Below are positions 1 through 64,000 of a stretch of 64,000 nucleotides of DNA, one piece after another. The position numbers and the translations under genes were made by a program. Where the stretch lies: the IMG/VR virus record IMGVR_UViG_3300044712_002690, positions 1 to 64,000 of that record; one strand, written 5' to 3'. The notes beneath the pieces are model-generated. The model was not told the DNA's origin and searched no databases. It was given only the letters and a program-made list of their open reading frames with translations. How positions within the stretch are numbered: position 1 is the first letter of the stretch; each line of letters begins with the position of its first letter. Source of the DNA: a virus.

Positions 1-43
1 TTAAGATAATTTAACTTAATCTAAAATTAATTAAGTTAATGGA

Positions 44-56
44 TATAATTATAGAA
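44..56 (-). promoter_or_regulatory. Promoter-like motif TTCTATAATTATA (minus strand)
   Basis: This lies just downstream of the 728-residue tail gene, so it would serve a leftward gene beyond the window. It matches an element found before several other leftward genes (plus-strand form TAAAAAnnTAGAA). Bases 1-76 hold no other feature that I can see. Function is inferred only from recurrence. Confidence 0.25.
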
Positions 57-76
57 AAAAGATTTTTCTTTCTATG

Positions 77-2263
77 TTAACTTACAAGAAATTCAGAAAA
101 GGAATCATTACAATATATAACCCTATAATGTAATTCGGGAGGTATTAACTCACTAAAAAGAGATAATATTCTAGATAGCTGGAAACTAGGAATTTCTTGA
201 TCTTCAACAGCATACAAGATTATCTCTAACCAATTTCTTTTATAATTATTTTCTTCAAGTAACCCAATTCTTGTATTTATTCTTACATTTATAGTTTCTG
301 GTTTATCAAAAGATGTTAATGTATATTCTTTTGGGTGTGTTGTTGTCGTTTCAGATAATGTTCCTACATCAGCAAATACATTACCTGGAATGGTTATCAT
401 ATAGTTTAATGAGCCTGTAGAAGATTCAGGTCCTTGTTCACGATATATACCATAGCGTTGAATGCCTTCTACTTCTGGCCACCATAGAATATTATAACCA
501 TAATACCCTGTACTTGATTCTAATCCTGTCGACGTAGGCCACCATCTTGTATCTACTCTAACTGTCTGTACTGTTGTTTCTTCAGCAGTATCAGAAACAG
601 AAGATACACCATAAAAATAATTTCCTCTTGATAAGCCTAAACCATTGTCAACACCTGTTGATGTTACCATTGCATATGTTTGTCCTGTACGCAATGTGTT
701 GTATAAAGAATCATTATAATAAATTCCATAATGATCAAATTCAGTAATATTATTTTGAAATGTATCGAGAATAAGAGTTAATGCTGCTTTATATCCAGCA
801 TATTCATAAGCTATATATGCTGCAATAGCAATATTTCTAAATGCTTCGTCGTCCTCAGAAATATCTTTATAAAAGTTAATAAGAGGTGTAATTTTGCCTT
901 CAAATGCCAGGTATCTAGAATCTCTAAAAGATAGATCTGTCTTTTGTTGTAGAATTTCAGTCCATATTTCTTGATATTCTGCACCAAGAGCAGCAAAAAA
1001 AGAATACATATTAACGACAGTTACAATCTGCCGTGTAGATTTCATTGAAAAACCTTGATTTAATTTATCTCTTGCTTGTATTTGTATTAAATTATCGCTC
1101 AAACTTAGTTGTATGTTAAACTCAAATCCTCCATAACTATCACTAATAACTGTTTGATTATAAATACTATTTAAATAGATATCAACTTTAGCACTTGATA
1201 TACCAATATAACCCCTAAACGTGTAGCTTCCTCTTAAATATGGAATAGCAAACTTACTTTTATTGTAATAATTTTTATCAATTAAAACATCTTTGAGCAG
1301 TCTCCAAAAAGATTGTTGCAAATATTGAGAAGACGAATTATCTACAGATCTCAAATATGGCATTCTTTTTGTCATATCTTGAGTAATAATAGGAAATCCT
1401 ACTCTATCGCTCTCTACATTTCCTACACCTTTACAAGAAACAAAATAAATATAAATTCTATCTCTTATGCAAGTAGTATCAGTAAATTCTGCATCCGTAG
1501 TAACACCGATAAGTTCAGGAGCTAAATTACTAGCAAACATAAATACATCTAAATTTCTAAATTTAGCTACATAATCATCAGAAGCATCAAATACTCCTGA
1601 TACTCTATTATCTGTTGTAGCTAAGAAAAATCCAGGTGTCAATACTTGCCCGAACCACATGCTTCTTTTTACTTTATCTATTACCCAAACATATGATCCG
1701 ACTAGAAAATCATCAGATGTTAGTGCTCCTGTATCAGTATTAATGGATAAACCTGTTGGAACATCCATTTCTCCTCGATATATAGCATATGAAGAAAAAA
1801 TACTATTTGTTCCTCTTCCAGAACCTAACGATGTATCTATTTCAACAGGATCCCAACTTAAAATACAATGAAAATTGTCAAAACTAGTTATAAATGATGA
1901 AGGAGACACTAAAGATGTAAATACTTCTAATTCACTAGTTGGCGCTGTTTCTGACCAATCTGTTGCAATTGTAACAAGACTAAAAAATATTCTTCTTCCT
2001 AAATCTTCGCTAGAAACTTCATAGTCAAAATATGTTTTACTGACTGTTTCATCATTTCTAGTACTTATACTTGATTCCTGATTTGCTTGAACATCTGGAC
2101 GAATTTGAGCAGTTGTATTATGACCAGTGTCATCAACAGACTTTAATAGTTTATATCCACCAACAGTAATGTCATTTAATAAATCAAAACTAAATGTAAG
2201 AGTTAAAACATTATCTGTAAATGTTTGTGAATATAGACTAAAATTAGTTACTGTTGACGCCAC
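77..2263 (-). CDS. Baseplate/tail structural protein with fibronectin III-like modules
   Basis: The 728-residue protein starts at a GTG with AGAAGG six bases upstream. It looks all-beta: an FN3-like stretch in the first 115 residues, a strand 'YAIYRGE' near residue 161 echoed by 'RYGIYREQ' near 604, and an Ig-like module near 345-400. Chained FN3/Ig modules are usual in peripheral baseplate and fibre-attachment proteins of contractile phages. It is the last gene of the tail operon, after a J-like baseplate gene and a glycosyltransferase. Four [ST]S[ST]G tetrapeptides lie between about residues 534 and 620. No enzymatic or receptor-binding domain is recognisable, so the role rests on context. 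Confidence 0.6.
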   Translation of the reverse strand: MASTVTNFSLYSQTFTDNVLTLTFSFDLLNDITVGGYKLLKSVDDTGHNTTAQIRPDVQANQESSISTRNDETVSKTYFDYEVSSEDLGRRIFFSLVTIATDWSETAPTSELEVFTSLVSPSSFITSFDNFHCILSWDPVEIDTSLGSGRGTNSIFSSYAIYRGEMDVPTGLSINTDTGALTSDDFLVGSYVWVIDKVKRSMWFGQVLTPGFFLATTDNRVSGVFDASDDYVAKFRNLDVFMFASNLAPELIGVTTDAEFTDTTCIRDRIYIYFVSCKGVGNVESDRVGFPIITQDMTKRMPYLRSVDNSSSQYLQQSFWRLLKDVLIDKNYYNKSKFAIPYLRGSYTFRGYIGISSAKVDIYLNSIYNQTVISDSYGGFEFNIQLSLSDNLIQIQARDKLNQGFSMKSTRQIVTVVNMYSFFAALGAEYQEIWTEILQQKTDLSFRDSRYLAFEGKITPLINFYKDISEDDEAFRNIAIAAYIAYEYAGYKAALTLILDTFQNNITEFDHYGIYYNDSLYNTLRTGQTYAMVTSTGVDNGLGLSRGNYFYGVSSVSDTAEETTVQTVRVDTRWWPTSTGLESSTGYYGYNILWWPEVEGIQRYGIYREQGPESSTGSLNYMITIPGNVFADVGTLSETTTTHPKEYTLTSFDKPETINVRINTRIGLLEENNYKRNWLEIILYAVEDQEIPSFQLSRILSLFSELIPPELHYRVIYCNDSFSEFLVS

Positions 2264-2273
2264 TGATTACCTT

Positions 2274-3509
2274 CTAGAAATTATTTATATAGTCAATAAC
2301 TGGTAAAAGAACATTTTTCCAACTTAATACATTTTGTAATTGTTCATATGAATCATCGCAAATATTATTTACTTGATTTTTAGACATAATTTGTAATACT
2401 TCTGATTTAATATCTAATGTATGAACTGGTTCAATATAATTACGCAAAAATTCAAATTCATTATATACAGAATCAGCTTTGTTAGTAATAATTGGAAGTT
2501 TCCAAGAAAGCATCTCAAATAATCTGGGTTTATGAACGTAAGATTCATATAACCAGTTTCTAGAAAGATTAATACCATAATCATAATTTTCTATTATTTC
2601 TTGAGGAGAAACAGTTTCTCTTTCAATAACCTGCATGTTGGATATATCAGGAATTCTGTCAAAGAAAGTTTTAAAATATGTATTATAAGCCTTAGGTTGT
2701 CTAATATTTCTAACATTAAGAAAATCTACACTTATGTTATCATAGCCAGCTAAATCCTTAATTAAACACTCAGGGTTTTCCCAAGGTGCAATCGAACCAT
2801 ACCAAAGTAATCTTAATGCATCTGATTTTTTCTTTTTAGTTAAATCTGGGTTAAAGCTATCAACACCATATGGTACTTTTAATACAGGTGAAAATTGAAA
2901 TGCACCACAATTTAACTTATCTATTCCATAGAAAAAACCTTCATAGAAATAGTGTTGTTTATCATTTGCAATTAAAAGACAGTTTGCTCTTCTTACTAGA
3001 TCAGTATATTGACCCATGGCTTTTTGCCAAAATACTTTCCTAGAGATTTTAGAATGAGTAAGAAGATTGCCGGATAATTCTAATGGAAGGACATTCCATC
3101 CATCTACAATTAAATTAACTGTTCCTGGAAGGATAGAGCAATTTTGAATACCAGATCCTGAATTAGATTGTATAATTACAAAATTAGCTTTTTTGAGCTT
3201 TCTATCTAATTCTTGAGTCCAGTTCCAAGAGGAAACTCTATAGTTATAACAATCAATATTAAACTTTATACCTGAATAATCAATAACATCTTTACCTTTT
3301 TCAGGTAAATTTACATCAGGCACTAAAAGGGTAACATCAAATTTTTCAGAAAGAATTTCAGCAAATTTCCATGCTCTAATTCCAGCAGGATTAGCATCTA
3401 AGTATTTAGAAATAAAAATTTCCTTCTCTTTTTCAGGAAGAGAAGCAAGGACACCAGCCTTTAGGGGCAAAGGTACTGCATCTGGAGCAATAATGGAAAT
3501 TGTTTTCAT
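2274..3509 (-). CDS. GT-B fold glycosyltransferase inside the baseplate gene run
   Basis: The 411-residue protein starts at an ATG with AAGGAG upstream. The N-terminal half has a Rossmann-like opening and a segment 'AGIRAWKFAEILSEKFDVTL', as in GT4-type enzymes that begin with a donor-independent domain. The C-terminal half has 'LRLLWYGSIAPWENPECL' and then 'KPRLFEMLSWKLPIITN', which corresponds to the nucleotide-sugar-binding E/G-rich region of GT1/GT4 families. It would transfer a sugar from an activated donor; the acceptor is unknown. It sits between the J-like baseplate gene and the FN3-rich tail gene, so virion protein glycosylation is one possibility and host-surface modification another. 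Family assignment is good, substrate unknown. Confidence 0.75.
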   Translation of the reverse strand: MKTISIIAPDAVPLPLKAGVLASLPEKEKEIFISKYLDANPAGIRAWKFAEILSEKFDVTLLVPDVNLPEKGKDVIDYSGIKFNIDCYNYRVSSWNWTQELDRKLKKANFVIIQSNSGSGIQNCSILPGTVNLIVDGWNVLPLELSGNLLTHSKISRKVFWQKAMGQYTDLVRRANCLLIANDKQHYFYEGFFYGIDKLNCGAFQFSPVLKVPYGVDSFNPDLTKKKKSDALRLLWYGSIAPWENPECLIKDLAGYDNISVDFLNVRNIRQPKAYNTYFKTFFDRIPDISNMQVIERETVSPQEIIENYDYGINLSRNWLYESYVHKPRLFEMLSWKLPIITNKADSVYNEFEFLRNYIEPVHTLDIKSEVLQIMSKNQVNNICDDSYEQLQNVLSWKNVLLPVIDYINNF

Positions 3510-3536
3510 TTAATAGAAACTCCTTATACAAGAATT

Positions 3537-4991
3537 TTAGTAAGTCCATTCTACAAAGGTCACTGTACCTGTTATAGGGTATTCATTAGTGTAAATAGGA
3601 ACATCCCCACTAGTTGTTTTCGTTCTCCCATCTATTGGTGTTAATGTCGCTGTTGGAATATCAATATTATCCACACCATTAATATTTTTTATTAATGCGA
3701 TAATATCAGCAAATTCAACATTGCCTGAAATAAACGCAGTCATATAGTCTGCTATTGCTGTACTTCCTGCACTAATAACATCTGCTAAAATTGTACCTGT
3801 AGTGAGTTTTAACTTCATATAGATATCTATAATTACTTGTTCTTGTTCTCTTAACAAATAATCACGATTATCATACAAGTTAACTGTACTATTAAGATCA
3901 TCTTCAATATCATGGAGTAGTTTGTTATAATTATACCTTACTTCAAATGATTGTCCAGGTAGAAAATAACCAAGATTAGCTATTCCTGATGAAGTAAGAA
4001 CTAATTCATCATATCCTCTTGTTGATTTTCTTAACAAACCGTCATCTTTTTGTAATTCGTAGTAAGTTAAATCAACAACTGTTCCATTCTTAATAAATAA
4101 AGAAATTGAATCAACTGGTTGATTAGTAAAAATATATCCTGTACTTGTATATGCAATATCTTCCATATTGCCACCGAGTCCAGTAGATGTAATAACAAAG
4201 GTTTCTCTTGCTCCTTCTAAAGATTGTCCTCTGATATAAATATCTATACTTCCACCATAACCACTAGTTCTAAGCATTAGAGGATCATTAGATCCTACTA
4301 TATTTGCAGGTTTGGAATAATTTTCTACATATAACCTAATACCTTCTAATGAGTTTAAATTCCTTCCTTTGAATTTTTGTTTTACTTGATTTAATCTATC
4401 CGTTAGTGTTCCAACATCTTGTCCACCTGTAATTGGAGCACTATTTATACAACCTTCAATTCCAGTGATTGCGCCAAGTAATTCAGTAACTGTCTGAGCA
4501 CCTGTAGCCCCTGCTGTACCGGCGGTTGCAGCCACGACATTCACAGTTATTTCATATCTACGTGTAGTAGCATTGTAATATGCAGAAGCATCAGCAGAAG
4601 GTATTGTATAATACCCATCTACATAATATGTTTTCACTCCGTCAGCAGTTCTTCCACCTTTAGTATCGTCAATAACAACATCATTTACAGGTGAGTTATA
4701 AGTAAAAAATGTTAATTCACCGACTGAGTATGTAGCAGGTATTGTACCAACATCATTATTTCTACAAAATATATCTAAATCTTCAGTTAATAATTGATCT
4801 GAATAAATAAAAGGGGCTTGTAATTTATAGAGATATTCAAGAGCGTTCCATATATCAAGAAGTTGTCCTTCTATAGGAGCTTCAACGAACATATCCCTTT
4901 CAGGTGTGCCATCAGTAAAATCAAGATCTAACAGAGAGTTATAACTAGAAATTAATGATGTTCTTAAATCAGATGACGTTTTAAAATTCAT
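3537..4991 (-). CDS. Baseplate J-like wedge protein
   Basis: The 484-residue protein resembles the baseplate J family (P2 gpJ, T4 gp6). It has an N-terminal segment 'ERDMFVEAPIEGQLLDIWNA', a central linker and 'LNSLEGIRLYVENYSKPANIVG', the typical mid-region, followed by beta-rich C-terminal sections ending in 'FADIIALIKNINGVDNIDI'. J proteins form the wedge ring around the spike and hub. Its ATG overlaps the TGA of the upstream gene (ATGA), as is usual for a gp25-J pair, and AGGAG is present inside that upstream gene. It contains three [ST]S[ST]G tetrapeptides. Confidence 0.85.
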   Translation of the reverse strand: MNFKTSSDLRTSLISSYNSLLDLDFTDGTPERDMFVEAPIEGQLLDIWNALEYLYKLQAPFIYSDQLLTEDLDIFCRNNDVGTIPATYSVGELTFFTYNSPVNDVVIDDTKGGRTADGVKTYYVDGYYTIPSADASAYYNATTRRYEITVNVVAATAGTAGATGAQTVTELLGAITGIEGCINSAPITGGQDVGTLTDRLNQVKQKFKGRNLNSLEGIRLYVENYSKPANIVGSNDPLMLRTSGYGGSIDIYIRGQSLEGARETFVITSTGLGGNMEDIAYTSTGYIFTNQPVDSISLFIKNGTVVDLTYYELQKDDGLLRKSTRGYDELVLTSSGIANLGYFLPGQSFEVRYNYNKLLHDIEDDLNSTVNLYDNRDYLLREQEQVIIDIYMKLKLTTGTILADVISAGSTAIADYMTAFISGNVEFADIIALIKNINGVDNIDIPTATLTPIDGRTKTTSGDVPIYTNEYPITGTVTFVEWTY

Positions 4992-5431
4992 CCAACAATC
5001 TCCTGTGAGAATGTTTGTGCAGGAATTGTTTCTCCTGAAGCAACATTCAATTCGATTTGAAAATTAATTTTTGTTGGATCATATAGATTTTTAAATACAA
5101 TAAAAGAAAAATTTGTTATAATTTCTTCAAATGATAAATTATCCCTAGATTCTTGTAAAGTCACATAATACTTCAATGCAGATTCTAAGTTAGATTGAAG
5201 CATATCCATTGCTGCTGAAACAGATAAATTTCTATAAAGGCTTTTTCTATTAATCTCTGTTCCATACCTAGGGTTATAACGAGTAAACGTTGTTATATTA
5301 TCAACATTTTCATTCTCAGTCATAAGAAATTTAACAAAATCTCTTTTAGTTTTATTAGTACCAGAGATAGTTACTACTTGTTTATTTACAGTAGAAAAAT
5401 CTCCGTGTTCAAATCTTAATCCAATGGCCAT
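4988..5431 (-). CDS. Probable gp25-like baseplate/sheath-initiator protein
   Basis: The 147-residue protein lies directly upstream of the J-like gene with a 4-base overlap, the normal place for a gp25/W-like protein. The segment 'RDFVKFLMTENENVDN' followed by 'RYNPRYGTEI' and a helical 'MDMLQSNLESALKYYVTLQ' is compatible with the gp25 fold, in which a helix is followed by a conserved P-x-Y-G-x loop. The usual E-P-R core is not obvious, so the call leans on gene order. In T4 and P2 this protein nucleates the sheath on the baseplate. Confidence 0.5.
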   Translation of the reverse strand: MAIGLRFEHGDFSTVNKQVVTISGTNKTKRDFVKFLMTENENVDNITTFTRYNPRYGTEINRKSLYRNLSVSAAMDMLQSNLESALKYYVTLQESRDNLSFEEIITNFSFIVFKNLYDPTKINFQIELNVASGETIPAQTFSQEIVG

Positions 5432-5486
5432 AGTTATCTTCCAATGTGTTTCTTTAAAAATTAAACATTTTACCTTAATTTTAAGT

Positions 5487-5981
5487 TTACAGAGAGTTTA
5501 TCTTTGTTTCTAAGATCTGTAGTTGTTCATCTAAATCTTTAAAATATTGAACTTCGTTTTCTATATAAGAAATTAAAAGATTTAATTCACTAGATTCACG
5601 CCTTAAATTTTCTAGTTGTTTAATCCCTATTGCAAAATTTGAATCTGTGACACGATTTACTATATTCATAAATAGAGATGTATTGCTCATACTTTGTAAT
5701 TGTGTTTTATATGTAGTATATCTAGATTCAAGCTGTTCTATTGCAAACTTATTATCTCCTAATGAATCTATTCCTTTATCAACAATAAGTTTGCGTTCAA
5801 TTAATCTTGCTAATTTATCTTGTTCATTGTATCTTTGTTTAATAAGATCAGATTTTACTACGGAAAGGATTTTTTTTAAATTTTTAGCTCCTGTATCTAC
5901 TTGTGAACCCAGAACAAACACAAAAGCATTGAGTTCTTCTAAAAACGGAGTTACATCTGCATCATTCGCTGTATATTCCAT
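5487..5981 (-). CDS. Coiled-coil protein of the baseplate region, function unknown
   Basis: The 164-residue protein is almost entirely helical, with heptad-like spacing from about residue 25 to the end, and is rich in Lys, Glu and Asn. There is no signal peptide or membrane segment. It lies between the gp25-like gene and further baseplate-region genes on the same strand, so a structural or assembly role is likely but unproven. The antisense reading frame across it is only a shadow. Confidence 0.6.
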   Translation of the reverse strand: MEYTANDADVTPFLEELNAFVFVLGSQVDTGAKNLKKILSVVKSDLIKQRYNEQDKLARLIERKLIVDKGIDSLGDNKFAIEQLESRYTTYKTQLQSMSNTSLFMNIVNRVTDSNFAIGIKQLENLRRESSELNLLISYIENEVQYFKDLDEQLQILETKINSL

Positions 5982-5996
5982 TACTTATTTCCTATG

Positions 5997-6446
5997 CTAT
6001 GCTAGATAAACCAAAGTACCACCGGGAATACTACTATGTGATATTAATTCATATAAACTATCTATAAATATAGAAAGAATATCATTCCAATGTTTTCCTC
6101 TAAAAGAATTACAAGTAGTAATGAATTTCTCTTTATACTCAGGGTCTAAATCAATAACAATAATATATGGAGGATAATTAAAATAATATGTTGAAATTAA
6201 TCCTAAAATTAGATCATCAAATTTATCAAATTCTTGATTTTTAATTACATTAGAAAATTGAATTAAAAATGGTTTAACATGTGCAGGTAAAAATTTTAAA
6301 TTTATTACATGCCCACTATCTAGCTTAACCATCAATAGTTGCATTAAACTAATAAACATTATTGGAAAAGTTTCTGAAACTTTATACATATCATGATTTA
6401 CAATTTTGTAAATCTTTAATCTATCAAATATCATTTTATCCATCAT
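5997..6446 (-). CDS. Conserved-type unknown protein of the baseplate region
   Basis: The 149-residue protein is not recognised. It is acidic with mixed alpha/beta character, and a hydrophobic strand 'YPPYIIVIDLDPEYKEKF' occurs near the middle. Its ATG overlaps the TGA of the upstream proline-rich gene (ATGATGG), which indicates translational coupling. Baseplate context is the only clue to its role. Confidence 0.55.
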   Translation of the reverse strand: MMDKMIFDRLKIYKIVNHDMYKVSETFPIMFISLMQLLMVKLDSGHVINLKFLPAHVKPFLIQFSNVIKNQEFDKFDDLILGLISTYYFNYPPYIIVIDLDPEYKEKFITTCNSFRGKHWNDILSIFIDSLYELISHSSIPGGTLVYLA

Positions 6447-6853
6447 GATGTTGGTCCTGCATCTGCTGCTTCTTGTTGTTGTCTAACATAGTTAGGACAA
6501 TTTAATGGTAACATAAACTTAGGAGGAATGGATAGATTAATTGTAGGAATTTTTGGAATAATTGGAAATTCAGGTATTCCAGGAATTTTAATTGATATAA
6601 GTTGCTGTGGATCAAGTTGCCAAACATATGGACCTTTAGTTAGTCTACAAGCTTGTGAAGCTTGGCAAAAAGGGTAACCTGGACAAACAAACTCTACTTC
6701 AATTCCTATATCGAATGGACCCGTTCCAATTTCTACAGGAATAGATGGTAATCCTCCAAAGCCTATTGATGGAAATTCTAAACTAAAATTAACTGGTAAT
6801 GCACCAGGTAAAAGAAATTGCGGGCCTTCTACTGTATATTTAATTACTGGCAT
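6443..6853 (-). CDS. Proline/isoleucine-rich, cysteine-containing protein next to the spike
   Basis: The 136-residue protein is unusually rich in Pro, Ile and Gly, with a repetitive tract 'IPGIPEFPIIPKIPTINL' and four Cys residues ('CPGYPFCQASQAC' plus one near the C-terminus). It directly follows the spike gene. A short Cys/Pro/Gly-rich protein here could be a spike-tip component such as a PAAR-like cap, but I see no convincing PAAR repeat. Its function is therefore open. Confidence 0.5.
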   Translation of the reverse strand: MPVIKYTVEGPQFLLPGALPVNFSLEFPSIGFGGLPSIPVEIGTGPFDIGIEVEFVCPGYPFCQASQACRLTKGPYVWQLDPQQLISIKIPGIPEFPIIPKIPTINLSIPPKFMLPLNCPNYVRQQQEAADAGPTS

Positions 6854-6857
6854 AGTA

Positions 6858-8360
6858 TTATCCTGACATTTGTACTCCAGCTATTTTTAAGGAACCACCA
6901 TTATACCCAGCTAATATATTTAATGGCTGAGCAGGGGTTGCCCCTGGACCTGCATGTGAGTGCGAATCATGACCAGCTTCAATAAATGCTGCTGTTGCTT
7001 GTCCTGCAAATAATCCTTCTTGTGCTTGCCCTCCTGTTGCTACACTCCCCATTAAGTTAATGTTTTTTGCTGTAAGTGTTATTGTTGCGTCAGGAAAGCT
7101 TAAATCTAAACCATATTGATGTATGAGCATACTACGATTATTTTTATGTTTAAATAACATATCTCCTTCTGCATTCATTTCAATAAGTGATCCTGTACTT
7201 TGTTGTAGAACTACTCCATCTTGATCATTCATAGTAATAACATTATTGCCAATTCTACATCCAAATTCAGTAATACCTTCACCATCTTTACCAAAAGTAA
7301 CTTGATTATTTTGATTTCTATCAATTATAGATACTTTTGTATCATTTGCAGTTACATACATTCCTGCACTTTTAAAACTAACTTCAGTTGTATCTGTTCC
7401 TTCTTGTGTTAAATTAACTCTAAACTTAAAATAAGATTCGTTCTGTTCATTAACAATATAAAAATTACCCGTTTCATCTATTCCCATATGCATTTTAGAA
7501 GGTAATTTTACAAGCATATTAACAGCAGTGTTTAAAGCAGCTAAGAGTTTTTCTGCTTCTCCCTCTTGATTAAATACTTTAGAAGCAAAAGAAAATGTTC
7601 CTGTTGTAGGTGCTGTATCTAAATCAGTATCGGGATCTTTATCAACAGTAGGTGCTCCTGTTTCTGAATCATAAACAGTTCCTATACTAACTGTAAATTC
7701 TTTATGAGTAATAACTTCTTCTTCATCTCCCTCGCCTGTAATAGTACGCATTACAGAAGGTTGATTATTAGTCTCAGCATCATCTGCTAAAACTCTTTTA
7801 ACTCGTCCTGCATCTATTCTTACTCCATCAAGAGAAACATTTAAATCATTAGCATGACCTTCTATTGCTTGAGCGTATTCATTTAATCTAAGAAACATTC
7901 CTGATCCAGATTTAATATGAATACTACCATCACCTGCTAAAAATACTTCAGCTTGAGAAATACTTACAATTTGAACTTCTCCAGGATCAAGAAATCTTTG
8001 AAAAAATAAATTACCCTCTTTAGTATTACTACTATTAGAAGTTACATCTGATAAATCATTTGAAATAAAATATCCGATATGATAAAATTCTTTTTCTGTT
8101 AATTGGTCTCGATATAACAATGCAAATGAACGATTAGGTGTAGGCATCATTTTTATTCCTGCACCATCTAAAGTAAAGGGGTTACTTATAGCAATATCAG
8201 TGAATGTCTTACCATTAAGCATAGGTATAACACCACTAATTGTTTGTTTTTCAGGATTAACCGATGTAATATCTCCAAGAAATATATTTGTACTATTTGC
8301 TTGGTTTGCATACAACATAGGATTCTTAGGTTTAAATCCTGTGCCTCCTAGCATATTCAT
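6858..8360 (-). CDS. Central spike protein (gpV/gp5-C-like, OB fold plus beta-helix)
   Basis: The 500-residue protein opens with an OB-fold-like domain (about residues 25-110), followed by low-complexity acidic linkers. From about residue 330 a repetitive beta pattern ('NNQVTFG', 'GNNVITMNDQDGVVLQQ', 'GSLIEMNAEGDMLFKHKN') is typical of a trimeric beta-helix spike. Near the C-terminus 'AGHDSHSHAGPGA' matches the His-x-His and Gly-Pro-rich end of gpV-type spikes. The spike pierces the outer membrane when the tail contracts. Order hub-spike-gp25-J agrees. No lysozyme domain is present. Confidence 0.8.
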   Translation of the reverse strand: MNMLGGTGFKPKNPMLYANQANSTNIFLGDITSVNPEKQTISGVIPMLNGKTFTDIAISNPFTLDGAGIKMMPTPNRSFALLYRDQLTEKEFYHIGYFISNDLSDVTSNSSNTKEGNLFFQRFLDPGEVQIVSISQAEVFLAGDGSIHIKSGSGMFLRLNEYAQAIEGHANDLNVSLDGVRIDAGRVKRVLADDAETNNQPSVMRTITGEGDEEEVITHKEFTVSIGTVYDSETGAPTVDKDPDTDLDTAPTTGTFSFASKVFNQEGEAEKLLAALNTAVNMLVKLPSKMHMGIDETGNFYIVNEQNESYFKFRVNLTQEGTDTTEVSFKSAGMYVTANDTKVSIIDRNQNNQVTFGKDGEGITEFGCRIGNNVITMNDQDGVVLQQSTGSLIEMNAEGDMLFKHKNNRSMLIHQYGLDLSFPDATITLTAKNINLMGSVATGGQAQEGLFAGQATAAFIEAGHDSHSHAGPGATPAQPLNILAGYNGGSLKIAGVQMSG

Positions 8361-8376
8361 ATTATATTTCTCCTGT

Positions 8377-11300
8377 TTATACTAAAATAGTAGAACCTGG
8401 AACATGAGTAGCATCTATTCCTGTCTCTCTTGGAGAGACTCCGCCTACTCCAGATCTACCTGGAGCAACTCCAGAAATTCCAATTTGTTTTAAATAGAGT
8501 TTTGCTGTTCCAAATGTATTATTCTCTTTTTGTTGCTCTTGGTCTAAATCAATATCATCAAGAACACCCCATTTATTTCTTATTTGTACTGTACTATCAT
8601 ATGAAGAAAAAGATGGAATCGCAGTATATAATTCTTGTAATAATGATAAATTTCCTGTAGTATCGAATTGACTTGCAAAAGGTTTAGTGGGTCTAACTCT
8701 ACCTGCTTTAACACCTTTCTTAGCATCAAAGGTACCAGTAAATGCGTCACCATAAATTTGTTGACCTAAGAATTTATATTCTTCTAATGTACTTGTCTGT
8801 AATTCAGTAATTGTTTTCTTGTGCTTTTCATCATTAGATAATTTAATATTGATCTGTTCAATTTGATACTCGAGTTTCATATATTCTGCAGCATTTTTAG
8901 GATCTACATTCTCTTGGTTAAGACTTTCTTTCAATTCATCTCTTTGAATTTCAAGATCTATTTTCTGAGTTGCAAGATCAGATTTAGTTTTCTGGAAGTT
9001 AGTTACTTGTGTGTCTAGCTTAACTAATTCTTTTTCAATTTCTTGCAATTGAACAAATGAAGTATCTACAAGAACAAGCAATCCGTGTAATCTATCTACT
9101 TGATCTTTAGTTAATATATCTTGACCTAATTTACTTCCAAATCTTGGATCTTCAAGTAATTCAGAAGTTCCTATAATTGGACTTAATACATCTCTATCAT
9201 TACTTCCTCTAGCACTTTTGTCATAATTTATATGTCCGATAGGAGCATGTGCAACAAATAATCCACCACCTAACGATCCACCAAATGTAGATACTTGCAG
9301 TACTTGACCTAGTGTTTGTCCAGCTATCCCAGCGAGAGAAGGAATTAAACCTTTACTTGATCCACCAGCGTTAAAAAATTCTTGTACATTAATTGCATTT
9401 TTAACACCTTGTTTTTGTTTATAATTATCTTTATGATATGATATAGCTTTTTTATTAAAATATAAGTTAGTTCCTTGATCAGCAGCAGCGCCAGCGTTAC
9501 TTTCATTAGCAATTACTTTTCCGTCAGGTGAAATTAATTGTGATGAAACACTCGCATGAGCATCTGCTTCTGTATCTCCATGCATATTTTTTTCTGCTAC
9601 ATCGTCTAAATTTTTTGTAGTATAAGAATATGTAATTGAATTACGTCTAATATAAGAAAATTGACAATTACTTTGAAAAGGACTTTCAATACTATAATCA
9701 ATTGAATATGTTTGTAAAGAACCTATAGCTTGTTTATCTTCAATATAATATGGTCTATTTAACATAAGTTCTGGACGACCAATTATATCAACATGAATTT
9801 CAAATGCTTTAGAAACAATTCTGTTTAATAATATTTTAGAAAAAGCTGCTGCTTCTTCTTTAGTAGAAATAAATGGATTATGAATTGTTGGTCCTGGGTT
9901 AACTCCATATCTAGTTACAAAATCTGTTCTTGGATTATATTCACCTGCTAATGATAATTCTTTTAATACTCCTCTTGTTATAATAGTAGGAAGTTTATTT
10001 GCTTTAACAATATCCGTTAATTGTTTTCCTACTCCTCTAAACTCATCTCCTGTTTTTCCTGATTCTTGTAATGCTACTCCTTCATATAAATTCATCATCT
10101 GTTTAATTATTTGACCTGTAGCTGATCCAGCGCTTCTATCTTGATCCTCTGCAAATAACGAAGTTAATACAGTTGGATTAGAAGAACCACTTCTTGTAAT
10201 TGTTGTATATCTCTGTACAATATCACTAATTTTTTTAGACAATAAAGCATCAGCAGTAGTAATACCATGTTCATTTAAAAATGCAGAAGATGCAGGAGGA
10301 GGTATTTTTGTTGGATTAACAAATGCAGGATTACCTCCGCTCGTTAACCCTGTTCCTGATAGACCACTGGATAAAGTGGTAATTTTTCCTTTTTTATCTT
10401 TAGTAGAAAAATACTTTAACTCATTGTGTAAATCTGGTGCAATATTATAAAGAACAATCCACCCCTCAATAGTAGTTGATGCTAATTGTGGAATATTATT
10501 AACTACATATTGGCTTCTCTTTGATGCACTAATTTTTGTTAAATCTTGTTGAAGCTCGTCATATGTTTGTTGTAAAGAGCTGTGATAAAATACTAATCCT
10601 TTTTGCTTTGCTAATAGTTTTAAAGCTGCCGTACAACTATCCCATAATTGTTTTATTGTTGCTTGTCCTTTATTAGCATTTAGATTATCCAATAATAATG
10701 AATTAAGTTTTCCATCAAGAAATTTTTGTTTCTTTTTGTTAAGAGCTACAGTAATAGGATCAGAATCTTGTGAACCGAATAATTTATTTGGAAAACCATC
10801 TGCAACATATATTCCTATAGGAAACGATGCTTTATCTTTAGTAGAAGTAGGTGAAGAAATATCTATGTATGCTCCACCGTCACGATAAAAATTACTTAAT
10901 ATATTAGTTACTATACCATCTGTACCAGATATACTTCCAGTTACTACTGCACTTGTCTTGACAAGTTCAGGTTTTAATGTTTCTTGTACACGCATTGTGT
11001 CTTTATTTGTAATAAATAAAGGATAATTTGCTTTTAAATTAAAATAATATGCTTTGTCTTTTATATAAGCAATAGATTCTCCGCCTACTTCATTAACAAA
11101 TACTCTAAATAAGATATCTTCTTCTTGAGCTATTGGGTTTCTTGCTTCAATTTTATCAAAAAATTTAACAGGATGAAAATCATACATATTAGGCTCAATG
11201 AAAATATCCCCCATTGGAGAAGCATACACAACATATTCTGTATCATTTGTTATTTTTTCTATAGCATCATAAACAGTAGTACTATTTTCATCAAATAAAC

Positions 11301-13845
11301 TTAGTTGTGCAATTGAAATTTTTTCTTTTTCAACACCCCTAAATTTCCTTGGCCATATAAAAAATAGCCTTGGTCTAAAATAATTTCTTTGTGTGCCGGG
11401 TTCTTTTTCGTTATCTAGTGTGGTTAATTCAGTAGGACTACCGAAAACCATTTCTCTCAATTTTTCTAAAGGAGAAATAACTATTGAATCTAACAATTCT
11501 GGCTTGCCGGTTTTTGGATTTATAGATGCATTATATACATCTGAAACTCTATGAAAATTATTTATAAAATCGTATGTTAATGCAGGATGAATTCCACAAA
11601 CACCGAATCCTCTGTCTGCTGCCCATCCAGTGATTTCTTGTTTTTCACCAGTATCAAGTGTTTTAAAATTTCTTTTAGCTGCATCAAGAAGAGTAAAATT
11701 TTTTGACCAATACCTTACTGAACTATCATAAAAAGGTTTTAAATTATGTTCAGTTAAATCTTCAATATCAATTTGATTATATTGTAAATATAAATCTGTC
11801 CATGGGCTGAATCTAAAAGAATCTGGGTCTGCTAAATAGGCTTTATTTTTTACAAACCAGTTATTAAATTCAAATGATGAAACAAGTGTGGTCTTTGCTT
11901 CATCAGTTTCAGATATATTTGAAATTGGAACAAGTTCTACTCTTCTGTTTCTATAATCATGCCACTCAAGCCCTGGTTCATAAGATTTACCATTTACTGT
12001 GAATCCAGCGGGACAAAAACCATGATTAGCTCTATTTGTAAGATCGTAGTCGCTTAACGAAATTGGATCTTGTTTTTGTATGTCTCCTTGATCAGTGATT
12101 TTTATAGGAATAAAGTTTCTATTATTTTTATTAGGACCCGGTTCAATTGGTGATTGCTTACCTTTACCTTCTACTTCTGGATGTAATTGCTCTTCTTTTA
12201 TTCCTTGTTGTATTAACCACTTACGAACAGCTGTTGCTCTATCTCTAGATAAAATTTCATTATAAACTACACCACCATTTAAATCAGTATAACCAACAAG
12301 TTTAAAAACTGTTGTGCTCATACTTTTAAGATATGTAAGCATATTGTTTAATTCTCTTTCATTATGCTTAATATATCCTTGCGACCCTTTCAAGGGATCA
12401 CGTGAATCATAACTAAATAGGATTGGATATACTTTAGGCCCTGCTTTTTTAGTAAGTGCTGGTCCTTTACCTACACGTTGTAAAGGAAAATCTCTAATCA
12501 TTTGACCATCAGTATATAATTGTTCAGGATTAACATCAGTTTTAAACTCATGCGCAGTCCTAAAAACATTCATATACTTTTTTTCACGTGTATCTTTTTG
12601 TGAAACATTATATGGTATTTCGGGATTACCGTCTTGTGATTTAAATGTATTTGCGGGTGTGTAGTAAAAATGATAATTAACTATTTTCTCTACAACTTTA
12701 GTATCCCTACTAAAAAAAATAGTTTTCACTAATGTAGGAAAATCACCTCTAATTCCTTGATATACATAATGTTGAGCATTTGCAAAATTAGTTGCTCGTG
12801 ATTCCATAGCTCGTGCCCTAATAATTGAGCCTCTTTCTGTAAATTTTCTTCTTTTAAATATTTGTATAGGATCTCCTGCTTGTAGTGTTATTGTTTGCTC
12901 TGACCCGTAAATTTTACCTTCATTAAATCCTATTACCACACCCGTAAAACCAAAATACCAATAAGAAGAAAATCTTCCTTTGTAAAATACAAATACAGGA
13001 TCTCTAAAATCAAAAATAATTTCACCTATTTTTTTAGATAGCCCACTATGATGTTTAATATCATAAAGCATTTGTGTAACACCAAGTGTTTTATCTTGTT
13101 TTAAATTTTTAAAAGATTGGCTTATTGAATTAACTGTATTAATAACATCTTTACCAATAAAATCTTTACCAACTACTCCTAACAATCCTTGGCCAATATC
13201 AATAGTAGTTGCTCCTTTAATAGTTGCACTATCAGATGAAGTCATTTTCATAGAAGATGCAGGTTTTTGTAACCATTCATAATCATAAGTTTGTAATATA
13301 CTTTTATCTTCTCTCCAAGAACCTTGATTTTTTGGTCCAACTAAATCTGTAGGATTTACAGTGTATTTACCGCGAGGATTAGCTAATGTTATATCGCACA
13401 TTCCACCATTATCAAGCGAATACTGAGAACTAACTCGAATAACATCTTTAGTGACTTCAGCACCACAAATAAATACTCTACATTCAGGACTTAAATTAAT
13501 GAGTGTAGTACCGTCTGTTTTCTCTCTTTCAATATTTTCTACTGGATAACTAAGATCAAATGTACCAAAAACAGTACCTTCACTAGACTTTTCTTTTGTA
13601 GAAGAAGCTTGGGTGGGTTTTTCTTCTGCGGATAAATTTTTTATAAACTTTTCTCTGGGTCCTACATTTCCACCTGTATTTAAAAGAGGAGTAATATTAC
13701 TTCCTTGATCCTCATAAGGAGTAGTAACATTACTTCTTTGATTTTCATAAGGAGTAACATTACTTTCAGGTTTTGCTATTTCATAAGGAATAGAATATAA
13801 TCCTGTTTCATAACCAGGCTGTGGTATAGGAGGTTTAAAAGCCAT
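8377..13845 (-). CDS. Giant tail hub protein with an embedded OmpA-like peptidoglycan-binding domain
   Basis: At 1822 residues this is the largest protein of the window. Residues 10-70 carry a three-fold repeat of the type SNVTPYENQ. From about residue 120, 'FICGAEVTKDVIRVS' with 'GGMCDITLANPRGKYTV' resembles the first domain of gp27/gpD hub proteins. Residues about 470-585 form an OmpA_C-like domain with T520-D521, N529, L532-S533, R536-A537 and a closing N-R-N-F; the Asp and Arg that bind diaminopimelate in OmpA are present. A later hub-like section contains 'SPFQSNCQFSYIRRNSITY'. Residues about 1590-1680 are a coiled coil. The ATG overlaps the preceding stop (TAATG). It probably forms the central hub and may anchor to the cell wall during injection. 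Confidence 0.75.
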   Translation of the reverse strand: MAFKPPIPQPGYETGLYSIPYEIAKPESNVTPYENQRSNVTTPYEDQGSNITPLLNTGGNVGPREKFIKNLSAEEKPTQASSTKEKSSEGTVFGTFDLSYPVENIEREKTDGTTLINLSPECRVFICGAEVTKDVIRVSSQYSLDNGGMCDITLANPRGKYTVNPTDLVGPKNQGSWREDKSILQTYDYEWLQKPASSMKMTSSDSATIKGATTIDIGQGLLGVVGKDFIGKDVINTVNSISQSFKNLKQDKTLGVTQMLYDIKHHSGLSKKIGEIIFDFRDPVFVFYKGRFSSYWYFGFTGVVIGFNEGKIYGSEQTITLQAGDPIQIFKRRKFTERGSIIRARAMESRATNFANAQHYVYQGIRGDFPTLVKTIFFSRDTKVVEKIVNYHFYYTPANTFKSQDGNPEIPYNVSQKDTREKKYMNVFRTAHEFKTDVNPEQLYTDGQMIRDFPLQRVGKGPALTKKAGPKVYPILFSYDSRDPLKGSQGYIKHNERELNNMLTYLKSMSTTVFKLVGYTDLNGGVVYNEILSRDRATAVRKWLIQQGIKEEQLHPEVEGKGKQSPIEPGPNKNNRNFIPIKITDQGDIQKQDPISLSDYDLTNRANHGFCPAGFTVNGKSYEPGLEWHDYRNRRVELVPISNISETDEAKTTLVSSFEFNNWFVKNKAYLADPDSFRFSPWTDLYLQYNQIDIEDLTEHNLKPFYDSSVRYWSKNFTLLDAAKRNFKTLDTGEKQEITGWAADRGFGVCGIHPALTYDFINNFHRVSDVYNASINPKTGKPELLDSIVISPLEKLREMVFGSPTELTTLDNEKEPGTQRNYFRPRLFFIWPRKFRGVEKEKISIAQLSLFDENSTTVYDAIEKITNDTEYVVYASPMGDIFIEPNMYDFHPVKFFDKIEARNPIAQEEDILFRVFVNEVGGESIAYIKDKAYYFNLKANYPLFITNKDTMRVQETLKPELVKTSAVVTGSISGTDGIVTNILSNFYRDGGAYIDISSPTSTKDKASFPIGIYVADGFPNKLFGSQDSDPITVALNKKKQKFLDGKLNSLLLDNLNANKGQATIKQLWDSCTAALKLLAKQKGLVFYHSSLQQTYDELQQDLTKISASKRSQYVVNNIPQLASTTIEGWIVLYNIAPDLHNELKYFSTKDKKGKITTLSSGLSGTGLTSGGNPAFVNPTKIPPPASSAFLNEHGITTADALLSKKISDIVQRYTTITRSGSSNPTVLTSLFAEDQDRSAGSATGQIIKQMMNLYEGVALQESGKTGDEFRGVGKQLTDIVKANKLPTIITRGVLKELSLAGEYNPRTDFVTRYGVNPGPTIHNPFISTKEEAAAFSKILLNRIVSKAFEIHVDIIGRPELMLNRPYYIEDKQAIGSLQTYSIDYSIESPFQSNCQFSYIRRNSITYSYTTKNLDDVAEKNMHGDTEADAHASVSSQLISPDGKVIANESNAGAAADQGTNLYFNKKAISYHKDNYKQKQGVKNAINVQEFFNAGGSSKGLIPSLAGIAGQTLGQVLQVSTFGGSLGGGLFVAHAPIGHINYDKSARGSNDRDVLSPIIGTSELLEDPRFGSKLGQDILTKDQVDRLHGLLVLVDTSFVQLQEIEKELVKLDTQVTNFQKTKSDLATQKIDLEIQRDELKESLNQENVDPKNAAEYMKLEYQIEQINIKLSNDEKHKKTITELQTSTLEEYKFLGQQIYGDAFTGTFDAKKGVKAGRVRPTKPFASQFDTTGNLSLLQELYTAIPSFSSYDSTVQIRNKWGVLDDIDLDQEQQKENNTFGTAKLYLKQIGISGVAPGRSGVGGVSPRETGIDATHVPGSTILV

Positions 13846-14672
13846 TAAAATGCTCCTAAAATACCATTAACTATATTAGCTGTTCCAGTATACATTCCTG
13901 CTACTCTTTGTACAATAGTAACAGGTTTCATATTTTCTATAATATATGTAAAAGAATATTGTACTGTTTGTGCGTCTTCAGCAGATTCAGGAACACTAAA
14001 ATCCGTAAAATATCCCTCACAAATTACACCTGTGGGAAATTGCTTAGTGTACATTTTAATATATTTAACATTATAGTGTTCAAGACCTTGATCATCAGTA
14101 TAATATGGAGGTTGATCAGCGAGATCTTTTAATCTTTGTAAGAACTTTCTAGGCGAGTTATTTAATTTATTTCCATGACTACCTGCAGCTAATTTTTGTG
14201 CAAAAGGTTGAGAGGGATTCCACTTATTAATTTGAAGTTGTACACGTCTTTGATTAACTTCATTATTAACACCTGTCTTAAAAGATCCATAGGTTTGGTC
14301 AAGACTTTGTTTAAATCCTCTTGTATCCCCACGAAGTAAATTAAATGTATTTGATTGAACGCTATCACTATCTGATTGGATTTGCACCCAACCAACACTT
14401 CCATCACAAGTAAGCGTTTTAACATCTTGTCTATAATGGAAAGTTACAATAGATCCAGCAGTGTGTGTTCTATTTTGTATATACCTATCTTCTATTTGAA
14501 TTCGTGTAGGATTAATCCACATTTCATACCAAGAGGCAGCAGTTTGATATGTATCACCTGCAATTCCACCACTAACAATATTACCAAAAGGTTTAGCAAA
14601 TTTTCCTATAGACCCTTGGTTTTGTAATAAATTCGATGAAAATTGAAAAGGAGTTAATTTTAATCCTGCCAT
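13845..14672 (-). CDS. Tail/baseplate protein between tape measure and hub
   Basis: The 275-residue protein lies between the tape measure and the hub genes, where contractile phages encode tube-end or hub-adaptor proteins (P2 gpU/gpX or T4 gp48/gp53/gp54 equivalents). It is beta-rich, with 'YEMWINPTRIQIEDRYIQNRTHTAGSIV' cut into strands and a late segment 'GYFTDFSVPESAEDAQTVQY' reminiscent of tube-like folds. I do not see a LysM motif. The stop codon overlaps the hub start, so the two are translated together. Confidence 0.6.
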   Translation of the reverse strand: MAGLKLTPFQFSSNLLQNQGSIGKFAKPFGNIVSGGIAGDTYQTAASWYEMWINPTRIQIEDRYIQNRTHTAGSIVTFHYRQDVKTLTCDGSVGWVQIQSDSDSVQSNTFNLLRGDTRGFKQSLDQTYGSFKTGVNNEVNQRRVQLQINKWNPSQPFAQKLAAGSHGNKLNNSPRKFLQRLKDLADQPPYYTDDQGLEHYNVKYIKMYTKQFPTGVICEGYFTDFSVPESAEDAQTVQYSFTYIIENMKPVTIVQRVAGMYTGTANIVNGILGAF

Positions 14673-14681
14673 ACTCCTACC

Positions 14682-16826
14682 TTATCCTATACCATCTCTA
14701 GATTTAGCAATTGCATCTTCAATACCCCGTAACACACCGCTTTCTCCTATTACACCCCCATAAAAATTATTTACAACATGAATAGTATTAGGATTATCTA
14801 TGCTTGTCTGCTCTTGTCCTCTACCTCTAGGTCCTCTTCCTTGCCCTCTGCTTGGCCGCATTCTTCCTCGAGGAGACCTGTCACTTTCTGCAGCAATTGG
14901 TTCATCAGCAGAAAATCCTAATTTTTCTTCAGCTAATCTTTGTGCATGTGAAGGGTCTAAAACACTAAATGCTCCTCCTACTGTGCTTGCTGCTGCTTTT
15001 ATATAACCTCTTGTTCTTGCTTGCCCTTGTCTATCCATTTCTTCTGCTATTTTCCAACCTTTCCTACCACCTGTTATATAAAGACCTATTTGTCTTGGTA
15101 TCATAAATAAATTTTGTATAATGGATAGTAACAATCCTGTTACTGCAAACATTAATTTTTGTTTTACTCCCTCAAAGTCTGCTAATTTTCCTAATAAATT
15201 TCTATTACTTAAATTTGCTTGAATAAGTTTTTTAGCATTCTCATTTTCTGCATTTTTCAACTGATCTATAGGTGTCGAAAAAAGAAGCTTCATTCCTGCT
15301 TCATCTAGATTAATAATACCTGATTTTCTAAGCAGTTCAGCATACATTCCACGGTTTTCAGGAGCTACTTTTTCAAGAAGTTCTTTAGCTACACGCAGAG
15401 TTGAAAGTGTTGCTTCATCACCTGATAAGTTTTGTCCTGATTCAAGTGTTCCAGCAGAAGTTTTACTCCATTTTAGTGGTCCACCATAAGTCATCATATC
15501 AAATTGTTCACCTGGTGTTCCTTTCATTCCTGCCATTTGTGCATAAAATAATTTCATAGCTGGATCCATTCTGCTTCTCATACTAAGCATATTTTCTGTA
15601 GCTGCACCTAATTGTGAGCGAGTAACACCTAATTGTTGTAAAACCCCTCTTTCTTTATATAATTTAACTGCTGTTGTTAATGTACTAACAACAATTTTTT
15701 CATCAACATTAATAAAACGTAATTTTTCAGAAATAGCAGACGATTGATCTAGCAAATAGTCTAATGGAATACCAGCATCTTTTGCTTGATTTTTAAATAT
15801 TGCAGATAACCTATTAATATGCTCCCAACTTTTTTCAATCGTACCAGAAGAATTGATCATTCTATCTGTTACATTTTTTGCTAGTTCATCGCCATATAAC
15901 TTACTGTTAGCTGCAAACTCTTGTATTTCTTTCAACAGCCCAGCAGAAGAGGTACTTGTTATACCTAAACCGACAGTACTTTGTGAATATTTTTCTGCTT
16001 CCTCAAAAGTTAAATTGGGCTGATTAATACTGATTTTGTCATTTCTTCCTGTTCTTGCGCTTAATCTTGTATTCATAACACTTTGTCGCATACCAATTTG
16101 TGTTTGAAACAATATAGCATCAACAACAGCTTCTATTATACTTCCTCCCAACATGGAACCTACTTTTGCAGCACGTGCCATTTTAGGATGAGATTTTTGA
16201 AATTTTTCAGATTGTGCTAAAACTCCTAGTGCTTGTGTAGGCATAGTTCCTATGCCCTTCATTACACCGGCTAAGGATCCCCCTGCCATTTTATTGAATG
16301 CAGAAATAGCTGTTTGTAGTTTAAGCTCTTGCATTTTAAGTTTTTGTTGTTTTTCTAATTGTTTAGTTTGATCTTGTTTTTGTTTAGATTGTTTTTCTTC
16401 TTCTTTACTAATAGCAGCAATAGCTGATTGAAAGGCTTTAATATTTTTTTGTCTTTTTTCTTCCGCTTTAGATAATTTTGTAGCTGAATCAACTTGTTTT
16501 TCAGTTAATTTTAATGCTTGCTGTATAAATTTTATAGATTCTTTTAATGACATATTAGTTTTCTGTTGTATAGATTGAATCGTTATACTAGCAGCAGGTA
16601 ATTGATCTAATGTAGTACTTAAATCTTTATAGATTGTTTTTTGTTGTTCCAATGCAGTTGCAATATTTTCATTAGCTTCTAAAAATTTTTTAGACTCTTC
16701 ATTAGTTAATTTATACAATTGAAGAATAGCATCTAGTGAGGCTTGTTCAGACTGCATTGTGTCGCCAGTAGATTTAGTCAGTTTATTGACATCCATCATT
16801 ATATCATCTAATTTAGGATCAGGCAT
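14682..16826 (-). CDS. Tail tape measure protein
   Basis: The 714-residue protein has a long helical N-terminal half (residues 1-190) full of Lys, Glu, Gln and Ser, a central Ala/Gly-rich section and a hydrophobic membrane-capable segment near residues 560-590 ('LMFAVTGLLLSIIQNLFMI'). It follows the frameshifted chaperone pair, as expected. By the usual 0.15 nm per residue rule the tail would be about 107 nm. Near the C-terminus (about residues 648-672) is an Arg/Gly/Pro-rich tract encoded by locally GC-rich DNA. No peptidase or transglycosylase motif was recognised. Confidence 0.85.
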   Translation of the reverse strand: MPDPKLDDIMMDVNKLTKSTGDTMQSEQASLDAILQLYKLTNEESKKFLEANENIATALEQQKTIYKDLSTTLDQLPAASITIQSIQQKTNMSLKESIKFIQQALKLTEKQVDSATKLSKAEEKRQKNIKAFQSAIAAISKEEEKQSKQKQDQTKQLEKQQKLKMQELKLQTAISAFNKMAGGSLAGVMKGIGTMPTQALGVLAQSEKFQKSHPKMARAAKVGSMLGGSIIEAVVDAILFQTQIGMRQSVMNTRLSARTGRNDKISINQPNLTFEEAEKYSQSTVGLGITSTSSAGLLKEIQEFAANSKLYGDELAKNVTDRMINSSGTIEKSWEHINRLSAIFKNQAKDAGIPLDYLLDQSSAISEKLRFINVDEKIVVSTLTTAVKLYKERGVLQQLGVTRSQLGAATENMLSMRSRMDPAMKLFYAQMAGMKGTPGEQFDMMTYGGPLKWSKTSAGTLESGQNLSGDEATLSTLRVAKELLEKVAPENRGMYAELLRKSGIINLDEAGMKLLFSTPIDQLKNAENENAKKLIQANLSNRNLLGKLADFEGVKQKLMFAVTGLLLSIIQNLFMIPRQIGLYITGGRKGWKIAEEMDRQGQARTRGYIKAAASTVGGAFSVLDPSHAQRLAEEKLGFSADEPIAAESDRSPRGRMRPSRGQGRGPRGRGQEQTSIDNPNTIHVVNNFYGGVIGESGVLRGIEDAIAKSRDGIG

Positions 16827-16834
16827 AATAACTC

Positions 16835-17251
16835 CTATATACTAATAGCTATTCCATCTTCAATATTTATTCTATTTTTAAATTCATCTTTTGGTATAAG
16901 AATCTCACCTGTGTCTTCTTTTACTAAACCTTTTCTTGGATCATAATAAGCATTAGATTTTGCTATTGTAGTATCACCTACTTTAACTTGATCAGCTAAA
17001 CCTTCCTTTTTATTATGTTCTTTTTGTTCTATAAATTCTCTGTACTCTTCAAAATTTTCAGGTGCAATAATACTAGCTATTAATTCAGCTTGCGGCTCTA
17101 AATTTTCCTTCCAATCTCTATATTCTTTATATCTATGCGCTCTAATCGCAACCAACCAGTAGAAATAAGGAAGTTTTTGTATTTCTTCAGCATAGGGATT
17201 CCAACCGTTTAACGCGCAGATGAATAATTTCATGAAGTTGAAGTCGCCCAT
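16835..17251 (-). CDS. Tape-measure chaperone, downstream frame (T part, made by -1 frameshift)
   Basis: The 138-residue reading frame begins with 'MGDFNFMKLF' but no good ribosome binding site precedes its ATG. The frame stays open upstream to a slippery heptamer at the end of the preceding gene. A -1 shift there adds 'LLSRPFEEWKDADEL' and joins the two frames into a product of about 376 residues (16835-17964). This mirrors lambda gpG/gpGT and P2 gpE/E'. The long form should chaperone the tape measure during tail assembly. Independent translation from 17251 cannot be excluded. Confidence 0.8.
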   Translation of the reverse strand: MGDFNFMKLFICALNGWNPYAEEIQKLPYFYWLVAIRAHRYKEYRDWKENLEPQAELIASIIAPENFEEYREFIEQKEHNKKEGLADQVKVGDTTIAKSNAYYDPRKGLVKEDTGEILIPKDEFKNRINIEDGIAISI

Positions 17252-17289
17252 AAGCTCATCTGCATCTTTCCACTCTTCAAACGGACGAC

Positions 17290-17964
17290 TTAGGAGTTTT
17301 TTAATTTTGTAACCGCTTGGTCTCTTTCTCTTTCAACTTCATCATATTTTATATAGAGTGTGTCTATAACGACTGGAGGCATCCCCACAAGATATGACCT
17401 TAAAAATCGCTTGACTGCAATGATATAGTCAATCTTCGAAGGATAGTTTGTAGGTTGTATTTCAGGAAAGAAATCGTAAATAGGAATATCATCAATGGCC
17501 TCAATAGAATATACTACTTTTGAAAAGACAACCGCTACTAATCGTCCAGCTTCGGTTTCTATACTATCCTTTAGATCATCCATTGCTAAGAGCAAATCAC
17601 CTTGGTCAAGCGCTCTTAGTGTCCATCTGTGTCCGAAGACCTCAAATGTTTTTCTTAATTCTCCTTTTACAAGTAATTCTTTAAGAATATCTCTTGGATG
17701 TGATGGAGAACCTTCATGTTTCTTTTTTATTAACTCAGCTTCAGTTTGTAATCTTTCCTCAGCTAAGTTCTCTTTACTAATTGCTTTAGCGACCTCAGCA
17801 TCTATTTCAGCTTTACGGTCTCTTGTAATAAATTGAGATTCTTTGTGTAGTTCAAGTTCCTCAGCTTCCATTTGAATAGGTTGGACTTGTTGAGGAACTT
17901 GACCATCAAAACCTTGCTTAGTTAAAAAGTCAGTAGGAAAGACACTTGTGTTTTCCTGTTTCAT
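17290..17964 (-). CDS. Tape-measure chaperone, upstream frame (G part)
   Basis: The 224-residue protein lies between the tube and the tape measure. It has a charged helical N-terminal part (residues 35-95), a compact domain beginning 'ELRKTFEVFGHRWTLRAL', and a C-terminal helix 'YDEVERERDQAVTKLKNS'. The sentence 'GHRWTLRALDQGDLLLAMD' is typical of tail assembly chaperones of contractile phages. The slippery heptamer covers its last sense codons, so most ribosomes make this short form and a minority make the fusion with the next frame. Confidence 0.8.
   Translation of the reverse strand: MKQENTSVFPTDFLTKQGFDGQVPQQVQPIQMEAEELELHKESQFITRDRKAEIDAEVAKAISKENLAEERLQTEAELIKKKHEGSPSHPRDILKELLVKGELRKTFEVFGHRWTLRALDQGDLLLAMDDLKDSIETEAGRLVAVVFSKVVYSIEAIDDIPIYDFFPEIQPTNYPSKIDYIIAVKRFLRSYLVGMPPVVIDTLYIKYDEVERERDQAVTKLKNS
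17296..17302 (-). promoter_or_regulatory. Programmed -1 frameshift site, heptamer A AAA AAC
   Basis: On the minus strand the end of the upstream chaperone gene reads TTA AAA AAC TCC TAA. The heptamer A AAA AAC is in the correct zero-frame phase (X XXY YYZ) six bases before the stop codon. Slipping back one base continues in frame into the downstream chaperone ORF without a stop. I did not identify a stimulatory stem-loop or pseudoknot. Confidence 0.8.
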
Positions 17965-17989
17965 TTAATTTCTCCTTCATTTTTTAATG

Positions 17990-18253
17990 TTAGTCTGCAA
18001 ATGGAGTACCATGTAAATCTGTATAATACTCTATTGCGCCTTCAACCGCATTTATTATTCTAGGATCAGTAACTTCTGCTCCTAATTCATCAGTGATAGT
18101 ATGCTCAGGAAATTTTGCAGTATAAATATTATTTTCAACATTTATTTTCCAAACTTCTGTAACTGCTACGCTAATGACATTTTTATCATTGACATGAATA
18201 TAATCTTCACCAGCTAATTTTTTGTAAAATTGATCTAAAACTTGTGATTTCAT
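17990..18253 (-). CDS. Small leader-bearing protein between tube and chaperone genes
   Basis: The 87-residue protein starts 'MKSQVLDQFYKKLAGEDY', almost the same as the start of the plus-strand gene at 59682. The remainder is a short alpha/beta domain. Its ATG lies just 2 bases from the stop of the tube gene, so it should be expressed at tube levels. The shared leader suggests a common targeting or processing signal rather than a common function. The family is unknown. Confidence 0.65.
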   Translation of the reverse strand: MKSQVLDQFYKKLAGEDYIHVNDKNVISVAVTEVWKINVENNIYTAKFPEHTITDELGAEVTDPRIINAVEGAIEYYTDLHGTPFAD

Positions 18254-18255
18254 TA

Positions 18256-18930
18256 TTAAGCTCCTGCTATTATCGGTCTTAGGCGAGTAGCCATAAGTAC
18301 GCCATTCTCAAGAATAGGACCATTAGTTTCTGCTGTTGGTATTTCTTCACCAACATCAGTAAACCAGCATTCTTCAAATACACGACCAAATACAACATTT
18401 CCTGTTGTAGGTGCAAGAAATTGTTGATAAATATAAACTGGTCTAACTTGTTGAATTAAAGATACATAAGGATTCTGGAAAGGACCAGAATAATGTACTT
18501 GATTATTATTTTGTATTGGAGCAGGATTATTTGTACCCGCACCATCTATAGATAATAATGATTGAAGTAAATTAGAACTGTATAAAGCATAGCGACTAAG
18601 AGTAATTTCAACTCCACCAACTTTACCAGGAATAACTTCAATAGGTTCACCTGGCCAATAAAATGTTTGACCGAATTTTGCTGTAGCTAAGTTAGTAGCA
18701 GATTCAAATGTACCATTAGGATAAGGTTCAATTTGATGTAAAACTTGAGCTTCTCGTTTCATAGACCATTTAAATTGTTGAACATATCCAATAGCAAATT
18801 GTTTACCATCACCAAAACGAACAGCCATAGTAATTGATTGTATTGCTGCTTTTGGGATATTATCTGTATCAAGAACTCTTCCGCCAGCTCCTGTAGCCCA
18901 GTTTAATGGGAAGATCCTAGAAGTTGCCAT
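18256..18930 (-). CDS. Tail tube protein
   Basis: The 224-residue protein immediately follows the sheath gene in transcription order and precedes the chaperones and tape measure, the standard place for the tube subunit. It begins 'MATSRIFPLNWATGAGG', and has beta strands such as 'QFAIGYVQQFKWSMKREAQ' and 'VGGVEITLSRYALYSSNLL', compatible with the tube fold of gp19-like proteins. GGAGG lies upstream of the ATG. It stacks into the inner tube through which DNA passes. Confidence 0.8.
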   Translation of the reverse strand: MATSRIFPLNWATGAGGRVLDTDNIPKAAIQSITMAVRFGDGKQFAIGYVQQFKWSMKREAQVLHQIEPYPNGTFESATNLATAKFGQTFYWPGEPIEVIPGKVGGVEITLSRYALYSSNLLQSLLSIDGAGTNNPAPIQNNNQVHYSGPFQNPYVSLIQQVRPVYIYQQFLAPTTGNVVFGRVFEECWFTDVGEEIPTAETNGPILENGVLMATRLRPIIAGA

Positions 18931-19077
18931 AAATTCCTCCTACGTAATACACAATAACAAAAATACTAGATAATTTCATATTTTATATTCTATCATAGGT
19001 TACTTGTTCTACTTTAGAAAATATAAAATAAAATACCATATTTTTAGGTTGTAGCTAAGAATAAAATTAAAATATAA

Positions 19078-19111
19078 ATAGACCTTTATGAATACAATCA
19101 TAAAGGTCTAT
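19078..19111 (-). terminator. Intrinsic terminator after the sheath gene
   Basis: A perfect 14-bp inverted repeat (19078-19091 and 19098-19111, arm ATAGACCTTTATGA) with a 6-base loop lies 28 bases beyond the sheath stop codon. On the minus strand the stem is followed by TTTATATTTT. The 208-base gap 18931-19138 otherwise contains the Shine-Dalgarno and presumed promoter of the tube gene and nothing else that I see. Confidence 0.85.
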
Positions 19112-19138
19112 AGTTTTAATCTTTACTAAATCATTTAA

Positions 19139-21445
19139 CTATACAGAAATACTATATTCACCTTCAGAATATTTATGAGTGTAAATACTGTAATAACTGT
19201 ATCTAAAGTTAACAGTATCTCTTCTATCTGTTGGAAGTTCAACACTAATTTGATCAATCTCTTCAATAATCTTTTGATTGAGATAATTCTTGAATAAATC
19301 ATTTAAGAATTTCTCAACTGTAGATTTATAAATTGGTCTATTCGTGATAAGTCTTCCAGTAAATGTTCTATCAATCTGAATGGCGACGTCTCTAGCAATA
19401 TAATGTTTGGCACAGATAATGTTAATATTATTCTTTTCAACACTTGTATTATCTGTAGTTAAATCATCTATAACAACTAGAGCGTCATCTGTACCTAAAC
19501 CAATTAGGAATGCACTAGCAGCTCCACCAAGTTTAAGCATCTCATCAGTATAATAATCTTCATAATCCTCATTAAACAATTCGAGACCCGGAATCGTATT
19601 TCTCATAATTGTTTGTGCTGGATATGAGAATGAATCATGATAAGCTGCTACTGCTGCTCCAATGAAAGAACCATCAACTGTAGTAGCTGTATCTAACTTA
19701 GTTGTAGGATCTTTATAGTAGTAAATTGCTCTTGTAGCATTTACAAAGACAACTGCTTCATTCCTTAAACTATATGCAATTCCTAATACTGAATTAGCAT
19801 CAGACGAATCACCAAGAGAAGTAAGTGCAGGAGCTCCTGTAAAGTACATTCTATATCTTCCATTAGAAGGAAGATTTCTTTCGTTTACATGAAGTATTAC
19901 TGCATTTCTTACTGTCGTAGTACTATTTAAGACTCCTAATGTTTGAATATTCCTATGTTTACATTTTTGTAATGCAGCAACATAGTCACTATTCTGATTA
20001 GAAGGAGGAACTTGAACAGTAGCTATTTTAGGTACACCATACCATTGTAATGCTAAATTAGCTATCATTACAAGAGGATTATCTGGAACATCATCTCCTA
20101 AATCATCTAATACACTTTGGTAATCATTAAATTCTTTATACTTATAGTCATCAGTTGGTCTATTATAAGTATATGTTACAAAGTAATTTCCATTAAAGCC
20201 AATCTTTGGAATAGTTGTAATAGTAAGAACTGTTCCAACCGTAAGCGCATCGAGTTCGCTCTCAACACCAGTTAGTGTAATCGAAGTATCCGCTGCTACT
20301 AAATCATCTCCTACACCAAATGTATATGTGTTCATTCCAACAGTAGCTGATACTTGAACAAATCCAGGTGTACGAGCGAAGATAACCCCACTCGCTAATG
20401 TAAATATCATTTGTCCATTAGCTGCTACGCGTTCAGTTCCGGCTGCTAATGTAACTGTAGATGATGTCCCTGTAGTTGTGTTAGTAATTCTAATATCGCT
20501 ACCAGATACAGCACAAGTAAATCCAGCAGTTGTAATCTGTGCATGAATTAATGCTGCAACAGCAGTATATGTTAATGTACTGGCTGTTAAAATAGAATAC
20601 TCGGTTCCATTAAGTCGGAAATAGTATCTTGTAGTCGCAGCTAAACCAGAAGCATCTCCTCCTGAAATAGTCATACCAAATTCTTGATAGCCTGATGTAG
20701 CATCAGCTCCAGCAACAGCTGTATCAAATGCTGTCCATCCTGTAAGTGATGCAAATAAGTCTGTTCCAGATGTTCCAGCTGCAAGAGTAACATCATTTCC
20801 TGCACCAGCTGTAGTATTTGTAAATCTAATGTCATTAGTTACAAATGTTGCTCTTGCAGGAGCGCCACCATTAATAAGTGCAACATTAATTGCATTTACT
20901 ACATCTGCATAACTTGTAAGAGCAGCACCTGTACTTGTTGTACTAAATGCATATTCAGTGCCGTTTACTTTGAAGTAATAAGTGTCTCCACTTAATCCAG
21001 CATTAACAGTACTAACAACATCTAAACCTGCTTCTTGATAACCAGGAGTAGCAGCAACGCCGCTTACTGCTGTATCTAATGCACTAAATCCAGTCATAGA
21101 CTCAAATAGGTCATAACCTTTAGTACCAGAAGCAATAGTTTTTGTTTCAGTATTGATAACCCAAGTTACTTCTCCGGTAGCTGTATTTACAGTAAAATCT
21201 ACATTTTCCTGTAAATCATTAAGTCCAATTTGTGATCCCGCAGATTCAATTTCATATATACCAGTAGTATAATATGTTAACTGATCTACATATCCAGATG
21301 AAGTTCTAGTAACCTGCTCGTTCTTAACTCTTTTATAAGGACTAGCGGCGCCTATAAAACAAGGCACTCGTTGTGAACTAGTTGGATTAGGAGTTGCGGT
21401 TTGATTTATCTCGGTGATTGTCACACCAGGTAGTGAATATGCCAT
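19139..21445 (-). CDS. Tail sheath protein with two inserted repeat domains
   Basis: The 768-residue protein starts 'MAYSLPGVTITEINQT', the classic sheath N-terminus, and ends with a sheath C-terminal domain ('DVAIQIDRTFTGRLITNRPI' through 'ELPTDRRDTVNFRYSYY'). The contractile core is in the C-terminal half ('VDGSFIGAAVAAYHDSFSYP'). Between about residues 104 and 336 it carries two tandem copies of a roughly 115-residue Thr/Ala/Gly-rich beta domain, which would decorate the outside of the tail. A strong terminator follows. Good SD (AGAAGGAGA) precedes the ATG. Confidence 0.9.
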   Translation of the reverse strand: MAYSLPGVTITEINQTATPNPTSSQRVPCFIGAASPYKRVKNEQVTRTSSGYVDQLTYYTTGIYEIESAGSQIGLNDLQENVDFTVNTATGEVTWVINTETKTIASGTKGYDLFESMTGFSALDTAVSGVAATPGYQEAGLDVVSTVNAGLSGDTYYFKVNGTEYAFSTTSTGAALTSYADVVNAINVALINGGAPARATFVTNDIRFTNTTAGAGNDVTLAAGTSGTDLFASLTGWTAFDTAVAGADATSGYQEFGMTISGGDASGLAATTRYYFRLNGTEYSILTASTLTYTAVAALIHAQITTAGFTCAVSGSDIRITNTTTGTSSTVTLAAGTERVAANGQMIFTLASGVIFARTPGFVQVSATVGMNTYTFGVGDDLVAADTSITLTGVESELDALTVGTVLTITTIPKIGFNGNYFVTYTYNRPTDDYKYKEFNDYQSVLDDLGDDVPDNPLVMIANLALQWYGVPKIATVQVPPSNQNSDYVAALQKCKHRNIQTLGVLNSTTTVRNAVILHVNERNLPSNGRYRMYFTGAPALTSLGDSSDANSVLGIAYSLRNEAVVFVNATRAIYYYKDPTTKLDTATTVDGSFIGAAVAAYHDSFSYPAQTIMRNTIPGLELFNEDYEDYYTDEMLKLGGAASAFLIGLGTDDALVVIDDLTTDNTSVEKNNINIICAKHYIARDVAIQIDRTFTGRLITNRPIYKSTVEKFLNDLFKNYLNQKIIEEIDQISVELPTDRRDTVNFRYSYYSIYTHKYSEGEYSISV
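20438..21136 (-). repeat. Tandem domain repeat inside the sheath gene
   Basis: Residues about 104-223 and 223-336 of the sheath are two diverged copies of one domain. Matched landmarks are 'DLFESMTGFSALDTAV' with 'DLFASLTGWTAFDTAV', 'YYFKVNGTEY' with 'YYFRLNGTEY', and 'NDIRFTNTTAG' with 'SDIRITNTTTG'. The repeat is visible at protein level and is not an exact DNA repeat. Confidence 0.85.
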
Positions 21446-21473
21446 AACAGTCTCCTTCTAGGTCTTGATTAGA

Positions 21474-21486
21474 TAAAATATAGAAA
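21474..21486 (-). promoter_or_regulatory. Promoter-like motif before the sheath gene
   Basis: The plus-strand sequence TAAAATATAGAAA (minus TTTCTATATTTTA) lies 29-41 bases upstream of the sheath ATG. It is one of six similar intergenic elements. A CTTAAG lies a further dozen bases upstream. The assignment as a late promoter is inference. Confidence 0.4.
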
Positions 21487-21499
21487 AACTTCCTCAAAC

Positions 21500-22360
21500 T
21501 TAAGGAAATGAAATAGGTGTACCTGAAGAAGTTTCTTCTTCCTCTTCTTCATATAACCACCATCTAAAGTCTGTTCCTAAATATCCGGAACTTGTATAAT
21601 ATCCTGTGCTTGTAATCATTCCTGTACTACTATATACATAGATAGGTACAAGTATATCCTCATATCCTGAAGAAGTATCAAAACCTTGAGCTTCATGAAT
21701 AAACTCTTGAAAGTTATCACCAACATCAGGAAAGATATATTCTACATAAGAATCAAAAGAAACAGAACATACATAAATTAAACTTGTTTGACTTTTATCT
21801 GCAATTTCTGTTTCGCCTGTAATTGTAATTTTAGATTGACATGGAACAATATTAAAATAAGAAAAATCATCTCCTTTATACATATATTCCCATCTATAAT
21901 AGTGAGAAAAACACATACTTACTAATTCAGCTAACTGCATGCGTAATTCGGGAGAATTAGCTACTATCATTAACTGTATAGGAACATCATACATATTTGC
22001 ATACATATTTCTTCCCGATACAGCACCTGTACTAGAAATATAATAATCCTGATATAAAAAATCATCCGCGCCTAAGAAAGGCTTTTTTTCTTTTTTAGTT
22101 TTTGATGTAATTACAATAACAGGTAATTTTCTTTCGTAAAAAGGAAATTCCCTTTCTATATTTATTCTAGTTCCAGAAGCAGAATTTTGTGTAGTTACAA
22201 TTTCAGGTAATGTTTGTTTATATAAATTAGATCTAGATGAAAAGAATTTAACTAATATATTTTTTAATACAGCTTTAGTTTGTCTTTCAACTTTTTGAAA
22301 GCCAAAGTCAGTTATTGAACCAGAGTAAACCTCTGGGTGTTGAAAACTATCTAAACTCAT
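21500..22360 (-). CDS. Probable tail completion/terminator-type protein
   Basis: The 286-residue protein directly precedes the sheath gene. The N-terminus 'SLDSFQHPEVYSGSITDFGF' and the helix 'QTKAVLKNILVKFFSSRS', followed by beta strands 'RKLPVIVITSKTKK' and 'VPIQLMIVANSPELRMQLAEL', resemble tail terminator or sheath-stabiliser proteins that cap the tail. The C-terminal 70 residues are a Tyr/Ser/Thr/Gly tract with five of its six [ST]S[ST]G tetrapeptides and an acidic run of Glu. The ATG overlaps the upstream TGA. Confidence 0.5.
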   Translation of the reverse strand: MSLDSFQHPEVYSGSITDFGFQKVERQTKAVLKNILVKFFSSRSNLYKQTLPEIVTTQNSASGTRINIEREFPFYERKLPVIVITSKTKKEKKPFLGADDFLYQDYYISSTGAVSGRNMYANMYDVPIQLMIVANSPELRMQLAELVSMCFSHYYRWEYMYKGDDFSYFNIVPCQSKITITGETEIADKSQTSLIYVCSVSFDSYVEYIFPDVGDNFQEFIHEAQGFDTSSGYEDILVPIYVYSSTGMITSTGYYTSSGYLGTDFRWWLYEEEEEETSSGTPISFP

Positions 22361-22569
22361 TCTGCACTACACATAAGGGTTTTATCATGAGAATCAATAT
22401 CGTAATGAACTTGTTCTAAATATTCACAAGTAGTTGTACCTAAAACACAACAAGACTCACCGTTACTATTATGCGGTACTTCATTACTACCATCTTTTGG
22501 ACAATACGTAGGTACTACTTCAAACAGTTTGTCCTCAACTACAATCCTACCTATTAAAATTTCCTGCAT
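22357..22569 (-). CDS. Small cysteine-rich protein
   Basis: The 70-residue protein contains five Cys (one near residue 23, 'CC' near 40, one near 48 and one near the C-terminus). They could bind a metal but do not form a standard zinc ribbon. It has no signal peptide. It overlaps the next gene by 4 bases. The family and function are not recognised. Confidence 0.55.
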   Translation of the reverse strand: MQEILIGRIVVEDKLFEVVPTYCPKDGSNEVPHNSNGESCCVLGTTTCEYLEQVHYDIDSHDKTLMCSAE

Positions 22570-22573
22570 CTTA

Positions 22574-23326
22574 TTATCCGTTTAATTCTGCTTTCGCTTG
22601 ATTAAGATACATTACTGCTCTTTTAGCATCCTCTAATGTTAAAAAACTAATTGCTTTTTCTATATTTTTATTTACATTAGAAAATGGTAATAAATCTTCT
22701 ACCAGATTTATCAATGGACTAGCTCTATCAGGATTTCTATTATTACTTCTTATTATATATAATACAATATCAATACTTGAAAGCGCGCTATTAATTATAT
22801 TTTGAGGATTATCTTGATCAGTATAATCCTCAGGTCCATCTTGCATTGCATAAAGCTCACCTTGAAAAAATCCAATAGTAAATAGAAATTTTTTAGCTAA
22901 TTCAGGTTCATACCAACTAACATCTTGTGATTCTTGAAATGTAAGCTCTGGAGTTGAATATATTTTGACTGCATCTTCAAATGGTTCAAGAGGACTAAAT
23001 TCAATAACAAAAAGAACAGAAACAAGATCTGCAACAAATTTTTGAAGTAATGGACTAGTTTGAAAAGCATCTTGGTCAGTAAAGAAAGCATGGAGTAAAG
23101 AAATTAAATAATTATTTGCTTCTTCTATAAAAGACTTACGACTACCTGTATTTACAAATAAAGATTCATAAGTTTCAGGTTTTGTCATACGACCAATCTT
23201 ACCTTGCACTATTTCAGTAAGAAGAGTATTAGTATCAACTTTTAGTGATTCGGGTGGGTCGTTTGTGGAAGATAAAGATATAACTTCCCCAGATAGTCTT
23301 GTATAAAAGATGTCAAATTTATCCAT
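22574..23326 (-). CDS. Unknown protein with the FYxRLSG leader
   Basis: The 250-residue protein begins 'MDKFDIFYTRLSGEVISL', a variant of the leader found on several small proteins in this genome. The rest is mainly helical and acidic ('NYLISLLHAFFTDQDAF', 'DLVSVLFVIEFSPLEPF'). Its ATG overlaps the stop of the upstream gene by one base (TAATG). It lies among neck and tail genes, so a virion-associated role is plausible. No family was recognised. Confidence 0.6.
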   Translation of the reverse strand: MDKFDIFYTRLSGEVISLSSTNDPPESLKVDTNTLLTEIVQGKIGRMTKPETYESLFVNTGSRKSFIEEANNYLISLLHAFFTDQDAFQTSPLLQKFVADLVSVLFVIEFSPLEPFEDAVKIYSTPELTFQESQDVSWYEPELAKKFLFTIGFFQGELYAMQDGPEDYTDQDNPQNIINSALSSIDIVLYIIRSNNRNPDRASPLINLVEDLLPFSNVNKNIEKAISFLTLEDAKRAVMYLNQAKAELNG

Positions 23327-23787
23327 TACTCTTTTTCCCCTACTTTTTCCTCTCTTGCTTCATCAGCTATTTCTCTTCTAGCTAAGTGGGGTTGCCCTTC
23401 AAATTCAACAATAGACCATTCAATGCTACCATATCTTGAACGGAATCTATTATTTCCAATCTTTTCTACTGCTCTTCTTACTTCAGGTGTAAGTTTTATC
23501 ATCTTTACAGTAGCCATTCTTTTATGAACTTCTTTTTGTCTTTCAACTGCTTCAACAGTACTTCTCATGAAAGAAGAATATATTTTATTATCTTCAAATA
23601 GCTCTTTACCAGATCTTTGTAAGAATTTTGCTTGTGCGTAACTAATTTCTTTTCCTACATCTTCTTTAACAATATTTTTTATATCGTTAGCAGATAATCT
23701 AGATTCTTTCCATGTATCAAGAGCTGTTTTAAAATTATATCCTGATGCTTTATATTCTTCTTCTAAATCAAGTAAAAAAGTATCCAT
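23326..23787 (-). CDS. Unknown helical basic protein of the tail region
   Basis: The 153-residue protein is charged and helical, with many Arg and Lys between residues 55 and 105 and a short 'YKASGY' near the N-terminus. AGGAG precedes the ATG, and a promoter-like motif lies further upstream. It is coupled to the following gene by a one-base overlap. The function is unknown. Confidence 0.6.
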   Translation of the reverse strand: MDTFLLDLEEEYKASGYNFKTALDTWKESRLSANDIKNIVKEDVGKEISYAQAKFLQRSGKELFEDNKIYSSFMRSTVEAVERQKEVHKRMATVKMIKLTPEVRRAVEKIGNNRFRSRYGSIEWSIVEFEGQPHLARREIADEAREEKVGEKE

Positions 23788-23809
23788 AGTATTTCTCCTG
23801 TAAGGAAGT

Positions 23810-23826
23810 TAAAAAAATAATAGAAA
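23810..23826 (-). promoter_or_regulatory. Promoter-like motif before the gene at 23787
   Basis: The plus-strand sequence TAAAAAAATAATAGAAA lies 23-39 bases upstream of the ATG. It is a member of the TAAAAAnnTAGAA set, here with one to two extra bases in the spacer. Confidence 0.35.
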
Positions 23827-23839
23827 AGTACTTCAGTTA

Positions 23840-24871
23840 TTAAGAAAGAAGATCAAGAACTTTTATAATATCGTCTTTATCTCTTAAATATGATGTTTTA
23901 AACTCATTATGTAGTACTCTTAAATCAGGACCGTGGACATAAGGAGTTAAACTTTGAATTTCAAAGTATCTATTTGCAAATGCTCCTTGTAAAAACATGA
24001 TAATATCACTGTCTTTAATACCCGCTTCAGGTAATGTCCACCACCATAATGGCCAATCTGTAGTCCAACCTATATCTCTATCCTGTTTAATTTCTACAGT
24101 TTGTTGTTCTCTAGCAGCAAGAAATGCTGGTATATCAATTGGGAATCTGGGATCAATCTCAATTAGTTTTCTTTGTTTTCTATATCTAAATTTAATACTA
24201 TTAAACTCTGGTGAAAGTGAATTAGCTGCTTTCTTTTGTAATACAATTCTAAATCTAATGTATTCCGTACCTTGTGGTAAAGAAAAGGAACCTTGTTTGT
24301 TTCCTAATCTATTAGTTGTATAAGCAGTCATTGTTATTTGAGTCCAGGTAGTGTCATCAGTAGAATAATAGTATCTTATTCTATTTTGATCTGCTTGTGT
24401 AGACTCAGTTGCTAAAAATCTATCAACTTCTCTAAATCTTTCTAATGAAAATCTTTCTGTAGTGATTGTTCCTTGTGTTTGTGTTGGCGAAGAAATGATA
24501 AATTTAGAATTTCTCTCGCCGCTTATTACAACGAAAGCATCTTTAGTTACAGTTGAAGTTGTAGTTACTGTATGTTCGTGATACCCATACTTTTGATAAC
24601 CACTTAAATATCCTGTACCCATACAAACAAAATGATTTCTATCAGGTTGATTTTTATCACCTGTTGTCCAACAGTAGCATTTAGTTTCATTAGTGGGTGC
24701 AGTACCATAGAAAGTAATAGAGGTATTTCTAAAATAAGTACATGGGCTACCAGCACCACGCATTTTAGTACGAGATTGAGCTAAAATATGATCATAGATT
24801 TGAAATCTATCAATAACTCCACGAATTTCTGTTCTAGGTCTCTGAGGCCAACGCAATTTATGCCTCCTCAC
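23840..24871 (-). CDS. Neck/minor virion protein with Cys motif
   Basis: The 343-residue protein has an N-terminal Cys region including 'ETKCYCWTTGDKNQPDRNHF' and then 'VCMGTGYLSGYQKYGY'. This is like the Cys...C-x-GTG-x-x-GGY pattern of minor head-tail joining proteins in many large phages, which may bind zinc. The middle part is a beta-sandwich-like module ('IRYYYSTDDTTWTQITM', 'GTEYIRFRIVLQKK') resembling a carbohydrate-binding or discoidin fold. It overlaps the previous gene by 14 bases. The role is inferred from pattern and context. Confidence 0.55.
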   Translation of the reverse strand: MRRHKLRWPQRPRTEIRGVIDRFQIYDHILAQSRTKMRGAGSPCTYFRNTSITFYGTAPTNETKCYCWTTGDKNQPDRNHFVCMGTGYLSGYQKYGYHEHTVTTTSTVTKDAFVVISGERNSKFIISSPTQTQGTITTERFSLERFREVDRFLATESTQADQNRIRYYYSTDDTTWTQITMTAYTTNRLGNKQGSFSLPQGTEYIRFRIVLQKKAANSLSPEFNSIKFRYRKQRKLIEIDPRFPIDIPAFLAAREQQTVEIKQDRDIGWTTDWPLWWWTLPEAGIKDSDIIMFLQGAFANRYFEIQSLTPYVHGPDLRVLHNEFKTSYLRDKDDIIKVLDLLS

Positions 24872-25319
24872 TCATAGTTCTAAATTTCTTTTCACAAGTA
24901 TTTGCAATCTTATGTGCAGTTTCATAATCAAGATTAAATTTTTCCATTATACTTCTTTCAATAAATTCATGAAGAATAATGTATTTAAATGTATCACTAT
25001 CTAAATTTGAATCAATCCAAATTTCTTTTTCTGGTATCCAATCGTACACTAAATCGTGTCCACCCTCAACGTAATCCATATCTACTTTCTTTTCTACAAC
25101 ATCTCCGTCTACTAAGAAAATAGATATCCCTTCTATCTCACCAATCTTTTGTTTAAGAAGCTCATTAAAATAATTCTTTTCTAGTGTATGAACAGATCTA
25201 ATTGCATACTCTATATCATGATCGGTAACATATTTAGATATGTCACCTTCATAGGTATCATCAGATCCATAATATATTCTAATTAAATTATCCAATGATC
25301 TAACTTTAGAGATTTTCAT
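24858..25319 (-). CDS. Putative metal-binding protein with HExxE...AH...E pattern
   Basis: The 153-residue protein has H117-E118 and E121, then 'DYETAHKIANTCEK' with H136 and E143. The order HE-x-x-E...Y-x-x-AH-x-x-A...E recurs in small phage and bacterial proteins thought to be metalloenzymes, but no reaction is established. The N-terminal half contains a beta-rich domain with many acidic residues. It overlaps both neighbours, so it is coupled to the HAD-Nudix gene. Confidence 0.5.
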   Translation of the reverse strand: MKISKVRSLDNLIRIYYGSDDTYEGDISKYVTDHDIEYAIRSVHTLEKNYFNELLKQKIGEIEGISIFLVDGDVVEKKVDMDYVEGGHDLVYDWIPEKEIWIDSNLDSDTFKYIILHEFIERSIMEKFNLDYETAHKIANTCEKKFRTMSEEA

Positions 25320-26322
25320 TCAATCCCTCTAGTCCAATAAAGAATTTTGCACAAACTGATAGCAGGAGTGAATTCTTACTTGTTATAACAAGTGTTTTTA
25401 AATCATCTACTGAGATCCAAAAACTTAATGACATCTCTTCGTATGATGTACCATCTGTTGTAGGTGTTGTTTGTTTAGCCCCATCTGTAAAAACGAAAAA
25501 CAAAGTATCTGGAATAGGATTATTTCTTCCATGATAAATTTCACCAAAATCTACATATCGTGATTCGTCTGATAAAATCAGACCTGCTTCTTCTTTTAAT
25601 TCTCTAATAGCAGTTTGTATTGGACCTTCACCTTCGTCGCTTCTTCCTGAAAGTAAAGAAATATTTTCTTCAAAAAGTTCTGACGGTTCTCGTCTAAGAA
25701 GAACTTCTATGCTATTATTCACTTGTCTAATGGGTAATAGTACTACACCAGGTTTTGTTGTTACATAAACATAGTCACCAGGTGTTTTTCTTAATGTTAT
25801 CCAAGGCGTGGAATATAAAACTTCATCTTTATTATATTCATAAGAAGCTTTTCTTTTTTCTGAAAAAACAGATTCAAGCTCTTTAATAGTCTTATCTATA
25901 GATGTATGATGTATTCCAATTCCACCTTTCTTTTTAAACTTATCTATATTTTCTTTTTTATCGTCTATTAATATACTATTGGGTGAAGCATATTGTTCTT
26001 TCTTATTTGAAAAAATAACATCTACATCACCAATATATTTTTTAGCCCATTTCTTTTTATCATCTCTGCATTCTTTAACGGAATCAGCAGGAGTAGTTAA
26101 TAAAGATACTTCTTTATCTGATACAAATTCTAATAGTTTGTCATAACCTGGAAGGGGTTTTAAATTTAGCCAGAAATGAGGAATTTCATCAAGTTTTTTC
26201 CAAACTTTATAATCGCCCCATTTTTTAAATCCTTCTGCAGGAAGAACACCAAGGATGGCTTTGAATCCAAAATCAAAGTCAGCTAGTACTCCATCCATAT
26301 CTAAAAATACTTTCCATTTCAT
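25306..26322 (-). CDS. HAD-family nucleotidase fused to a Nudix hydrolase
   Basis: I chose the ATG at 26322 (338 residues), two bases after the preceding stop; a longer frame would run into the upstream gene. Residues 1-150 are a HAD phosphatase like 5'(3')-deoxyribonucleotidases: D8 and D10 in 'FLDMDGVLADFD', T76 region in 'LLTTPADS', and D120-D121 in 'ILIDDKKENIDKF'. After a 'KRKAS' linker, residues about 185-330 are a Nudix domain. Its box at 226-248 has all key positions: G226, E232, R240-E241, E244-E245, G247. The protein may dephosphorylate and sanitise nucleotides. Its location among virion genes is unusual. Confidence 0.85.
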   Translation of the reverse strand: MKWKVFLDMDGVLADFDFGFKAILGVLPAEGFKKWGDYKVWKKLDEIPHFWLNLKPLPGYDKLLEFVSDKEVSLLTTPADSVKECRDDKKKWAKKYIGDVDVIFSNKKEQYASPNSILIDDKKENIDKFKKKGGIGIHHTSIDKTIKELESVFSEKRKASYEYNKDEVLYSTPWITLRKTPGDYVYVTTKPGVVLLPIRQVNNSIEVLLRREPSELFEENISLLSGRSDEGEGPIQTAIRELKEEAGLILSDESRYVDFGEIYHGRNNPIPDTLFFVFTDGAKQTTPTTDGTSYEEMSLSFWISVDDLKTLVITSKNSLLLSVCAKFFIGLEGLNENL

Positions 26323-26323
26323 T

Positions 26324-26656
26324 TTACCAGTTCTCATCTCCGGGTGTAGCTTCTCCTTGTGAGGGGCCACCAATTAAAGAAAACAGATTAACTGTTGTCG
26401 AATCAGGGATAGTAACTGTTTCTATGAGCGCTAATTCTTGTATTGTAACAACATAATTAACATTTCTTACAAGAGCTAAAGAAAATGTACCATCTGTTTC
26501 TGAGATAGTCCATCTGTGTAAACATACTAGTCCTTCTGTTCCAGTACTAGTAGTTATGTATGTAGGAGTAGTTGCAGGAGTAGCATAAATACGAGCACCT
26601 TCTGCAGGAGTACCATCTGGTCTTATAAGTGTACCTGTAAGAAGGCATGTAGCCAT
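26324..26656 (-). CDS. Small Ig-like/carboxypeptidase-regulatory-like domain protein
   Basis: The 110-residue protein matches the shape of a carboxypeptidase regulatory-like (transthyretin-type) domain. 'LLTGTLIRPDGTPAEGARIYA' is the typical first hairpin, then 'TDGTFSLALVRNVNYVVTIQ' the core strands. Such domains decorate phage surfaces or fibres. One 'TSTG' tetrapeptide is present. The ATG lies 2 bases from the previous stop. Confidence 0.65.
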   Translation of the reverse strand: MATCLLTGTLIRPDGTPAEGARIYATPATTPTYITTSTGTEGLVCLHRWTISETDGTFSLALVRNVNYVVTIQELALIETVTIPDSTTVNLFSLIGGPSQGEATPGDENW

Positions 26657-26658
26657 TA

Positions 26659-27024
26659 TTAGTCCTCAGTTTCTTTAACTAAAATGTTTCCATCAACATA
26701 AGCTTTTATTAATCTGGCTACTCCTTCTTGTAAAGAGTACCCATCATCAATACATTTTTCTTTAAATTGTTGATGAAGTGTTTCTGGTATTCGATAAGTA
26801 AATCCGGTAATTTTACTTCCTGTCATTTCTAACCAGAGCTGTAATTTTTTTTCAGTTGCATCTTTTGGAGTATTAGTATCTGCTAAAAGTGAATTTACAT
26901 CCTCAACGCGTTGTAATGTTGAAGAAACTAAATCTCTTACAACAGATACTTCAATACCCAAACATAAAAGAAGATCAAGAAGCTTTTCTTTTTCTTCTCT
27001 AGTCACTCTTTGTTCTCTTAGCAA
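26659..27024 (-). CDS. Ribbon-helix-helix-like small protein
   Basis: Up to 121 residues. The start is uncertain: a TTG at 27024 or a GTG at 27006, neither with a strong SD. Residues about 75-112, with 'TYRIPETLHQQFKEKC' and 'YSLQEGVARLIKAYVDG', fit a ribbon-helix-helix (Arc/CopG) DNA-binding fold. The N-terminal 60 residues are helical. It could be a transcription regulator encoded amid structural genes. It overlaps the preceding gene by 26 bases. Confidence 0.55.
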   Translation of the reverse strand: MLREQRVTREEKEKLLDLLLCLGIEVSVVRDLVSSTLQRVEDVNSLLADTNTPKDATEKKLQLWLEMTGSKITGFTYRIPETLHQQFKEKCIDDGYSLQEGVARLIKAYVDGNILVKETED

Positions 27025-27235
27025 TGCTTAACAGACTTTTTCTGTGCATTTCATATTCAAGAACATTTACTAATGCTTCACCATTTGTTAAAGCTAACGA
27101 AAGCTCTTTACATTTATCTTCATCTTTAAAAGACCATTCTTTCGTTCTATAATTATAGTCATCAGCTAGCTGAACACCTTTACACTTTAAGAAGGAGGCC
27201 AGCGGCAAGTCAGTCGTTTTGAAAATATCTTGCAT
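26999..27235 (-). CDS. Small protein resembling DUF5659-type proteins
   Basis: The 78-residue protein starts 'MQDIFKTTDLPLASFLKCKG' and continues with a strand and a helix rich in charged residues. The pattern 'FkT.DL.lAsfL..kG..L' followed by a 'f.F.D' strand resembles small phage proteins of the DUF5659 type. That is recall and not a search result. Function unknown. Confidence 0.5.
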   Translation of the reverse strand: MQDIFKTTDLPLASFLKCKGVQLADDYNYRTKEWSFKDEDKCKELSLALTNGEALVNVLEYEMHRKSLLSIAKRTKSD

Positions 27236-27254
27236 ATAGATTCTTCCTTGATAA

Positions 27255-28244
27255 TTAGATCATACCGCGCTGCTTGAGTGCACGCCACTTTGCATTGTCA
27301 GTAATTCCTACAGGCGAGGGTTCCATATTAAATGTTTCATAGAATTTTTGTTCATCTTCTTTTCTATGAATATTTTCACCTGTATTAGAAAAAGGGTTCT
27401 TCTTAAAGGAATAGTTAGGTTCTAGCTTTCTAAAAGAATAGGTATTAAGTTCTTCATAAATATTCTTTTGAAGAAGAGGTATAATTTTTCTTCCTCTAGT
27501 AACAAATGTAGGAACTTGTATTAACCCATTCAATATAGGCATTTCAACCCTAAAATCAAATCTGTAATCATTGTTTGGTATCATCATATTAATTGAAACA
27601 ATACCATTTTCAATAGTCCCATCTTCAAATGTGCTTGTAATTTGAGTTGCGATTAAGTTATAATCAGGAACTATATTTAGCATAGGAACAATTATTTTAT
27701 CTAACACATTAGTAGCAATAGGATATAATTGTTCTTTATATGCACCTTCAGTATCGAAACTTCCTCTTTCAGGAATTTTCTTTTCTTTAAGTTCATTAAG
27801 TTCTTTTTGCAAAGAAGAAATCTGTCTAGCAAATTCTTCTTTCATTTCTTCTTTAATTTGTATAATTCTTTCTTCGCGTTCAAGATCTTGAACCGAATCT
27901 TTTAATCCCTGTACTTCTCTTCCTAAATCACTGACTTCAATAGCACGGGACACTTCTTCTTTAAGAATATCCAAAGTTTGTTGATCTACTCCTTTATTAG
28001 GAGACACAGCTGGTAGAGGTTTTGTAGAATCTATAGGAGCAGTTGCACTACCAGGAGTAGGAGGAGTAACAGGACTGCCAGCAGGAGAAGTAGGTCCTCC
28101 TGCTGGTTGATCCTTCTTTGCTTTCCCAATTGGAGGAATCTCAACAGCTTTTTTCTTAACAAGAGAAGCATTATTTATTTCAGGATATACTACATCCATA
28201 AAGTCTATCATCTCCTCTTTTCTATTTTTTGATTCCTCAGTCAT
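27255..28244 (-). CDS. Virion-type protein with Pro-rich linker and coiled coil
   Basis: The 329-residue protein has a charged N-terminus, a Pro/Ala/Gly/Ser-rich linker at about residues 45-85, a coiled coil at about 88-155 and a C-terminal globular domain from residue 165. This layout suits a structural adaptor that bridges two parts of the particle. It has no catalytic motif. The ATG lies 2 bases past the stop of the preceding gene. Confidence 0.55.
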   Translation of the reverse strand: MTEESKNRKEEMIDFMDVVYPEINNASLVKKKAVEIPPIGKAKKDQPAGGPTSPAGSPVTPPTPGSATAPIDSTKPLPAVSPNKGVDQQTLDILKEEVSRAIEVSDLGREVQGLKDSVQDLEREERIIQIKEEMKEEFARQISSLQKELNELKEKKIPERGSFDTEGAYKEQLYPIATNVLDKIIVPMLNIVPDYNLIATQITSTFEDGTIENGIVSINMMIPNNDYRFDFRVEMPILNGLIQVPTFVTRGRKIIPLLQKNIYEELNTYSFRKLEPNYSFKKNPFSNTGENIHRKEDEQKFYETFNMEPSPVGITDNAKWRALKQRGMI

Positions 28245-28246
28245 GA

Positions 28247-28870
28247 TTATGCTTGTCCAGCGCGTTTAGATGTAATAGTAACTTCATCAGCTGTTGTAGA
28301 GGTTGTGTAATCATAGAAAATCACATCACCCTCAGCTAAAGTAGTAAAGTCACCTTTGATCAATCTAATTCTATCTGATCCAAATAATGAAGCATAACTT
28401 CTTTGGTAGCTAACAGTAACAGCCTGACCAGCAGTAGGTGCAGATGCTAAACTTACTTCAACAGTACCAGTAACTTTATTTAAAATATTAATTAGACCAG
28501 CACTATCAGAATCACTTCCAAATAAAGCTGAGCATTCAGTATATTTATATGGTGAGTAAGATCCAGCACTTGTATAGAAATAGCCATCACCTAAAAGTGT
28601 TCCCATTCCTGTACTTGTAACGATCTTTAACCCAGTAGATGTTTCTAAAGAATAATCATAAATAGTTTTGCTTGTACCAGCAACTTTAAATGTTAATGAT
28701 CCTTCTTCAACGATAGGTTGTAATGTTCCAGAAAATGTTTTTTCTGTATTATCTCCAGTACCTATTCCAGAATTCGTTAATGCAAGATCTTCTAGTAGTT
28801 TATATTCTTCAACAAGTGCTATTTCTTTTGTTTCTGATATAAACTTTATTGTACCCTTATATTCAGCCAT
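28247..28870 (-). CDS. Beta-rich virion structural protein
   Basis: The 207-residue protein has two beta modules; the pattern 'GTGDNTEKTFSGTL', 'EGSLTFKVAGTSKTIYDY' and 'GTVEVSLASAPTAGQAVTVS' is common in large-phage virion proteins that carry a repeated 'pi-pgs-v-x-v' domain. Two 'TSTG' tetrapeptides lie about residues 77-89. GGAGA precedes the ATG. Confidence 0.6.
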   Translation of the reverse strand: MAEYKGTIKFISETKEIALVEEYKLLEDLALTNSGIGTGDNTEKTFSGTLQPIVEEGSLTFKVAGTSKTIYDYSLETSTGLKIVTSTGMGTLLGDGYFYTSAGSYSPYKYTECSALFGSDSDSAGLINILNKVTGTVEVSLASAPTAGQAVTVSYQRSYASLFGSDRIRLIKGDFTTLAEGDVIFYDYTTSTTADEVTITSKRAGQA

Positions 28871-28943
28871 AATTAATCTCCTTCACGGATAAGATGAGTT
28901 CTCATAAAATATTAAATAATCACAAAATATTTTAAGTGTATAT

Positions 28944-29711
28944 TCATATGTATTTGTCTACTAATTTATTCAGTCTCTCGTCTAGTTCATAGAGTTTAAC
29001 CTTATAGTCGATTGAGATTTGACGAGCTGTTTGATATATCTCAGTAAACATCTCTTTAAGTTTTGGCAGAGCTTCCTGATGTTTTTTATACAACTCTTCT
29101 CGTGTAAGATCTGCCTCATAAAAATATAAATCATTTAATAGTTCGCAACCTTCAGAAACAAAGAATTGAAATTTATCTTGTATAAATACAGAAAATGCTG
29201 CTTCAGTCATTTCATCAAAATGATTTTCTCTAAAAGAATGTCTAAATTTACTTAGCATTTCAGTTTGAACTTCTTTTAAAACTAATCTATAAGAAGCAAA
29301 ACTAATACTACCAACTACTTTAACAATACCGTGTTCTTCGAGTGCTCTAATATAGATAGTTTGTAACATACCTCTAATTTGATCGCTTTTTTGTTCTGCA
29401 TAATTCATCTGATCTCTTATTTGAGATACATGTTCAAGCATATATTTTTCATATTGTATTTTAGTAGACTCATTTAATAATACAACAACATCTGCTTTAT
29501 GCGGACATGTTGCATGAGGTGACGATGGTTGTGCTTCAGTACTACCACCAATAACTAAATGGTTTTTTCCTAATCCGAATTTTAATCCCTTTTGTATAAC
29601 AAAAACTGAAATTCTCAGTACATTAACTACAGAGTAAAGAACTCCTGCTATAGCAACAACAGAAAACACAATTTGAAACCACAAGGGTAGTGCACTCAAC
29701 CACTCAAACAT
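28944..29711 (-). CDS. Membrane-anchored helical protein
   Basis: The 255-residue protein has one strong membrane segment at about residues 9-37 ('FQIVFSVVAIAGVLYSVVNV'). A 'HATCPHKADVV' patch follows near residue 67 and could bind a metal. The rest is long amphipathic helices to the C-terminus. It ends a coupled set of small genes that includes an HExxH protein and a membrane peptide. A lysis or membrane-remodelling role is possible, but it does not look like a known holin. Confidence 0.55.
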   Translation of the reverse strand: MFEWLSALPLWFQIVFSVVAIAGVLYSVVNVLRISVFVIQKGLKFGLGKNHLVIGGSTEAQPSSPHATCPHKADVVVLLNESTKIQYEKYMLEHVSQIRDQMNYAEQKSDQIRGMLQTIYIRALEEHGIVKVVGSISFASYRLVLKEVQTEMLSKFRHSFRENHFDEMTEAAFSVFIQDKFQFFVSEGCELLNDLYFYEADLTREELYKKHQEALPKLKEMFTEIYQTARQISIDYKVKLYELDERLNKLVDKYI

Positions 29712-29726
29712 TCTATTATCCTCACT

Positions 29727-30173
29727 TTAACGATAGAGTGAAGAAAATAAGAATGATATATTTATTGTGTTTTCATTTTCTTGAAAATTAGTTACTTTTA
29801 CTGTAACAGGATTTAGAGCATCTGTTCCTGGAAATTCTTTATGAAACACTTCAGAAAATACATCATATAAGTAGTCGAGTAAAAATTTACCATGTTCACT
29901 TTGTTTAAAAAAGTTTAATATGTTTCCATATTTTAACATAAGTAAATCCCAATCTGACTTACTTCTTTCTATGGAGCCGTCCATCTCAACAGATGCATCT
30001 AATACACTATCATCAACTTCTGAATCCACTTCTGGTCCATTACTGAAATTAATTTGTTCAATAAATAATTGTTCAATTGTATCCATTTCATCAGAATCTA
30101 ATTCAATATTCTCTGCTGCATATATTTTAAGTAGCTCATCAACTGTTTTTATATTTTTTAATTCCATACTCAT
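29727..30173 (-). CDS. Small acidic protein, function unknown
   Basis: I start this at the ATG at 30173 ('MSMELKNIKTVDELLKIYA', 148 residues) because it overlaps the TGA of the upstream membrane peptide in an ATGA. A longer frame exists upstream but would run through that peptide. The protein is strongly acidic in the first 75 residues and mixed alpha/beta after that. The family is not recognised. Confidence 0.6.
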   Translation of the reverse strand: MSMELKNIKTVDELLKIYAAENIELDSDEMDTIEQLFIEQINFSNGPEVDSEVDDSVLDASVEMDGSIERSKSDWDLLMLKYGNILNFFKQSEHGKFLLDYLYDVFSEVFHKEFPGTDALNPVTVKVTNFQENENTINISFLFSSLYR

Positions 30174-30253
30174 ACCACCAAAAATAAAAATCCTACCATA
30201 GCACCAATAGCACAAAGAACTAAAATAAAAATGATATCATTTTTTGAAAACAT
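30170..30253 (-). CDS. 27-residue membrane peptide
   Basis: The peptide begins 'MFSKNDIIFILVLCAIGAM' and continues hydrophobic to its end 'VV', so nearly the whole product is one membrane helix with a charged KND start. Its ATG overlaps the TGA of the gene before (TGATG) and its own TGA overlaps the ATG of the gene after (ATGA). This double coupling supports real translation. It could be a holin-like or regulatory membrane peptide. Confidence 0.6.
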   Translation of the reverse strand: MFSKNDIIFILVLCAIGAMVGFLFLVV

Positions 30254-30576
30254 CACTGAAGTTCCTCTGGTTTAGGAGGCATAGTCATGTATAACATCCT
30301 TGGACTTAATATCATCTCTATTTTTGTTTTTAGTAGATTCCAATTCATATAATCATCTTGTTGTAATATTTCTTCTAAATCAGAATATTCAGGATCATCT
30401 ATTTGAACTTGTTCTATTGAAATAAGAAATTCTTGTGATTGTTGCACATAAAGTTCGGAAAAAATGATTATTCCAACACTTTTTCCTGTTTGCATATCAA
30501 TAATTTGTCTGTTAAACAACTCTTCTTCATTAGCAAGTTTAACAAACTCTTCAAGATTCTTTGCTTCCTTATACAT
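30253..30576 (-). CDS. Small unknown protein in a coupled set
   Basis: The start at 30576 ('MYKEAKNLEEFVKLANEEEL', 107 residues) is chosen because it lies one base after the stop of the peptidase-like gene; a longer upstream frame would overlap that gene. The protein is acidic and helical, with a C-terminal Pro-rich end. The opening resembles other short phage proteins with 'EA/LEEFVKLA' starts. Function unknown. Confidence 0.55.
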   Translation of the reverse strand: MYKEAKNLEEFVKLANEEELFNRQIIDMQTGKSVGIIIFSELYVQQSQEFLISIEQVQIDDPEYSDLEEILQQDDYMNWNLLKTKIEMILSPRMLYMTMPPKPEELQ

Positions 30577-30577
30577 A

Positions 30578-30925
30578 TTACTGACCAAAAGATAGATTAT
30601 TCTCAATAAGAAGATGTGTTGTTGCAAGAGCGAAATTGTCTATAATTCTTTCTTCTTCTTCCTCATCTAAATCAATAGACATATTTAATTTAATTATATG
30701 AAAGATTTCATGAAACAGTGTATGCCAAACATCAGCAGGTTGTGAGTCTTTGTTACAGTAAATTCTTATTTTAGAAGAAACAAAATCTGCTTGACCAAAC
30801 AAAATATCTTGATGATTTTTATCTACTTTGGATAAATCGTCAAAATACTCTACATCATAAATTTTAGAAAACAAACGTATTTTAGACGGAAGTTCATTTC
30901 TTTTTGTTACTTGTGTTTTTTTCAC
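30578..30925 (-). CDS. ImmA/IrrE-like HExxH metallopeptidase-type protein
   Basis: The 115-residue protein has the zinc site H72-E73-I-F-H76 in 'WHTLFHEIFHIIKL'. A downstream acidic helix 'EEEEERIIDNFALATTHLL' could supply the third ligand, as in ImmA/IrrE proteins (E...N-x-F-A...L-L). ImmA-type peptidases cleave repressors. Here the protein is short and lacks the helix-turn-helix partner domain, so the target is unknown. It heads a set of four overlapping genes. Confidence 0.65.
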   Translation of the reverse strand: MKKTQVTKRNELPSKIRLFSKIYDVEYFDDLSKVDKNHQDILFGQADFVSSKIRIYCNKDSQPADVWHTLFHEIFHIIKLNMSIDLDEEEEERIIDNFALATTHLLIENNLSFGQ

Positions 30926-30960
30926 TTTGTTACATCCTTAGTTAATTTCAGTGAACAAAG

Positions 30961-30987
30961 ACCTATCTACACCTATTGTAGACCTAT
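30961..30987. repeat. Three ACCTAT repeats with a 6-bp inverted repeat
   Basis: ACCTAT occurs at 30961, 30971 and 30982, so spaced by 10 and 11 bases. A TCTACA/TGTAGA inverted repeat (30966-30982, 5-base loop) overlaps them. They lie between a promoter-like motif and the ATG of the peptidase gene, where a regulator would bind. No binding protein can be named. Confidence 0.4.
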
Positions 30988-31002
30988 TAACTAAGAAAAT
31001 AA

Positions 31003-31016
31003 TAAAAATGTAGAAA
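31003..31016 (-). promoter_or_regulatory. Promoter-like motif before the small-gene set
   Basis: The plus-strand sequence TAAAAATGTAGAAA lies 78-91 bases upstream of the peptidase ATG, with TTTAAG a few bases further upstream. It matches the TAAAAAnnTAGAA consensus exactly. Confidence 0.4.
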
Positions 31017-31036
31017 TAATTTTAAGTGAAAGAAGA

Positions 31037-31375
31037 TTAAGCTAATAAAACAAATTCAACAGTAGAAGATTCAATAAAATAGACAGATAAGTGCGTAATT
31101 GTATCTGCTATATACATGGAATCTGTAGATTTTAATGTTTTTGCACCGATAGCAGAAGAGCTCATAGTTATTCCTGGTCGTAAAGAAAAACGAATTGCTC
31201 CTGTTCCTACATTATCAATTAGTATATGTGAATAAGATTGATCTAATGTTATGTCAAAATATGTTATAGTGCTGTCAGCAAAATTTAAAGATATGGTTTC
31301 ACCAGCAGTACCTGTAATAACATACAAAACAGTATTTGCTAAGGGTTCTGAAAAAGCAGGAGGTGTTCTAGGCAT
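31037..31375 (-). CDS. Small beta-rich structural protein
   Basis: The 112-residue protein consists of alternating hydrophobic and polar strands ('NTVLYVITGTAGETISLNF', 'SYSHILIDNVGTGAIRFSL') with a jelly-roll look. Short proteins of this kind are common near head-tail connector genes as decoration or adaptor proteins. It is the last gene before a regulated gap and has no recognisable family. Confidence 0.5.
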   Translation of the reverse strand: MPRTPPAFSEPLANTVLYVITGTAGETISLNFADSTITYFDITLDQSYSHILIDNVGTGAIRFSLRPGITMSSSAIGAKTLKSTDSMYIADTITHLSVYFIESSTVEFVLLA

Positions 31376-31384
31376 AATATCCTA

Positions 31385-32311
31385 CTATAACGGAACATTT
31401 GTTCTGATGTTAAACCCTAACATAGATGTTAATGGCATAATTCCGCTATGTTGGATCATATTTAATGCAGTTCCGAAGATACCTGTTGCTTCATATGGAA
31501 GAGAACCAACACCAATACCAGCATGATTCGCAAAGTCCCATTTTACTAGTTCTTTTTCTTTTTGATAGCTAACAAGCAATCTATCCATCCAAGAAGCAAC
31601 GTAATTAACTTTGTCATATGTAATCTGTAAGCCAGAATCACTTGTAGTAAAGTTAAGATCAACTTCAAGTATTCCCCAAGCAACTAATGCTCTTATCATA
31701 GCTCCCTGAACAAGAAGATCAGTAATACGATAAGGAATACCCACCGCGCTTTCTTTTAGATAAGGATTATTTATCTTATCAACATCTGATGATGTAAAAT
31801 TCCAATAAAATTGTGTAGAAGGAGGATGAATATTAATCTCAATTAACGCACCCTCTATAAAACGCATAACTTCGCTAATCGAAAACTTTTTAGGATAACC
31901 TCCAGCCATAGAAACAACGCCACCATCACCGATTCCATCTATATCTTCAATAACAGTTCCTGGATTAGGTAATCTCTTTCTAACTAAGTCTATTCTATCT
32001 AATACATGTTTTAAAATTTGATATTCTGCTGATGAAACAACATAAAATAATTGCTTATCTAAAATAGAATAATCAGTTATGGATGGAGTATATTTAGGAT
32101 AGAGTTCTGCATTTGATATTACAAAACCTACTCCATCCATACCTGTTGAAGTATACGTGGTTGCTCTCCACGCATAGTAGTCCTGCAGGGTTGTATAGCC
32201 TGTTGATGTATCGTAAACAACATACGTCATTACATCTTCAGCAAGAATTTCTTCTGTATAAAATGTAACTGTTGTAGTATCTTGGTAAGGTATATCAACA
32301 AGTCTTAACAT
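31385..32311 (-). CDS. Neck/connector-type virion protein
   Basis: The 308-residue protein has 'SISEVMRFIEGALIEINIHPP', then 'VGIPYRITDLLVQGAMIRAL' and 'VDLNFTTSDSGLQITYDKVN'. This helix-rich core with a 'INxxPP' loop and an 'SDxGLxI' strand recurs in virion proteins of large phages located near the capsid genes. Two 'TSTG' tetrapeptides occur in the N-terminal 70 residues. A role in the neck is inferred. Confidence 0.5.
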   Translation of the reverse strand: MLRLVDIPYQDTTTVTFYTEEILAEDVMTYVVYDTSTGYTTLQDYYAWRATTYTSTGMDGVGFVISNAELYPKYTPSITDYSILDKQLFYVVSSAEYQILKHVLDRIDLVRKRLPNPGTVIEDIDGIGDGGVVSMAGGYPKKFSISEVMRFIEGALIEINIHPPSTQFYWNFTSSDVDKINNPYLKESAVGIPYRITDLLVQGAMIRALVAWGILEVDLNFTTSDSGLQITYDKVNYVASWMDRLLVSYQKEKELVKWDFANHAGIGVGSLPYEATGIFGTALNMIQHSGIMPLTSMLGFNIRTNVPL

Positions 32312-32317
32312 ATTTAC

Positions 32318-33232
32318 CTACAGTAAATCTTTTTTCTTCTCATGCACGAACATTCTAATATCTTTATCTTGGACTGCACCGAGAATGTAATCTAATTCAT
32401 CAACATCTAATCTTTCTGTATTGACCCATTGAATAAATTCAACAGGTGAAATTCCAAGATGGGGTTTATCTGAATAGCTAAGTCTTAATTTTTCTAGTTT
32501 AGCTTCTATAACAGGTCTAACTGGTTTTTGTGTTTTACCTTCACCAGTAGCTGCTTTCAATTCTGACATTACTTTAAACTGCTCTATTTTATCTTTGTTT
32601 CTTGCTTCTCTTTCTATTTCTTCTGCATATTCTTCGGGAGTAAGACGTTTTAAAAGTTTTTCTTGTCCGTAACCAGATAATGCAACACGAATGTCTCTAG
32701 ACTTTTTAATTGTTTCTAAATCAGCAAGTTTCATTAAATCAATCACAGAGCCACGTGAAATTTTGTCCATGTCAATAACATCAGAAATAACAACATGCCC
32801 ATTACTAATATTTTTAACATAGAATGTTTCATCACCATATTCATCTAAATATGAACGAGCTTGTTCAGGTTTGTTACTTCTAGAAATAGTATCATAGATA
32901 CCTAATTTAGATTCAGCAGCAGCAATTCTATCTTTAAGGCTTCCTTGTTTATTACTAATTAGTTGCTCTTGCGGTGCCATTTGTGGATAGCTAGTTTCAA
33001 GAGTTTCTGTGTGATTAATATCACTTGAATCTGTAATTTTCATTTCTTGTGCTCTTTTAGTAGCTTTAATGATAAGTTGTTCTTTTTGTCGAAGAAGCTC
33101 TTGTTGCTCTGCTTCTTTTTGCATTTGAAACTTCCTCATTAAAGAGTCAGGATCTGTGGGAGTAACAACAGTTCTATCAAACTGTGGGTTCTTTAATTGT
33201 TCATCAATGTCCGGAATAAAGTCTTCTTTCAT
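32318..33232 (-). CDS. Charged virion-associated protein after the capsid gene
   Basis: The 304-residue protein has a long Gln/Lys/Glu helix (residues 30-70), a middle beta section 'GDETFYVKNISNGHVVISDV' and a basic C-terminal region. It is the first gene after the capsid terminator and has its own promoter-like motif. The GHVVISDV segment with preceding 'VKN' resembles a domain found in other phages next to the capsid. Function unknown. Confidence 0.5.
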   Translation of the reverse strand: MKEDFIPDIDEQLKNPQFDRTVVTPTDPDSLMRKFQMQKEAEQQELLRQKEQLIIKATKRAQEMKITDSSDINHTETLETSYPQMAPQEQLISNKQGSLKDRIAAAESKLGIYDTISRSNKPEQARSYLDEYGDETFYVKNISNGHVVISDVIDMDKISRGSVIDLMKLADLETIKKSRDIRVALSGYGQEKLLKRLTPEEYAEEIEREARNKDKIEQFKVMSELKAATGEGKTQKPVRPVIEAKLEKLRLSYSDKPHLGISPVEFIQWVNTERLDVDELDYILGAVQDKDIRMFVHEKKKDLL

Positions 33233-33269
33233 TTCATTTCTCCTATGTAGGATGTAATTTAATCTACTG

Positions 33270-33284
33270 TAAAAAATAGAATTT
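33270..33284 (-). promoter_or_regulatory. Promoter-like motif after the capsid terminator
   Basis: The plus-strand sequence TAAAAAATAGAATTT lies 38-52 bases upstream of the ATG at 33232, directly downstream of the capsid terminator. That position is exactly where a new promoter is needed. TTTAAG lies about 12 bases further upstream. Confidence 0.45.
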
Positions 33285-33312
33285 CATGGTTAAGGTTTAA
33301 GGAAATAAAAAA

Positions 33313-33340
33313 ATTGCGGTACATTTGCATGTACCGCAAT
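33313..33340 (-). terminator. Intrinsic terminator of the major capsid gene
   Basis: A perfect 12-bp stem (ATTGCGGTACAT with its complement) closes a 4-base loop, GCAA on the minus strand, and is followed on that strand by TTTTTTA. It lies 31 bases beyond the capsid stop codon. This is the strongest classical terminator in the window. Confidence 0.92.
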
Positions 33341-33371
33341 CGAGAAAAGTATATATTGCTTCAACCTAGCT

Positions 33372-34553
33372 TTATGCCATCCAAGAAGGCACAGTAGCGC
33401 TAGATTTGATAGCACATGCAATTGCTCTTGGGTTAAGAACAACCTGGCTGATTTGCTCAAGGAATAGCCATCCGTATGAAGGATAACCAAACACGAACTG
33501 GTCAGCAGGGAAGACGCTCAGCTCAACACGAACTGGCATAGCACCAAGATAACGTCCTTCAGTTACTGCAAAGATCATACCAGCAGGAACAGAAACGTTT
33601 TCAAGGCCTTGTTCGTCAACACCAGCAGTTACATATACATTAACGCCCCAGATCGAACCAAAGACACCTGTTAAGAGAAGATCTCTTGAAGTGATAGGAT
33701 CGAAATCGATAGCGTTAACATTTTTCTTCAGGTCGCCAAGTTCTTGACGATTCATGAGGAATTTGTCAACTTGCAGACGATGTCTTTCAACTTCATACTG
33801 TAAAGTTTCAAGAACTGATTTCGACACTGTAGAAGTAACATTAATAATGTCATTCTCAAGTGCAGCAGCGCCATAAAGCGACTTCAGTCCCTGACGGTCT
33901 TCTGTCAGCATGATTTGGAAGGTCGTCTTGTCGTGTGTACGCTCAACAACGTCAAACTGTCTTTGAGCAATCTCGCTAACAGTAATTTTTGGTTGAGCAG
34001 TAACAAGAAACTCAGGAGGGAACACTCTGTTACCACGAACTTGGCTACCAATCGTTTGTCCGTCTTCGTTTGTCACGAGGGCAGTAACGTTGATATCTTT
34101 TTCGTAGCTATTAACTTGTCCCTGAGCTAAGTTGTGCGTACGGAATACCTGGCGGATGAAACCTTCATAGTCCAGACGGTCCAGGACAAGGGGAATCATC
34201 TCAGAACCGAAACGAAGTCTCTCCTCAGGAGAACCTGAAAGAGCGGCTTGTACGATTTGCTGTTTTTCTTCTTCAGTATAGTATGGTTTGTTATGAGCCA
34301 CACGATACTTTTCTCTCATAGCAGCAAAATGCTGGAGTTGCGTAATAGCATCAGCTTTGCTGCTAGCATTAAGTTCACCACTAGCATTAAACAGTCTGGA
34401 ACCGCTTCTTTGTGCACGACCATTCGTGTCAATTCCACCGTAAGCTTTGGGGTCAAGAAGATTCTCGTCATAAATACGAGAAGCAACTTTAGTAGCTTTT
34501 TCGCTGGCTGTTTTCTGCATTACTTCTTTCTTATTCATACCATCAGACCACAT
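33372..34553 (-). CDS. Major capsid protein
   Basis: The 393-residue protein lies between scaffold/decoration genes and a strong terminator, with AGGAGG upstream of its ATG. The sequence fits an HK97-type capsid subunit. It has an N-arm with 'QKTASEKATKVASRIYDE', a P-domain helix 'VSKSVLETLQYEVERHRLQ' and a late 'DLLLTGVFGSIWGVNVYVTAG' of the A-domain. Local base composition is richer in G and C than the neighbours, as often seen in highly expressed genes. Two 'TAS'/'VAS' sites in the first 24 residues could be maturation cleavage sites. Confidence 0.85.
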   Translation of the reverse strand: MWSDGMNKKEVMQKTASEKATKVASRIYDENLLDPKAYGGIDTNGRAQRSGSRLFNASGELNASSKADAITQLQHFAAMREKYRVAHNKPYYTEEEKQQIVQAALSGSPEERLRFGSEMIPLVLDRLDYEGFIRQVFRTHNLAQGQVNSYEKDINVTALVTNEDGQTIGSQVRGNRVFPPEFLVTAQPKITVSEIAQRQFDVVERTHDKTTFQIMLTEDRQGLKSLYGAAALENDIINVTSTVSKSVLETLQYEVERHRLQVDKFLMNRQELGDLKKNVNAIDFDPITSRDLLLTGVFGSIWGVNVYVTAGVDEQGLENVSVPAGMIFAVTEGRYLGAMPVRVELSVFPADQFVFGYPSYGWLFLEQISQVVLNPRAIACAIKSSATVPSWMA

Positions 34554-34567
34554 ATTGCCCTACCTCC

Positions 34568-35275
34568 TTACACCAGATTCAATTTCACATGAAGCTCTGG
34601 GTCATCAGCAGTAGGAGCTTTTGTGATAAAACCGATTGCAGAACCAGCGCTAGTAGCTGTTAAGTAACCGGTAGCGTTTTTGTAAATATTTGCACCAAGT
34701 GTATAAGCTGTAGCAGATGTGGTGTCATAAGTAGTAGTAGCTACTTCACCAATTTCTTCTAACAGAGCTGCTTTTCCTGAACCAACAACTTGATTGATAC
34801 CAGAAAGATCAACATCTTTATACTGATAGGTAACATAAACTGTATCAGTAGCACCAATAGCTACGCGAGTGATAGCACCTGAGGTAACATCAATCGTATA
34901 GTCTGTTGTTTCTGTTTTAGGTGTAGTTTGATCGTCAGCATATACAACATAAGAAGCTGCTTTTACATATGGTTTAACATAAACGATATTAGGAGCCGAT
35001 ACGTTTTCACCAAATGTATGCTCTTCTAAAACAACCGTGCGATAGAAGTAAGTAGTATTGTTCGTAAAGAACATACCAACAACTTTATCACTTGTAGCAG
35101 AAACAGTCTGGACCATTACTTTTCCATTAACTGTAGCGAGTTTAGCCATCTGGCCAGCAACGAAAGTAGCTGCAGGATCAACTTCTCTCCAACCTGTAAC
35201 AGGCATGTTGGAAAGTCTACGAACTGCATTCACGATACCATTGCGTCCCAGAGGAGGAAGAATACCATTAGACAT
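34568..35275 (-). CDS. Probable capsid decoration or head structural protein
   Basis: The 235-residue protein immediately precedes the capsid gene, with GGAGG upstream of its ATG. It is beta-rich, with Val, Thr and Tyr tracts and 'FVAGQMAKLATVNGKVMVQTV', a motif of the DUF2190/decoration-like proteins. It may stabilise or decorate the capsid. The assignment is by composition and location. Confidence 0.55.
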   Translation of the reverse strand: MSNGILPPLGRNGIVNAVRRLSNMPVTGWREVDPAATFVAGQMAKLATVNGKVMVQTVSATSDKVVGMFFTNNTTYFYRTVVLEEHTFGENVSAPNIVYVKPYVKAASYVVYADDQTTPKTETTDYTIDVTSGAITRVAIGATDTVYVTYQYKDVDLSGINQVVGSGKAALLEEIGEVATTTYDTTSATAYTLGANIYKNATGYLTATSAGSAIGFITKAPTADDPELHVKLNLV

Positions 35276-35293
35276 AAAATGTCCTCCTTAAAA

Positions 35294-37408
35294 TTACTTA
35301 CCGCTTCTCATTTCGGCGTACGTTTGACGCCAGAAACGGGCATACTTATCATCGTCTTTACTGACTTGAGATCCACGAAGAGCAACCGATGCTTTATCGC
35401 TTGCTGTTTTAACTTTGGGTTCAATTTCTTCAGCTACTTTTACAGAAGCGTCAAATTCACCCGAATATTTTTTCGTAAAAGATGCTACTTTTAAAAACTC
35501 AGGCATATCTTGTTTAGCTAATGTATCAAAAGCTTCTTTAACAACTTCCATCTGGCTTTGTTCGAAACTATCGATATAAGCATTATGCACTAAAGCTTCA
35601 GCAGCTTCTTTTTCGATTCCAAACTCAACTATGTTTTTAACCATAGCTTCTTTCAAAGGATTAGAAATAAGTCCTTTGAGTTGCTGAACAGAAGCAATTT
35701 CCATTGCAAGTCTCATCTTAGCAACTGTTTCTTCAATTTCAGTTTTTCTAAGTTCAGCAGCTTGCTTCAGAGTAATTGTTTTTTCTCCAGCAGCTTTGTT
35801 AAAAGGTTTAGAAATGTCCATTCCAGGATCTTTGGGTTTTCCACCACCAGACTCACGTCCTTGACCAAGGAACTTTTCTTTCTTATCTTTTGTCATCTCT
35901 CCAGATTTCATATCTGAATTGATTTCACTTGCTTGCTCGCCTGCATTAGTAGCATTAATATCATTAAATTGATATTCTTTAGGCTGCTTAAAAGGATACA
36001 GATTTGCTTGTTTACGAGCCTCAGCTAACTTAGCCATACGTTGCTTGATTTTATCAAGAACTTGTGCTTTAGCTTCCATAGTAGCACTCATAGGATCACC
36101 ACCTTCTCCACCGCTCATTGGAGCATTTTTAGGTTCTTTAGATGCAGGATCACCTGCAACTGGAAGAGTAACTTTATCTCCGCCTTCAGCAGCATCCATA
36201 GCAGTTTTTGTTCCCTGTGTAGATGAAGCAGCTTTAGGAGCTTCAGGTTTTTCTTCTTTCTCAGGTTTTTCTTCTTTCTCTTCACCTTTTTCTTCTAAGC
36301 CTTTAGGAGCTTCAGGTTTTCCTTCTTCTCCTTCAGGTTTCCCCATAGAAGGTTTAGGAGCAGGTTTAGGAGCAGGTTTAGGTCCACCGCCACCGCCAAT
36401 GCCAGAAAGCATGTCAAGGCCTTTGCCTTTTTCTTTCTTAGCTTTGTCGATCATCATATCGCTTTTGATAGCTGAGTCAGCGTCAAGTTTAGCACCGCCT
36501 CTTTCTCCAACAAAGGATTTGAGGTTTTCAGAAAGCTTATCAAGAGCATCTTTTAATTTTGAAACTAAAGAAGGAATATCATCGACACCCATGTCCATGT
36601 CCATTCCCATTCCCATATCTTCTTTAGCTTCGCCTAATCCAAGGCCTTCTCCAAGAGCGTCAAATCCAGCTTTCTTTACATAAGCATTAGCTAATGCTGT
36701 TCTTGCTTGTGCTACGCTATCTACAGCGTATGATAACTGGTTGAGAGAGTCAGTGATATTAATACCTGGCTCAATCGCACCGTTATTCACGAGTATTTCT
36801 TTTGACATACTAGTTCTCCTACTTGAATCGTTTCCAGATTCTTGTGATAATGGTTCTAAGTTCTTGTCTTCTTGCTCCTCTTGTGTTGGAGATTTTGTAA
36901 GAAGATCATTAAAAAAATTCATTATCTCTTTTTCTTCTCTAGAAGGTAAAAGTTCTTTAAGGCGATCAACACGCCATCCTTTTTCGTCAACCAGTCTATT
37001 GACTAAAGTTTCAAGATCTATGTCTTTTAACGAGACATTTGCTTTCCTTATATCTTGACTTGATTGACTTTCTTTGTTAGTAATGAGTATATCTTCTATA
37101 TCTTTTTTCAACCTTTCGGTTGATCTCTCATTCAATATTTCTTCTGGTGTTTTTTGTGGGCCCATTGGGACTGGTGGTTTTTTACCACCACCAGGAGCAG
37201 GCGGTGCTGCACCACCTCCGCCACCCCCTCCACCTAAATCAGGCATTGGTGCTTTTGGTGGCTGTCCTGGTTGCCCAGGTGTTTTACCCATATTGTTAAC
37301 ACCAGTAGCATCCTTTCCTTCTCCTACTGGAGTATGAAGGTTGGGTACTTGTGTAGGTGTCTGACTTCCTGGCCCTTCGGTCGGCGGAGTAATAATATCT
37401 TCGGGCAT
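35294..37408 (-). CDS. Prohead scaffold protein with an internal start
   Basis: The 704-residue protein lies between the protease-unknown pair and the capsid genes, the normal scaffold position. It is rich in Pro, Gly, Lys and Glu, with a glycine run near residue 60, a KPEKEE-type repeat near 385-395, and helical C-terminal third. A second ATG at codon 201 (36808) has AGGAG seven bases upstream, so a 504-residue form is likely. Nested scaffolds of this kind are known (lambda C/Nu3). It should be removed or cleaved on head maturation. The opposite-strand frames here are shadows. Confidence 0.7.
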   Translation of the reverse strand: MPEDIITPPTEGPGSQTPTQVPNLHTPVGEGKDATGVNNMGKTPGQPGQPPKAPMPDLGGGGGGGGAAPPAPGGGKKPPVPMGPQKTPEEILNERSTERLKKDIEDILITNKESQSSQDIRKANVSLKDIDLETLVNRLVDEKGWRVDRLKELLPSREEKEIMNFFNDLLTKSPTQEEQEDKNLEPLSQESGNDSSRRTSMSKEILVNNGAIEPGINITDSLNQLSYAVDSVAQARTALANAYVKKAGFDALGEGLGLGEAKEDMGMGMDMDMGVDDIPSLVSKLKDALDKLSENLKSFVGERGGAKLDADSAIKSDMMIDKAKKEKGKGLDMLSGIGGGGGPKPAPKPAPKPSMGKPEGEEGKPEAPKGLEEKGEEKEEKPEKEEKPEAPKAASSTQGTKTAMDAAEGGDKVTLPVAGDPASKEPKNAPMSGGEGGDPMSATMEAKAQVLDKIKQRMAKLAEARKQANLYPFKQPKEYQFNDINATNAGEQASEINSDMKSGEMTKDKKEKFLGQGRESGGGKPKDPGMDISKPFNKAAGEKTITLKQAAELRKTEIEETVAKMRLAMEIASVQQLKGLISNPLKEAMVKNIVEFGIEKEAAEALVHNAYIDSFEQSQMEVVKEAFDTLAKQDMPEFLKVASFTKKYSGEFDASVKVAEEIEPKVKTASDKASVALRGSQVSKDDDKYARFWRQTYAEMRSGK
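36806..36820 (-). promoter_or_regulatory. Internal ribosome binding site in the scaffold gene
   Basis: On the minus strand AGGAG is followed by AACTAGT and then ATG (codon 201, 'MSKEILVNNG'), in frame with the long scaffold. The SD match and seven-base spacing are better than those of most genes in this window. Confidence 0.65.
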
Positions 37409-37443
37409 GCTCTCCCCATCTTATTATATGCTAGCAAACAGAA

Positions 37444-37464
37444 TTATAGTATTTTCTACTATAA
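37444..37464. other. Weak AT-rich hairpin between scaffold and upstream gene
   Basis: An 8-bp inverted repeat (TTATAGTA/TACTATAA) with a 5-base loop lies in the 70-base gap before the scaffold gene. It has no following T-run in the right place, so it may be part of a promoter or only a chance repeat. Confidence 0.3.
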
Positions 37465-37478
37465 ATTTAAGGATAAAA

Positions 37479-38888
37479 TTATTCTTCTTTTAACACATCA
37501 AACAATGTAGGACTATTTCCCGATGTGCTACCTGCAGGTTTTACAGGCTTACTCATTTCTGGCTTACCCATTTCAGGTTTAGCTTCTTCTGGTTTTTTAG
37601 GTTTTGTCTTTTTAAGATCTGGAACTTTTATATTCTCTTTAGCAATTTCTTCAGAACCATCTTCTTTTTCGTTTATAATAATTGTAGTAGCTAATTTTTT
37701 AAGAGCAAATATAGCATTATCAAGTGCTTGTTTTCTTAATTGATTATCAATATTATGCCCAACAAATTTACCAGTTTTAATTATTCTTTCTGCATCACTG
37801 TGAATAGCTTGTTTTAATAAATCCTTATATTCATTATTAATAGCTAAAGATTTTTCCCATTTATCATATACACTTGATAATTTGTTTATACCACTATAAT
37901 TAGCAACATATTTCCAAAAACTATTAGCGTACTCGGAAAACTTTTCTTTATTTGTATCAATATCATGTAAAATAGATGCATATTGAGAAATAATTGCTTC
38001 TGCTTCGTTCTTAACATCAGTTTCACTAACTTCTTTTGCTATTTCTTCTAATTCTGGAGTTTTGCTTAAGATTTGACTAACATCATATGGAGTGCCTTGC
38101 ATTCCAACTTGATGAACAAGCTTATCCGCTTCAAACGAAGCTGCTTTTAAAATAACATCTTCTCCAGGTAATCCTGATCCAATATAAACTTGTTTTAACT
38201 TTTCTACTACTTGATTTATTTGTTCTTGAGTAGCTCCTTCTGTTAGAGCTATTGGGCGAACTACATCCATAAGCCATTCTTTAGTTTCATTATATTCATT
38301 ATGTCCCTGTTCTTCTGGTGTACTATAGTCAGTTTCTGGATTAGAAGAAAAATATTCAACTAATCTGTCCTTTATTTGATTAACAAACTCATCTATATTA
38401 AAAGGTTCACCCGAAGGGGCAGACGTTTGTACAGCAGGAACAGTTGCTTGACCAGGAATACCTGGAGTAATTTCTGCAGCACGAAACTTTCTATCGGTAG
38501 CGGGTTCTTTTAGATATGTAACCAAGTTACTAATCTTAGCTGCTTTTTCAAGAAGTATTTGATCAATATCCATTGTATCTGCCCCTAATTTAGTTACTAA
38601 TTCTTCAAATGCTTTAGTATACCCTTGCTCATTTGGAGTTTTCCAGGTAATGTGTAATCTTATTTCATTCTCAAATGCTTTATCAGTATGATATCTTTCT
38701 TTATGACTTTTTATTAAATCATGAACTTCTTTTTTAGTTCTTACAAATACCTCATCGGTTTTTTGACCAAAATCAAAAACTTCAACAGAATAACCTTGAC
38801 CAAACTGAGAGCCTGGGGCTAACTTTTTTATTATAAGTTCTGTCCCCTGACCAGCAGTGTTAGGATCTCTACCAGCAAGTTTAATCAT
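37479..38888 (-). CDS. Head-region protein between protease and scaffold
   Basis: The 469-residue protein starts 'MIKLAGRDPN' and overlaps the protease stop by 4 bases. The first 100 residues are alpha/beta, the middle is helical, and the C-terminus has a Lys/Pro/Glu tract with 'KPEMGKPEMSKPVKP' repeats, like the scaffold. 'LEKAAK' and 'LKAAS' sites occur. It may be a second scaffold component or an internal head protein. Confidence 0.55.
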   Translation of the reverse strand: MIKLAGRDPNTAGQGTELIIKKLAPGSQFGQGYSVEVFDFGQKTDEVFVRTKKEVHDLIKSHKERYHTDKAFENEIRLHITWKTPNEQGYTKAFEELVTKLGADTMDIDQILLEKAAKISNLVTYLKEPATDRKFRAAEITPGIPGQATVPAVQTSAPSGEPFNIDEFVNQIKDRLVEYFSSNPETDYSTPEEQGHNEYNETKEWLMDVVRPIALTEGATQEQINQVVEKLKQVYIGSGLPGEDVILKAASFEADKLVHQVGMQGTPYDVSQILSKTPELEEIAKEVSETDVKNEAEAIISQYASILHDIDTNKEKFSEYANSFWKYVANYSGINKLSSVYDKWEKSLAINNEYKDLLKQAIHSDAERIIKTGKFVGHNIDNQLRKQALDNAIFALKKLATTIIINEKEDGSEEIAKENIKVPDLKKTKPKKPEEAKPEMGKPEMSKPVKPAGSTSGNSPTLFDVLKEE

Positions 38889-39760
38889 ACTAATGCTTCT
38901 AATCTCGATATAACTTTATCTAATTGTCCAGCAAGTCTACGTTTTTCTTGTGTTGTATTTGCTTTAGATATCATTCTATAAACAGTATCTATAATTTCTG
39001 TTTCATACATTCCATTCTCTTCAGCTACTTTTAGTAATCTACCGGGAATGATTTCAGAAACAGCATCAATTACATAAGCTTTAGGGGCAGCAGGAGAAGA
39101 TACAACTGATAGTTCAAAGAAATCTACACCACGAAGAAGTTCAGCAACTTTTTTACCTTCTTTTCTTCTGCCACGTGAAAACTTTAAACATTCACAAATA
39201 TCAGCTTCTCTTAATAACTCTCTTCCACAACAAGTACAAACAGAATGTGTAATTGAACATCCCATAGAAACAGGAACACGTGTAGGATATTTTACTAAAT
39301 CTCTTGAAATGTGAGGCGCTTTTATTTTATCAATACCAAATAATGTAGTAACATGCATATCTTCATATGGATTTTTAATAAAAACAGAATCAAATACAAG
39401 CCCAATAGAATTTTCTATTCTATCGGATTCATGATTTTTATACATTCCTGCTTTTCTAAAAGTTAAATATCTTGCGATTCCTTTGTCTTGATGAATTTCA
39501 TCAAGTTCTGTTAAATCAAAATAATCAGAATTTTTATTTACTGCATGTTCCCATAAGCTGGATTTATTCATTTTACCATAATAGTCACCAGCATCTAACG
39601 CGCGAGTTGTAGCATAGACATAATCTTCTACAGCTTTAGATATAATCATTTCATCTCTTTTATCATCAATGAGAGAAGCGATTTTTTCCTTATCCTTAGA
39701 GCTAAATTCTTTAAACTCTCTAGGTTTAAGCTGCTTCAAATACATATTATCTCTTTCCAC
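38885..39760 (-). CDS. Prohead maturation protease
   Basis: The 291-residue protein starts at GTG (39760), with GAGGAG upstream. The central part has 'VPVSMGCSITHSVCTCCG', then 'ICECLKFSRGRR' and 'VDFFELSVVSSPAAPKAYVI'. The order S-M-G...C-x2-C...C-x-C...E-x-S-V-V-x-x-P-A-x-P-x-A is characteristic of head maturation proteases of large phages, and the Cys cluster may bind zinc. It would cleave scaffold and head proteins once the prohead is complete. Gene order (portal, protease, scaffold, capsid) agrees. Confidence 0.75.
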   Translation of the reverse strand: MERDNMYLKQLKPREFKEFSSKDKEKIASLIDDKRDEMIISKAVEDYVYATTRALDAGDYYGKMNKSSLWEHAVNKNSDYFDLTELDEIHQDKGIARYLTFRKAGMYKNHESDRIENSIGLVFDSVFIKNPYEDMHVTTLFGIDKIKAPHISRDLVKYPTRVPVSMGCSITHSVCTCCGRELLREADICECLKFSRGRRKEGKKVAELLRGVDFFELSVVSSPAAPKAYVIDAVSEIIPGRLLKVAEENGMYETEIIDTVYRMISKANTTQEKRRLAGQLDKVISRLEALV

Positions 39761-39816
39761 AACTTTCTCCTCAAGTAAAACAACTTTAAAATAAAAATAA
39801 GATTACTATTCTAATT

Positions 39817-40200
39817 TTAAGTAAGTTTCGTGATTTCTGCTAGTAATGATTCTACATCACTTAGTAAAGTAGCGGGGTCATCGCAAGTAACAACAGCAGT
39901 TTCAAAGCACTCATCAAGTAGCTCATTCGCATCAGTAAATTCTAATGATGTTTCTAACAACAAATTATTGATAGAATCTACTTTACTAAATTCTTCAGGT
40001 TGTAAACCTTCAGGAAATGCTTTATAATATAAAGTTTCTGCATGCTCTTGATCTAAATCAAATTTCTTAGAAATGAAGTCAAGTATTTCATACTTGTCAT
40101 TTCCTTCTTGTAATCTTATCCAAACAATAATTTCTTTCTCTTTATGTGTTGGAATATAAGAAAATTTATTCAACATCTTTATTTTTGCTTTTCCACTCAA
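39817..40200 (-). CDS. Small acidic protein, function unknown
   Basis: The 127-residue protein has a helical N-terminal part that reads like a small recognition domain ('EIVVWIRLQEGNDKYEILDF' region) and an acidic helical C-terminus. Its start lies inside the membrane-protein gene before it (35-base overlap). The family is not recognised. Confidence 0.5.
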   Translation of the reverse strand: MSGKAKIKMLNKFSYIPTHKEKEIIVWIRLQEGNDKYEILDFISKKFDLDQEHAETLYYKAFPEGLQPEEFSKVDSINNLLLETSLEFTDANELLDECFETAVVTCDDPATLLSDVESLLAEITKLT

Positions 40201-40348
40201 TAATTATTTTTGTACCATTATCAAGCACAACTTCTTTCTTATGTTGATATTCACCACAACTACAACTTTTCATAAATAAAGCAGTACCAATAATAGCAAC
40301 AACAATAAGAACGATAACTTTAGTTCTGTCAGAATAAAAAATACTCAT
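40166..40348 (-). CDS. Small single-pass membrane protein
   Basis: The 60-residue protein has one membrane helix at about residues 10-26 ('VIVLIVVAIIGTALFM') followed by 'KSCSCG' and a charged tail of about 30 residues. It follows a lipoprotein gene. A spanin-type pair was considered, but the tail is shorter than usual for an inner-membrane spanin. Function unknown. Confidence 0.5.
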   Translation of the reverse strand: MSIFYSDRTKVIVLIVVAIIGTALFMKSCSCGEYQHKKEVVLDNGTKIIIEWKSKNKDVE

Positions 40349-40363
40349 CGCCTATAACTCCTG

Positions 40364-40711
40364 TTATTCATTATTTTTTAAATCATCTTTAGGTTCTTCT
40401 ATTGGTTTATAAAGTTCTATTTGAAATCTCTTTATAATTTCTTTTTTCTTATTGTACCACATAATTACATATGTATTCTTTAAAATAGGATGCGGTGTAA
40501 AAATGATACGATTACTTTTTTCTGCATCATATATTTCACTTAATCTATAAGCATTATCAGCTAATTCATAGTATTCTGCAGCTGGTAGTGTATCTGCTAA
40601 TTCAGTACCGTAATAAATACTCACCATCTGCGGTTTAAATTGATTATCTTTTACTTGAATAACCCCGCATGATAAAAACAATAAACTCAAAATAATTATG
40701 CAAGGTTTCAT
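40364..40711 (-). CDS. Phage-encoded lipoprotein
   Basis: The 115-residue protein has a lipoprotein signal: 'MKPCIIILSLLFLSCG', with a hydrophobic core and a lipobox FLSC, so Cys15 would be lipidated after cleavage. The mature part is a small charged domain with many Tyr and Lys. Roles seen for phage lipoproteins include superinfection exclusion and outer-membrane spanins; sequence alone does not choose between them. Confidence 0.65.
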   Translation of the reverse strand: MKPCIIILSLLFLSCGVIQVKDNQFKPQMVSIYYGTELADTLPAAEYYELADNAYRLSEIYDAEKSNRIIFTPHPILKNTYVIMWYNKKKEIIKRFQIELYKPIEEPKDDLKNNE

Positions 40712-40720
40712 ACAATCACC

Positions 40721-40828
40721 TTAATCCTTTTGTTCCTCTTGAGGAAGATCTTTCTCTTCAGAAGCAATTTTTTTATTTACTTCAATTTTAGCTAAATGAA
40801 GTTTTCTTTTAATCAATTCTTTATACAT
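40721..40828 (-). CDS. 35-residue charged peptide
   Basis: The peptide starts 'MYKELIKRKLHLAKIEVNKK' and continues with 'IASEEKD' and a Gln/Glu-rich end. Its ATG follows directly on the stop of the preceding gene (TAAATG), which favours reinitiation. It is helical and strongly charged. It may be a real small gene, but nothing beyond position supports a function. Confidence 0.4.
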   Translation of the reverse strand: MYKELIKRKLHLAKIEVNKKIASEEKDLPQEEQKD

Positions 40829-41263
40829 TTACACTATCTCTTCATCTTTAACAGCACTAGTTAGTTCATTATGATATATTTCTGCAAAAGCAATCATAGC
40901 TTCTTGTGTTTGTTGATAAAGCTTAGGTATTAAATCTAATGCAGCATAACAAGATTTTTTAGAGAAATCAATTAAATCATTTTCAAAACCTGAAACAGCA
41001 TTTTGTATCAAAGAACCCAGTTCAACTTGAGTATCTTTTAATGCAAGTAAAGGATCATATTTCTCATCTGCTTTTTTCTTGGTTCCCATACTTTCTTCTC
41101 CAAGACTATAATCTCTTTTATCTTCAGTTTTAATATATTCTGAAGTTCCTTGCATAGATTTCATGCCAGAATCACTATTAGTCATCTGTATAGGTGATTG
41201 ATTAGAAGACTTTGGTCCGTTATCAGGTTCTTCTGTTTGACTTATTTCTGCTTTTTTAAACAT
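40829..41263 (-). CDS. Unknown protein with disordered N-terminus
   Basis: The 144-residue protein has a polar, Ser/Asp/Lys-rich and probably disordered first 75 residues, then a helical domain 'LIQNAVSGFENDLIDF' to 'QEAMIAFAEIYHNELT'. It overlaps the preceding gene by 8 bases. It sits between the portal and small membrane genes. The family is unknown. Confidence 0.5.
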   Translation of the reverse strand: MFKKAEISQTEEPDNGPKSSNQSPIQMTNSDSGMKSMQGTSEYIKTEDKRDYSLGEESMGTKKKADEKYDPLLALKDTQVELGSLIQNAVSGFENDLIDFSKKSCYAALDLIPKLYQQTQEAMIAFAEIYHNELTSAVKDEEIV

Positions 41264-41624
41264 AATTCAAACAATAAATGTTTAGACCTGAGGAAGCAGT
41301 CCCACCCAATCCTTTAACAACTAAAAATGATGGAGGTGGATCTATTTTATCAACACCTAGAATATCTCTATGATTAAATGTATCTCCGCTACCAATAGCG
41401 ATACCTCTAAAATTTGTATCGCTAGCAAGATATTCTTTTAATTCTTGTCTTGTGATAAAGTTAACTTCAATAGTTACACCACTATTGTTTTTAAAATAAA
41501 AACCTTGTGGTCTTGCTCCGATATCAGTTGCTCCTGTAGATGACTCTACAATTTCACAGTTATACAATGTAGCTGTACCTGCTGTAAGTCCTGTTGAAGA
41601 TATTGTTATAAGTTTATTTTTCAT
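41256..41624 (-). CDS. Small beta-sandwich-like protein after the portal gene
   Basis: The 122-residue protein is beta-rich ('LITISSTGLTAGTATLYNCE', 'VTIEVNFITRQELKEYL') and contains two 'SSTG' tetrapeptides. It lies 11 bases after the portal gene and could be a small head decoration or adaptor protein. The function is inferred only from composition and location. Confidence 0.5.
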   Translation of the reverse strand: MKNKLITISSTGLTAGTATLYNCEIVESSTGATDIGARPQGFYFKNNSGVTIEVNFITRQELKEYLASDTNFRGIAIGSGDTFNHRDILGVDKIDPPPSFLVVKGLGGTASSGLNIYCLNYV

Positions 41625-41635
41625 TCTTAATCTCC

Positions 41636-44600
41636 CTATACTAAATTCTCGTATGCTTTAAGTAAATCTTCATTAAGTGTTTGTGGATAGTCAATCCACT
41701 TTCTAAATCCTTCTTTAAATCTTTGTAATTCATCTTGGAAATCTTTATTTAAGCAATGTCCTGAAGGATCCCAAACTCTACCATGAATCAATTTAGAGTC
41801 TACTTGTCCTCTTTTTATTGTATCTTCTGCTAAAGTAAATCCTTCTACTTGATTGTTATTTCCGTAAACAATATCTAGCATACCAAGAAGTCGATATGTT
41901 TCTAACTCTTCTCTATTAAGATCATAACTTGGTTGTCTAAATGCTTTTCTAATTTGTTTTTCAGCATCATCAGTTAAGAAATCACAATGTCTAATAAATA
42001 GTGAAGCCAATGATTCGTTTTCTTGTGCAACCCATCTTGATACATATAATGATGAACCTATAATAGAGAAAGGAATGTATCCTCTATGCTTCATCTTTTC
42101 TTGTTGCAATCTAGAACTAATCATTAGATTACGAAGATTCTGTCCATTCTCATCATTAGGAATGTTTGTTAATTCTTCTGCTATTTTAGCTTTTTGTGAT
42201 TCTTCCCATTCTTTCATATCAATAATGTCTTTTACAAAGACAATTTGATTGAATTTATTCTTTCTTGGCATCGAACATATTTTAGAAAATAGTCTTTTTG
42301 TTGCTTCTATTAAATCAATTGGACAATCAATTACTTTAATATCCTCTACATAAAAGTCTCGATATCTTTGAACTTGACTATCTAATTGATTACCAAAATC
42401 TTCATCAGCCCCTTCAGTAGCAGGTGAAGCAAGACAAATTTCTAATCCTGGTGATAATAGGAAGCTAACATTTCTACCTTTATTTAGTAATTCTTCAGTA
42501 GGAAATACTTCGCCATCTTTACCATATACGTTTTCTATCTTTACATTATAGATGCCTTGTTCATTATATCCTTTGAATTGACCGAAGCAGAAAGCACTTA
42601 TACCTATTCCTTTTATGTGAGATGCAAATTTTTCTGATCCTGTGCTAATAGCTTGATGTATCCAGTTTTCAATATCATTACAAACAACTAAGTCACTATA
42701 TCCTTTAAAATCTTTTTGCTGAGAGTATGGAATAAATCCTGTTCTACCGTATGCATACAATTTACCTTGCATGTATAATTTAACAAGAACTTCTTGTAAA
42801 TTATCAAAACTAGCTTCTTTAGTAGATAAACTAGCTAGTTTATGTAATAGCATTGTTACTGGTCCTGGAATTTGTTCTGATTTTAAATTCCTACTCCATA
42901 CTTCATTATCAATATTATCAACAAAACTAGATGTAGCTAATTCACTTTCCGCTTCTCGTTTAAATACTTCATCAACATGTAAATAAGTAGCTTTTGAATT
43001 ATCTCTAGGAAGAATGGTTTTGCGCTCTTCTACCAACTCATTATCAACTAATTGTGTTTGTTGATCTTTTCCTTTCTTAGTTTTCCAGAAGGGCAGTTTA
43101 GATAATGCTTGAGCCATTCCAGGCATACCAACAGAAGGTGCTGGTGGCTGTATATATACACCAATCCTTTCTTCAAGCTGTTGTTGATGTTTCTTTCTAA
43201 CTAATTCATCCTCAAGATCAAGACCCATTGATTGCATTAGTGTTAATGCTGATAAAGGACCTTTACCCTGAGCATATACGTTATTCATAAAAGTTAAGAA
43301 TGCTTGATCATCTCGCATCATTAACTTCTTATGCCAAACTAATTTAGGAAGGATAAGTCTTTCTTGGAGTTCTTTTCCTTCTCTTTTTACTCTAAATTGT
43401 CCTGTAATCTCTCTTTTATCTCTACGATACCATTCGTTTCTTTCAGCCATTACTTTAAAGAATTTATTTTGAATCCATCTTACTTCAAATAAATCCCTTT
43501 TAGCACGATAACGAGCAAGTTGTGTTTGTAATCCTACGTTAGCAGAAGCATATGTAGTCTCACCTGTCATAAATTGCTGGCTAACACCAAGAGCAATCAT
43601 TTTTTTACGATTGATCTCATCCCATTCACGGTCAAGTTTCATTACTTTATCAGCAACAGTGACATAATCTACATTAAGAGCATAATGGTAAATTAAAGCA
43701 AAGTTAGGATCAAATGTTGCTTGCTGTAGCATTTGAGCTAAAGCAGTTTGGTGAGATTCATTAGGAATCCAACCTTTCTGGGGATCACCAAGTTTAAATA
43801 TCTTTAATGGATAAATAAAGTTATCAGCGATAGTTATTTGAGATTCACGTAACTTGTCTTCATACATAAGTAATCTAAACAAACGATCTATGATAGATGT
43901 GCCACGAAGATCGTAAGGATTACTTCTACGTGCAATATGTGTAACTTCTTCAGAATCAAGAATAATATTCTTTCCAGAAAGAACACGACGAATAATTTCT
44001 TGAGGTAACCTTCTTTTTAATTCTTGATCTTGAGGTTTAGTAGAATTTACTAAGTGTTTAAGTTCATCATCAGGAAGTAATTCAATAGAATATTCTTGAT
44101 CAGCAAAAGGACTAGCAGATAATTCTACGAAATCAGGATTATGAATAATAATGTGTTTCCACATTCCTTTTTCATTATCCCAAGGTGTATTAATAAATAC
44201 TTCACCAATTTTAAGATATTCTAAGTCAATAAGAGGAAGCATAGAAAAGAACTGTGTTGCATCAATACAATCTTCTAAAGCTTGTTTAATCATGTTATCA
44301 TCACACATAATCTCAGCTTTAGAATAAGGAAGCTCAGCATGTAAATCTAAAACAGCTCCTACAACTTCATCATGATCATAGAACCATCTACGCCATCTAT
44401 TCTTTTGTTTAATACTTCTAGGAAGATAAATAGCGGTTGTAGTAACTTCTGGATCGTAAAAACGTCTAGAAGAGTTTCTAAGGATGTTAAGTCCACCGCT
44501 AGCCATACTGCTTGATAATCCAAGAGCAGCTAAACTAGAAAGACTAGAGCTTGTTGAAGCGCCAGTTTTATCTTCCCTTTCTGCATATACACTGGACCTA

Positions 44601-44665
44601 CCAGTTATAGATCCAGGTAAAAGGTTTTGGAAATTATCGTAGTTAGATTGTCGTTTCTTTGACAT
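41636..44665 (-). CDS. Portal protein (long form)
   Basis: The 1009-residue protein has the portal core in its first 520 residues. Landmarks are 'RWFYDHDEVVGAVLDLHAEL', 'TSIIDRLFRLLMYEDKLRES' and 'KMIALGVSQQFMTGETTYAS', which match portal proteins of large myoviruses. The C-terminal half (about residues 600-1009) is an additional alpha/beta region, so the protein is about twice the usual length. Portals form the dodecameric gate through which DNA is packaged and ejected. 'KLASLSTKEAS' near residue 625 marks the junction between the halves. Confidence 0.8.
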   Translation of the reverse strand: MSKKRQSNYDNFQNLLPGSITGRSSVYAEREDKTGASTSSSLSSLAALGLSSSMASGGLNILRNSSRRFYDPEVTTTAIYLPRSIKQKNRWRRWFYDHDEVVGAVLDLHAELPYSKAEIMCDDNMIKQALEDCIDATQFFSMLPLIDLEYLKIGEVFINTPWDNEKGMWKHIIIHNPDFVELSASPFADQEYSIELLPDDELKHLVNSTKPQDQELKRRLPQEIIRRVLSGKNIILDSEEVTHIARRSNPYDLRGTSIIDRLFRLLMYEDKLRESQITIADNFIYPLKIFKLGDPQKGWIPNESHQTALAQMLQQATFDPNFALIYHYALNVDYVTVADKVMKLDREWDEINRKKMIALGVSQQFMTGETTYASANVGLQTQLARYRAKRDLFEVRWIQNKFFKVMAERNEWYRRDKREITGQFRVKREGKELQERLILPKLVWHKKLMMRDDQAFLTFMNNVYAQGKGPLSALTLMQSMGLDLEDELVRKKHQQQLEERIGVYIQPPAPSVGMPGMAQALSKLPFWKTKKGKDQQTQLVDNELVEERKTILPRDNSKATYLHVDEVFKREAESELATSSFVDNIDNEVWSRNLKSEQIPGPVTMLLHKLASLSTKEASFDNLQEVLVKLYMQGKLYAYGRTGFIPYSQQKDFKGYSDLVVCNDIENWIHQAISTGSEKFASHIKGIGISAFCFGQFKGYNEQGIYNVKIENVYGKDGEVFPTEELLNKGRNVSFLLSPGLEICLASPATEGADEDFGNQLDSQVQRYRDFYVEDIKVIDCPIDLIEATKRLFSKICSMPRKNKFNQIVFVKDIIDMKEWEESQKAKIAEELTNIPNDENGQNLRNLMISSRLQQEKMKHRGYIPFSIIGSSLYVSRWVAQENESLASLFIRHCDFLTDDAEKQIRKAFRQPSYDLNREELETYRLLGMLDIVYGNNNQVEGFTLAEDTIKRGQVDSKLIHGRVWDPSGHCLNKDFQDELQRFKEGFRKWIDYPQTLNEDLLKAYENLV

Positions 44666-44682
44666 AAAGCTCCATTAAGGCT

Positions 44683-45069
44683 TCATATATTAGTCGTATT
44701 GAGTCCTTGAACCGGTTGCACTGTCTGTTGAAATTCATCTGCTGGTACATACGCTGAACCTGAAGGACTAGCAGTACTATCAATTTGTACAATGCTTTGT
44801 CCTTCTGGTGTTTGTATTACATCTTCCACTTTATAAGGTGTTTTAGTCGCAGGATCAATGTATGTTTGACCTACTGTAGGGCCACCACCAACAGGCATCT
44901 GTGGACTAGCAATAGCTTGCTTAATAGGTTTAGCAAGTTTAAGTATAAGTATATCATCTACTACTTGATATCCTAACACATTTCCATACTGACCTGATTG
45001 TTTTATCAGGTCAGATATGGAAGCATCTTTAGTAAGAGGAATACTTATGAGTTTAGAATTTATAATCAT
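44683..45069 (-). CDS. Small unknown protein before the portal gene
   Basis: The 128-residue protein has an N-terminal alpha/beta domain (residues 1-55) and a polar Pro/Gln/Thr-rich C-terminal part with 'TYIDPATKTPYKVEDVIQ', which looks like a short hairpin domain. It lies 17 bases upstream of the portal gene and 2 bases after the preceding stop. Function unknown. Confidence 0.5.
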   Translation of the reverse strand: MIINSKLISIPLTKDASISDLIKQSGQYGNVLGYQVVDDILILKLAKPIKQAIASPQMPVGGGPTVGQTYIDPATKTPYKVEDVIQTPEGQSIVQIDSTASPSGSAYVPADEFQQTVQPVQGLNTTNI

Positions 45070-45071
45070 TT

Positions 45072-47882
45072 TTATTTATTGTATTGAACGAATTTAGCAA
45101 TTCCTGAATGAGCTAAAGCATACAAGTCCTCTAAAGACATATTATTACTCATATTATCAAAAAAGTCTGATAAGCCTTCGGTAATTTTTTCATCTATTGT
45201 TTGGTAAGCTTCATGTGGATCTACTCCCTCTTGTTCTGCCATCATAATTTCATGTGCTAAATCTTCAAAATCATACCCAATAGTTCTCTTAAGTTCTTGT
45301 TCCATTTGAAGAAGAATATTTTCAGTATCTGCTGCTTTCTTAAATTCAATGATTCCCTTTTCTTTACTAAGAGATATAGAAGCGATTTTAACATTGTCAA
45401 TTTTATTTGCTTCTGCAATTTTACTTACTACATCTTCTAATTGCTTATATGCATTAGTTTCCGCTGTAACAACAAGTGTTTTTGAATTAAGTTTCATACT
45501 GGCTCCTTTAAAACTATATTGATCATCCATAGCAGATTGACCACCTTGGAGATTGCCTAATTGCTGAGTAATAATATCTAACTGTTCTTTAATATTATAT
45601 TCACTAGGTGTATCCATTTTTACTGTTTGTAGATCTTCTTCTAATTGTTCTTTAAGATTCATTAGTTCTTGATATGATGCTGTTCCATTATAAAGTTTTT
45701 CTTCAAGATAGGGATCGCTTGCTGATTTTGTTCTCATGAATGCTTTCATACGTCCATAATTAAATTTATCCCTTTCTTTTCTGGCGTCCTCATCTTCCTC
45801 TTCCATAGCTAACTTAGTATCCATTATATCGCCTTCTTGATTTCGTACTGTTTCTTCAAATTCCTTTTGATCTAATCCATATACTGTAGCATCAAAAGAC
45901 TGGATATCAGCTAGTTGTCCGTCGGGACCTAATATTTGGTAATCAACATTCCAAGCAGGTTCACCTGTTTCATGAGGTTCATTAGGCCAATGGCTAACTT
46001 TAATATCTACAATATCAAAAACAATTTCTCCATCTGGATTATTAGGATCATTAAAATAAATATGGTAATCATTCATACTTGCCTCTTTATGCGCATGCAT
46101 TTGTTGTAAATGTTTTTTAGCTGCTTCTTCAGTACTATGAGAGGATAAAACTTTACCTGTCTCATGATCTTTAATAACCCACTCTGCTTTATTACCTTCG
46201 GAATCTTTATGTCCTTTTAAATGAGCTACAAAACCAAATCTTTTTTCTTTTTCATTATTAGCTCTAAAAGTTTTTCTTCCTTCTGGTATGTTAATAACTT
46301 TTCCTTTTTCAGATTCAGGTATAGAAGAAGGTTTAGGATCAGGTAACCTTTTATAATCATCAACAGGATCAGCAGCACCACCTCCGCCACCACCCATATA
46401 AGATCCAGACCAAATTGGCTTAGCTTCTTCTTGTAATCTTTCTTTCACAGCAGAAGCATCAGTAAGTTGTCTTCTTTGACTATCTAGTTCCTTCATTCTT
46501 TGTTCAAGTTTACTTCTAGTTTCAGCATCTGCCCAATACATATCTTTTGTAATTTGATTCATTTCTTCAATAATAGAAGTTAGGTTTTGTACGTTTTCAG
46601 GATTAACTTCTTTCATAAACTCATCAAACGTACTAAATTTGCTCCAAAACTTAGTCATGCTGCTCTCCTTATCCCACCCACCTTTGGGTGAAGCTCCCCA
46701 ACCCCAACCTGTATAGTCTGTATATGAGCCAGACCAAATTGGTTTTGCATCTTCTTTTAATTTAGATGAAACTGCTGATGTGTCAAGCAATTCTTTTCTT
46801 CTTTGATCTAAAGCGTTAAGTTCTTTTTGTAATTCTTCTCTTTTGTCAGGTTCAAGAACTAACATATGATTGCTAATCTGTTTCATTCTTTTAAGAATTT
46901 TTTCTAATTCTTGTTTATTTTCAGGTGTACTTTGTTGTAAAAAATCTTCGTATGAACTATATCTGGACCAAATATTTCTTTTATTAGCAGCTTTAATAGT
47001 TTCAATAACAGGTTCAATTTTTGAAAAATCAAAATTCGGATAAGAATTTTGAAGTTCATTTGATGCTTGATCAATTGCAAGATCAATAATGTCATCAGCA
47101 TCTTCCCAGCTAACACCTTCTGTAACAAAAAAATCTTTTGCTTTTGCAATTGATTTTGATAAATCAGGTAAATAACTTTCTAAATCTTCTTTGCTTGATA
47201 ACCCATAGTTAACAATTAACATTGTTAACTCATTTAAATATTTTACTACTTCTGGCTTATAATTTAAGATTTGTTCAATAGAGGCTTTCTTCATCTCTTT
47301 TTCCATGGGAATTAAATAATCCTTATAATAATTAGCTTCACCAGTAGCATCTATTGTTTCTTTTTCATGGTCAAGAGCAATGTCTTTATAAACTTCTTCT
47401 AGCTCATGAGGAGTAGGTGCTTGTTCACCTAAATTTTCATACATCTCTTGAACAGTATCTTTATGCTCAGATTCTATTTTCATTCCTTCATGCAATTCTT
47501 CTTTATTAGTTAATTCCTCTACTTCAGATTCAGTAAGCATTCTAGCTACTTTAACAGCAGAGGAATCATTAGATTCAACTAAAAAATCAAATAACGTTCT
47601 TTGTTCTTCTTCTGTAGCTAATTCTGGCTCATGTCCAATAAGATCAAGTATACGAGCAACAGTATTAAACATTCTTGTCATTTGTTTACTAATACCATGA
47701 GACTTTGTATATTCAATCATATTAAGATAGAGTTTATAAAAAGATTCACATTCACTTTTGAAGTCTTCAAAAGAAATGTTACCATTAAGTTCAACTGCTT
47801 TATAAATTTCCTCAGCTTGTCTAGGATATTCTAGTGTTTGAATAATTTCAAGCCAAGGTTGGAGTTGCGCGTATTTATTCAT
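45072..47882 (-). CDS. Large modular protein with an exact-length 83-residue repeat
   Basis: I prefer the ATG at 47882 ('MNKYAQLQPWLEII', 936 residues), with GGTGA upstream, over a GTG nine bases earlier. The protein is acidic and helical. Two ungapped 83-residue repeats, W-S-R/K to K-P-I-W-S-G-S-Y, lie at about residues 305-387 and 413-495. The second is followed by a Gly run. Short 'K/G-x-AS' sites precede several module starts, such as 'KEASMNDYHI' and 'KGASMKLNSK'. It may be an internal head protein or a precursor cut into several pieces. Confidence 0.6.
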   Translation of the reverse strand: MNKYAQLQPWLEIIQTLEYPRQAEEIYKAVELNGNISFEDFKSECESFYKLYLNMIEYTKSHGISKQMTRMFNTVARILDLIGHEPELATEEEQRTLFDFLVESNDSSAVKVARMLTESEVEELTNKEELHEGMKIESEHKDTVQEMYENLGEQAPTPHELEEVYKDIALDHEKETIDATGEANYYKDYLIPMEKEMKKASIEQILNYKPEVVKYLNELTMLIVNYGLSSKEDLESYLPDLSKSIAKAKDFFVTEGVSWEDADDIIDLAIDQASNELQNSYPNFDFSKIEPVIETIKAANKRNIWSRYSSYEDFLQQSTPENKQELEKILKRMKQISNHMLVLEPDKREELQKELNALDQRRKELLDTSAVSSKLKEDAKPIWSGSYTDYTGWGWGASPKGGWDKESSMTKFWSKFSTFDEFMKEVNPENVQNLTSIIEEMNQITKDMYWADAETRSKLEQRMKELDSQRRQLTDASAVKERLQEEAKPIWSGSYMGGGGGGAADPVDDYKRLPDPKPSSIPESEKGKVINIPEGRKTFRANNEKEKRFGFVAHLKGHKDSEGNKAEWVIKDHETGKVLSSHSTEEAAKKHLQQMHAHKEASMNDYHIYFNDPNNPDGEIVFDIVDIKVSHWPNEPHETGEPAWNVDYQILGPDGQLADIQSFDATVYGLDQKEFEETVRNQEGDIMDTKLAMEEEDEDARKERDKFNYGRMKAFMRTKSASDPYLEEKLYNGTASYQELMNLKEQLEEDLQTVKMDTPSEYNIKEQLDIITQQLGNLQGGQSAMDDQYSFKGASMKLNSKTLVVTAETNAYKQLEDVVSKIAEANKIDNVKIASISLSKEKGIIEFKKAADTENILLQMEQELKRTIGYDFEDLAHEIMMAEQEGVDPHEAYQTIDEKITEGLSDFFDNMSNNMSLEDLYALAHSGIAKFVQYNK
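46398..46970 (-). repeat. Two 83-residue protein repeats
   Basis: The units align without gaps from 'WSRYSSYEDFL' to 'AKPIWSGSY' and from 'WSKFSTFDEFM' to 'AKPIWSGSY', 108 codons apart. A Gly/Trp-rich linker lies between them. Similarity is at protein level. Confidence 0.85.
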
Positions 47883-47895
47883 TCTAATCACCGTT

Positions 47896-48267
47896 TCAAC
47901 TAATTGTTGAATAAGGAATTTTATCTTTATGGAGTTCTTGATATCTTCCTAATCCAGGTGTGCCTAATTCTTCTTCATTTATACTATCGTTAGTTTCAGT
48001 GTCTATAGTACTTAAACTATTTTTACAACTCATGTCACCGTATTCAGTAGCATATTTAGAAAAGTCTTCATAACACTTAAAAAATCTAAAAGAAGAAGTT
48101 CTTTGTCCTGTTGGTTCAGAAACTAATTCAACTTCTTCTCCTCTATTTCCAGTAACAGGTTTTATATCTTCAGAAGAAGATTGAGGAGTCATAAAAGGAT
48201 GAGATGTATTATCATCTGCCTTTTTAACTAACTCCTCAAAGCTTCTTATAGTAGAAAATAATATCAT
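47896..48267 (-). CDS. Small unknown protein
   Basis: The 123-residue protein is polar, with a helical start 'TIRSFEELVKKADDN' and a short aromatic segment 'FRFFKCYEDFSKYATEYG'. Its ATG overlaps the stop of the upstream gene by one base (TAATG). It has no recognisable family. It may belong with its two large neighbours. Confidence 0.5.
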   Translation of the reverse strand: MILFSTIRSFEELVKKADDNTSHPFMTPQSSSEDIKPVTGNRGEEVELVSEPTGQRTSSFRFFKCYEDFSKYATEYGDMSCKNSLSTIDTETNDSINEEELGTPGLGRYQELHKDKIPYSTIS

Positions 48268-50207
48268 TATTGTTTAACGTTATTAATCATTTCTTGTAAC
48301 ATAGAAGAAAGTCCTTCTTCCCCTACACCAGGAGGTGTTTTAAAAGCTGTACCTGAGTACATGGTATGATCAAAAATAACTGAACCATCATCTAATATAT
48401 AAATAAATAATCCATCGCTTCCTCCTGGAACAGGGAACTCAATTGAGTAGTCATATTCACCTGATTTTTTACCTGAGTTATTTAAAGCGAGTAAAAATCC
48501 TTTTTCATCAACTTGTTTTGTACCTTGAGGAAAATAATTAACATTAAATACTCGAGTTTCCTGTTCTTCAGAAAATTCCATATCTTCTATTTGTGTTATT
48601 AAACTTGATATATTTTGATTAGCTACTATTTTAAGTAACTGATCCAATTTTTTAATTTTAGCAAGTCTAATTTCTTGATTTTCAGAGGCTACTCTTTCAC
48701 CATGAAGGCCAAGAACATCTTTAGCTGTTTCAAAAACTTCACGAACAAGAGCTAATTCTTCATCTTCTGAATAGTCCATAGTTTCATGCATTTCCACAAG
48801 CTGTTTAGCTGTGTTGTAGATTTCATCAAGTTTAGAGATTTCTTCATCTTCACTATAGCCTTCATCGTCAAAGAAATCCATTAACATATCATCGAGGGCT
48901 TTCTTCAACTCAAATGCTTTTTTAGTGTCCATTTTATTTTCCTTCTCAACTTTTTTATTGTACTTACCAGCTAAATCTTCTTCATTATATGTCTTTTTAA
49001 AAAGTTCATTTTTCTTTTTATCCTTTTCTAAAGATTTAGCAACTCTGTTATAATGATTTAAATTGCTTGCTTCAATTCTATTAAATAGAATTTGTATGTG
49101 AGAAGCAATTCTATGCAATCTCTGTTCTTTTGTTTCTTCTGAGCTAGATTTTGATAAATTATAATGTACAACAGTTTTAAATTTACCAGTAGGGTTACCA
49201 TCTGAATCTAACAACTCAACAATAGCCCAAGGTACATCTAAATCCCATTCACTTTTAGCTATTTCTTCGGCTTGTTGTGGTTTGTATCCTTCATTTTTTA
49301 ACTCTTCTATTGCATCAGGTAACAATGACCATTTAACTTCAGGATCTTCTTTGAGTACTAATTTTTTTACAACACCATATTCAACTGGATCTTTTTTTGT
49401 ATCTTCTGGATCTTCTAAATGGGAAGATCCTGTAAAATCACCTATTAAATCTACATAGTCACCAGGTCGTATTTGATTTCCTGCTACATCTTCTGCTTCA
49501 TCAACCTCTTCACCTTCAATAGGTTTCCATTTTTCTGGTTGTTTACCTTGCCCATAAGGAACTTCTTTGAATGGTTCAAACATGTCATGAGAAATATCAA
49601 ATTCTTTTTTTATCTGTTCTTTAGCTTCTTCAGGTGAATATCCTTCATTTATTAAATCTTTATATACATCACGTATAATATTATTTCTTCTTTCTTCCAT
49701 TTCTGGTATAACTTCAGCTTTACCTGGTACTGCAAAAAATTGATGGTCTTCATTATATGCAGCAGCATATTTATTTGTAATACTATTCATAAGAGCAGTT
49801 TGATCAATTTCTGATAATCCTAAATTTCCTAATTCTTCTTGAACAGCAGCGATGGCTTCTTCTTTTGTTCCACCATTTTGAGTAACATTAGAATAAACAT
49901 CCTCTAGATATCTTTCTTCAAGTCTAGTGCCTAGATTTTCTTTTTTATACCCAAGACCTTGAACAAAATCTTGTACTTCTTTAATATATGCAGGAAGGTC
50001 ATACATATCTACAAAATCTAAAAGAAATTCTTGTACATCTTCTAAACTAAATTTTTGGAAAGCGGGATTAGATAAATCCTCTTCTTTACCATAACCAAAA
50101 GAATTAAGAAAATCGTTTGCTAATTCTTCACTATTATATTTAAGTCCTAATGAAAGAGCAAAATCTTGTAAAAATTCTTTTATATCAGCTAAATCAAATG
50201 TATTCAT
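48267..50207 (-). CDS. Large acidic protein with several internal repeats
   Basis: The 646-residue protein has three visible repeat pairs. They are residues 4-39 with 53-87 ('IKEFLQDFALSLG' and 'VQEFLLDFVDMYD'), about 184-206 with 301-324 ('NEGYSPEEAKEQIKKEFDI' and 'NEGYKPQQAEEIAKSEWDL'), and 450-475 with 478-503 ('YSEDEEISKLDEIYNTAK' and 'YSEDEELALVREVFETAK'). A KOW/SH3-like segment lies near 245-285. 'RIAS', 'IEAS' and 'RVAS' sites recur. It is probably an internal or head-associated protein. Confidence 0.55.
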   Translation of the reverse strand: MNTFDLADIKEFLQDFALSLGLKYNSEELANDFLNSFGYGKEEDLSNPAFQKFSLEDVQEFLLDFVDMYDLPAYIKEVQDFVQGLGYKKENLGTRLEERYLEDVYSNVTQNGGTKEEAIAAVQEELGNLGLSEIDQTALMNSITNKYAAAYNEDHQFFAVPGKAEVIPEMEERRNNIIRDVYKDLINEGYSPEEAKEQIKKEFDISHDMFEPFKEVPYGQGKQPEKWKPIEGEEVDEAEDVAGNQIRPGDYVDLIGDFTGSSHLEDPEDTKKDPVEYGVVKKLVLKEDPEVKWSLLPDAIEELKNEGYKPQQAEEIAKSEWDLDVPWAIVELLDSDGNPTGKFKTVVHYNLSKSSSEETKEQRLHRIASHIQILFNRIEASNLNHYNRVAKSLEKDKKKNELFKKTYNEEDLAGKYNKKVEKENKMDTKKAFELKKALDDMLMDFFDDEGYSEDEEISKLDEIYNTAKQLVEMHETMDYSEDEELALVREVFETAKDVLGLHGERVASENQEIRLAKIKKLDQLLKIVANQNISSLITQIEDMEFSEEQETRVFNVNYFPQGTKQVDEKGFLLALNNSGKKSGEYDYSIEFPVPGGSDGLFIYILDDGSVIFDHTMYSGTAFKTPPGVGEEGLSSMLQEMINNVKQ

Positions 50208-50209
50208 AC

Positions 50210-50545
50210 TTATCCTCTCGATTTTTCTTGCTTTCTTAGAACAAGTGAATTTGAATTTTGGTTATACATTTCACTAGAAACTTCTTTAGCAACACGAAGG
50301 ATAACATCTACTGAATTATCATGATTTAATAAGCACTTTTCAGCTATGAAAATTTCTGCTTGAGGATATTTCTCTTTGTAATAATGAGCTGCTGCAGTTT
50401 CAAATGGTCCGTCTGTAATAAGACCCTTCTTACCAATACCTTTAAAAGATGTTCTGACATATCTAAGAAGGTTGAGATCAGCTAAGTCTTCCATGCTAAA
50501 TCTAACTAAACCTTTCTTTGAATTTATTTGGCTAACTTCTGGCAT
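50210..50545 (-). CDS. First gene of the leftward block, small unknown protein
   Basis: I use the ATG at 50545 ('MPEVSQINSKKGLVRFSM', 111 residues) because GGAG lies ten bases upstream; a GTG three codons earlier is too close to that SD. The protein is alpha/beta with basic patches and 'GPFETAAAHYYKEKYPQAEI'. It stands next to the divergent regulatory region. Function unknown. Confidence 0.55.
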   Translation of the reverse strand: MPEVSQINSKKGLVRFSMEDLADLNLLRYVRTSFKGIGKKGLITDGPFETAAAHYYKEKYPQAEIFIAEKCLLNHDNSVDVILRVAKEVSSEMYNQNSNSLVLRKQEKSRG

Positions 50546-50587
50546 AATAATCACACTCCACTTGTGTGGGAATTAAATGAGTTCTAG

Positions 50588-50600
50588 TAAAAATTAGAAT
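50588..50600 (-). promoter_or_regulatory. Promoter-like motif for the leftward block
   Basis: The plus-strand sequence TAAAAATTAGAAT lies 43-55 bases upstream of the first leftward ATG (50545). It matches the recurring TAAAAAnnTAGAA element. Confidence 0.4.
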
Positions 50601-50663
50601 AACTAGGGAAAGATTTAGGCGAAAAAACACACACACTTAATATTATTTTAATAAATTGTTTCT

Positions 50664-50678
50664 GAGTGCGAAGCACTC
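50664..50678 (+). terminator. GAGTGC-GAA-GCACTC hairpin followed by TTTTATT
   Basis: A 6-bp stem closes a GAA triloop and is followed on the plus strand by TTTTATT, so it could end rightward transcripts. Its core GCGAAGC is the known extra-stable DNA mini-hairpin. Given its place next to AT-rich repeats, a role in replication or as a hairpin promoter is an alternative. Confidence 0.45.
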
Positions 50679-50712
50679 TTTTATTCTAGGAGAAGTGAGA
50701 ATTCCTCTTTAG

Positions 50713-50725
50713 TGAGCGAAGCTCA
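50713..50725. other. TGAGC-GAA-GCTCA hairpin
   Basis: This is a second hairpin with the same GCGAAGC core, 49 bases downstream of the first. It has a 5-bp stem plus a possible G-T pair and no T-run on either side, so it is not a terminator. Confidence 0.45.
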
Positions 50726-50732
50726 TACATTA

Positions 50733-50772
50733 GGTTATATATGGTTATATATTGTTATAATAAGTTATATAT
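50733..50772. repeat. Four tandem 10-bp AT-rich repeats
   Basis: The four units are GGTTATATAT, GGTTATATAT, TGTTATAATA and AGTTATATAT. They follow one another without gaps at exactly one helical turn. Such arrays next to iterons act as DNA unwinding elements in many origins. Confidence 0.75.
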
Positions 50773-50785
50773 AATTGATACCATG

Positions 50786-50917
50786 TCAAGTGGGTCACAT
50801 GAAGAGTTCAAGTGGGTCACATGGGGGTACTCAAGTGGGTCACATAGGACTTTCAAGTGGGTCACATAGCACTTTCTAAACGGGGATGAGCGTCAGACCC
50901 TATCAAGTGGGTCACAT
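50786..50917. repeat. Five identical 15-bp direct repeats TCAAGTGGGTCACAT
   Basis: Copies start at 50786, 50808, 50831, 50853 and 50903. All are identical over 15 bases. Start-to-start distances are 22, 23, 22 and 50 bases, so the first four repeat on the same face of the helix. The repeat is GC-rich compared with its surroundings. They look like protein-binding sites (iterons). Confidence 0.9.
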
Positions 50918-50933
50918 GTAAATTAAAGTAATT

Positions 50934-50964
50934 TTGCTAGATTTCTCTCAGAATTACATATAAT
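50934..50964 (+). promoter_or_regulatory. Possible promoter of the rightward block
   Basis: TATAAT at 50959-50964 is a perfect -10 box 25 bases upstream of the first rightward ATG. A weak TTGCTA (50934-50939) lies 19 bases upstream of it. The last iteron ends 16 bases before the presumed -35, so binding there could control this promoter. Confidence 0.4.
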
Positions 50965-50989
50965 ATTGTAATGAGTTAAAAATAAAACT

Positions 50990-51523
50990 ATGAAAGTACT
51001 ACAACCACAGTTTAAACAGTTTTGTATTGACAAAGTAGGACAAGAGTGTGCAGAAAAGATTTATTCTTTCTACAAATCTCTTAGTACTAAGCAGCAAGGA
51101 AAGACAGATAAATTTCTTAATCTCTCAGAAAGACGAGAAAGAAGTTTAACCTTTCTTTTAGAAAATTATGGAATAGACAATATTCTAGAAACGATTGACA
51201 TCTTTAATAAGAAAGCGGAATCTGGTGAGCTTACAGTTAATACTATTCCTTATTTTAATAAGATGGTTGAAAATCACTCAATACAAAAGAATAAAAAACC
51301 TGTTCCAAGAACGAATCCTATATTCTTTAAAACTATTACAACTACAATTATTCCAGTTAGAAAAAGAAGTTCAGAGATTAATACCTATGAGATTGATTTA
51401 TTTAATTGGGTATATGAATGTTCTCAGTGTAAAGCAGAATTTACAGGTTGGGATGAACATTGTCCAAAATGCAATTTAACTATAGATTGGGATCACTACA
51501 ATGATAAAAATTCTGAAAAGTAA
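50990..51523 (+). CDS. Zinc-ribbon protein next to the iteron array
   Basis: The 177-residue protein has a helical N-terminal domain, including 'NYGIDNILETIDIFNKKAES' and 'NTIPYFNKMVENHS', and a C-terminal zinc ribbon with C144-x2-C147 and C158-x2-C161. The helical section recalls the 'helix then Y-x-x-x-x-L/V-x-N' pattern of DnaD-like or replisome-loading proteins, but this is weak. As the first gene after the repeats it is the best candidate for the protein that binds them. No strong SD precedes the ATG. Confidence 0.55.
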   Translation: MKVLQPQFKQFCIDKVGQECAEKIYSFYKSLSTKQQGKTDKFLNLSERRERSLTFLLENYGIDNILETIDIFNKKAESGELTVNTIPYFNKMVENHSIQKNKKPVPRTNPIFFKTITTTIIPVRKRSSEINTYEIDLFNWVYECSQCKAEFTGWDEHCPKCNLTIDWDHYNDKNSEK

Positions 51524-51692
51524 AGAGTATAAGTTGTATAAAGAGCTTCAAGATAAAGTAAACTCTCTTCTTAACTGTTCCACTTTATCTACTTCACTAG
51601 ATTTAACTATACTGAAATTAGATGCTTACATGCAAAAAGAAAAACGTGAAAAAGTCTTCAGTTTACGTAAATCAGACATTAGGATTGATTAA
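51501..51692 (+). CDS. Small basic helical protein
   Basis: The 63-residue protein is Lys/Leu-rich and helical ('YKLYKELQDKVNSLL'). It overlaps the zinc-ribbon gene by 23 bases and its stop overlaps the ATG of the nuclease gene by one base (TAATG). It fills the gap between two real genes on the same strand, so it is probably translated. Function unknown. Confidence 0.5.
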   Translation: MIKILKSKEYKLYKELQDKVNSLLNCSTLSTSLDLTILKLDAYMQKEKREKVFSLRKSDIRID

Positions 51693-52813
51693 TGATTTTA
51701 TTTTTCAGTGATTTACACATGGGGATTCGCTCCTACAGTCAGCAGTTAAGTAATGGATTATTTACTGCAGAAGAGGAAGCTAGAATTGCTTTAGAATATA
51801 TTTGTAAACGAGCATATAGTTCTGATATAGACGCAGTTATTTTTGGAGGAGATTGGTTTCATACAAATCAACCTACTGCAGAGAATATTAAAGACAGTAT
51901 TTATTGGATAAAGAAATTTGATTCAATAGGAAAACCTTTCTTTCTCATTCCTGGAAATCACGATAGTTCAATGTACTCTAACGGTATGTCCTGGATTAAT
52001 TCACTTGCGCTTGCTAATACACATCTTATTACCTACTCTCCTTTTTCTTATAGATGGAAAGATTGGGATGTAAAGTTTGTTCCTTATAGTTACAGTAAGA
52101 CAATGAGAGATAAAGAAGAAGATGTTTATTCAGCGATTGAAAATACTATTTCAACATCTTCAGATAAAACGATTATTGTAGGACATATTCAAGAAGTTAC
52201 AGCTAAAATTGGTTCTGAATCAATAATGATTTCTAAAGGTGTTGATATTATTGATATGGATACAATTCATATTAAAAATGATATTGTGTTACTTCTTGGT
52301 CATATTCATAAACATCAAGTATATAAGAAAGGAAAAGCTACTGTTTGTTATCCTGGTAATTGTTTTTATCATGATCTGTCTGATGCTAATCAACAAAAAG
52401 GTTTTATTTTATTTGATGAAAATAAGGAAATTACCTTTGAAGCAATTCCTACTATTAGAAAATTTATAACTATTCATATATCTAAGGATATGGATCTTGA
52501 TACTTTAATTTCTAAAAGGAGATTAGTATCAGGAACTGTTGTATTTATTTCAACAGATTTTGAACGCAATGTAGCACTTGAAGATACTTTTAAAACCAAA
52601 CTGACTGAAAAAGGATGTATTTTAGGTGGAGTTAGATGGAAGATAACTGAAGAGGATATGGACCAATCCTTAACTCCTATTACTTCTTCTGATCCATATA
52701 AAATATTAGAAGAAAAAATACATGCAAAAGAAGAGTGGGACAATTTATTTAAGAAAGATGTTTTAGAGAAAGGTTTTACTTATTTAGATAAAGTTAAAGG
52801 TGCAGCTAGTTGA
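51692..52813 (+). CDS. sbcD: SbcD/Mre11-type nuclease subunit (T4 gp47 analogue)
   Basis: The 373-residue protein has all calcineurin-like nuclease motifs in order: 'SDLHMG' (residues 6-11), 'GGDWFH', 'PGNHD', 'GHIQ' and 'GHIHKHQ'. A C-terminal capping region follows. With the next gene it forms the MR complex that trims DNA ends during recombination-dependent replication. The stop overlaps the TTG start of the SbcC gene, so the subunits are co-translated. SD AGGAT precedes the ATG. Confidence 0.93.
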   Translation: MILFFSDLHMGIRSYSQQLSNGLFTAEEEARIALEYICKRAYSSDIDAVIFGGDWFHTNQPTAENIKDSIYWIKKFDSIGKPFFLIPGNHDSSMYSNGMSWINSLALANTHLITYSPFSYRWKDWDVKFVPYSYSKTMRDKEEDVYSAIENTISTSSDKTIIVGHIQEVTAKIGSESIMISKGVDIIDMDTIHIKNDIVLLLGHIHKHQVYKKGKATVCYPGNCFYHDLSDANQQKGFILFDENKEITFEAIPTIRKFITIHISKDMDLDTLISKRRLVSGTVVFISTDFERNVALEDTFKTKLTEKGCILGGVRWKITEEDMDQSLTPITSSDPYKILEEKIHAKEEWDNLFKKDVLEKGFTYLDKVKGAAS

Positions 52814-54909
52814 TTCTTAATGAAATAGAACTTAAAGGATTTGGATCATATAGAGATCAGAATATTATATCTATACCTGTAGGACTTACAGGTATTGTTG
52901 GTGTTTATGAAGAGAATTCTCTTAAATCAATAGGTTCTGGTAAGTCTACTTTAGTTACTGCTCTTAATTATATTCTTTTTGGTAAAGGTGAATTTGATAA
53001 GATCGAGGAGCTTCTAAATGATCAATTAGGTGAAAAAGATGAATTTTTTGCTGGATGTAAATTCCAACAAGGTGATTCATCTTTTTATGTTAAACGTGGA
53101 AGAAATGGAAGCTCTTATCTTGAGCTTACAGAAAATGGTTCTCCAAGAGGCGAGCCTAAAATAGATGTAAGGACAGAGGAAATTAAAAAAATAGTAGGCA
53201 TGGACTATGATATGTTCACTGCCTCGGTGTTTTTTGAGCAAGACAGATTAAGTAAATTAATAGACACAGATCCATCTGTTAGACGTAATTATGTTGAAAA
53301 AGTTCTTGGTACATCTTTATGGACAGCTGGAAGCAAGTTAATTACTAAAGATAAAAATACTGCGAAAAAAGATGCAGATTTTATAGAAAGCGAAATTATT
53401 AAAATTGACTTAGCTATTTCAGAGCATTTAAAAACGATAGAAGTAGAAGAGACAATCAAAGCTCAATTAGCTATACTAACTAAAGATAAAAAAGATATTG
53501 ACGGACAACTTGCTTCTCTTGATTTTATTAAGTCGAAAAAAGATAAACTTTGTGATTTAGAAAATCAGCAAAATAAGTTGTTTATAAAACTTACTGATTA
53601 TTCAAATAAACTTGAAGCTCATCAACAGAAGTCAAAAAGCATTTTAGAATCAGTAGATGCAGAAAAGAAATCTTTAGCTGAAATTAAATGTGAGCTTTCT
53701 TTACTGTACAAACAAAGAGAAGAAAAAGAAAACGAACTAGAAGCAGCTAAAAATGAAGAATCTTTTGTTCAAGAAATGTTAAATAGTATATTTCAAAAAC
53801 TAACAAAAGATGACGCACAAAAAATTTCACTTTTATCGTCTAAGTTAGATGATGCTTCTGGTATTTGTCCAACATGTAATCAACCTATAACGATTGATTG
53901 TATAAAAAATAAAAACAAAGAAATTGATAAAGCAATTAAAGACTTACAAAAGTTAATTGACATTTCTTTACATGCACAAAAGGAAACTGAAAATAAAAAA
54001 CAGGAAATAGTAGATAAGATAGAACTTATTGAAACTGCATTAAAACAACTCTCTAAAAGAGAAACCGGACTAGTTGATAGAATTAGTACGATAGAAGCTA
54101 ACTTAGCTGGGTCTACAGCTTTTTTAGAATCTGCAGTAGTTATTGAAGAAGAATATAAATCTACAACTAGTAGTACACAAGAGCAATATAACAATATAGA
54201 AAAAGATATTGAAGAGATTACGAAGGAGATTGCTTCTCAAGAAGATAAATTAACTAAATATGAAGAATTAAAAAAGCAACAACTTACTTTATCTTCTTCA
54301 ATTACTGATTTAACTTTAGAACTAGGAAAAATTGTACATATTAAAGAAGATATTAAAAGATTAGAAGAAGAAAAGAAAGAAAAAGAAGCTGTACTCTCTA
54401 TTACACAATATTCAGTAAATATACTGAAAGCTTTAGAAGAAGAATTTGATACAATTCCTTCAGAGATTTTAACATCCTCTGTATATCAAATTGAAAAAGA
54501 AGCATCAGATATTATACATAACTTTATGCCTGAAATGAATGTGTTTGTTAGGGAGGATACAAGTAAAGTAAACAAACCTCTTCAGATCTTTTTTGAAGTA
54601 GAAGGAAAAAGAAGAAATTACAAACGCCTTTCCGGTGGACAGAAAACAATTGCTAATTTAGCATTGCGATTAGGATTTTCAAAAGTTATTTCTTCTAGAG
54701 TAGGAGCACATATTAATTTCTTGATTTTAGATGAACCTTTTGGTTATTTAGATTCATATACACGAGATCTTATTAAAAAAGTCTTGACAGAAATCAATAA
54801 ATGGTTTAAACAAATTATTGTTATTTCCCATGTTGACAATATTCAAGATTTTCCTAATATCATTAAAATAGTTATGAGTCAAGACGGTATAAGTAGAATA
54901 CAAACTTAG
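52810..54909 (+). CDS. sbcC: SbcC/Rad50-type ATPase subunit (T4 gp46 analogue)
   Basis: The 699-residue protein starts at TTG, overlapping the nuclease stop. It has Walker A 'GSGKST' near residue 43, coiled-coil arms, a zinc hook 'CPTC' near residue 353, the ABC signature 'LSGGQKT' near 607 and Walker B 'FLILDEP' near 640. It is shorter than E. coli SbcC but typical for phages. It clamps DNA and controls the nuclease partner in an ATP-dependent way. Confidence 0.93.
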   Translation: MILNEIELKGFGSYRDQNIISIPVGLTGIVGVYEENSLKSIGSGKSTLVTALNYILFGKGEFDKIEELLNDQLGEKDEFFAGCKFQQGDSSFYVKRGRNGSSYLELTENGSPRGEPKIDVRTEEIKKIVGMDYDMFTASVFFEQDRLSKLIDTDPSVRRNYVEKVLGTSLWTAGSKLITKDKNTAKKDADFIESEIIKIDLAISEHLKTIEVEETIKAQLAILTKDKKDIDGQLASLDFIKSKKDKLCDLENQQNKLFIKLTDYSNKLEAHQQKSKSILESVDAEKKSLAEIKCELSLLYKQREEKENELEAAKNEESFVQEMLNSIFQKLTKDDAQKISLLSSKLDDASGICPTCNQPITIDCIKNKNKEIDKAIKDLQKLIDISLHAQKETENKKQEIVDKIELIETALKQLSKRETGLVDRISTIEANLAGSTAFLESAVVIEEEYKSTTSSTQEQYNNIEKDIEEITKEIASQEDKLTKYEELKKQQLTLSSSITDLTLELGKIVHIKEDIKRLEEEKKEKEAVLSITQYSVNILKALEEEFDTIPSEILTSSVYQIEKEASDIIHNFMPEMNVFVREDTSKVNKPLQIFFEVEGKRRNYKRLSGGQKTIANLALRLGFSKVISSRVGAHINFLILDEPFGYLDSYTRDLIKKVLTEINKWFKQIIVISHVDNIQDFPNIIKIVMSQDGISRIQT

Positions 54910-54919
54910 GAGCAGCTCA

Positions 54920-56350
54920 ATGGATGTTATGAATTTATATGAACAGTTTTTAGTACATACAAAATTAAGTGACGCAACATATAAAAGTGTTTTTATGCGA
55001 GTACAAGACATTATACAATCACTTAATCAGATTGAATTTGAGAAATTTAAATATGGTGTAAGAACAGAATCATTTTCAATAGACTTTAACAACCTACATG
55101 AAGATGTAGCACCATCATATGTTGTTGAAACTATTAAAAACTTATTTGATAAGTTTTTTACTTTTCCTAAAGATGGTGAAATTGAACTTGATATTAAGTA
55201 TGGAACTTCTGATTTTCAAGCAACACACAGTAATGGTATCATTACTATTCCACAGCAAATTTCCTTTTTTGAAAAATTAAAAGTATTTCCATTCTTTACA
55301 GTTATGGATTCTCCTGTAGATTATTATGATGAGTTTGATTATCTATTCAAGTTTCTGAATTTAAAAGACCCAGCAAGGACAATTTTTGGACCATTAAAAG
55401 AAGTATTTGATCAACAAACCGCAACAGAAGATGTTGATTCTGGTGAAATTTCACCTAGAACAGCAGCTAGTTATAGCATTATGATTGAAGATTTACAAGA
55501 TAAAAAAGAAAAGATTTTAAAGGAACTTGAGGATATTAAAGCCTCTAAGGATTCTTTATTAGCATTAAAAAATGATTTAGTCCAATTTGCACAATTTAAA
55601 GATAAGTATAATACAGAGTATTCAACACTTGTAGATGAGTTTAATTATCTTAAAGAACAGAAAGCTGGATATCTACAAAAGTATAGTGAGACATTATCTC
55701 TTATTGATGAAATTAATGTTACTCTTGCAGCAATGAAAGATGCAGAAACCAAAGATGAAGCAGAACTCAAGTATCTTGCAGAACGTAAAGTTTATTTTGA
55801 AAGCAGAGGAACTATGCTTACTAACTCTATTAAAGAGCTTAGTGGATTACAAGATACTACAAAGCGCAGAATTGAAGAACTTCAAAATATCTTTAAAAAG
55901 ACAGATAAAATGTCTTTAGAAGATTTAGAGGATATGTCAAAACAAATTGATGTTCTAGATAAGAAACAAGAAAGACTTTTTGCTAATGTAGGATCTATAG
56001 ATAATACAATTCAACAAACAAAAGAAGCTCAGGCTAATGCAAATATTACAATTGAAAGGGCTTCTTATTCAGATCATGTAATACAGAATGCTGGTAATCA
56101 AACAATTCCAGATCATTTAGCTAAACCTGAGATTCCAACTTCTGTTCTAGTTGTAAAAAATTATCTTAGATACTATTTTGTTTATCAATGCGAGAAAAAA
56201 GAAAAGTTCTTATTGACTCAAAAAAGATTTTTCTCTAAACCTCAAGTTAGTAGGTTAGTACTCAAAGAATACTTTGGATTTGAACCTAAAATCATTTTTA
56301 GTAAGCATCCAATTGAAGGATTCAATAATGTTATTTTGGTAGAAGGATAA
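54920..56350 (+). CDS. Coiled-coil protein downstream of SbcC
   Basis: The 476-residue protein has an alpha/beta N-terminal domain (1-150), a coiled coil from about 165 to 365 and a small C-terminal domain ('NYLRYYFVYQCEKKEKFLL', 'SRLVLKEYFGFEPKIIF'). GGAG precedes the ATG 10 bases after the SbcC stop. It has no ATPase motif. It may work with the SbcCD pair in recombination or be a separate scaffold; nothing decides this. Confidence 0.55.
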   Translation: MDVMNLYEQFLVHTKLSDATYKSVFMRVQDIIQSLNQIEFEKFKYGVRTESFSIDFNNLHEDVAPSYVVETIKNLFDKFFTFPKDGEIELDIKYGTSDFQATHSNGIITIPQQISFFEKLKVFPFFTVMDSPVDYYDEFDYLFKFLNLKDPARTIFGPLKEVFDQQTATEDVDSGEISPRTAASYSIMIEDLQDKKEKILKELEDIKASKDSLLALKNDLVQFAQFKDKYNTEYSTLVDEFNYLKEQKAGYLQKYSETLSLIDEINVTLAAMKDAETKDEAELKYLAERKVYFESRGTMLTNSIKELSGLQDTTKRRIEELQNIFKKTDKMSLEDLEDMSKQIDVLDKKQERLFANVGSIDNTIQQTKEAQANANITIERASYSDHVIQNAGNQTIPDHLAKPEIPTSVLVVKNYLRYYFVYQCEKKEKFLLTQKRFFSKPQVSRLVLKEYFGFEPKIIFSKHPIEGFNNVILVEG

Positions 56351-56353
56351 GCA

Positions 56354-56740
56354 ATGTTTTTTGAGTGGAGAAACTTATTTTCAAAACCTAAAAAATTTAG
56401 TTCGTTAAAAGAAGAATCAGACTTTGTTATTCAGAAGACTGAAATGATAAAAAAAGAACAAGAACAATTAGATTCATTTGAATTTGATAAATTTAAAGAA
56501 AAAGGAAATGAATTTTTTATTTCCTTTTCTGATTTTTTGTTTTTTCTAGAACAAGAAGATTATGATTTAAATGATATCTTAGCTAGATTTAAACACATAG
56601 GTGAATTAAATAAAGAAAAGTTTTCTTTTGTAGAAGCGTATGCAACTACTACAAAAGATGGTATTCACTTATCGATGAATCCTTCTGATAAGAAAAGTAC
56701 TAAAGTTAAAATTGTTTCTTTACGGACCTCAAGAAAATGA
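56354..56740 (+). CDS. Small unknown protein
   Basis: The 128-residue protein is Phe/Lys/Glu-rich, mainly helical in the first 95 residues and with a short beta end. AAGGAT precedes the ATG, which follows the previous stop by a few bases. It is coupled to the next gene by a 4-base overlap. Function unknown. Confidence 0.5.
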   Translation: MFFEWRNLFSKPKKFSSLKEESDFVIQKTEMIKKEQEQLDSFEFDKFKEKGNEFFISFSDFLFFLEQEDYDLNDILARFKHIGELNKEKFSFVEAYATTTKDGIHLSMNPSDKKSTKVKIVSLRTSRK

Positions 56741-56961
56741 TAGAATGGTCTCTTGTTATAGCTGGTATAGTTGGAGCTATTCTCAATATTTTAAAGAATA
56801 AATGGTGTTTTGTTATTTGGGGTATTTGCAATATAGGATGGGTTATATTCTACATAAATTTGAAAGCTTACCCTCAAGTAATACTATTTGGATTCTATTT
56901 TTTAACTACATTGTGGGGACTTTATCAATGGTACACAGATGATAAAAGAAACCCACAATAG
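56737..56961 (+). CDS. Mini PnuC-like membrane protein
   Basis: The 74-residue protein has three membrane segments (about residues 3-19, 23-41 and 46-66). The end 'VILFGFYFLTTLWGLYQWY' resembles the repeat unit of PnuC nicotinamide riboside/mononucleotide transporters and similar short phage proteins. A full PnuC has about 230 residues; this unit could act as an oligomer. ATGA overlap with the gene before. A role in NAD precursor uptake is inferred. Confidence 0.6.
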   Translation: MIEWSLVIAGIVGAILNILKNKWCFVIWGICNIGWVIFYINLKAYPQVILFGFYFLTTLWGLYQWYTDDKRNPQ

Positions 56962-56971
56962 TTTTATGTGA

Positions 56972-57754
56972 ATGGTAATTGCTATGAATGAAATAGTTAT
57001 TCATCCTGATAATACACAAGTAGAAGTAGTTTCAGAAACACCCGCTTCTGTTAGAGAAAGATACGGTTTTTATGTTTCAAAACCTCCTCTATGTCCTATT
57101 TGTAATAAAAGAAACCACATGGAGATAAATCTTCTAAGAGCACGTGATCATTTATCACTAGATCAAATTGTTCAAACAGTTCAGAATCCCGGTGTTACAA
57201 GAGGAGCTCTTGTAAAGCATTTTGATAATCATTTTATTCTTCTTCCTGCTCAAAAGAAAATATTAGATTTAAAAGAAGACTGTGCTCCTGAATCTTTAGA
57301 AATCGTAAGTAAAGTATTTGATGGTGAAGTAGATATTTTTTCTGCTTCACAAAGTATATTAAAATCTCAAGCAACAAGATTGCACGTAGTAGTTAAGAGA
57401 CTTGAATTTTTAAATCATCACCTAGAAAATGATTCAGCAGATGATATTGATAAACAAGAGTTTATTCAATTGCATAAAGTTGCTTCTGACATTGAAAACT
57501 CAATGCAGAAAACATATAGCATTATGGATAAGAAACTCTTTCCTACAAGTAAAGAAGAATTATCAAGTGCTATTTTACAGTATAAACTTACTGTGCTATC
57601 AAAATTAATTGATAGTATTCAATTAGTGTTGCTTGAACTTGAAAGGAATCCAAAATATACTTCTGCTATTTCTGCTGTACGAGAAGAATTAGCTAAAAGA
57701 ATTGGTAATATTGAGGATGAGGTTCTTAAATCTGGTGGAATAATACATAACTGA
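56972..57754 (+). CDS. Zinc-finger/HTH-like protein, possible small-terminase-type fold
   Basis: The 260-residue protein has 'PLCPICNKRNHMEINLL' followed by a helix-turn-helix-like 'LSLDQIVQTVQNPGVTRGAL' and 'KHFDNHF'. The order C-x2-C...H...R/K-H-x-x-x-H is that of small zinc-dependent HTH domains found in phage and bacterial regulators. The rest is helical. Either ATG at 56972 or 56984 could be the start; neither has a strong SD. It may bind DNA in replication or packaging. Confidence 0.55.
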   Translation: MVIAMNEIVIHPDNTQVEVVSETPASVRERYGFYVSKPPLCPICNKRNHMEINLLRARDHLSLDQIVQTVQNPGVTRGALVKHFDNHFILLPAQKKILDLKEDCAPESLEIVSKVFDGEVDIFSASQSILKSQATRLHVVVKRLEFLNHHLENDSADDIDKQEFIQLHKVASDIENSMQKTYSIMDKKLFPTSKEELSSAILQYKLTVLSKLIDSIQLVLLELERNPKYTSAISAVREELAKRIGNIEDEVLKSGGIIHN

Positions 57755-57771
57755 AGATAGGAGAAAATTAA

Positions 57772-58212
57772 ATGAAAAAAATTTCTGTTCCTGTAGTTAA
57801 TAAGTCTAAAAATACTCTTCCTTCTTATGAGTCAGAAGGAGCTTCCGGTATTGACCTTAAAGCTAGCTTGGAACGACCTGTGGAAATTCTGCCTTTTCAA
57901 ACAGTTATTATACCTACTGATTGCTACATGCAAATACCTAAAGGTTATGAAATGCAAGTAAGGCCTAGAAGTGGTTTAGCAGTAAAGTATGGTATCAGTG
58001 TAATGAATGCACCCGGAACTATTGATGCTGATTTTCGTGGAAATATTTCTATAATTTTAGTTAATTTTGGTAAGAATACTTTTATTGTAAATAATGGTGA
58101 TAGGATTGCTCAAGGAGTATTTTGTCCTATTGTTAAAGTTAAATTTAAAGCTGTTAGTGACCTTGAAACTACTAATAGAGGTTCAAACGGCTTTGGTTCT
58201 ACAGGTATTTAA
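57772..58212 (+). CDS. dut: dUTPase
   Basis: The 146-residue protein carries all five trimeric dUTPase motifs: 'GASGIDLKA', 'RPRSGLA', 'NAPGTIDADFRG', 'GDRIAQ' and the C-terminal 'RGSNGFGSTG'. It hydrolyses dUTP to dUMP and pyrophosphate, which lowers uracil in phage DNA and feeds dTMP synthesis. GGAGA precedes the ATG. Confidence 0.97.
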   Translation: MKKISVPVVNKSKNTLPSYESEGASGIDLKASLERPVEILPFQTVIIPTDCYMQIPKGYEMQVRPRSGLAVKYGISVMNAPGTIDADFRGNISIILVNFGKNTFIVNNGDRIAQGVFCPIVKVKFKAVSDLETTNRGSNGFGSTGI

Positions 58213-58214
58213 TC

Positions 58215-58628
58215 ATGGCAACTAATTCAGTAGATGCTGTTTTAATTAATGCAACTAATATAGAAGTGTATGCTAATTTATTATCTTTGCATTTAGATAA
58301 AAAAGATGATATAGGTCAACTTCAAATACAAAGCATTATTCAATTAGCGCAAGATATTGCAACACACACAGAAATAATGAGGCAGCATCTTATTGATAGA
58401 GAGAATACAATTGAATCCTTAAAATCTACTTTCACTAATTTTAATGATGAATTGGATTATGATGAGTATGAATCAACTACTAATACAGCTTCTTCTACTA
58501 AATCAAGTAGAGGAGCTAAAACAGGTAAAGTAAATAGTCATACAAACTATCCACCTCCTGCACCTGAAGTAGAAAAAGAAGAAGTTAAACCTCCAATAAA
58601 CCCCTTTTTAGATCAGACTAATACTTAA
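58215..58628 (+). CDS. Small unknown protein with disordered C-terminus
   Basis: The 137-residue protein has a helical first half (residues 10-85) and a Ser/Thr/Lys-rich then Pro-rich C-terminal tail ending 'NPFLDQTNT'. It lies 2 bases after the dUTPase stop. It has a look of a single-strand-binding accessory or interaction tail, but no family is recognised. Confidence 0.5.
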   Translation: MATNSVDAVLINATNIEVYANLLSLHLDKKDDIGQLQIQSIIQLAQDIATHTEIMRQHLIDRENTIESLKSTFTNFNDELDYDEYESTTNTASSTKSSRGAKTGKVNSHTNYPPPAPEVEKEEVKPPINPFLDQTNT

Positions 58629-58634
58629 TTTTAT

Positions 58635-58674
58635 ATCCCCTTTCTCTATTTTTTACAAAAAGTAGAAAGGGGAT
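58635..58674 (+). promoter_or_regulatory. Long hairpin covering the ribosome binding site of the next gene
   Basis: Perfect 11-bp arms (ATCCCCTTTCT at 58635-58645 and its complement at 58664-58674) are extended inward by CTA/TAG and TTTTT/AAAAA, giving nearly 19 paired bases. The right arm contains AAAGGGG, the SD of the TTG start at 58679. It may act as a translational switch or as a terminator with read-through. Confidence 0.65.
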
Positions 58675-58678
58675 TTCT

Positions 58679-59359
58679 TTGAATATTCTTAATCTAACAG
58701 ATAGTGGTTTTACAAGAGTATTTGTTGTTGGTAGTCTTAATGGAGATTACTTTAAACTTATTGATTTGCTTTATGAGCAACAATTTACATATAGCGATGG
58801 TTTAGTACTTTGTGGTAATTTTGTAAATCAGGAATCTGATAATTTATTTGATATTTTTCATTTTTTAAAGAATAATAAGAATTGTTTTTCCGTTTTAGGA
58901 AAAAATGAAGTTGATTTTGTAGAAGCTTATAAAGAAGATAAACTACCTGAATTTTTACAAACACTAGTAGACACAGCGATTATTGAATACTTAGAAACAC
59001 TACCTTTAGCAATACAATTTGATAACTTTTTAGTTGTTAACGCAGGTATAGAACCTTCCAAAGAACTCCCAGATCAAGACGATAAAGTGTTTTATTCAAT
59101 TCCTTTATATGATAGGGAATCTAGGTATTATCAGTTTGAAAATCCAGAAAGTAAGTCCTGGTTTGATTTTACATTTGATCCATTAAAAATCTGCTTTACA
59201 AATAATTCTATTGAAGAAACAACAGTTGAAGCAGGATATAACTTAAAATCTTCCACATCAAATTTAGTTTGTCTAATTATAACGCCACAAAACGAAGTTC
59301 CTGTTATCATATCTGTAGAAGATAATATTTTAAAGAACAATTATGAGGTTAGACCGTGA
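58679..59359 (+). CDS. Calcineurin-like phosphatase homologue that has lost its metal ligands
   Basis: The 226-residue protein, read from a TTG start, aligns by eye with lambda-type PPP phosphatases: 'VFVVGSLNGDYFKL' (residues 14-27) for the GDxHG motif, 'GNFVNQE' (46-52) for GDxVDRG, 'GKNE' (74-77) for GNHE, and 'VNAG' (120-123) for the HAG motif. In each, the metal-binding Asp or His is replaced: S19, N21, N47, N50, N76, N121. It should be catalytically dead and may instead bind a partner. A hairpin over its SD suggests regulated translation. Confidence 0.75.
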   Translation: MNILNLTDSGFTRVFVVGSLNGDYFKLIDLLYEQQFTYSDGLVLCGNFVNQESDNLFDIFHFLKNNKNCFSVLGKNEVDFVEAYKEDKLPEFLQTLVDTAIIEYLETLPLAIQFDNFLVVNAGIEPSKELPDQDDKVFYSIPLYDRESRYYQFENPESKSWFDFTFDPLKICFTNNSIEETTVEAGYNLKSSTSNLVCLIITPQNEVPVIISVEDNILKNNYEVRP

Positions 59360-59676
59360 GATCAAGATTCGATGCTGACAGATTTGTAGAAAGATTAGCA
59401 GCTTCACAAGAAGTTATGTCTTTTGAAGTAGTAGAAGATTTATATGATTTTTCAGGAAATAATGCACAATTTCTTATACAGTTAGGTGTTGTAGGCCAGT
59501 ATGAAGTAAATCAGTTTTTATTTAAGAAAAAAGGACAAAGATTTGTTCGTATTGGTGAAAATACGTATGAAGCAGGTTCCCTTGTTTCGGGGTCAGGAGA
59601 ATCAGCAGTTTGGAATATTACTTCAGATGAAATAGAAGATTTAGTATATAGAAATTTAGTTAAAATAGTAGGGTAG
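59356..59676 (+). CDS. Small protein with leader-like start
   Basis: The 106-residue protein starts at GTG (GAGG upstream), overlapping the preceding TGA. The opening 'MRSRFDADRFVERLAASQEV' is a relaxed version of the shared FYxRLAG leader. The rest is alpha/beta, with 'FVRIGENTYEAGSLVSGSG' near the C-terminus. Its last codons are repeated at DNA level in front of the gene at 60274. Function unknown. Confidence 0.55.
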   Translation: MRSRFDADRFVERLAASQEVMSFEVVEDLYDFSGNNAQFLIQLGVVGQYEVNQFLFKKKGQRFVRIGENTYEAGSLVSGSGESAVWNITSDEIEDLVYRNLVKIVG

Positions 59677-59689
59677 TTAATATGAGAAG
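59648..59689 (+). repeat. Duplicated 42-bp segment, copy 1
   Basis: ATAGAAATTTAGTTAAAATA is identical to 60240-60259. The next 22 bases, through ATGAGAAG, match at 17 positions. Here the segment is the coding end of the gene at 59356 plus the start of the gene at 59682. Confidence 0.8.
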
Positions 59690-60233
59690 TCAGGTTCTTG
59701 AACATTTTTATAGACGATTATCTGGCGAAGATTATGCAGCACCAGGATCTTCAATGTATCTTTCAGTAGAAGAAATTGCTAAAATATTATTTGGTGGAAT
59801 GCCTGGAATTATACAAGAATTTATAACATATCAAATTCTGGAGCATTTTAAAGATACAAGTTTTACTGATGACGACGATATGTATTATAATATAGAAGAT
59901 AAAGCGCTACTTGCATTTTTAGACTTACTTAAACAAGACGGAGAATTTTTTAAAGTAAGTAATAATTTAGAGGAATCTTTAAAGTTTGTTCGTGATCCCG
60001 ATGAATATATGCAATCTTTGTTAGATGATGGCATATCAGAGGATTATATTGATACTATGTATCATGTTGTTGGGATAGGACCTTCTTTTGAGAATCTTCC
60101 TCCGATTATTAATTACGTTAATGTTCCTGTAGTTACAGGATCGACAGCTGGTACTCATAGAGAAGCAACAGTACCTGCGCTAGTAACAGTCGATGGTGAT
60201 TTACTTGTAACAAGCTCATCGTTGGAAATTTAA
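59682..60233 (+). CDS. Leader-bearing protein, function unknown
   Basis: The 183-residue protein starts 'MRSQVLEHFYRRLSGEDY', which matches the minus-strand gene at 18253 at nearly every position (M-K/R-S-Q-V-L-D/E-x-F-Y). After the leader the two proteins are unrelated. The body is acidic with helical and beta parts. AGGG precedes the ATG. The leader is discussed as a possible targeting or cleavage signal. Confidence 0.6.
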   Translation: MRSQVLEHFYRRLSGEDYAAPGSSMYLSVEEIAKILFGGMPGIIQEFITYQILEHFKDTSFTDDDDMYYNIEDKALLAFLDLLKQDGEFFKVSNNLEESLKFVRDPDEYMQSLLDDGISEDYIDTMYHVVGIGPSFENLPPIINYVNVPVVTGSTAGTHREATVPALVTVDGDLLVTSSSLEI

Positions 60234-60239
60234 TATTTA

Positions 60240-60281
60240 ATAGAAATTTAGTTAAAATAACAGGATAGTTATCATGAGAAG
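60240..60281 (+). repeat. Duplicated 42-bp segment, copy 2 (remnant gene end)
   Basis: This copy of the 59648 segment lies between genes. It still reads as the end of a vanished gene (N-R-N-L-V-K-I-T-G-stop) before the ATG at 60274, so a local duplication happened and most of one copy was lost. Confidence 0.75.
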
Positions 60282-60987
60282 ACAAACCATAGAAGATTTT
60301 TATAGAAGGTTAGCAGGCGATCCTATAGATAAAACTAAAAATAATCCAATCAGACCTGTTGCTGGAGATTTTGATAAATTTGAATTAAACACCTCTAATT
60401 ATATGGATCTTTTACAGCCTGTTATTGATGATTATAAAGAGAAGGATTCAAGAAAGTATGAGGATATGGAAGAGCAACTTAAATCTGTTACAGATATAAA
60501 TGGGACTCCTATTGATCAATTGCACCCTTATGATCTTAACAGTTCTTCTTTTTCACAAGAAGCATTTTTATTGTTTAATTCTATATTTAATATTTCTGCA
60601 TTTGACTCTGATCTTTCATTAGAAGAAAACCTTGAGGCTCTTAAGTTTGATGAAATGGAGGATGTACCTGATAAACATTACCATGACGGGTATAGAGAAG
60701 AACACAAAAATTATAATCATATAATAGAATTTACTCAGATGGATGCAGATACTTGGGTGGAATTAAGTGTTTATCAAGATAAAAACACTGGTGAGATATT
60801 TTATTATGAAGAAGGAGATTTAAGAAGAGCAGACCCTCCTATGACATTAGATAAACTTATTTCTTTATTAAATGACATGGCTAGTCTATCTCCTCCAGAT
60901 AAACAACTTGATCCAGATGCTCCATCTGCTGCTTCTGAGGTTCAGAGATGGATGAGTAATATGAATTTTACTGCTGAATTAAATTAA
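60274..60987 (+). CDS. Leader-bearing protein, function unknown
   Basis: The 237-residue protein starts 'MRRQTIEDFYRRLAGDPI'. After the leader it is acidic, with a beta section 'WVELSVYQDKNTGEIFYYEE' near residue 170. AGGA precedes the ATG within the duplicated 42-bp segment. Function unknown; the leader links it to its neighbours. Confidence 0.6.
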   Translation: MRRQTIEDFYRRLAGDPIDKTKNNPIRPVAGDFDKFELNTSNYMDLLQPVIDDYKEKDSRKYEDMEEQLKSVTDINGTPIDQLHPYDLNSSSFSQEAFLLFNSIFNISAFDSDLSLEENLEALKFDEMEDVPDKHYHDGYREEHKNYNHIIEFTQMDADTWVELSVYQDKNTGEIFYYEEGDLRRADPPMTLDKLISLLNDMASLSPPDKQLDPDAPSAASEVQRWMSNMNFTAELN

Positions 60988-61021
60988 TTTTTATTGAAAG
61001 AATAATGGGATACATTTAGTT

Positions 61022-61846
61022 ATGTTACATTTTAAAAATTTTGCTCAAGGTGTTCTTGATGATTCAGATGATGCTAGAATTTGGGATTATCTTGATGAAC
61101 TGCTTCCTATTGTACTTTTAGAAGGAGAAGTAATGGATGAAAGTCCTGAACAGCCTTCAGAACCCATAGAATTACCTTATACTAATTTAAGACCATTAGA
61201 ATTAAAAAAAGGAGCTAAAGTTATAGCTGATATAGAAACAGAATATCCTAATGAATATGATTATATTATTGTATATAATGATTTTATTTATGTTACAGGT
61301 ATTGTAACAGGAATGACTAATATTGGGCCTATATCAGAATTAGATTCTGTTCTTAGTTTATTTGAAAAATATGCAGGTACTTTTTCTCTTATGGAAACAG
61401 ATTTTGAAGATGAAGAAATAGATGAGAGTAAAAAAATCTATCATTCTATTGAAAATAGAAGAAACAAACAGTTACAGGAATTTTATAAGAAATTAGCTTC
61501 TGTTCCAACATATAATCTTACTTGTGTAATACATGGTGGAATACTTCCTGATGGTACTCAAATTTTTACAAATGAAGAAGTAAATGAATTATGGAATCAG
61601 TTAAAACTTTTACTTCCTATAGAAGACACAGATTTAACTTTAGACGCATTAGAAGAAAAAGGTAAAATTATTGCAGAAGTATCTACATCATACAGACATG
61701 CAAAAGGTGCTGCAGGTGAAGATTATATTATACTATTTGGTGATTATGTAATTTTTACTGATTATGATTCTGGTGTTTTTCAATTAGGACCAAGAGAGAA
61801 TGCAGAAGCAGTATTAGACTTATTGAAAAAATATTCATGTGATTAA
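61022..61846 (+). CDS. Two-domain protein from an internal duplication, with an internal leader
   Basis: The 274-residue protein has two similar halves. 'KKGAKVIADIETEYPNEYDY' with 'IIVYNDFIYVTG' in the first matches 'EEKGKIIAEVSTSY' with 'DYIILFGDYVIFTD' in the second. The second half begins with a full leader, 'RRNKQLQEFYKKLAS' (about residues 144-158). So two leader-bearing genes appear to have fused. If the leader is a cleavage signal, the protein could be cut into two domains. The fold is alpha/beta, family unknown. Confidence 0.6.
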   Translation: MLHFKNFAQGVLDDSDDARIWDYLDELLPIVLLEGEVMDESPEQPSEPIELPYTNLRPLELKKGAKVIADIETEYPNEYDYIIVYNDFIYVTGIVTGMTNIGPISELDSVLSLFEKYAGTFSLMETDFEDEEIDESKKIYHSIENRRNKQLQEFYKKLASVPTYNLTCVIHGGILPDGTQIFTNEEVNELWNQLKLLLPIEDTDLTLDALEEKGKIIAEVSTSYRHAKGAAGEDYIILFGDYVIFTDYDSGVFQLGPRENAEAVLDLLKKYSCD

Positions 61847-61864
61847 TATTATAGGAGAATAAAA

Positions 61865-62407
61865 ATGGCTATTGAAAAAGAATATTATGTTCCTCTGTAT
61901 AGACTTGCGGTATCAAAGATACCTGAAGACTATAGATTGCAGCAAATCAGCGAGTGGCTTGCTAAAAATGCTCTTAAAGTTTCTAACCAAGCAGTTAGAG
62001 AAAGCTTTAAACGTGCAGGAAGAAAAGATCTTGTTGATGTATTTTTACAACAAGAAGATATTAGTGTTAATGATGTTGTTAAATCAAGATCAACTGGAAG
62101 ATTTGGTACTGTTGTTAAAGAGCATTGGGATGGCGAAACTGTTACAGTTAAATGGGATTCAGGTGGACAACAGCCTCTTTCTAAAGGATCTCTTTTTAAG
62201 ATACATGAAAAGAAAGAAGAGAGACTTGATAAGAATGATGTAGTTTTAGCAAAGTCAGACACAGAAGCATATGAAGAAATGACTGATAAGAAGAAGCAGT
62301 TTATTGAAATGAAAGATAACATGGCAAAGGAAAAAAAGAATAAATCTGCTTCTGAAGTAGAATACGAAACTTGGGTAAAATCTAAATTGTACAATGAAAG
62401 CAAGTAA
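61865..62407 (+). CDS. Protein with SH3/KOW-like domain
   Basis: The 180-residue protein has a helical N-terminal half and then 'VNDVVKSRSTGRFGTVVKEH' with 'GETVTVKWDSGGQQPLSKGS', a typical SH3-like/KOW pattern for nucleic-acid or protein binding. The C-terminal third is a charged helix. GGAG precedes the ATG. The opposite-strand frame across it is a shadow. Confidence 0.55.
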   Translation: MAIEKEYYVPLYRLAVSKIPEDYRLQQISEWLAKNALKVSNQAVRESFKRAGRKDLVDVFLQQEDISVNDVVKSRSTGRFGTVVKEHWDGETVTVKWDSGGQQPLSKGSLFKIHEKKEERLDKNDVVLAKSDTEAYEEMTDKKKQFIEMKDNMAKEKKNKSASEVEYETWVKSKLYNESK

Positions 62408-62696
62408 TAGAGAAAGATGTCTTGAATCTCTTTATGAGTTAATTAAGAAGATAGATGCTGAGAGATCTGAAAATGATCTCTTAGACACATCTTCGGATTA
62501 TTATCAAGATTTTAATTCTAAAGATAGAATTAGAGCTTTATTAGTAAAGCTTCATTCTTATTTTAATGGCGAATTAATGTTGTCACAAAGAGATATAGAT
62601 GAAACTTGGAATGAGGTTAGAACTTACTTATATAATTCAGGTTCTAATTTGCCTATAATTTATAATGTTATTTTAGCATGTAGTTTAGACGCATAA
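62394..62696 (+). CDS. Small helical protein
   Basis: The 100-residue protein overlaps the previous gene by 14 bases. It is helical and acidic ('CLESLYELIKKIDAERS'), with a final hydrophobic stretch 'LPIIYNVILACSLDA'. No SD of note, so coupling is likely. Function unknown. Confidence 0.5.
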   Translation: MKASNRERCLESLYELIKKIDAERSENDLLDTSSDYYQDFNSKDRIRALLVKLHSYFNGELMLSQRDIDETWNEVRTYLYNSGSNLPIIYNVILACSLDA

Positions 62697-62713
62697 TTTA
62701 CTAGGATATTGTT

Positions 62714-64000
62714 ATGAACTATTTTGATTTTTACCTGCGTTTATCCGCTGTAACTATTTCAAAGTTGCATGAGAAATATCAAGATCAAATACCTTTAGAA
62801 GATTTAGAAGGTATTATAAGATCAGACCCTACTTATCCAGGTGGAGATCAAGTAGGATCATATGGTCCTTGGTTAGTAAAACAATATCTACAAGGATCTT
62901 TTGATTTATCTATGTCAAATGAAATGATAACATTACTAAATGAATTTACACGCTATAAACCTAATTTAGAAAAGAAAGATATATATACGTATCAATCTGT
63001 TGATGAACTACATCAAGCAGTAGCACCTTTTATTTACTATCAACCTAACGAAGAAGAAACTTCAGCAGAACCAAGCATACTTTATGATGATGGTATTTGG
63101 GTTGCAGTTAAACCAAATACATTTGAAGAAGAATGTTTTTATGGGCAAAAAACTACATGGTGTACTAAAAGTAACTCTTCCATGTTTCAAAAGTATCAAG
63201 GAAATCTTTTTATTATAATAAATAGAAAAGAAAATAAAAAGTTTCAATTTGATCTTAAAGATTATCAATTTAAAAATGAAAAAAATCAAGAGGATCTTGA
63301 AGGATTTTTAAATTTAAATCCACCACAAGAACTCCTTACTTCATTAGGAATACAAGATATTCTTACTCCTCCTGCTACAGCACCTGAACTTAGCCAAGTA
63401 CAAGTAGCTGTACAAGAAAGAATTTCTAAATTTCTTTCTTTAAATCAAGATAATGAAAAAATGCTTGCAGAAGCATTATCTGTTGTAAATATTCCATTTG
63501 ATAAAGCTGATTCACTAGAAACATATAACGCAATATCAAATACAAAAGCAGTTCGTATGCACTATCTACAAAAAATGATACAAAATACTCCTTCTCCTAC
63601 AATTGATATAATAGAATCCCTAGCGCAGGATCCTAAGTATGTTCTTCTTGATAATGCACTTAATTATTTATATTATAGAAATTCTGCTATTACTACGTAT
63701 CAAAATATAGCTAATCCTTCAACTGGCTCATTTAGAGATAAAGCACTTAGACTAAATAAAGATCCATTTGATGAAGCAGATAAACGTCATATTCATACTG
63801 TAGATATAGAAAATAATACAATAAGCAAAGATAGACGTGTAAGCGATCTTGTTAAAGAAATTACAATAGATTCACCTAAATGGAAAGAATTTGGAAAAGA
63901 TGGTGAATTATTTACAAGTAACATTCCTAGACGATTAGTTAAAGAGATAAGAGCATTTGAGGAAGATGAATATAGTGAACACAACAAATATATGGAAGCT
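62714..64000 (+). CDS. Leader-bearing WCT-motif protein, cut by the window end
   Basis: An open frame runs from the ATG at 62714 (AGGA upstream) to the window edge, 429 codons without a stop. It begins 'MNYFDFYLRLSAVTIS', again the leader. About residues 125-185, 'GIWVAVKPNTFEEECFYG', then 'TTWCTKSNSSMFQKYQGNL' and 'FIIINRKENKKFQFDL', match a family of phage proteins with a W-x-V...P-x-T...C-x-Y-G-x-x-T-x-W-C-T core, often found near replication or head genes. Its function is unknown. The remainder is helical. Confidence 0.7.
   Translation, partial: MNYFDFYLRLSAVTISKLHEKYQDQIPLEDLEGIIRSDPTYPGGDQVGSYGPWLVKQYLQGSFDLSMSNEMITLLNEFTRYKPNLEKKDIYTYQSVDELHQAVAPFIYYQPNEEETSAEPSILYDDGIWVAVKPNTFEEECFYGQKTTWCTKSNSSMFQKYQGNLFIIINRKENKKFQFDLKDYQFKNEKNQEDLEGFLNLNPPQELLTSLGIQDILTPPATAPELSQVQVAVQERISKFLSLNQDNEKMLAEALSVVNIPFDKADSLETYNAISNTKAVRMHYLQKMIQNTPSPTIDIIESLAQDPKYVLLDNALNYLYYRNSAITTYQNIANPSTGSFRDKALRLNKDPFDEADKRHIHTVDIENNTISKDRRVSDLVKEITIDSPKWKEFGKDGELFTSNIPRRLVKEIRAFEEDEYSEHNKYMEA

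What the first reader, a model, noticed from the sequence alone, without database searches (positions are those of the whole stretch)
12090..12435. OmpA-like domain inside the tail hub
The hub contains a full OmpA_C domain with the two residues that bind diaminopimelate (D521, R536) and the N-R end motif. Tail hubs usually carry a lysozyme or a LysM to handle peptidoglycan. A non-catalytic binder here would anchor the tube to the cell wall during injection. I know of no standard hub with this domain.
Basis: partly seen in the sequence, partly recalled or inferred. Interest (0 to 1): 0.7.

Follow-up and report, generated by a model that had tools for sequence, protein, structure and literature searches.

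The report
Cell-wall-binding domain in phage tail hub
A large uncultivated contractile-tailed phage carries, inside the protein at the core of its tail tip, a cell-wall-binding domain like those bacteria use to tether outer-membrane and secretion-machine proteins, which suggests, untested, that the tail tip grips the cell wall during DNA injection.

Summary
Residues 496-576 of the 1822-aa protein (window 8377-13845, minus) match Pfam OmpA (43.3 bits; cut-off 27.2; E=4.9e-11). D521, N529 and R536 sit exactly where the DAP-binding OmpA motif requires. The canonical end motif NRRVEL lies at residue 633, outside the given coordinates; a second candidate (NNRN) is at 574. The gene is the hub by position: tape measure, tube initiator, this gene, then gp25-like sheath initiator and Baseplate_J. 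That order is kept in related IMG/VR phages. Sequence comparison does not prove the hub fold, and both AlphaFold runs failed.

Against the nearest relative, the hub aligns at 63-461 and 660-1774; OmpA fills the one non-homologous gap, 462-659. None of seven related viruses has an OmpA domain in its record. Base composition matches the rest of the gene, so a chimera is unlikely. No peptidoglycan hydrolase was recognised in the tail genes scanned; a lysozyme-like gene lies near 114 kb.

Precedent: an IMG/VR survey found tape measure proteins with OmpA domains (seven loci), so tails have taken up this domain at least twice.

Most likely: a trimeric, non-catalytic peptidoglycan anchor on the hub. 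Binding and position on the hub are inferred, not shown. New variant of a known kind.

The parts
8377..13845 (-). hub candidate, 1822 aa, containing the OmpA domain
   Evidence: position between tube initiator and sheath initiator/Baseplate_J, conserved in related phages
12118..12360 (-). OmpA domain core (residues 496-576)
   Evidence: Pfam PF00691 E=4.9e-11; 46.4 bits in genome scan
12283..12285 (-). D521 codon, DAP-binding aspartate of the GYTD motif
   Evidence: equivalent of A. baumannii D271 (PMC6572160)
12238..12240 (-). R536 codon, DAP-binding arginine of LSxxRA
   Evidence: equivalent of A. baumannii R286
11932..11949 (-).
   Evidence: aligned with NRRVE/NRRIE of bacterial OmpA domains
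11869..12462 (-). non-homologous segment (residues 462-659) that holds the whole OmpA module
   Evidence: blastp against the nearest relative aligns 63-461 and 660-1774 only; segment length variable in the family
13845..14672 (-). tail tube initiator candidate, 275 aa
   Evidence: weak Pfam Phage_tail_tube_init, E=7e-4, below cut-off; conserved next to hub
14682..16826 (-). tape measure protein candidate, 714 aa
   Evidence: position and length variation in relatives; no family match
6858..8360 (-). 500-aa protein following the hub, spike or hub-associated candidate
   Evidence: conserved in all seven IMG/VR relatives; no family match
4988..5431 (-). sheath initiator (gp25-like)
   Evidence: Pfam Sheath_initiator E=4.4e-5, below curated cut-off
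3537..4991 (-). Baseplate_J-like wedge protein
   Evidence: Pfam Baseplate_J E=3e-4, just below cut-off; relative in Rctr197k over cut-off

Best explanation
The protein is the baseplate hub of a contractile-tailed phage in which a variable segment has been replaced by an OmpA/Pal/MotB-type peptidoglycan-binding domain. If hubs are trimeric here as in T4, three such domains surround the tube exit. After sheath contraction drives the tube through the outer membrane, the domains bind diaminopimelate-containing stem peptides non-covalently and hold the hub at the cell wall while the spike and tape measure leave and DNA passes. They would act as a clamp or positioning device, with hydrolysis, if any, done by another protein. 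Shown: domain, binding residues, gene order, lineage-specific insertion. Inferred: hub fold, trimer, surface position, binding, timing.
For: OmpA match well over cut-off with an intact D/N/R motif; D271/R286 of OmpA bind DAP (PMC6572160). Hub gene order conserved with seven related viruses and, in part, Rctr197k. The insertion sits in the one segment that is not homologous to the nearest relative and is variable across the family, which fits a peripheral loop. Composition equals the rest of the gene. No Phage_lysozyme, CHAP, M23, Amidase_2, NlpC/P60 or LysM match in the genome; the SLT-type lysozyme is at 114 kb, beside a 3D-domain-like protein, away from the tail module. The same domain occurs in tape measure proteins of other viral contigs. 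The T6SS uses this fold to anchor a contractile machine to the wall.
Against: Only one hub with the domain was found, so purifying selection on the binding site cannot be measured. Relatives lack it. Hub fold was not demonstrated: AlphaFold models are unusable, and hhalign against T4 gp27, Mu gp44 and P2 gpD gave no more than unrelated controls. The host and its peptidoglycan chemistry are unknown. A peptidoglycan hydrolase of unrecognised family in the tail cannot be excluded.
Confidence: 0.5

Rival explanations
1. The domain is a structural decoration: an OmpA fold captured in a permissive hub loop that stabilises the baseplate or contacts a neighbouring protein, with the binding motif retained by chance or for fold stability.
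For: The site tolerates very different inserts in the family (102 to 308 residues between two conserved positions) and relatives lack OmpA altogether.
Against: The ligand-binding D, N and R, not only the hydrophobic core, are all kept, and base composition suggests the domain is not a very recent arrival.
Confidence: 0.25
2. The protein is a baseplate or tail protein other than the central hub, so the domain is displayed elsewhere on the tail tip.
For: No sequence link to known hubs; the protein is far larger than T4 gp27 or Mu gp44.
Against: Its slot between tube initiator and gp25/J is the hub slot of myoviruses and is kept in the relatives; the shorter homologue Rctr197k_073 (782 aa) keeps the same four conserved blocks in order.
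Confidence: 0.15
3. The domain binds peptidoglycan, but for another purpose: capture of wall fragments in the environment, wall attachment before contraction, or a role of free hub protein in the periplasm late in infection.
For: The binding motif alone does not fix the stage at which it acts; large phages also encode free-standing OmpA proteins (phage G gp249/gp250).
Against: It is fused to a tail assembly protein rather than to an exported one, and a hub would reach the periplasm only on injection (inference).
Confidence: 0.08
4. Metagenome chimera joining a phage gene and a bacterial ompA.
For: The domain is unique to this contig among relatives.
Against: One uninterrupted frame with homologous hub sequence on both sides and uniform GC and third-position GC.
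Confidence: 0.02

Closest known systems
OmpA/Pal/MotB peptidoglycan-binding domain (Pfam PF00691)
   Same: Sequence family, D521/N529/R536 motif, closest solved relatives 5wtp/5wtl, Pal and YiaD.
   Different: Embedded in the middle of a phage structural protein; about 57 extra residues before the canonical NRRVEL end motif.
TagL (T6SS accessory protein with OmpA-like domain, PMC8253398)
   Same: Uses the same fold to tie a contractile tail-like machine to the cell wall.
   Different: TagL belongs to the membrane complex of the firing cell; here the domain is in the tail and would act on the target cell.
T4 gp27/gp5 hub with lysozyme domain
   Same: Cell-wall-handling module carried at the central tail tip (established knowledge).
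   Different: T4 uses a catalytic lysozyme; this is a non-catalytic binder. No sequence similarity detected to gp27.
OmpA-bearing tape measure proteins in IMG/VR (L096, L045, L059 and others)
   Same: OmpA domain fused into a phage tail protein expected to meet the cell wall.
   Different: Tape measure, not hub, with a different OmpA sequence near the C-terminus; no hub-family match.
Virus Rctr197k gene 073
   Same: Homologous hub-slot protein with the four conserved blocks.
   Different: 782 aa, no OmpA domain.

Membership tests
OmpA C-terminal domain (PF00691) | profile match over curated cut-off | tested here: met
   43.3 bits against 27.2
OmpA C-terminal domain (PF00691) | DAP-binding Asp and Arg in TD...LSxxRA | tested here: met
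   D521, R536, 15 apart; all invariant columns of a small OmpA alignment kept
OmpA C-terminal domain (PF00691) | terminal NRRVE strand in the usual place | tested here: inconclusive
   NNRN at 574 and NRRVEL at 633; the fold was not modelled
OmpA C-terminal domain (PF00691) | binds peptidoglycan | not testable with these tools
   needs pull-down or calorimetry
contractile-tail baseplate hub (gp27 type) | gene position between tape measure/tube initiator and sheath initiator/J | tested here: met
contractile-tail baseplate hub (gp27 type) | sequence or profile similarity to a known hub | tested here: inconclusive
   no match to Pfam, PHROGs or PDB hubs; hhalign against three single hubs equals controls; shallow profile, so a miss is weak evidence
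contractile-tail baseplate hub (gp27 type) | two tube-like domains, trimer | tested here: inconclusive
   AlphaFold pLDDT 35 and 37
tail-associated lysozyme hub | recognisable peptidoglycan hydrolase domain in the hub | tested here: not met
   no such Pfam match in the hub or neighbours; tested hydrolase families absent from the tail region

The most novel reading that the evidence does not exclude
Some phage tails carry a non-catalytic peptidoglycan clamp of OmpA type at the tip, gained independently in hubs and tape measure proteins, which holds the channel at the wall during DNA entry in place of, or alongside, a tail lysozyme.
Probability: 0.35. Interest if true: 0.65.

Novelty: new variant of a known kind. 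Interest (0 to 1): 0.5.

Why it matters
Phage tail tips are usually described as cutting the cell wall. A binder with an intact DAP site in the hub slot, plus an independent case in tape measure proteins, raises the possibility that some tails hold on to the wall. It is a small soluble domain with two known critical residues, so the idea can be tested directly, and it would link phage injection to the way bacteria anchor the T6SS, flagellar motor and outer membrane.

Tried and rejected
AlphaFold of hub residues 86-1010 and of a relative's whole hub: pLDDT 35 and 37, discarded. Hub profile against PDB: only coiled-coil noise. hhalign to T4 gp27, Mu gp44, P2 gpD: no better than controls. tblastn of the hub against GenBank phages: none. 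Profile scan of bacterial genomes for the hub: none. OmpA alignment as a collection query: too little conserved, replaced by a DNA pattern; a narrower pattern found nothing. GenBank 'phage' OmpA hits H32 and H40 sit among Pseudomonas chromosomal genes, and the Acinetobacter 'phage MD-2021a' contigs look bacterial; all rejected as phage precedents. Chimera rejected on frame continuity and composition.

Full report
Setting. The window is the first 64 kb of a 178,984-bp IMG/VR virus record. The record carries 22 tRNA genes, a major head protein and a portal protein matching PHROGs; among GenBank phages the portal is closest to Virus Rctr197k and Bacillus phage G. Weak but correctly placed matches to a sheath initiator (gp25-like) and Baseplate_J make it a contractile-tailed phage.

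The observation. The 1822-aa protein at 8377-13845 (minus) matches Pfam OmpA at residues 496-576 with E=4.9e-11 and 43.3 bits against a cut-off of 27.2. phmmer against solved structures returns OmpA-family C-terminal domains (5wtp, 5wtl), Pal, YiaD and others. In an alignment with five other OmpA domains every invariant column is kept. The back-translated motif is found once in the window and never in 100 shuffles.

Domain end. NNRN stands at 574-577, but the canonical NRRVEL is at 633-638, and mafft aligns the latter with the NRRVE of bacterial OmpAs, leaving about 57 residues as an insertion. The module therefore probably reaches residue 643, beyond the given coordinates.

Is it the hub? Upstream lie a tail assembly chaperone candidate (weak PHROG matches), a tape measure candidate and a tube initiator candidate (weak Pfam match); downstream lie a 500-aa protein, three small proteins, the gp25-like sheath initiator and Baseplate_J. 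tblastn of these genes shows the same order in seven related viruses from IMG/VR, where contig length allows, and Rctr197k has a shorter 782-aa homologue in the same slot with the same four conserved blocks. This is the hub slot of contractile tails (established knowledge of Mu, P2 and PBSX-type tails). Direct evidence of the hub fold is missing: Pfam, PHROGs and PDB searches give nothing useful outside the OmpA part, hhalign to T4 gp27, Mu gp44 and P2 gpD equals controls, and both AlphaFold jobs failed, probably for want of alignment depth.

How the domain got there. The nearest relative (L002; 50% and 39% identity over the two blocks) aligns to residues 63-461 and 660-1774 and to nothing in between. 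The OmpA module lies wholly in that gap. Across eight sequences the stretch between two conserved positions varies from 102 to 308 residues. No relative has an OmpA match anywhere in its available record or in the four hub proteins scanned. GC of the module matches the rest of the gene, and the frame is continuous, so neither an assembly chimera nor a very recent transfer is likely.

Peptidoglycan handling elsewhere. Searches of the whole record for Phage_lysozyme, CHAP, Peptidase_M23, Amidase_2, NlpC/P60 and LysM were negative. One SLT-type lysozyme lies at 114.2-114.5 kb, in a 169-aa protein with an N-terminal hydrophobic segment, next to a protein that looks like a 3D-domain enzyme by eye; this resembles a lysis cassette rather than a tail part. 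An unrecognised tail hydrolase is not excluded.

Precedents. Papers searched for OmpA with baseplate, hub, tape measure or tail terms gave no phage hub or tape measure with the domain, and a review of 224 jumbo phages does not mention OmpA (PMC7824862). tblastn of the domain in GenBank phages found no hub: the hits I opened are free-standing or contaminating bacterial genes, and some unannotated records were not opened. Forty-four encode one family of about 600 aa with a C-terminal OmpA domain; seven encode one group that includes tape measure proteins. The best of these, L096, is 2380 aa, matches tape measure PHROGs at 6e-129, PhageMin_Tail at 5e-30 and OmpA at 3e-17 over nearly the full profile. 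None matches the hub profile. OmpA domains have therefore entered phage tail proteins at least twice.

Mechanism. TagL anchors the T6SS to the wall with this fold (PMC8253398). By analogy I propose that the hub, once driven through the outer membrane, binds DAP stem peptides through its OmpA domains and is held at the wall while the genome passes. The domain, its binding residues, the gene order and the lineage-specific insertion are shown; trimer, exposure, binding and timing are inferred. The chief rival is a decorative insert without a binding role.

Verdict. A real and, as far as these searches reach, undescribed domain combination; a new variant of tail-tip cell-wall modules, with a testable mechanism.

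Noticed in passing
L096:1614-8756 (-); also L042, L045, L059, L078, L086, L094: Phage tape measure proteins with an OmpA domain near the C-terminus, an independent case of OmpA in a phage tail protein.
   Followed up: partly
L038, L043, L048, L061, L114 and about 39 more IMG/VR loci: A recurrent family of about 600 aa with a C-terminal OmpA domain, common on large viral contigs; the two read in full begin with a hydrophobic segment. Function and true viral origin not examined.
   Followed up: no
G000 64001-122000 (loci L023-L025): Record encodes a tubulin/FtsZ-family protein, a Ro60/TROVE protein, QueC, QueF, GTP cyclohydrolase I and PTPS (queuosine-type pathway), and DNA polymerase A.
   Followed up: no
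G000 121001-178984 (loci L026-L028): RtcB, a RlaP-like RNA-repair polymerase, two COOH-NH2 ligases and R2K ATP-grasp proteins, suggesting RNA repair and peptide modification genes.
   Followed up: no
G000 113700-114658 (L025:11700-12658, -): SLT-type lysozyme with N-terminal hydrophobic segment beside a 3D-domain-like protein, a likely lysis cassette.
   Followed up: partly
OQ572403 (L033), OQ658364 (L034), CAKLQH/CAKLQF contigs: GenBank 'phage' records whose OmpA hits lie among bacterial chromosomal genes; they look like host sequence.
   Followed up: partly

What the first reader, a model, noticed from the sequence alone, without database searches (positions are those of the whole stretch)
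50733..50964. Iteron-type origin layout at the divergent junction
The sequence shows five identical 15-mers (TCAAGTGGGTCACAT) at 22, 23, 22 and 50-base intervals, directly beside four gapless 10-bp AT-rich repeats and followed by a zinc-ribbon gene. Iterons on one helix face plus an AT-rich unwinding element next to the gene of the binding protein is the established layout of iteron origins in plasmids and some phages. It would be unusual in a large myovirus. A second reading: the core AAGTGGGTCAC resembles, from memory, subterminal repeats of some IS21-family elements, and copy 1 is preceded by TG as at such ends. No transposase is nearby, so these might be captured sites reused by the phage.
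Basis: partly seen in the sequence, partly recalled or inferred. Interest (0 to 1): 0.85.

Follow-up and report, generated by a model that had tools for sequence, protein, structure and literature searches.

The report
Iteron-type replication origin in large phage
The repeats look like the place where a large bacterial virus starts copying its DNA: a row of protein-binding sites beside one of the most easily melted stretches of the genome, at a spot where a distant relative keeps the same layout built from completely different repeat sequences.

Summary
Five identical TCAAGTGGGTCACAT copies (50786, 50808, 50831, 50853, 50903) are the only copies in the 178,984-bp phage record. They lie 13 bp from four 10-bp AT-rich repeats, among the least stable DNA of the genome, at the genome's single major divergence point. 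The best reading is an iteron origin of the lambda-O/plasmid type; this is inferred from sequence, not tested.

New support: the only near-complete relative found (236 kb, collinear) has, at the same junction in the same order and orientation, an 11-bp AT-rich repeat and an unrelated 4 x 22-bp array. That array abuts a gene weakly resembling O/DnaD initiators. The window phage has its own orphan initiator-like gene at 70.6-71.2 kb. Elsewhere in IMG/VR, four clusters of the core GTGGGTCAC lie inside O/DnaD-type initiator genes, with easily melted DNA beside them.

Two first-reader details fail. The zinc-ribbon protein is probably not the repeat binder: it is conserved while the repeats are not. 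The IS21 resemblance is real (one IS21 end has five copies), but an IS remnant is unlikely: the TG is on the wrong side, no second end exists, and spacers are random around five unchanged 15-mers.

The parts
50733..50772 (.). AT-rich 10-bp x 4 array, candidate DNA unwinding element
   Evidence: TRF period 10, 4.0 copies; 40-bp window at 50735 is the second and 30-bp window at 50745 the first least-stable distinct site of the 179-kb genome
50786..50800 (+). iteron copy 1, TCAAGTGGGTCACAT
   Evidence: exact match
50808..50822 (+). iteron copy 2
   Evidence: exact match
50831..50845 (+). iteron copy 3
   Evidence: exact match
50853..50867 (+). iteron copy 4
   Evidence: exact match
50903..50917 (+). 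iteron copy 5, 50 bp from copy 4
   Evidence: exact match
50868..50902 (.). 35-bp spacer AGCACTTTCTAAACGGGGATGAGCGTCAGACCCTA without a further copy; possibly a site for a second protein
   Evidence: sequence; no copy with up to 3 mismatches; the role is inference
50664..50678 (+). hairpin GAGTGCGAAGCACTC (C-GAA-G loop) followed by a T-rich tail; terminator or single-strand signal
   Evidence: the role is inference
50713..50725 (+). second hairpin TGAGCGAAGCTCA with the same GCGAAGC core
   Evidence: the role is inference
50990..51523 (+). zinc-ribbon protein, 177 aa, first gene of the rightward arm; not the likely iteron binder
   Evidence: ORF; 45% identical homologue at the same place in the relative; helical N-terminal domain plus ribbon, low-confidence model without significant fold match
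50210..50545 (-). first gene of the leftward (structural) arm
   Evidence: 69% identical homologue in the relative supports start at 50545

Best explanation
The intergenic stretch 50733-50917 is a replication origin of the iteron type. A phage-encoded winged-helix initiator (best candidate the orphan gene 70604-71170, minus strand, of the same genome) binds the five 15-bp direct repeats. It wraps or bends the DNA and melts the adjacent AT-rich 10-bp repeats. It then hands the opened site to the phage's own DnaC-like loader, DnaB-like helicase and DnaG-like primase, so that forks leave from the point where the two main transcription units diverge. Shown here: the repeats, their uniqueness, near-lowest duplex stability, selection on the 15-mer, the conserved layout with unrelated repeats in a relative, the presence of the replisome genes, and the same core inside initiator genes of other phages. 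Inferred: which protein binds, origin activity, direction of forks.
For: (1) Architecture: AT-rich 10-bp x 4 and 5 iterons, adjacent, intergenic. (2) The AT-rich block is the second least stable 40-bp site and the least stable 30-bp site of the genome. (3) The only near-complete relative found (G001/L096) is collinear in both arms and has at the same junction, in the same order and orientation, an 11-bp AT-rich repeat and a 4 x 22-bp array of unrelated sequence, with unstable DNA on the same side (top 0.16%). (4) The relative's array directly follows a 218-aa gene whose weak PHROGs matches include three replication families: replication initiation O-like, replication initiation, DnaD-like loader; it is the only phrog_9773 match in that genome. 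(5) The window phage has one initiator-like gene, 70604-71170 minus: DnaD-like loader phrog_186 E 6e-4, replication initiation and O-like families E 0.003-0.013; unique six-frame match to phrog_186, E 2.6e-5 for the genome, and to phrog_678. (6) It encodes DnaB-like helicase, DnaC-like loader, DnaG-like primase, a Pol I-type polymerase, processivity factor and SSB. (7) Independent phages with GTGGGTCAC pairs at 21-24 bp: four of 35 loci carry them inside initiator genes (phrog_11233 E 6e-35; phrog_270 E 1e-34 and 3e-25; O-like E 0.009 followed by a DnaB gene), with least-stable DNA immediately 5' in two of them, same polarity as here. (8) Spacers share 24-39% identity while all five 15-mers are identical, so the site itself is selected. 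(9) The circular GC-skew minimum is at 50561 and the maximum at 98.6 kb.
Against: No replication data, binding data or replication peak. The candidate initiator lies 20 kb away and its family matches are weak; a four-initiator HMM ranks it first of 266 proteins but with E 1.2. GC skew follows gene orientation and is therefore confounded. The relative's repeats contain an internal dyad that these lack. In G001 the AT-rich repeats are not the least stable site: a stretch at 149512, beside the zinc-ribbon gene, is less stable. The context count of 4 in 35 is small and no control scan with another 9-mer could be run. Only one relative has the junction.
Confidence: 0.72

Rival explanations
1. Operator array: the repeats bind a phage transcription factor that switches the two divergent arms, with no role in replication. 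The AT-rich block would be promoter or UP-element DNA.
For: The site lies between the two largest transcription units and just upstream of the first rightward gene. Tandem operators at 22 bp are common (general knowledge). Iterons in plasmids often double as operators, so both roles may hold.
Against: The promoter scan finds no more promoter-like sites than shuffles. In the relative the array is not next to the zinc-ribbon promoter, because a 218-aa gene lies between. A promoter role does not predict a tandem AT-rich array in both phages or the initiator-gene context of the same core elsewhere.
Confidence: 0.17
2. Captured or remnant IS21-type end: five IstA binding sites left by an insertion, possibly re-used by the phage.
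For: A real IS21 element in L142/G011 has five direct GTGGGTCA copies at 23-24 bp at one end and two inverted at the other, beside a transposase (phrog_1157, E 2e-81). L084, with IstB and IstA-like proteins, has two AAGTGGGTCA copies at 24 bp. IS21 repeats are 23 bp apart and usually at least two per end (PMC10122671).
Against: In L084 and L142 the element body lies 5' of GTGGGTCA, so the TG before copy 1 is on the wrong side. No inverted copy anywhere in the genome, no IstB Walker motif within 45-57 kb, no transposase among the neighbouring genes searched. Spacers are conserved in L142 but random here with five unchanged 15-mers, so the sites are under present selection. The relative has an unrelated array at the same place. 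L142 lacks a comparable melted neighbour.
Confidence: 0.07
3. Other nucleoprotein site: a phage partition or segregation centre, a packaging or termination site, or a recombination enhancer.
For: Phage centromeres and integrase arms also use repeats at about 22 bp; pairs of the core lie beside integrase-like genes in L115 and L143 (gene identity by eye only). A tubulin/FtsZ-like gene is present.
Against: No integrase or ParA-like gene was recognised among the genes searched around the junction; the terminase gene lies 44 kb away, at about 95-97 kb.
Confidence: 0.04

Closest known systems
Phage lambda ori and O protein (PMC5043065)
   Same: four or five iterons directly beside an AT-rich block of about 40 bp; winged-helix O-type initiator; DnaB-type helicase and a loader
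   Different: lambda iterons are near-perfect inverted repeats inside the O gene; here they are direct repeats in an intergenic region, the candidate initiator gene is 20 kb away, and helicase and loader are phage-encoded
Iteron plasmid origins (RK2, P1, R6K, pSC101; PMC5043065)
   Same: direct repeats of about 20-22 bp period next to an AT-rich unwinding element made of repeats
   Different: no DnaA box with at most 1 mismatch in the junction; no Rep family match beside the repeats; the genome is a large tailed phage
Phages with GTGGGTCAC clusters inside DnaD/O-like initiator genes (L117, L119, L120, L131; this work)
   Same: same 9-bp core at 21-24 bp, easily melted DNA immediately 5' in L117 and L131
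   Different: there the array is inside the initiator gene; the candidate protein here is only distantly similar
Vibrio phage ICP1 and satellite PLE (PMC7145576)
   Same: large phage with an early single bidirectional origin; satellite with repeated initiator sites in noncoding DNA
   Different: PLE uses a RepA_N initiator; in ICP1 the origin was located from read coverage in that paper
IS21-family ends (PMC10122671; L084, L142)
   Same: AAGTGGGTCA/GTGGGTCAC direct repeats at 22-24 bp, up to five copies
   Different: no transposase, no inverted partner end, opposite side for the terminal TG, random spacers

Membership tests
Iteron-type replication origin | several near-identical direct repeats of about 15-22 bp, periodic at about two helical turns | tested here: met
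   five exact 15-mers, spacings 22, 23, 22, 50
Iteron-type replication origin | adjacent AT-rich unwinding element | tested here: met
   10-bp x 4 array 13 bp away, among the two least stable sites of the genome
Iteron-type replication origin | cognate initiator encoded by the replicon | tested here: inconclusive
   one initiator-like gene in the genome, 70604-71170 minus, weak matches; binding not shown
Iteron-type replication origin | initiator binds the repeats and melts the AT-rich block | not testable with these tools
   needs protein and DNA
Iteron-type replication origin | replication starts at the site | not testable with these tools
   needs infection-time read depth or cloning
Lambda O-type origin | iterons inside the initiator gene, each an inverted repeat | tested here: not met
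   intergenic; unit has only a short GTG-GGT-CAC dyad
Plasmid iteron origin with DnaA boxes | DnaA boxes near the AT-rich block | tested here: not met
   no TTATMCACA match with at most 1 mismatch in 50555-50990
IS21-family insertion sequence | istA and istB genes | tested here: not met
   no IstB Walker motif in 45-57 kb; none among the neighbouring genes searched
IS21-family insertion sequence | a second end with inverted copies | tested here: not met
   no GTGGGTCA on the other strand anywhere in the genome
IS21-family insertion sequence | multiple direct terminal repeats at about 23 bp | tested here: met
   22-23 bp spacing, shared core with L084 and L142

The most novel reading that the evidence does not exclude
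In this group of large phages the origin is a fixed slot at the divergence point whose parts are swappable: initiator gene and iterons are replaced together by unrelated sets while the order (AT-rich repeats, 22-bp repeats, early arm) and the rest of the replisome stay. The initiator may even act from 20 kb away. That would be cassette-like turnover of origin specificity in large phages, perhaps driven by competition with co-infecting phages or satellites that use the same iterons.
Probability: 0.35. Interest if true: 0.75.

Novelty: new member of a known kind. Interest (0 to 1): 0.55.

Why it matters
Replication origins of most large environmental phages are unknown. If this is right, it gives a sequence-level rule (paired AT-rich and 22-bp arrays at the main divergence point) that can be looked for in other large phages. 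It also suggests that origin specificity, iterons plus initiator, is exchanged as a unit while the rest of the replisome is kept, and it makes a direct read-depth prediction.

Tried and rejected
Zinc-ribbon gene as iteron binder: the protein is 45% conserved while the repeats are unrelated; the fold search gave nothing significant. IS21 remnant: see rivals. Rfam: no match. Regional tRNA genes: none in the window. DNA similarity of the junction in phages and plasmids: only chance-level hits. Single-copy 15-mer hits in 19 viral contigs: one copy each, likely chance. AAGTGGGTCA pairs: mostly glycine-rich coding repeats. The fold of the relative's 218-aa protein failed (pLDDT 47). Direct homology between the two initiator-like proteins, and to the initiators of L117/L119/L120/L131, could not be shown. 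tblastn of both initiator-like proteins found no relatives in phages, nor the window phage's in plasmids. GC skew was examined but is confounded with gene orientation.

Full report
Observation. The five 15-mers, their spacings and the neighbouring 10-bp AT-rich array are exactly as described. They are unique in the record of 178,984 bp. No other 15-mer in the genome has three exact copies within 300 bp, apart from its own overlapping shift. A rough analytic estimate of the expected number of such clusters is 10^-20.

Setting. 51 ORFs run leftward from 50.5 kb to the start of the record, and two blocks of 24 and 30 ORFs run rightward from 50990 to 98.4 kb, interrupted by one reverse gene at 70604-71170. 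The junction is the only large divergence; the large convergence is at 98.4 kb. The leftward arm is structural (portal closest to Virus Rctr197k and Bacillus phage G; major head protein). The rightward arm holds SbcC/D-like proteins, dUTPase, SSB, Pol I-type polymerase, processivity factor, DnaC-like loader, DnaB-like helicase and DnaG-like primase, so the phage is expected to load its own helicase. The detrended GC-skew minimum lies at 50561 and the maximum at 98619, as for an origin and a terminus, but gene orientation explains it equally well.

Melting. With nearest-neighbour energies the AT-rich block is the least stable distinct 30-bp site and the second least stable 40-bp site of the genome.

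Relative. Scans with the portal protein found only two relatives, one of them a 10.9-kb fragment without the junction. In the 236-kb relative (L096/G001) both arms are collinear with ours, the zinc-ribbon protein is 45% identical and the first leftward gene 69%. At the same junction it carries 4 x 22 bp TAAACAAGGCAAACGCCTTGGT followed by 11-bp AT-rich repeats. Read in our orientation the order is the same in both: structural arm, AT-rich repeats, 22-bp repeats, zinc-ribbon arm. The repeat sequences are unrelated, and the 15-mer is absent from the relative (one hit with two mismatches elsewhere). Position, period and AT-rich neighbour are conserved while the binding sequence is not. That argues for a function at this place and against the conserved zinc-ribbon protein as the specific binder.

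Initiator candidates. The relative's array directly follows a 218-aa gene with weak matches to replication families: phrog_9773 O-like, phrog_8102 replication initiation, phrog_6493 DnaD-like loader, E 0.004-0.02, plus a stronger match to a family of unknown function. The genome-wide search with phrog_9773 finds only this gene. The window phage has no homologue of it but has the orphan gene 70604-71170 on the minus strand, alone against 54 rightward genes, with matches to phrog_186 DnaD-like loader (6e-4), phrog_270 and phrog_428 replication initiation and phrog_678 O-like. In the six-frame genome search phrog_186 and phrog_678 match only this gene, E 2.6e-5 and 0.0012. This is suggestive, not proof; the two candidate initiators are not detectably homologous.

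The same core elsewhere. A scan of IMG/VR for two GTGGGTCAC within 18-27 bp gave 35 loci. In four the pair lies inside a replication-initiator gene: L117 (phrog_11233 6e-35, phrog_678 1e-21), L119 (phrog_270 1e-34), L131 (phrog_270 3e-25) and L120 (O-like 0.009, next gene DnaB-like). Roughly 0.3-0.7 would be expected if about 1-2% of phage DNA encodes such genes (my estimate, not measured). In L117 and L131 the 40 bp just 5' of the iterons are within the least stable 0.07% of the locus, with the same polarity as in the window; L119 shows it more weakly 5' and L120 3'. A fifth locus, L058, has three copies in the start of the gene after a winged-helix-looking ORF (by eye only; no PHROGs match). 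phrog_270, phrog_428 and phrog_678, matched strongly by these initiators, are among the families weakly matched by 70604-71170.

IS21. The remembered resemblance is real. L084 encodes IstB (Pfam 4e-77) and an IstA-like protein, with two AAGTGGGTCA at 24 bp. L142/G011 has five GTGGGTCA at 23-24 bp at one end and two inverted at the other, next to a transposase. Published IS21 repeats are 23 bp apart (PMC10122671). Against an IS remnant here: in both elements the body lies 5' of GTGGGTCA, opposite to what the TG before copy 1 would need; there is no inverted copy in 179 kb and no IstB motif nearby; the spacers are random here (24-39% identity) although all 75 bases of the five sites are unchanged, whereas in L142 the spacers are conserved. 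Five unchanged sites in randomised spacers mean present selection on binding, whatever their origin.

Mechanism. Initiator binds the direct repeats, melts 50733-50772, and the phage loader places DnaB-like helicase; forks move out along both arms, co-directional with transcription. Shown: sequence elements, stability, conservation of layout, gene content. Inferred: binder, melting, fork direction. The fifth copy is set off by 35 bp, which may hold another protein. Two hairpins with the same GCGAAGC core (50664, 50713) flank the AT-rich block on its left; genome-wide only three such hairpins exist, 1.6 expected. They could be terminators or single-strand signals; nothing tests this here.

Known kinds. 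It works like lambda ori and plasmid iteron origins (PMC5043065) but misses defining details of each: the repeats are not inside the initiator gene and there are no DnaA boxes. Large phages can start bidirectional replication from one origin, as shown for ICP1 by read depth (PMC7145576). I file it as a new member of the iteron-origin kind, with confidence 0.72 that it is an origin.

Noticed in passing
G000 77543-83548 (L025:13543-19548), outside the window: QueD, QueE, QueC, two GTP cyclohydrolase-like proteins, a DUF366 protein and a TGT/queuine transferase-like protein in one run: a preQ0-type pathway, probably for 7-deazaguanine modification of phage DNA.
   Followed up: partly
G000 89942-91030 (L026:5942-7030), outside the window: Tubulin/FtsZ-like GTPase (Pfam PF00091, E 8e-12), as in phages that build an intracellular spindle.
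   Followed up: no
window 50664-50678 and 50713-50725: Two hairpins with the exceptionally stable GCGAAGC core, 49 bp apart; two of the only three C(GNA)G hairpins of the genome with stems of 5 bp or more.
   Followed up: partly
G000 94173-94916 (L026:10173-10916), outside the window: GIY-YIG-type homing endonuclease between a sigma-factor-like gene and the terminase gene.
   Followed up: no
L112 (G001 235881-236368) and L101 1-150: The relative's record starts and ends in 138-bp tandem repeats with a 119-bp exact terminal overlap, perhaps an assembly-resolved circular genome or terminal repeat.
   Followed up: no
L131 (43906-44030 in G010): An isolate-derived viral contig has GTGGGTCA in two runs at 12-bp period inside its initiator gene, unlike the 22-bp period elsewhere.
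   Followed up: no
L115 and L143: Pairs of GTGGGTCAC at 21-22 bp lie directly beside tyrosine-integrase-looking genes (by eye), possibly integrase arm sites.
   Followed up: no

What the first reader, a model, noticed from the sequence alone, without database searches (positions are those of the whole stretch)
59356..64000. Shared N-terminal leader on unrelated proteins from distant operons
MKSQVLDQFYKKLAGEDY (18253, minus), MRSQVLEHFYRRLSGEDY (59682, plus), MRRQTIEDFYRRLAGDPI (60274), MNYFDFYLRLSAVTIS (62714), MDKFDIFYTRLSGEV (23326, minus) and an internal RRNKQLQEFYKKLAS (61022 gene) share F-Y-x-R/K-L-A/S-G/A/S. The parts after the leader are unrelated. A short amphipathic leader on otherwise unrelated proteins is how T4 marks internal proteins for capsid delivery and protease cleavage. 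If so, a set of rightward genes encodes proteins injected with the DNA.
Basis: partly seen in the sequence, partly recalled or inferred. Interest (0 to 1): 0.8.

Follow-up and report, generated by a model that had tools for sequence, protein, structure and literature searches.

The report
Shared N-terminal tag on phage proteins
A large uncultivated phage puts the same short N-terminal peptide on at least seven proteins (one related pair among them) whose remaining parts are otherwise unrelated, most likely an address label that loads them into the virus head as phage T4 does with a different label, but nobody has yet looked for these proteins in the virus particle.

Summary
In the 178,984-bp phage record the motif F[YFVL]x[RK][LIVM][ASG] occurs 8 times in N-termini and 5 times elsewhere (0.32 N-terminal hits expected). 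The 62714 and 65029 proteins are homologous to each other; the other bodies are unrelated. Relative G003 carries the leader in the same gene slots behind different bodies.

Function is inferred. The 62714/65029 domain is widespread: a PA5oct homologue was found in virions by mass spectrometry, and in other phages 37 of 44 clusters start with a peptide bearing a T4-type [ILVF]xE site (26% of other genes). AlphaFold puts the leader outside the folded domain. The same test run on T4 recovers the known IPII/IPIII capsid-targeting sequence. Sister phages G001/G002 use another leader on a nucleotidase and other proteins; nucleotidase orthologues exist with and without it.

Best reading: a lineage-specific capsid-targeting tag with exchangeable cargo. 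T4-type cleavage is not supported: the P1 glutamate is not conserved. Capsid location, processing and injection are untested. New variant of a known kind.

The parts
18200..18253 (-). Leader MKSQVLDQFYKKLAGEDY of the 87-aa gene 17990-18253, between tail tube (18256-18930) and the gene at 17290-17964
   Evidence: G003 has a leader gene with a different body in the same slot
17990..18253 (-). Leader gene 13 (87 aa, orphan)
   Evidence: no family match, no homologue in G001-G003
23282..23326 (-). Leader MDKFDIFYTRLSGEV of gene 22574-23326 (250 aa, orphan)
59356..59409 (+). Weak leader MRSRFDADRFVERLAASQ of gene 59356-59676 (106 aa)
   Evidence: individually near chance level
59682..59735 (+). Leader MRSQVLEHFYRRLSGEDY of gene 59682-60233 (183 aa, orphan)
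   Evidence: pair score 67 with the leader at 18253
60274..60327 (+). Leader MRRQTIEDFYRRLAGDPI of gene 60274-60987 (237 aa, orphan)
59648..59728 (+). Direct repeat copy 1: 3' end of gene 59356-59676, start codon and leader of the next gene
   Evidence: 79% identity to copy 2
60240..60320 (+). Direct repeat copy 2: remnant of the same 3' end plus leader of gene 60274
61457..61501 (+). Internal leader RRNKQLQEFYKKLAS at the junction of two homologous halves of gene 61022-61846
62714..62761 (+). Leader MNYFDFYLRLSAVTIS of gene 62714-64339 (541 aa; runs past the window)
   Evidence: residues 1-10 pLDDT about 55, folded domain starts at about 14
62753..63343 (+). WCT module (DPT...PW.. and WCT motifs), residues about 14-210; widespread phage domain, MS-detected in PA5oct virions
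30114..30167 (-). Second-type leader MELKNIKTVDELLKIYAA of gene 29727-30167 (score above all controls)
48208..48267 (-). Second-type leader MILFSTIRSFEELVKKADDN of gene 47896-48267, near the portal gene
33372..34553 (-). Major capsid protein
   Evidence: phrog_2522 E 5.8e-56
34473..34496 (-). Clade-specific 8-residue insertion ATKVASRI in the capsid protein N-terminus, resembling the leader's end (KKLAS); a lead, not a proven site
   Evidence: present in G000, G003, L019; absent in G001, G002
38885..39760 (-). Putative head maturation protease
   Evidence: phrog_18299 E 4e-13
41636..44665 (-). Portal protein
   Evidence: phrog_16240 E 1.6e-76

Best explanation
The peptide M-[KR]-x-x-x-[LI]-[DEQ]-x-F-Y-x-[RK]-[LI]-[ASG] is a short amphipathic address tag. 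During head assembly it most likely docks its carrier onto the prohead core or scaffold, so that a changing set of small accessory proteins is enclosed with the DNA and delivered to the host at infection. The tag is kept by selection while the cargo behind it is duplicated, replaced or fused. Shown: the tag, its beyond-chance N-terminal sharing, its conservation in the same slots of a relative behind other bodies, its position outside the folded module in one carrier, and an analogous but different tag in sister phages. Inferred: capsid targeting. Speculative: injection, and any cleavage.
For: Sharing beyond chance. Same slots, other bodies in G003. Leaders of genes 17990 and 59682: 12 of 18 residues identical and the other 6 conservative, while 5 of the 11 identical residues after Met use different codons, so selection acts on the peptide. 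The WCT family: PA5oct homologue EST35_0205 was detected in virions by ESI-MS/MS; 37 of 44 clusters in other phages carry an N-terminal [ILVF]xE site against 26% of other genes and 19% of internal windows; in the best aligned relatives the site sits where the leader ends in G000. The leader lies outside the fold. T4 positive control: the same test ranks IPII/IPIII first among pairs not sharing a GIY-YIG domain. Sister phages: second leader on non-homologous proteins, with Pfam domains starting after it (NT5C nucleotidase, DUF5662; GNAT further in); nucleotidase orthologues with leader (G001, G002) and without (G000, G003). Some second-type leader genes lie beside portal and protease genes. T-even internal proteins are described as highly diverse with only a conserved CTS (PMC3012670).
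Against: No virion proteomics exists for this phage or a close relative. The FYxRLA form is known from two genomes only (G000, G003). No conserved protease site. Weak members (59356, 64352, 65029) are near chance one by one. Two leader genes lie in the tail operon, so tail loading is not excluded. The virion evidence concerns the WCT family, not the orphan cargo.
Confidence: 0.68

Rival explanations
1. The leader is a docking peptide for another assembly or host target (tail tube or tape measure, membrane, a host chaperone or protease) and not for the capsid core.
For: Two leader genes lie in the tail operon (17990-18253 next to the tail tube; 22574-23326). Peptide composition alone cannot tell the targets apart.
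Against: The WCT relatives have T4-type [ILVF]xE prohead-protease-like sites in the same place, which points to heads. Some second-type leader genes lie beside portal and protease genes. T4 ip genes are also scattered, in two loci (PMC12373910).
Confidence: 0.17
2. The leader is a relic of repeated copying of a 5' gene segment (ribosome site plus start) and has no function of its own.
For: An 81-nt direct repeat spans the 59682 and 60274 leaders and the 3' end of the gene before.
Against: The 17990/59682 pair keeps the peptide while synonymous sites have changed. G003 keeps it in the same slots although the bodies changed. The sister clade keeps another tag.
Confidence: 0.06
3. The leader is the first helix of one common folded domain that has diverged beyond recognition.
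For: Bodies are short, acidic and helix-rich; orphan proteins cannot be modelled well (pLDDT 37).
Against: The WCT module folds confidently from residue 14 on without the leader. Bodies of 49 to 520 residues show no similarity in pairwise comparison except within the WCT family. The related tag is absent from orthologous nucleotidases.
Confidence: 0.07

Closest known systems
T4 internal proteins IPI-IPIII and Alt with the capsid targeting sequence (CTS)
   Same: Short N-terminal amphipathic peptide on otherwise unrelated proteins, scattered loci, exchangeable bodies; found by the same pair test
   Different: Other sequence (T4 MKTYQEFIAEA); T4 peptides end in a gp21 cleavage site with P1 Glu, these do not consistently; packaging and injection shown only for T4 (PMC3012670, PMC12373910)
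P1 DarB N-terminal packaging signal
   Same: First 30 residues suffice to send a reporter into the capsid (PMC9024508)
   Different: In P1 no shared consensus among Dar N-termini was found by BLAST; here the consensus is explicit
Giant-phage ejection proteins with propeptides (SPN3US gp45, gp53, gp54; phiKZ)
   Same: Large phage, N-terminal segments on packaged proteins
   Different: Most propeptides there are over 100 residues and are cut after A-X-E or S/A/G-X-E (PMC5694885, PMC10052503); here 15-18 residues without a conserved Glu
PA5oct EST35_0205 and the WCT family (phrog_17056, phrog_28193)
   Same: Homologous module behind an N-terminal peptide; virion protein by MS in PA5oct
   Different: Leader sequence MKLFEVFTLYEDK there, MNYFDFYLRLSA here

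Membership tests
T4-type CTS / internal head proteins | Short N-terminal peptide shared by non-homologous proteins | tested here: met
   T4 control
T4-type CTS / internal head proteins | Cargo behind the peptide varies between related phages at fixed loci | tested here: met
   slots of 17990-18253 and of 59356-61846 hold other leader genes in G003
T4-type CTS / internal head proteins | Prohead-protease site with P1 glutamate ([LI]xE in T4; S/A/G-X-E in phiKZ) at the end of the peptide | tested here: not met
   LAGE/LSGE in 3 leaders and SQE in a fourth, LAGD, LSAV, IAAI, IGID in others; none in the three G003 leaders
T4-type CTS / internal head proteins | Phage has MCP, portal and a head maturation protease | tested here: met
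   (phrog_2522, phrog_16240, phrog_18299)
T4-type CTS / internal head proteins | Carrier proteins are inside the virion | not testable with these tools
   Indirect only: PA5oct homologue of the WCT carriers detected by ESI-MS/MS
T4-type CTS / internal head proteins | Peptide alone directs a foreign protein into the capsid | not testable with these tools
   Needs a cultured phage-host pair
T4-type CTS / internal head proteins | Carriers are injected with the DNA | not testable with these tools
   Needs infection experiments
WCT family (phrog_17056/28193) | DPT..PW and WCT motifs in one module | tested here: met
   genes 62714-64339 and 65029-66579

The most novel reading that the evidence does not exclude
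Each lineage of these large phages keeps its own short 'address word' for loading proteins into the head (FYxRLA in G000/G003, NFRKxxNINELIKKA in G001/G002, MKxF..[IL]xE elsewhere). The word, not the cargo, is what is inherited: unrelated orphans, enzymes (a nucleotidase, a GNAT-like protein, a DUF5662 protein) and WCT modules fused to repeat domains are placed behind it and removed again. Reading the word in any genome would then list that phage's injected effectors.
Probability: 0.4. Interest if true: 0.75.

Novelty: new variant of a known kind. Interest (0 to 1): 0.62.

Why it matters
Injected phage proteins are the first weapons against host defence, but their bodies evolve too fast to be recognised by homology. 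If the tag is the constant part, a comparison of N-termini across a genome would reveal the injected set of uncultivated phages, as it does for T4 in the control here, and would supply packaging tags for new phages. It also gives a handle on the widespread unannotated WCT module, which looks like a delivery-associated domain with variable C-terminal parts.

Tried and rejected
MCP cleavage at NASGE (a match to LAGE/LSGE): rejected, not conserved in relatives. K[LIV]AS as a protease site in head proteins: 12 in the proteome, 6 of them in head-region genes; suggestive but post hoc, kept only as a lead. De novo EM motif search on N-termini: dominated by a small paralogue array and overfitted. T4 late promoter TATAAATA upstream of leader genes: none found; expression time unresolved. 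Single-sequence fold of gene 61022: useless. PDB fold search of the WCT model: no match at E <= 0.001. DNA pattern of the repeat in IMG/VR: no hit. MCP search in bacterial and archaeal genomes for a host clue: nothing. More relatives via tail tube and gene 61865 profiles: only G001-G003 and fragments, plus a distant one, L155. DNA search of the region in phage records: nothing.
Full report
What the record is. The window is bases 1-64000 of a 178,984-bp virus record. I read the rest of the record and called 262 genes with a simple codon-model caller (start sites are my calls, not curated). The leftward half of the window is a structural module with a capsid protein, a portal and a putative head protease, tail tube and sheath genes (assigned by eye), and a long baseplate region. 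No match was found in annotated phage DNA. Three IMG/VR relatives were read whole: G003 (MCP 84% identical), G001 (70%) and G002 (68%).

The observation. The motif F[YFVL]x[RK][LIVM][ASG] is found 8 times within the first residues of a gene and 5 times elsewhere; from the internal rate 0.32 N-terminal hits are expected. Because the regex was made from these sequences, I also ran a test without any motif: every pair of first-20-residue peptides in G000 and between G000 and G003, with pairs whose bodies are similar removed. Two groups stand out: a small paralogue array outside the window, and this leader, with pairs up to 67; internal and shuffled controls never reached 45. The same test on T4 as positive control ranks the IPII/IPIII targeting peptide at the top together with GIY-YIG endonucleases, which do share a domain.

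Conservation without the body. In G003 the neighbours of the leader genes are conserved and in order, but the orphan leader genes have no homologue. G003 has leader genes of its own in the same slots: MQSRDLEVFYRKLAAD (69 aa) between tail tube and the next gene, MKINKDIEDFYNRLAAQD (98 aa) between the homologues of genes 58679 and 61865, and MRSKILQDFYTEL on a WCT protein nearby. BLASTP of the 87-aa window protein against the 98-aa G003 protein aligns only the leader. Pairwise profile comparison of the bodies finds relationships only within the WCT family. The leaders at 18253 and 59682 share 12 of 18 residues and differ conservatively at the other 6, while 5 of the 11 identical positions after Met use different codons: the peptide is what is selected. 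The 59682/60274 pair is different in kind: an 81-nt repeat at 79% identity covering the 3' end of gene 59356, the gap and the leader. This is a footprint of how a leader can be copied in front of a new body. Gene 61022 holds two homologous halves with a leader at the junction, as expected if two leader genes were fused.

The carriers that can be traced. Genes 62714 and 65029 share an N-terminal module of about 200 residues. A homologue in Pseudomonas jumbo phage PA5oct, EST35_0205, is annotated as a structural protein detected by ESI-MS/MS, and other MS-detected PA5oct proteins start with similar short peptides (MKINDIITEG, VKIKDILVES). A profile search found 473 relatives in IMG/VR. Of 44 clusters, 37 have [ILVF]xE followed by a small or polar residue within residues 4-20, against 26% of other genes in the same loci and 19% of internal windows: MDFLKLIQEGR, MKFSEYILESR, MRYREFLIEYN. 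In the best aligned relatives this site falls where FYLRLS ends in G000 (ELILE|AASLADVHEKYY and DFLFE|LATPLEIHDKYY against FYLRLS|AVTISKLHEKYQ). An AlphaFold2 model from 58 sequences is confident for residues 14-210 (pLDDT mostly 90-97) and not for residues 1-10 (about 55). So in this family a T4-like targeting peptide is the rule, and the G000/G003 lineage has put its own leader in that place. The module has no solved relative; BFVD neighbours include the PA5oct protein, leucine-rich-repeat and ankyrin proteins, and in other phages it is followed by variable parts such as leucine-rich repeats.

A second tag in the sister phages. G001 and G002 lack FYxRLA, but the same pair test there finds another shared N-terminus, MNFRKxxNINELIKK[AS], on ten G002 and two or more G001 proteins without body similarity. 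Pfam domains follow it: an NT5C-like nucleotidase from residue 22, DUF5662 from residue 26 (that gene also has an intein), and a weak GNAT match further in. The nucleotidase is the cleanest case: G001 and G002 versions have the 18-20 residue tag, while the G000 (gene 25306) and G003 versions start directly with the domain. Some tagged genes sit beside the portal and protease genes, and G002_186 has an internal copy. G000 itself has at least one strong member of this second type, gene 29727, and a probable one, gene 47896.

Mechanism. I take the tag to be a docking peptide for the prohead core, by analogy with the T4 CTS, whose carriers are described as highly diverse proteins with only the CTS conserved (PMC3012670), and with P1 DarB, where 30 N-terminal residues suffice (PMC9024508). 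The tag, its sharing, its conservation and its separateness are shown; targeting is inferred from the WCT family; injection rests on analogy. Cleavage is the weak part. T4, phiKZ and SPN3US proteases all cut after glutamate (PMC5694885). Three window leaders read [AS]-G-E, which fits the phiKZ rule, but most of the others and all three G003 leaders do not. So either these tags are not removed, or the protease of this lineage has another rule. A lead for the latter: the capsid proteins of the tag-bearing clade have an 8-residue N-terminal insertion containing KVASR, like the KKLAS end of the tag, absent in G001 and G002. With one evolutionary event behind it, this is only a hint.

Limits. Two genomes carry the FYxRLA form; gene starts are computed; no proteome of this clade exists; searches found no host. 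Three of the eight N-terminal members would not be convincing alone. My tail-gene and FtsZ-like assignments outside the cited searches rest on my own knowledge.

Noticed in passing
G000:169230-173339 (outside the window, minus strand): Array of about a dozen small ORFs (66-94 aa) starting with RxKTEEEFxKEFGxxWR and sharing LxGQRxP: a tandem paralogue family, also present in G003.
   Followed up: partly
window 61022-61846: Protein made of two homologous halves (34% over 76 residues), probably a fused tandem duplicate.
   Followed up: partly
L068-L146: WCT module: a widespread, unannotated phage N-terminal module (473 IMG/VR relatives) followed by variable parts including leucine-rich repeats; foldseek also links it to ankyrin proteins of marseilleviruses.
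   Followed up: partly
L049:7901-9613: G002 gene 56: leader plus DUF5662 interrupted by an intein with zinc-finger-like and weak HNH matches.
   Followed up: no
G001 genes 286-288 (about 177.9 kb): Adjacent proteins share the N-terminal sequence SMVDVITNSS without body similarity by BLASTP.
   Followed up: no
G000:89942-91030: Conserved protein starting VVGLGQCG, possibly FtsZ/tubulin-like; conserved in G001-G003; not searched against families.
   Followed up: no
L147:10803-12317 and 19281-19535: Virus Rctr197k, a distant MCP relative, has two annotated CRISPR arrays beside transposase genes.
   Followed up: no
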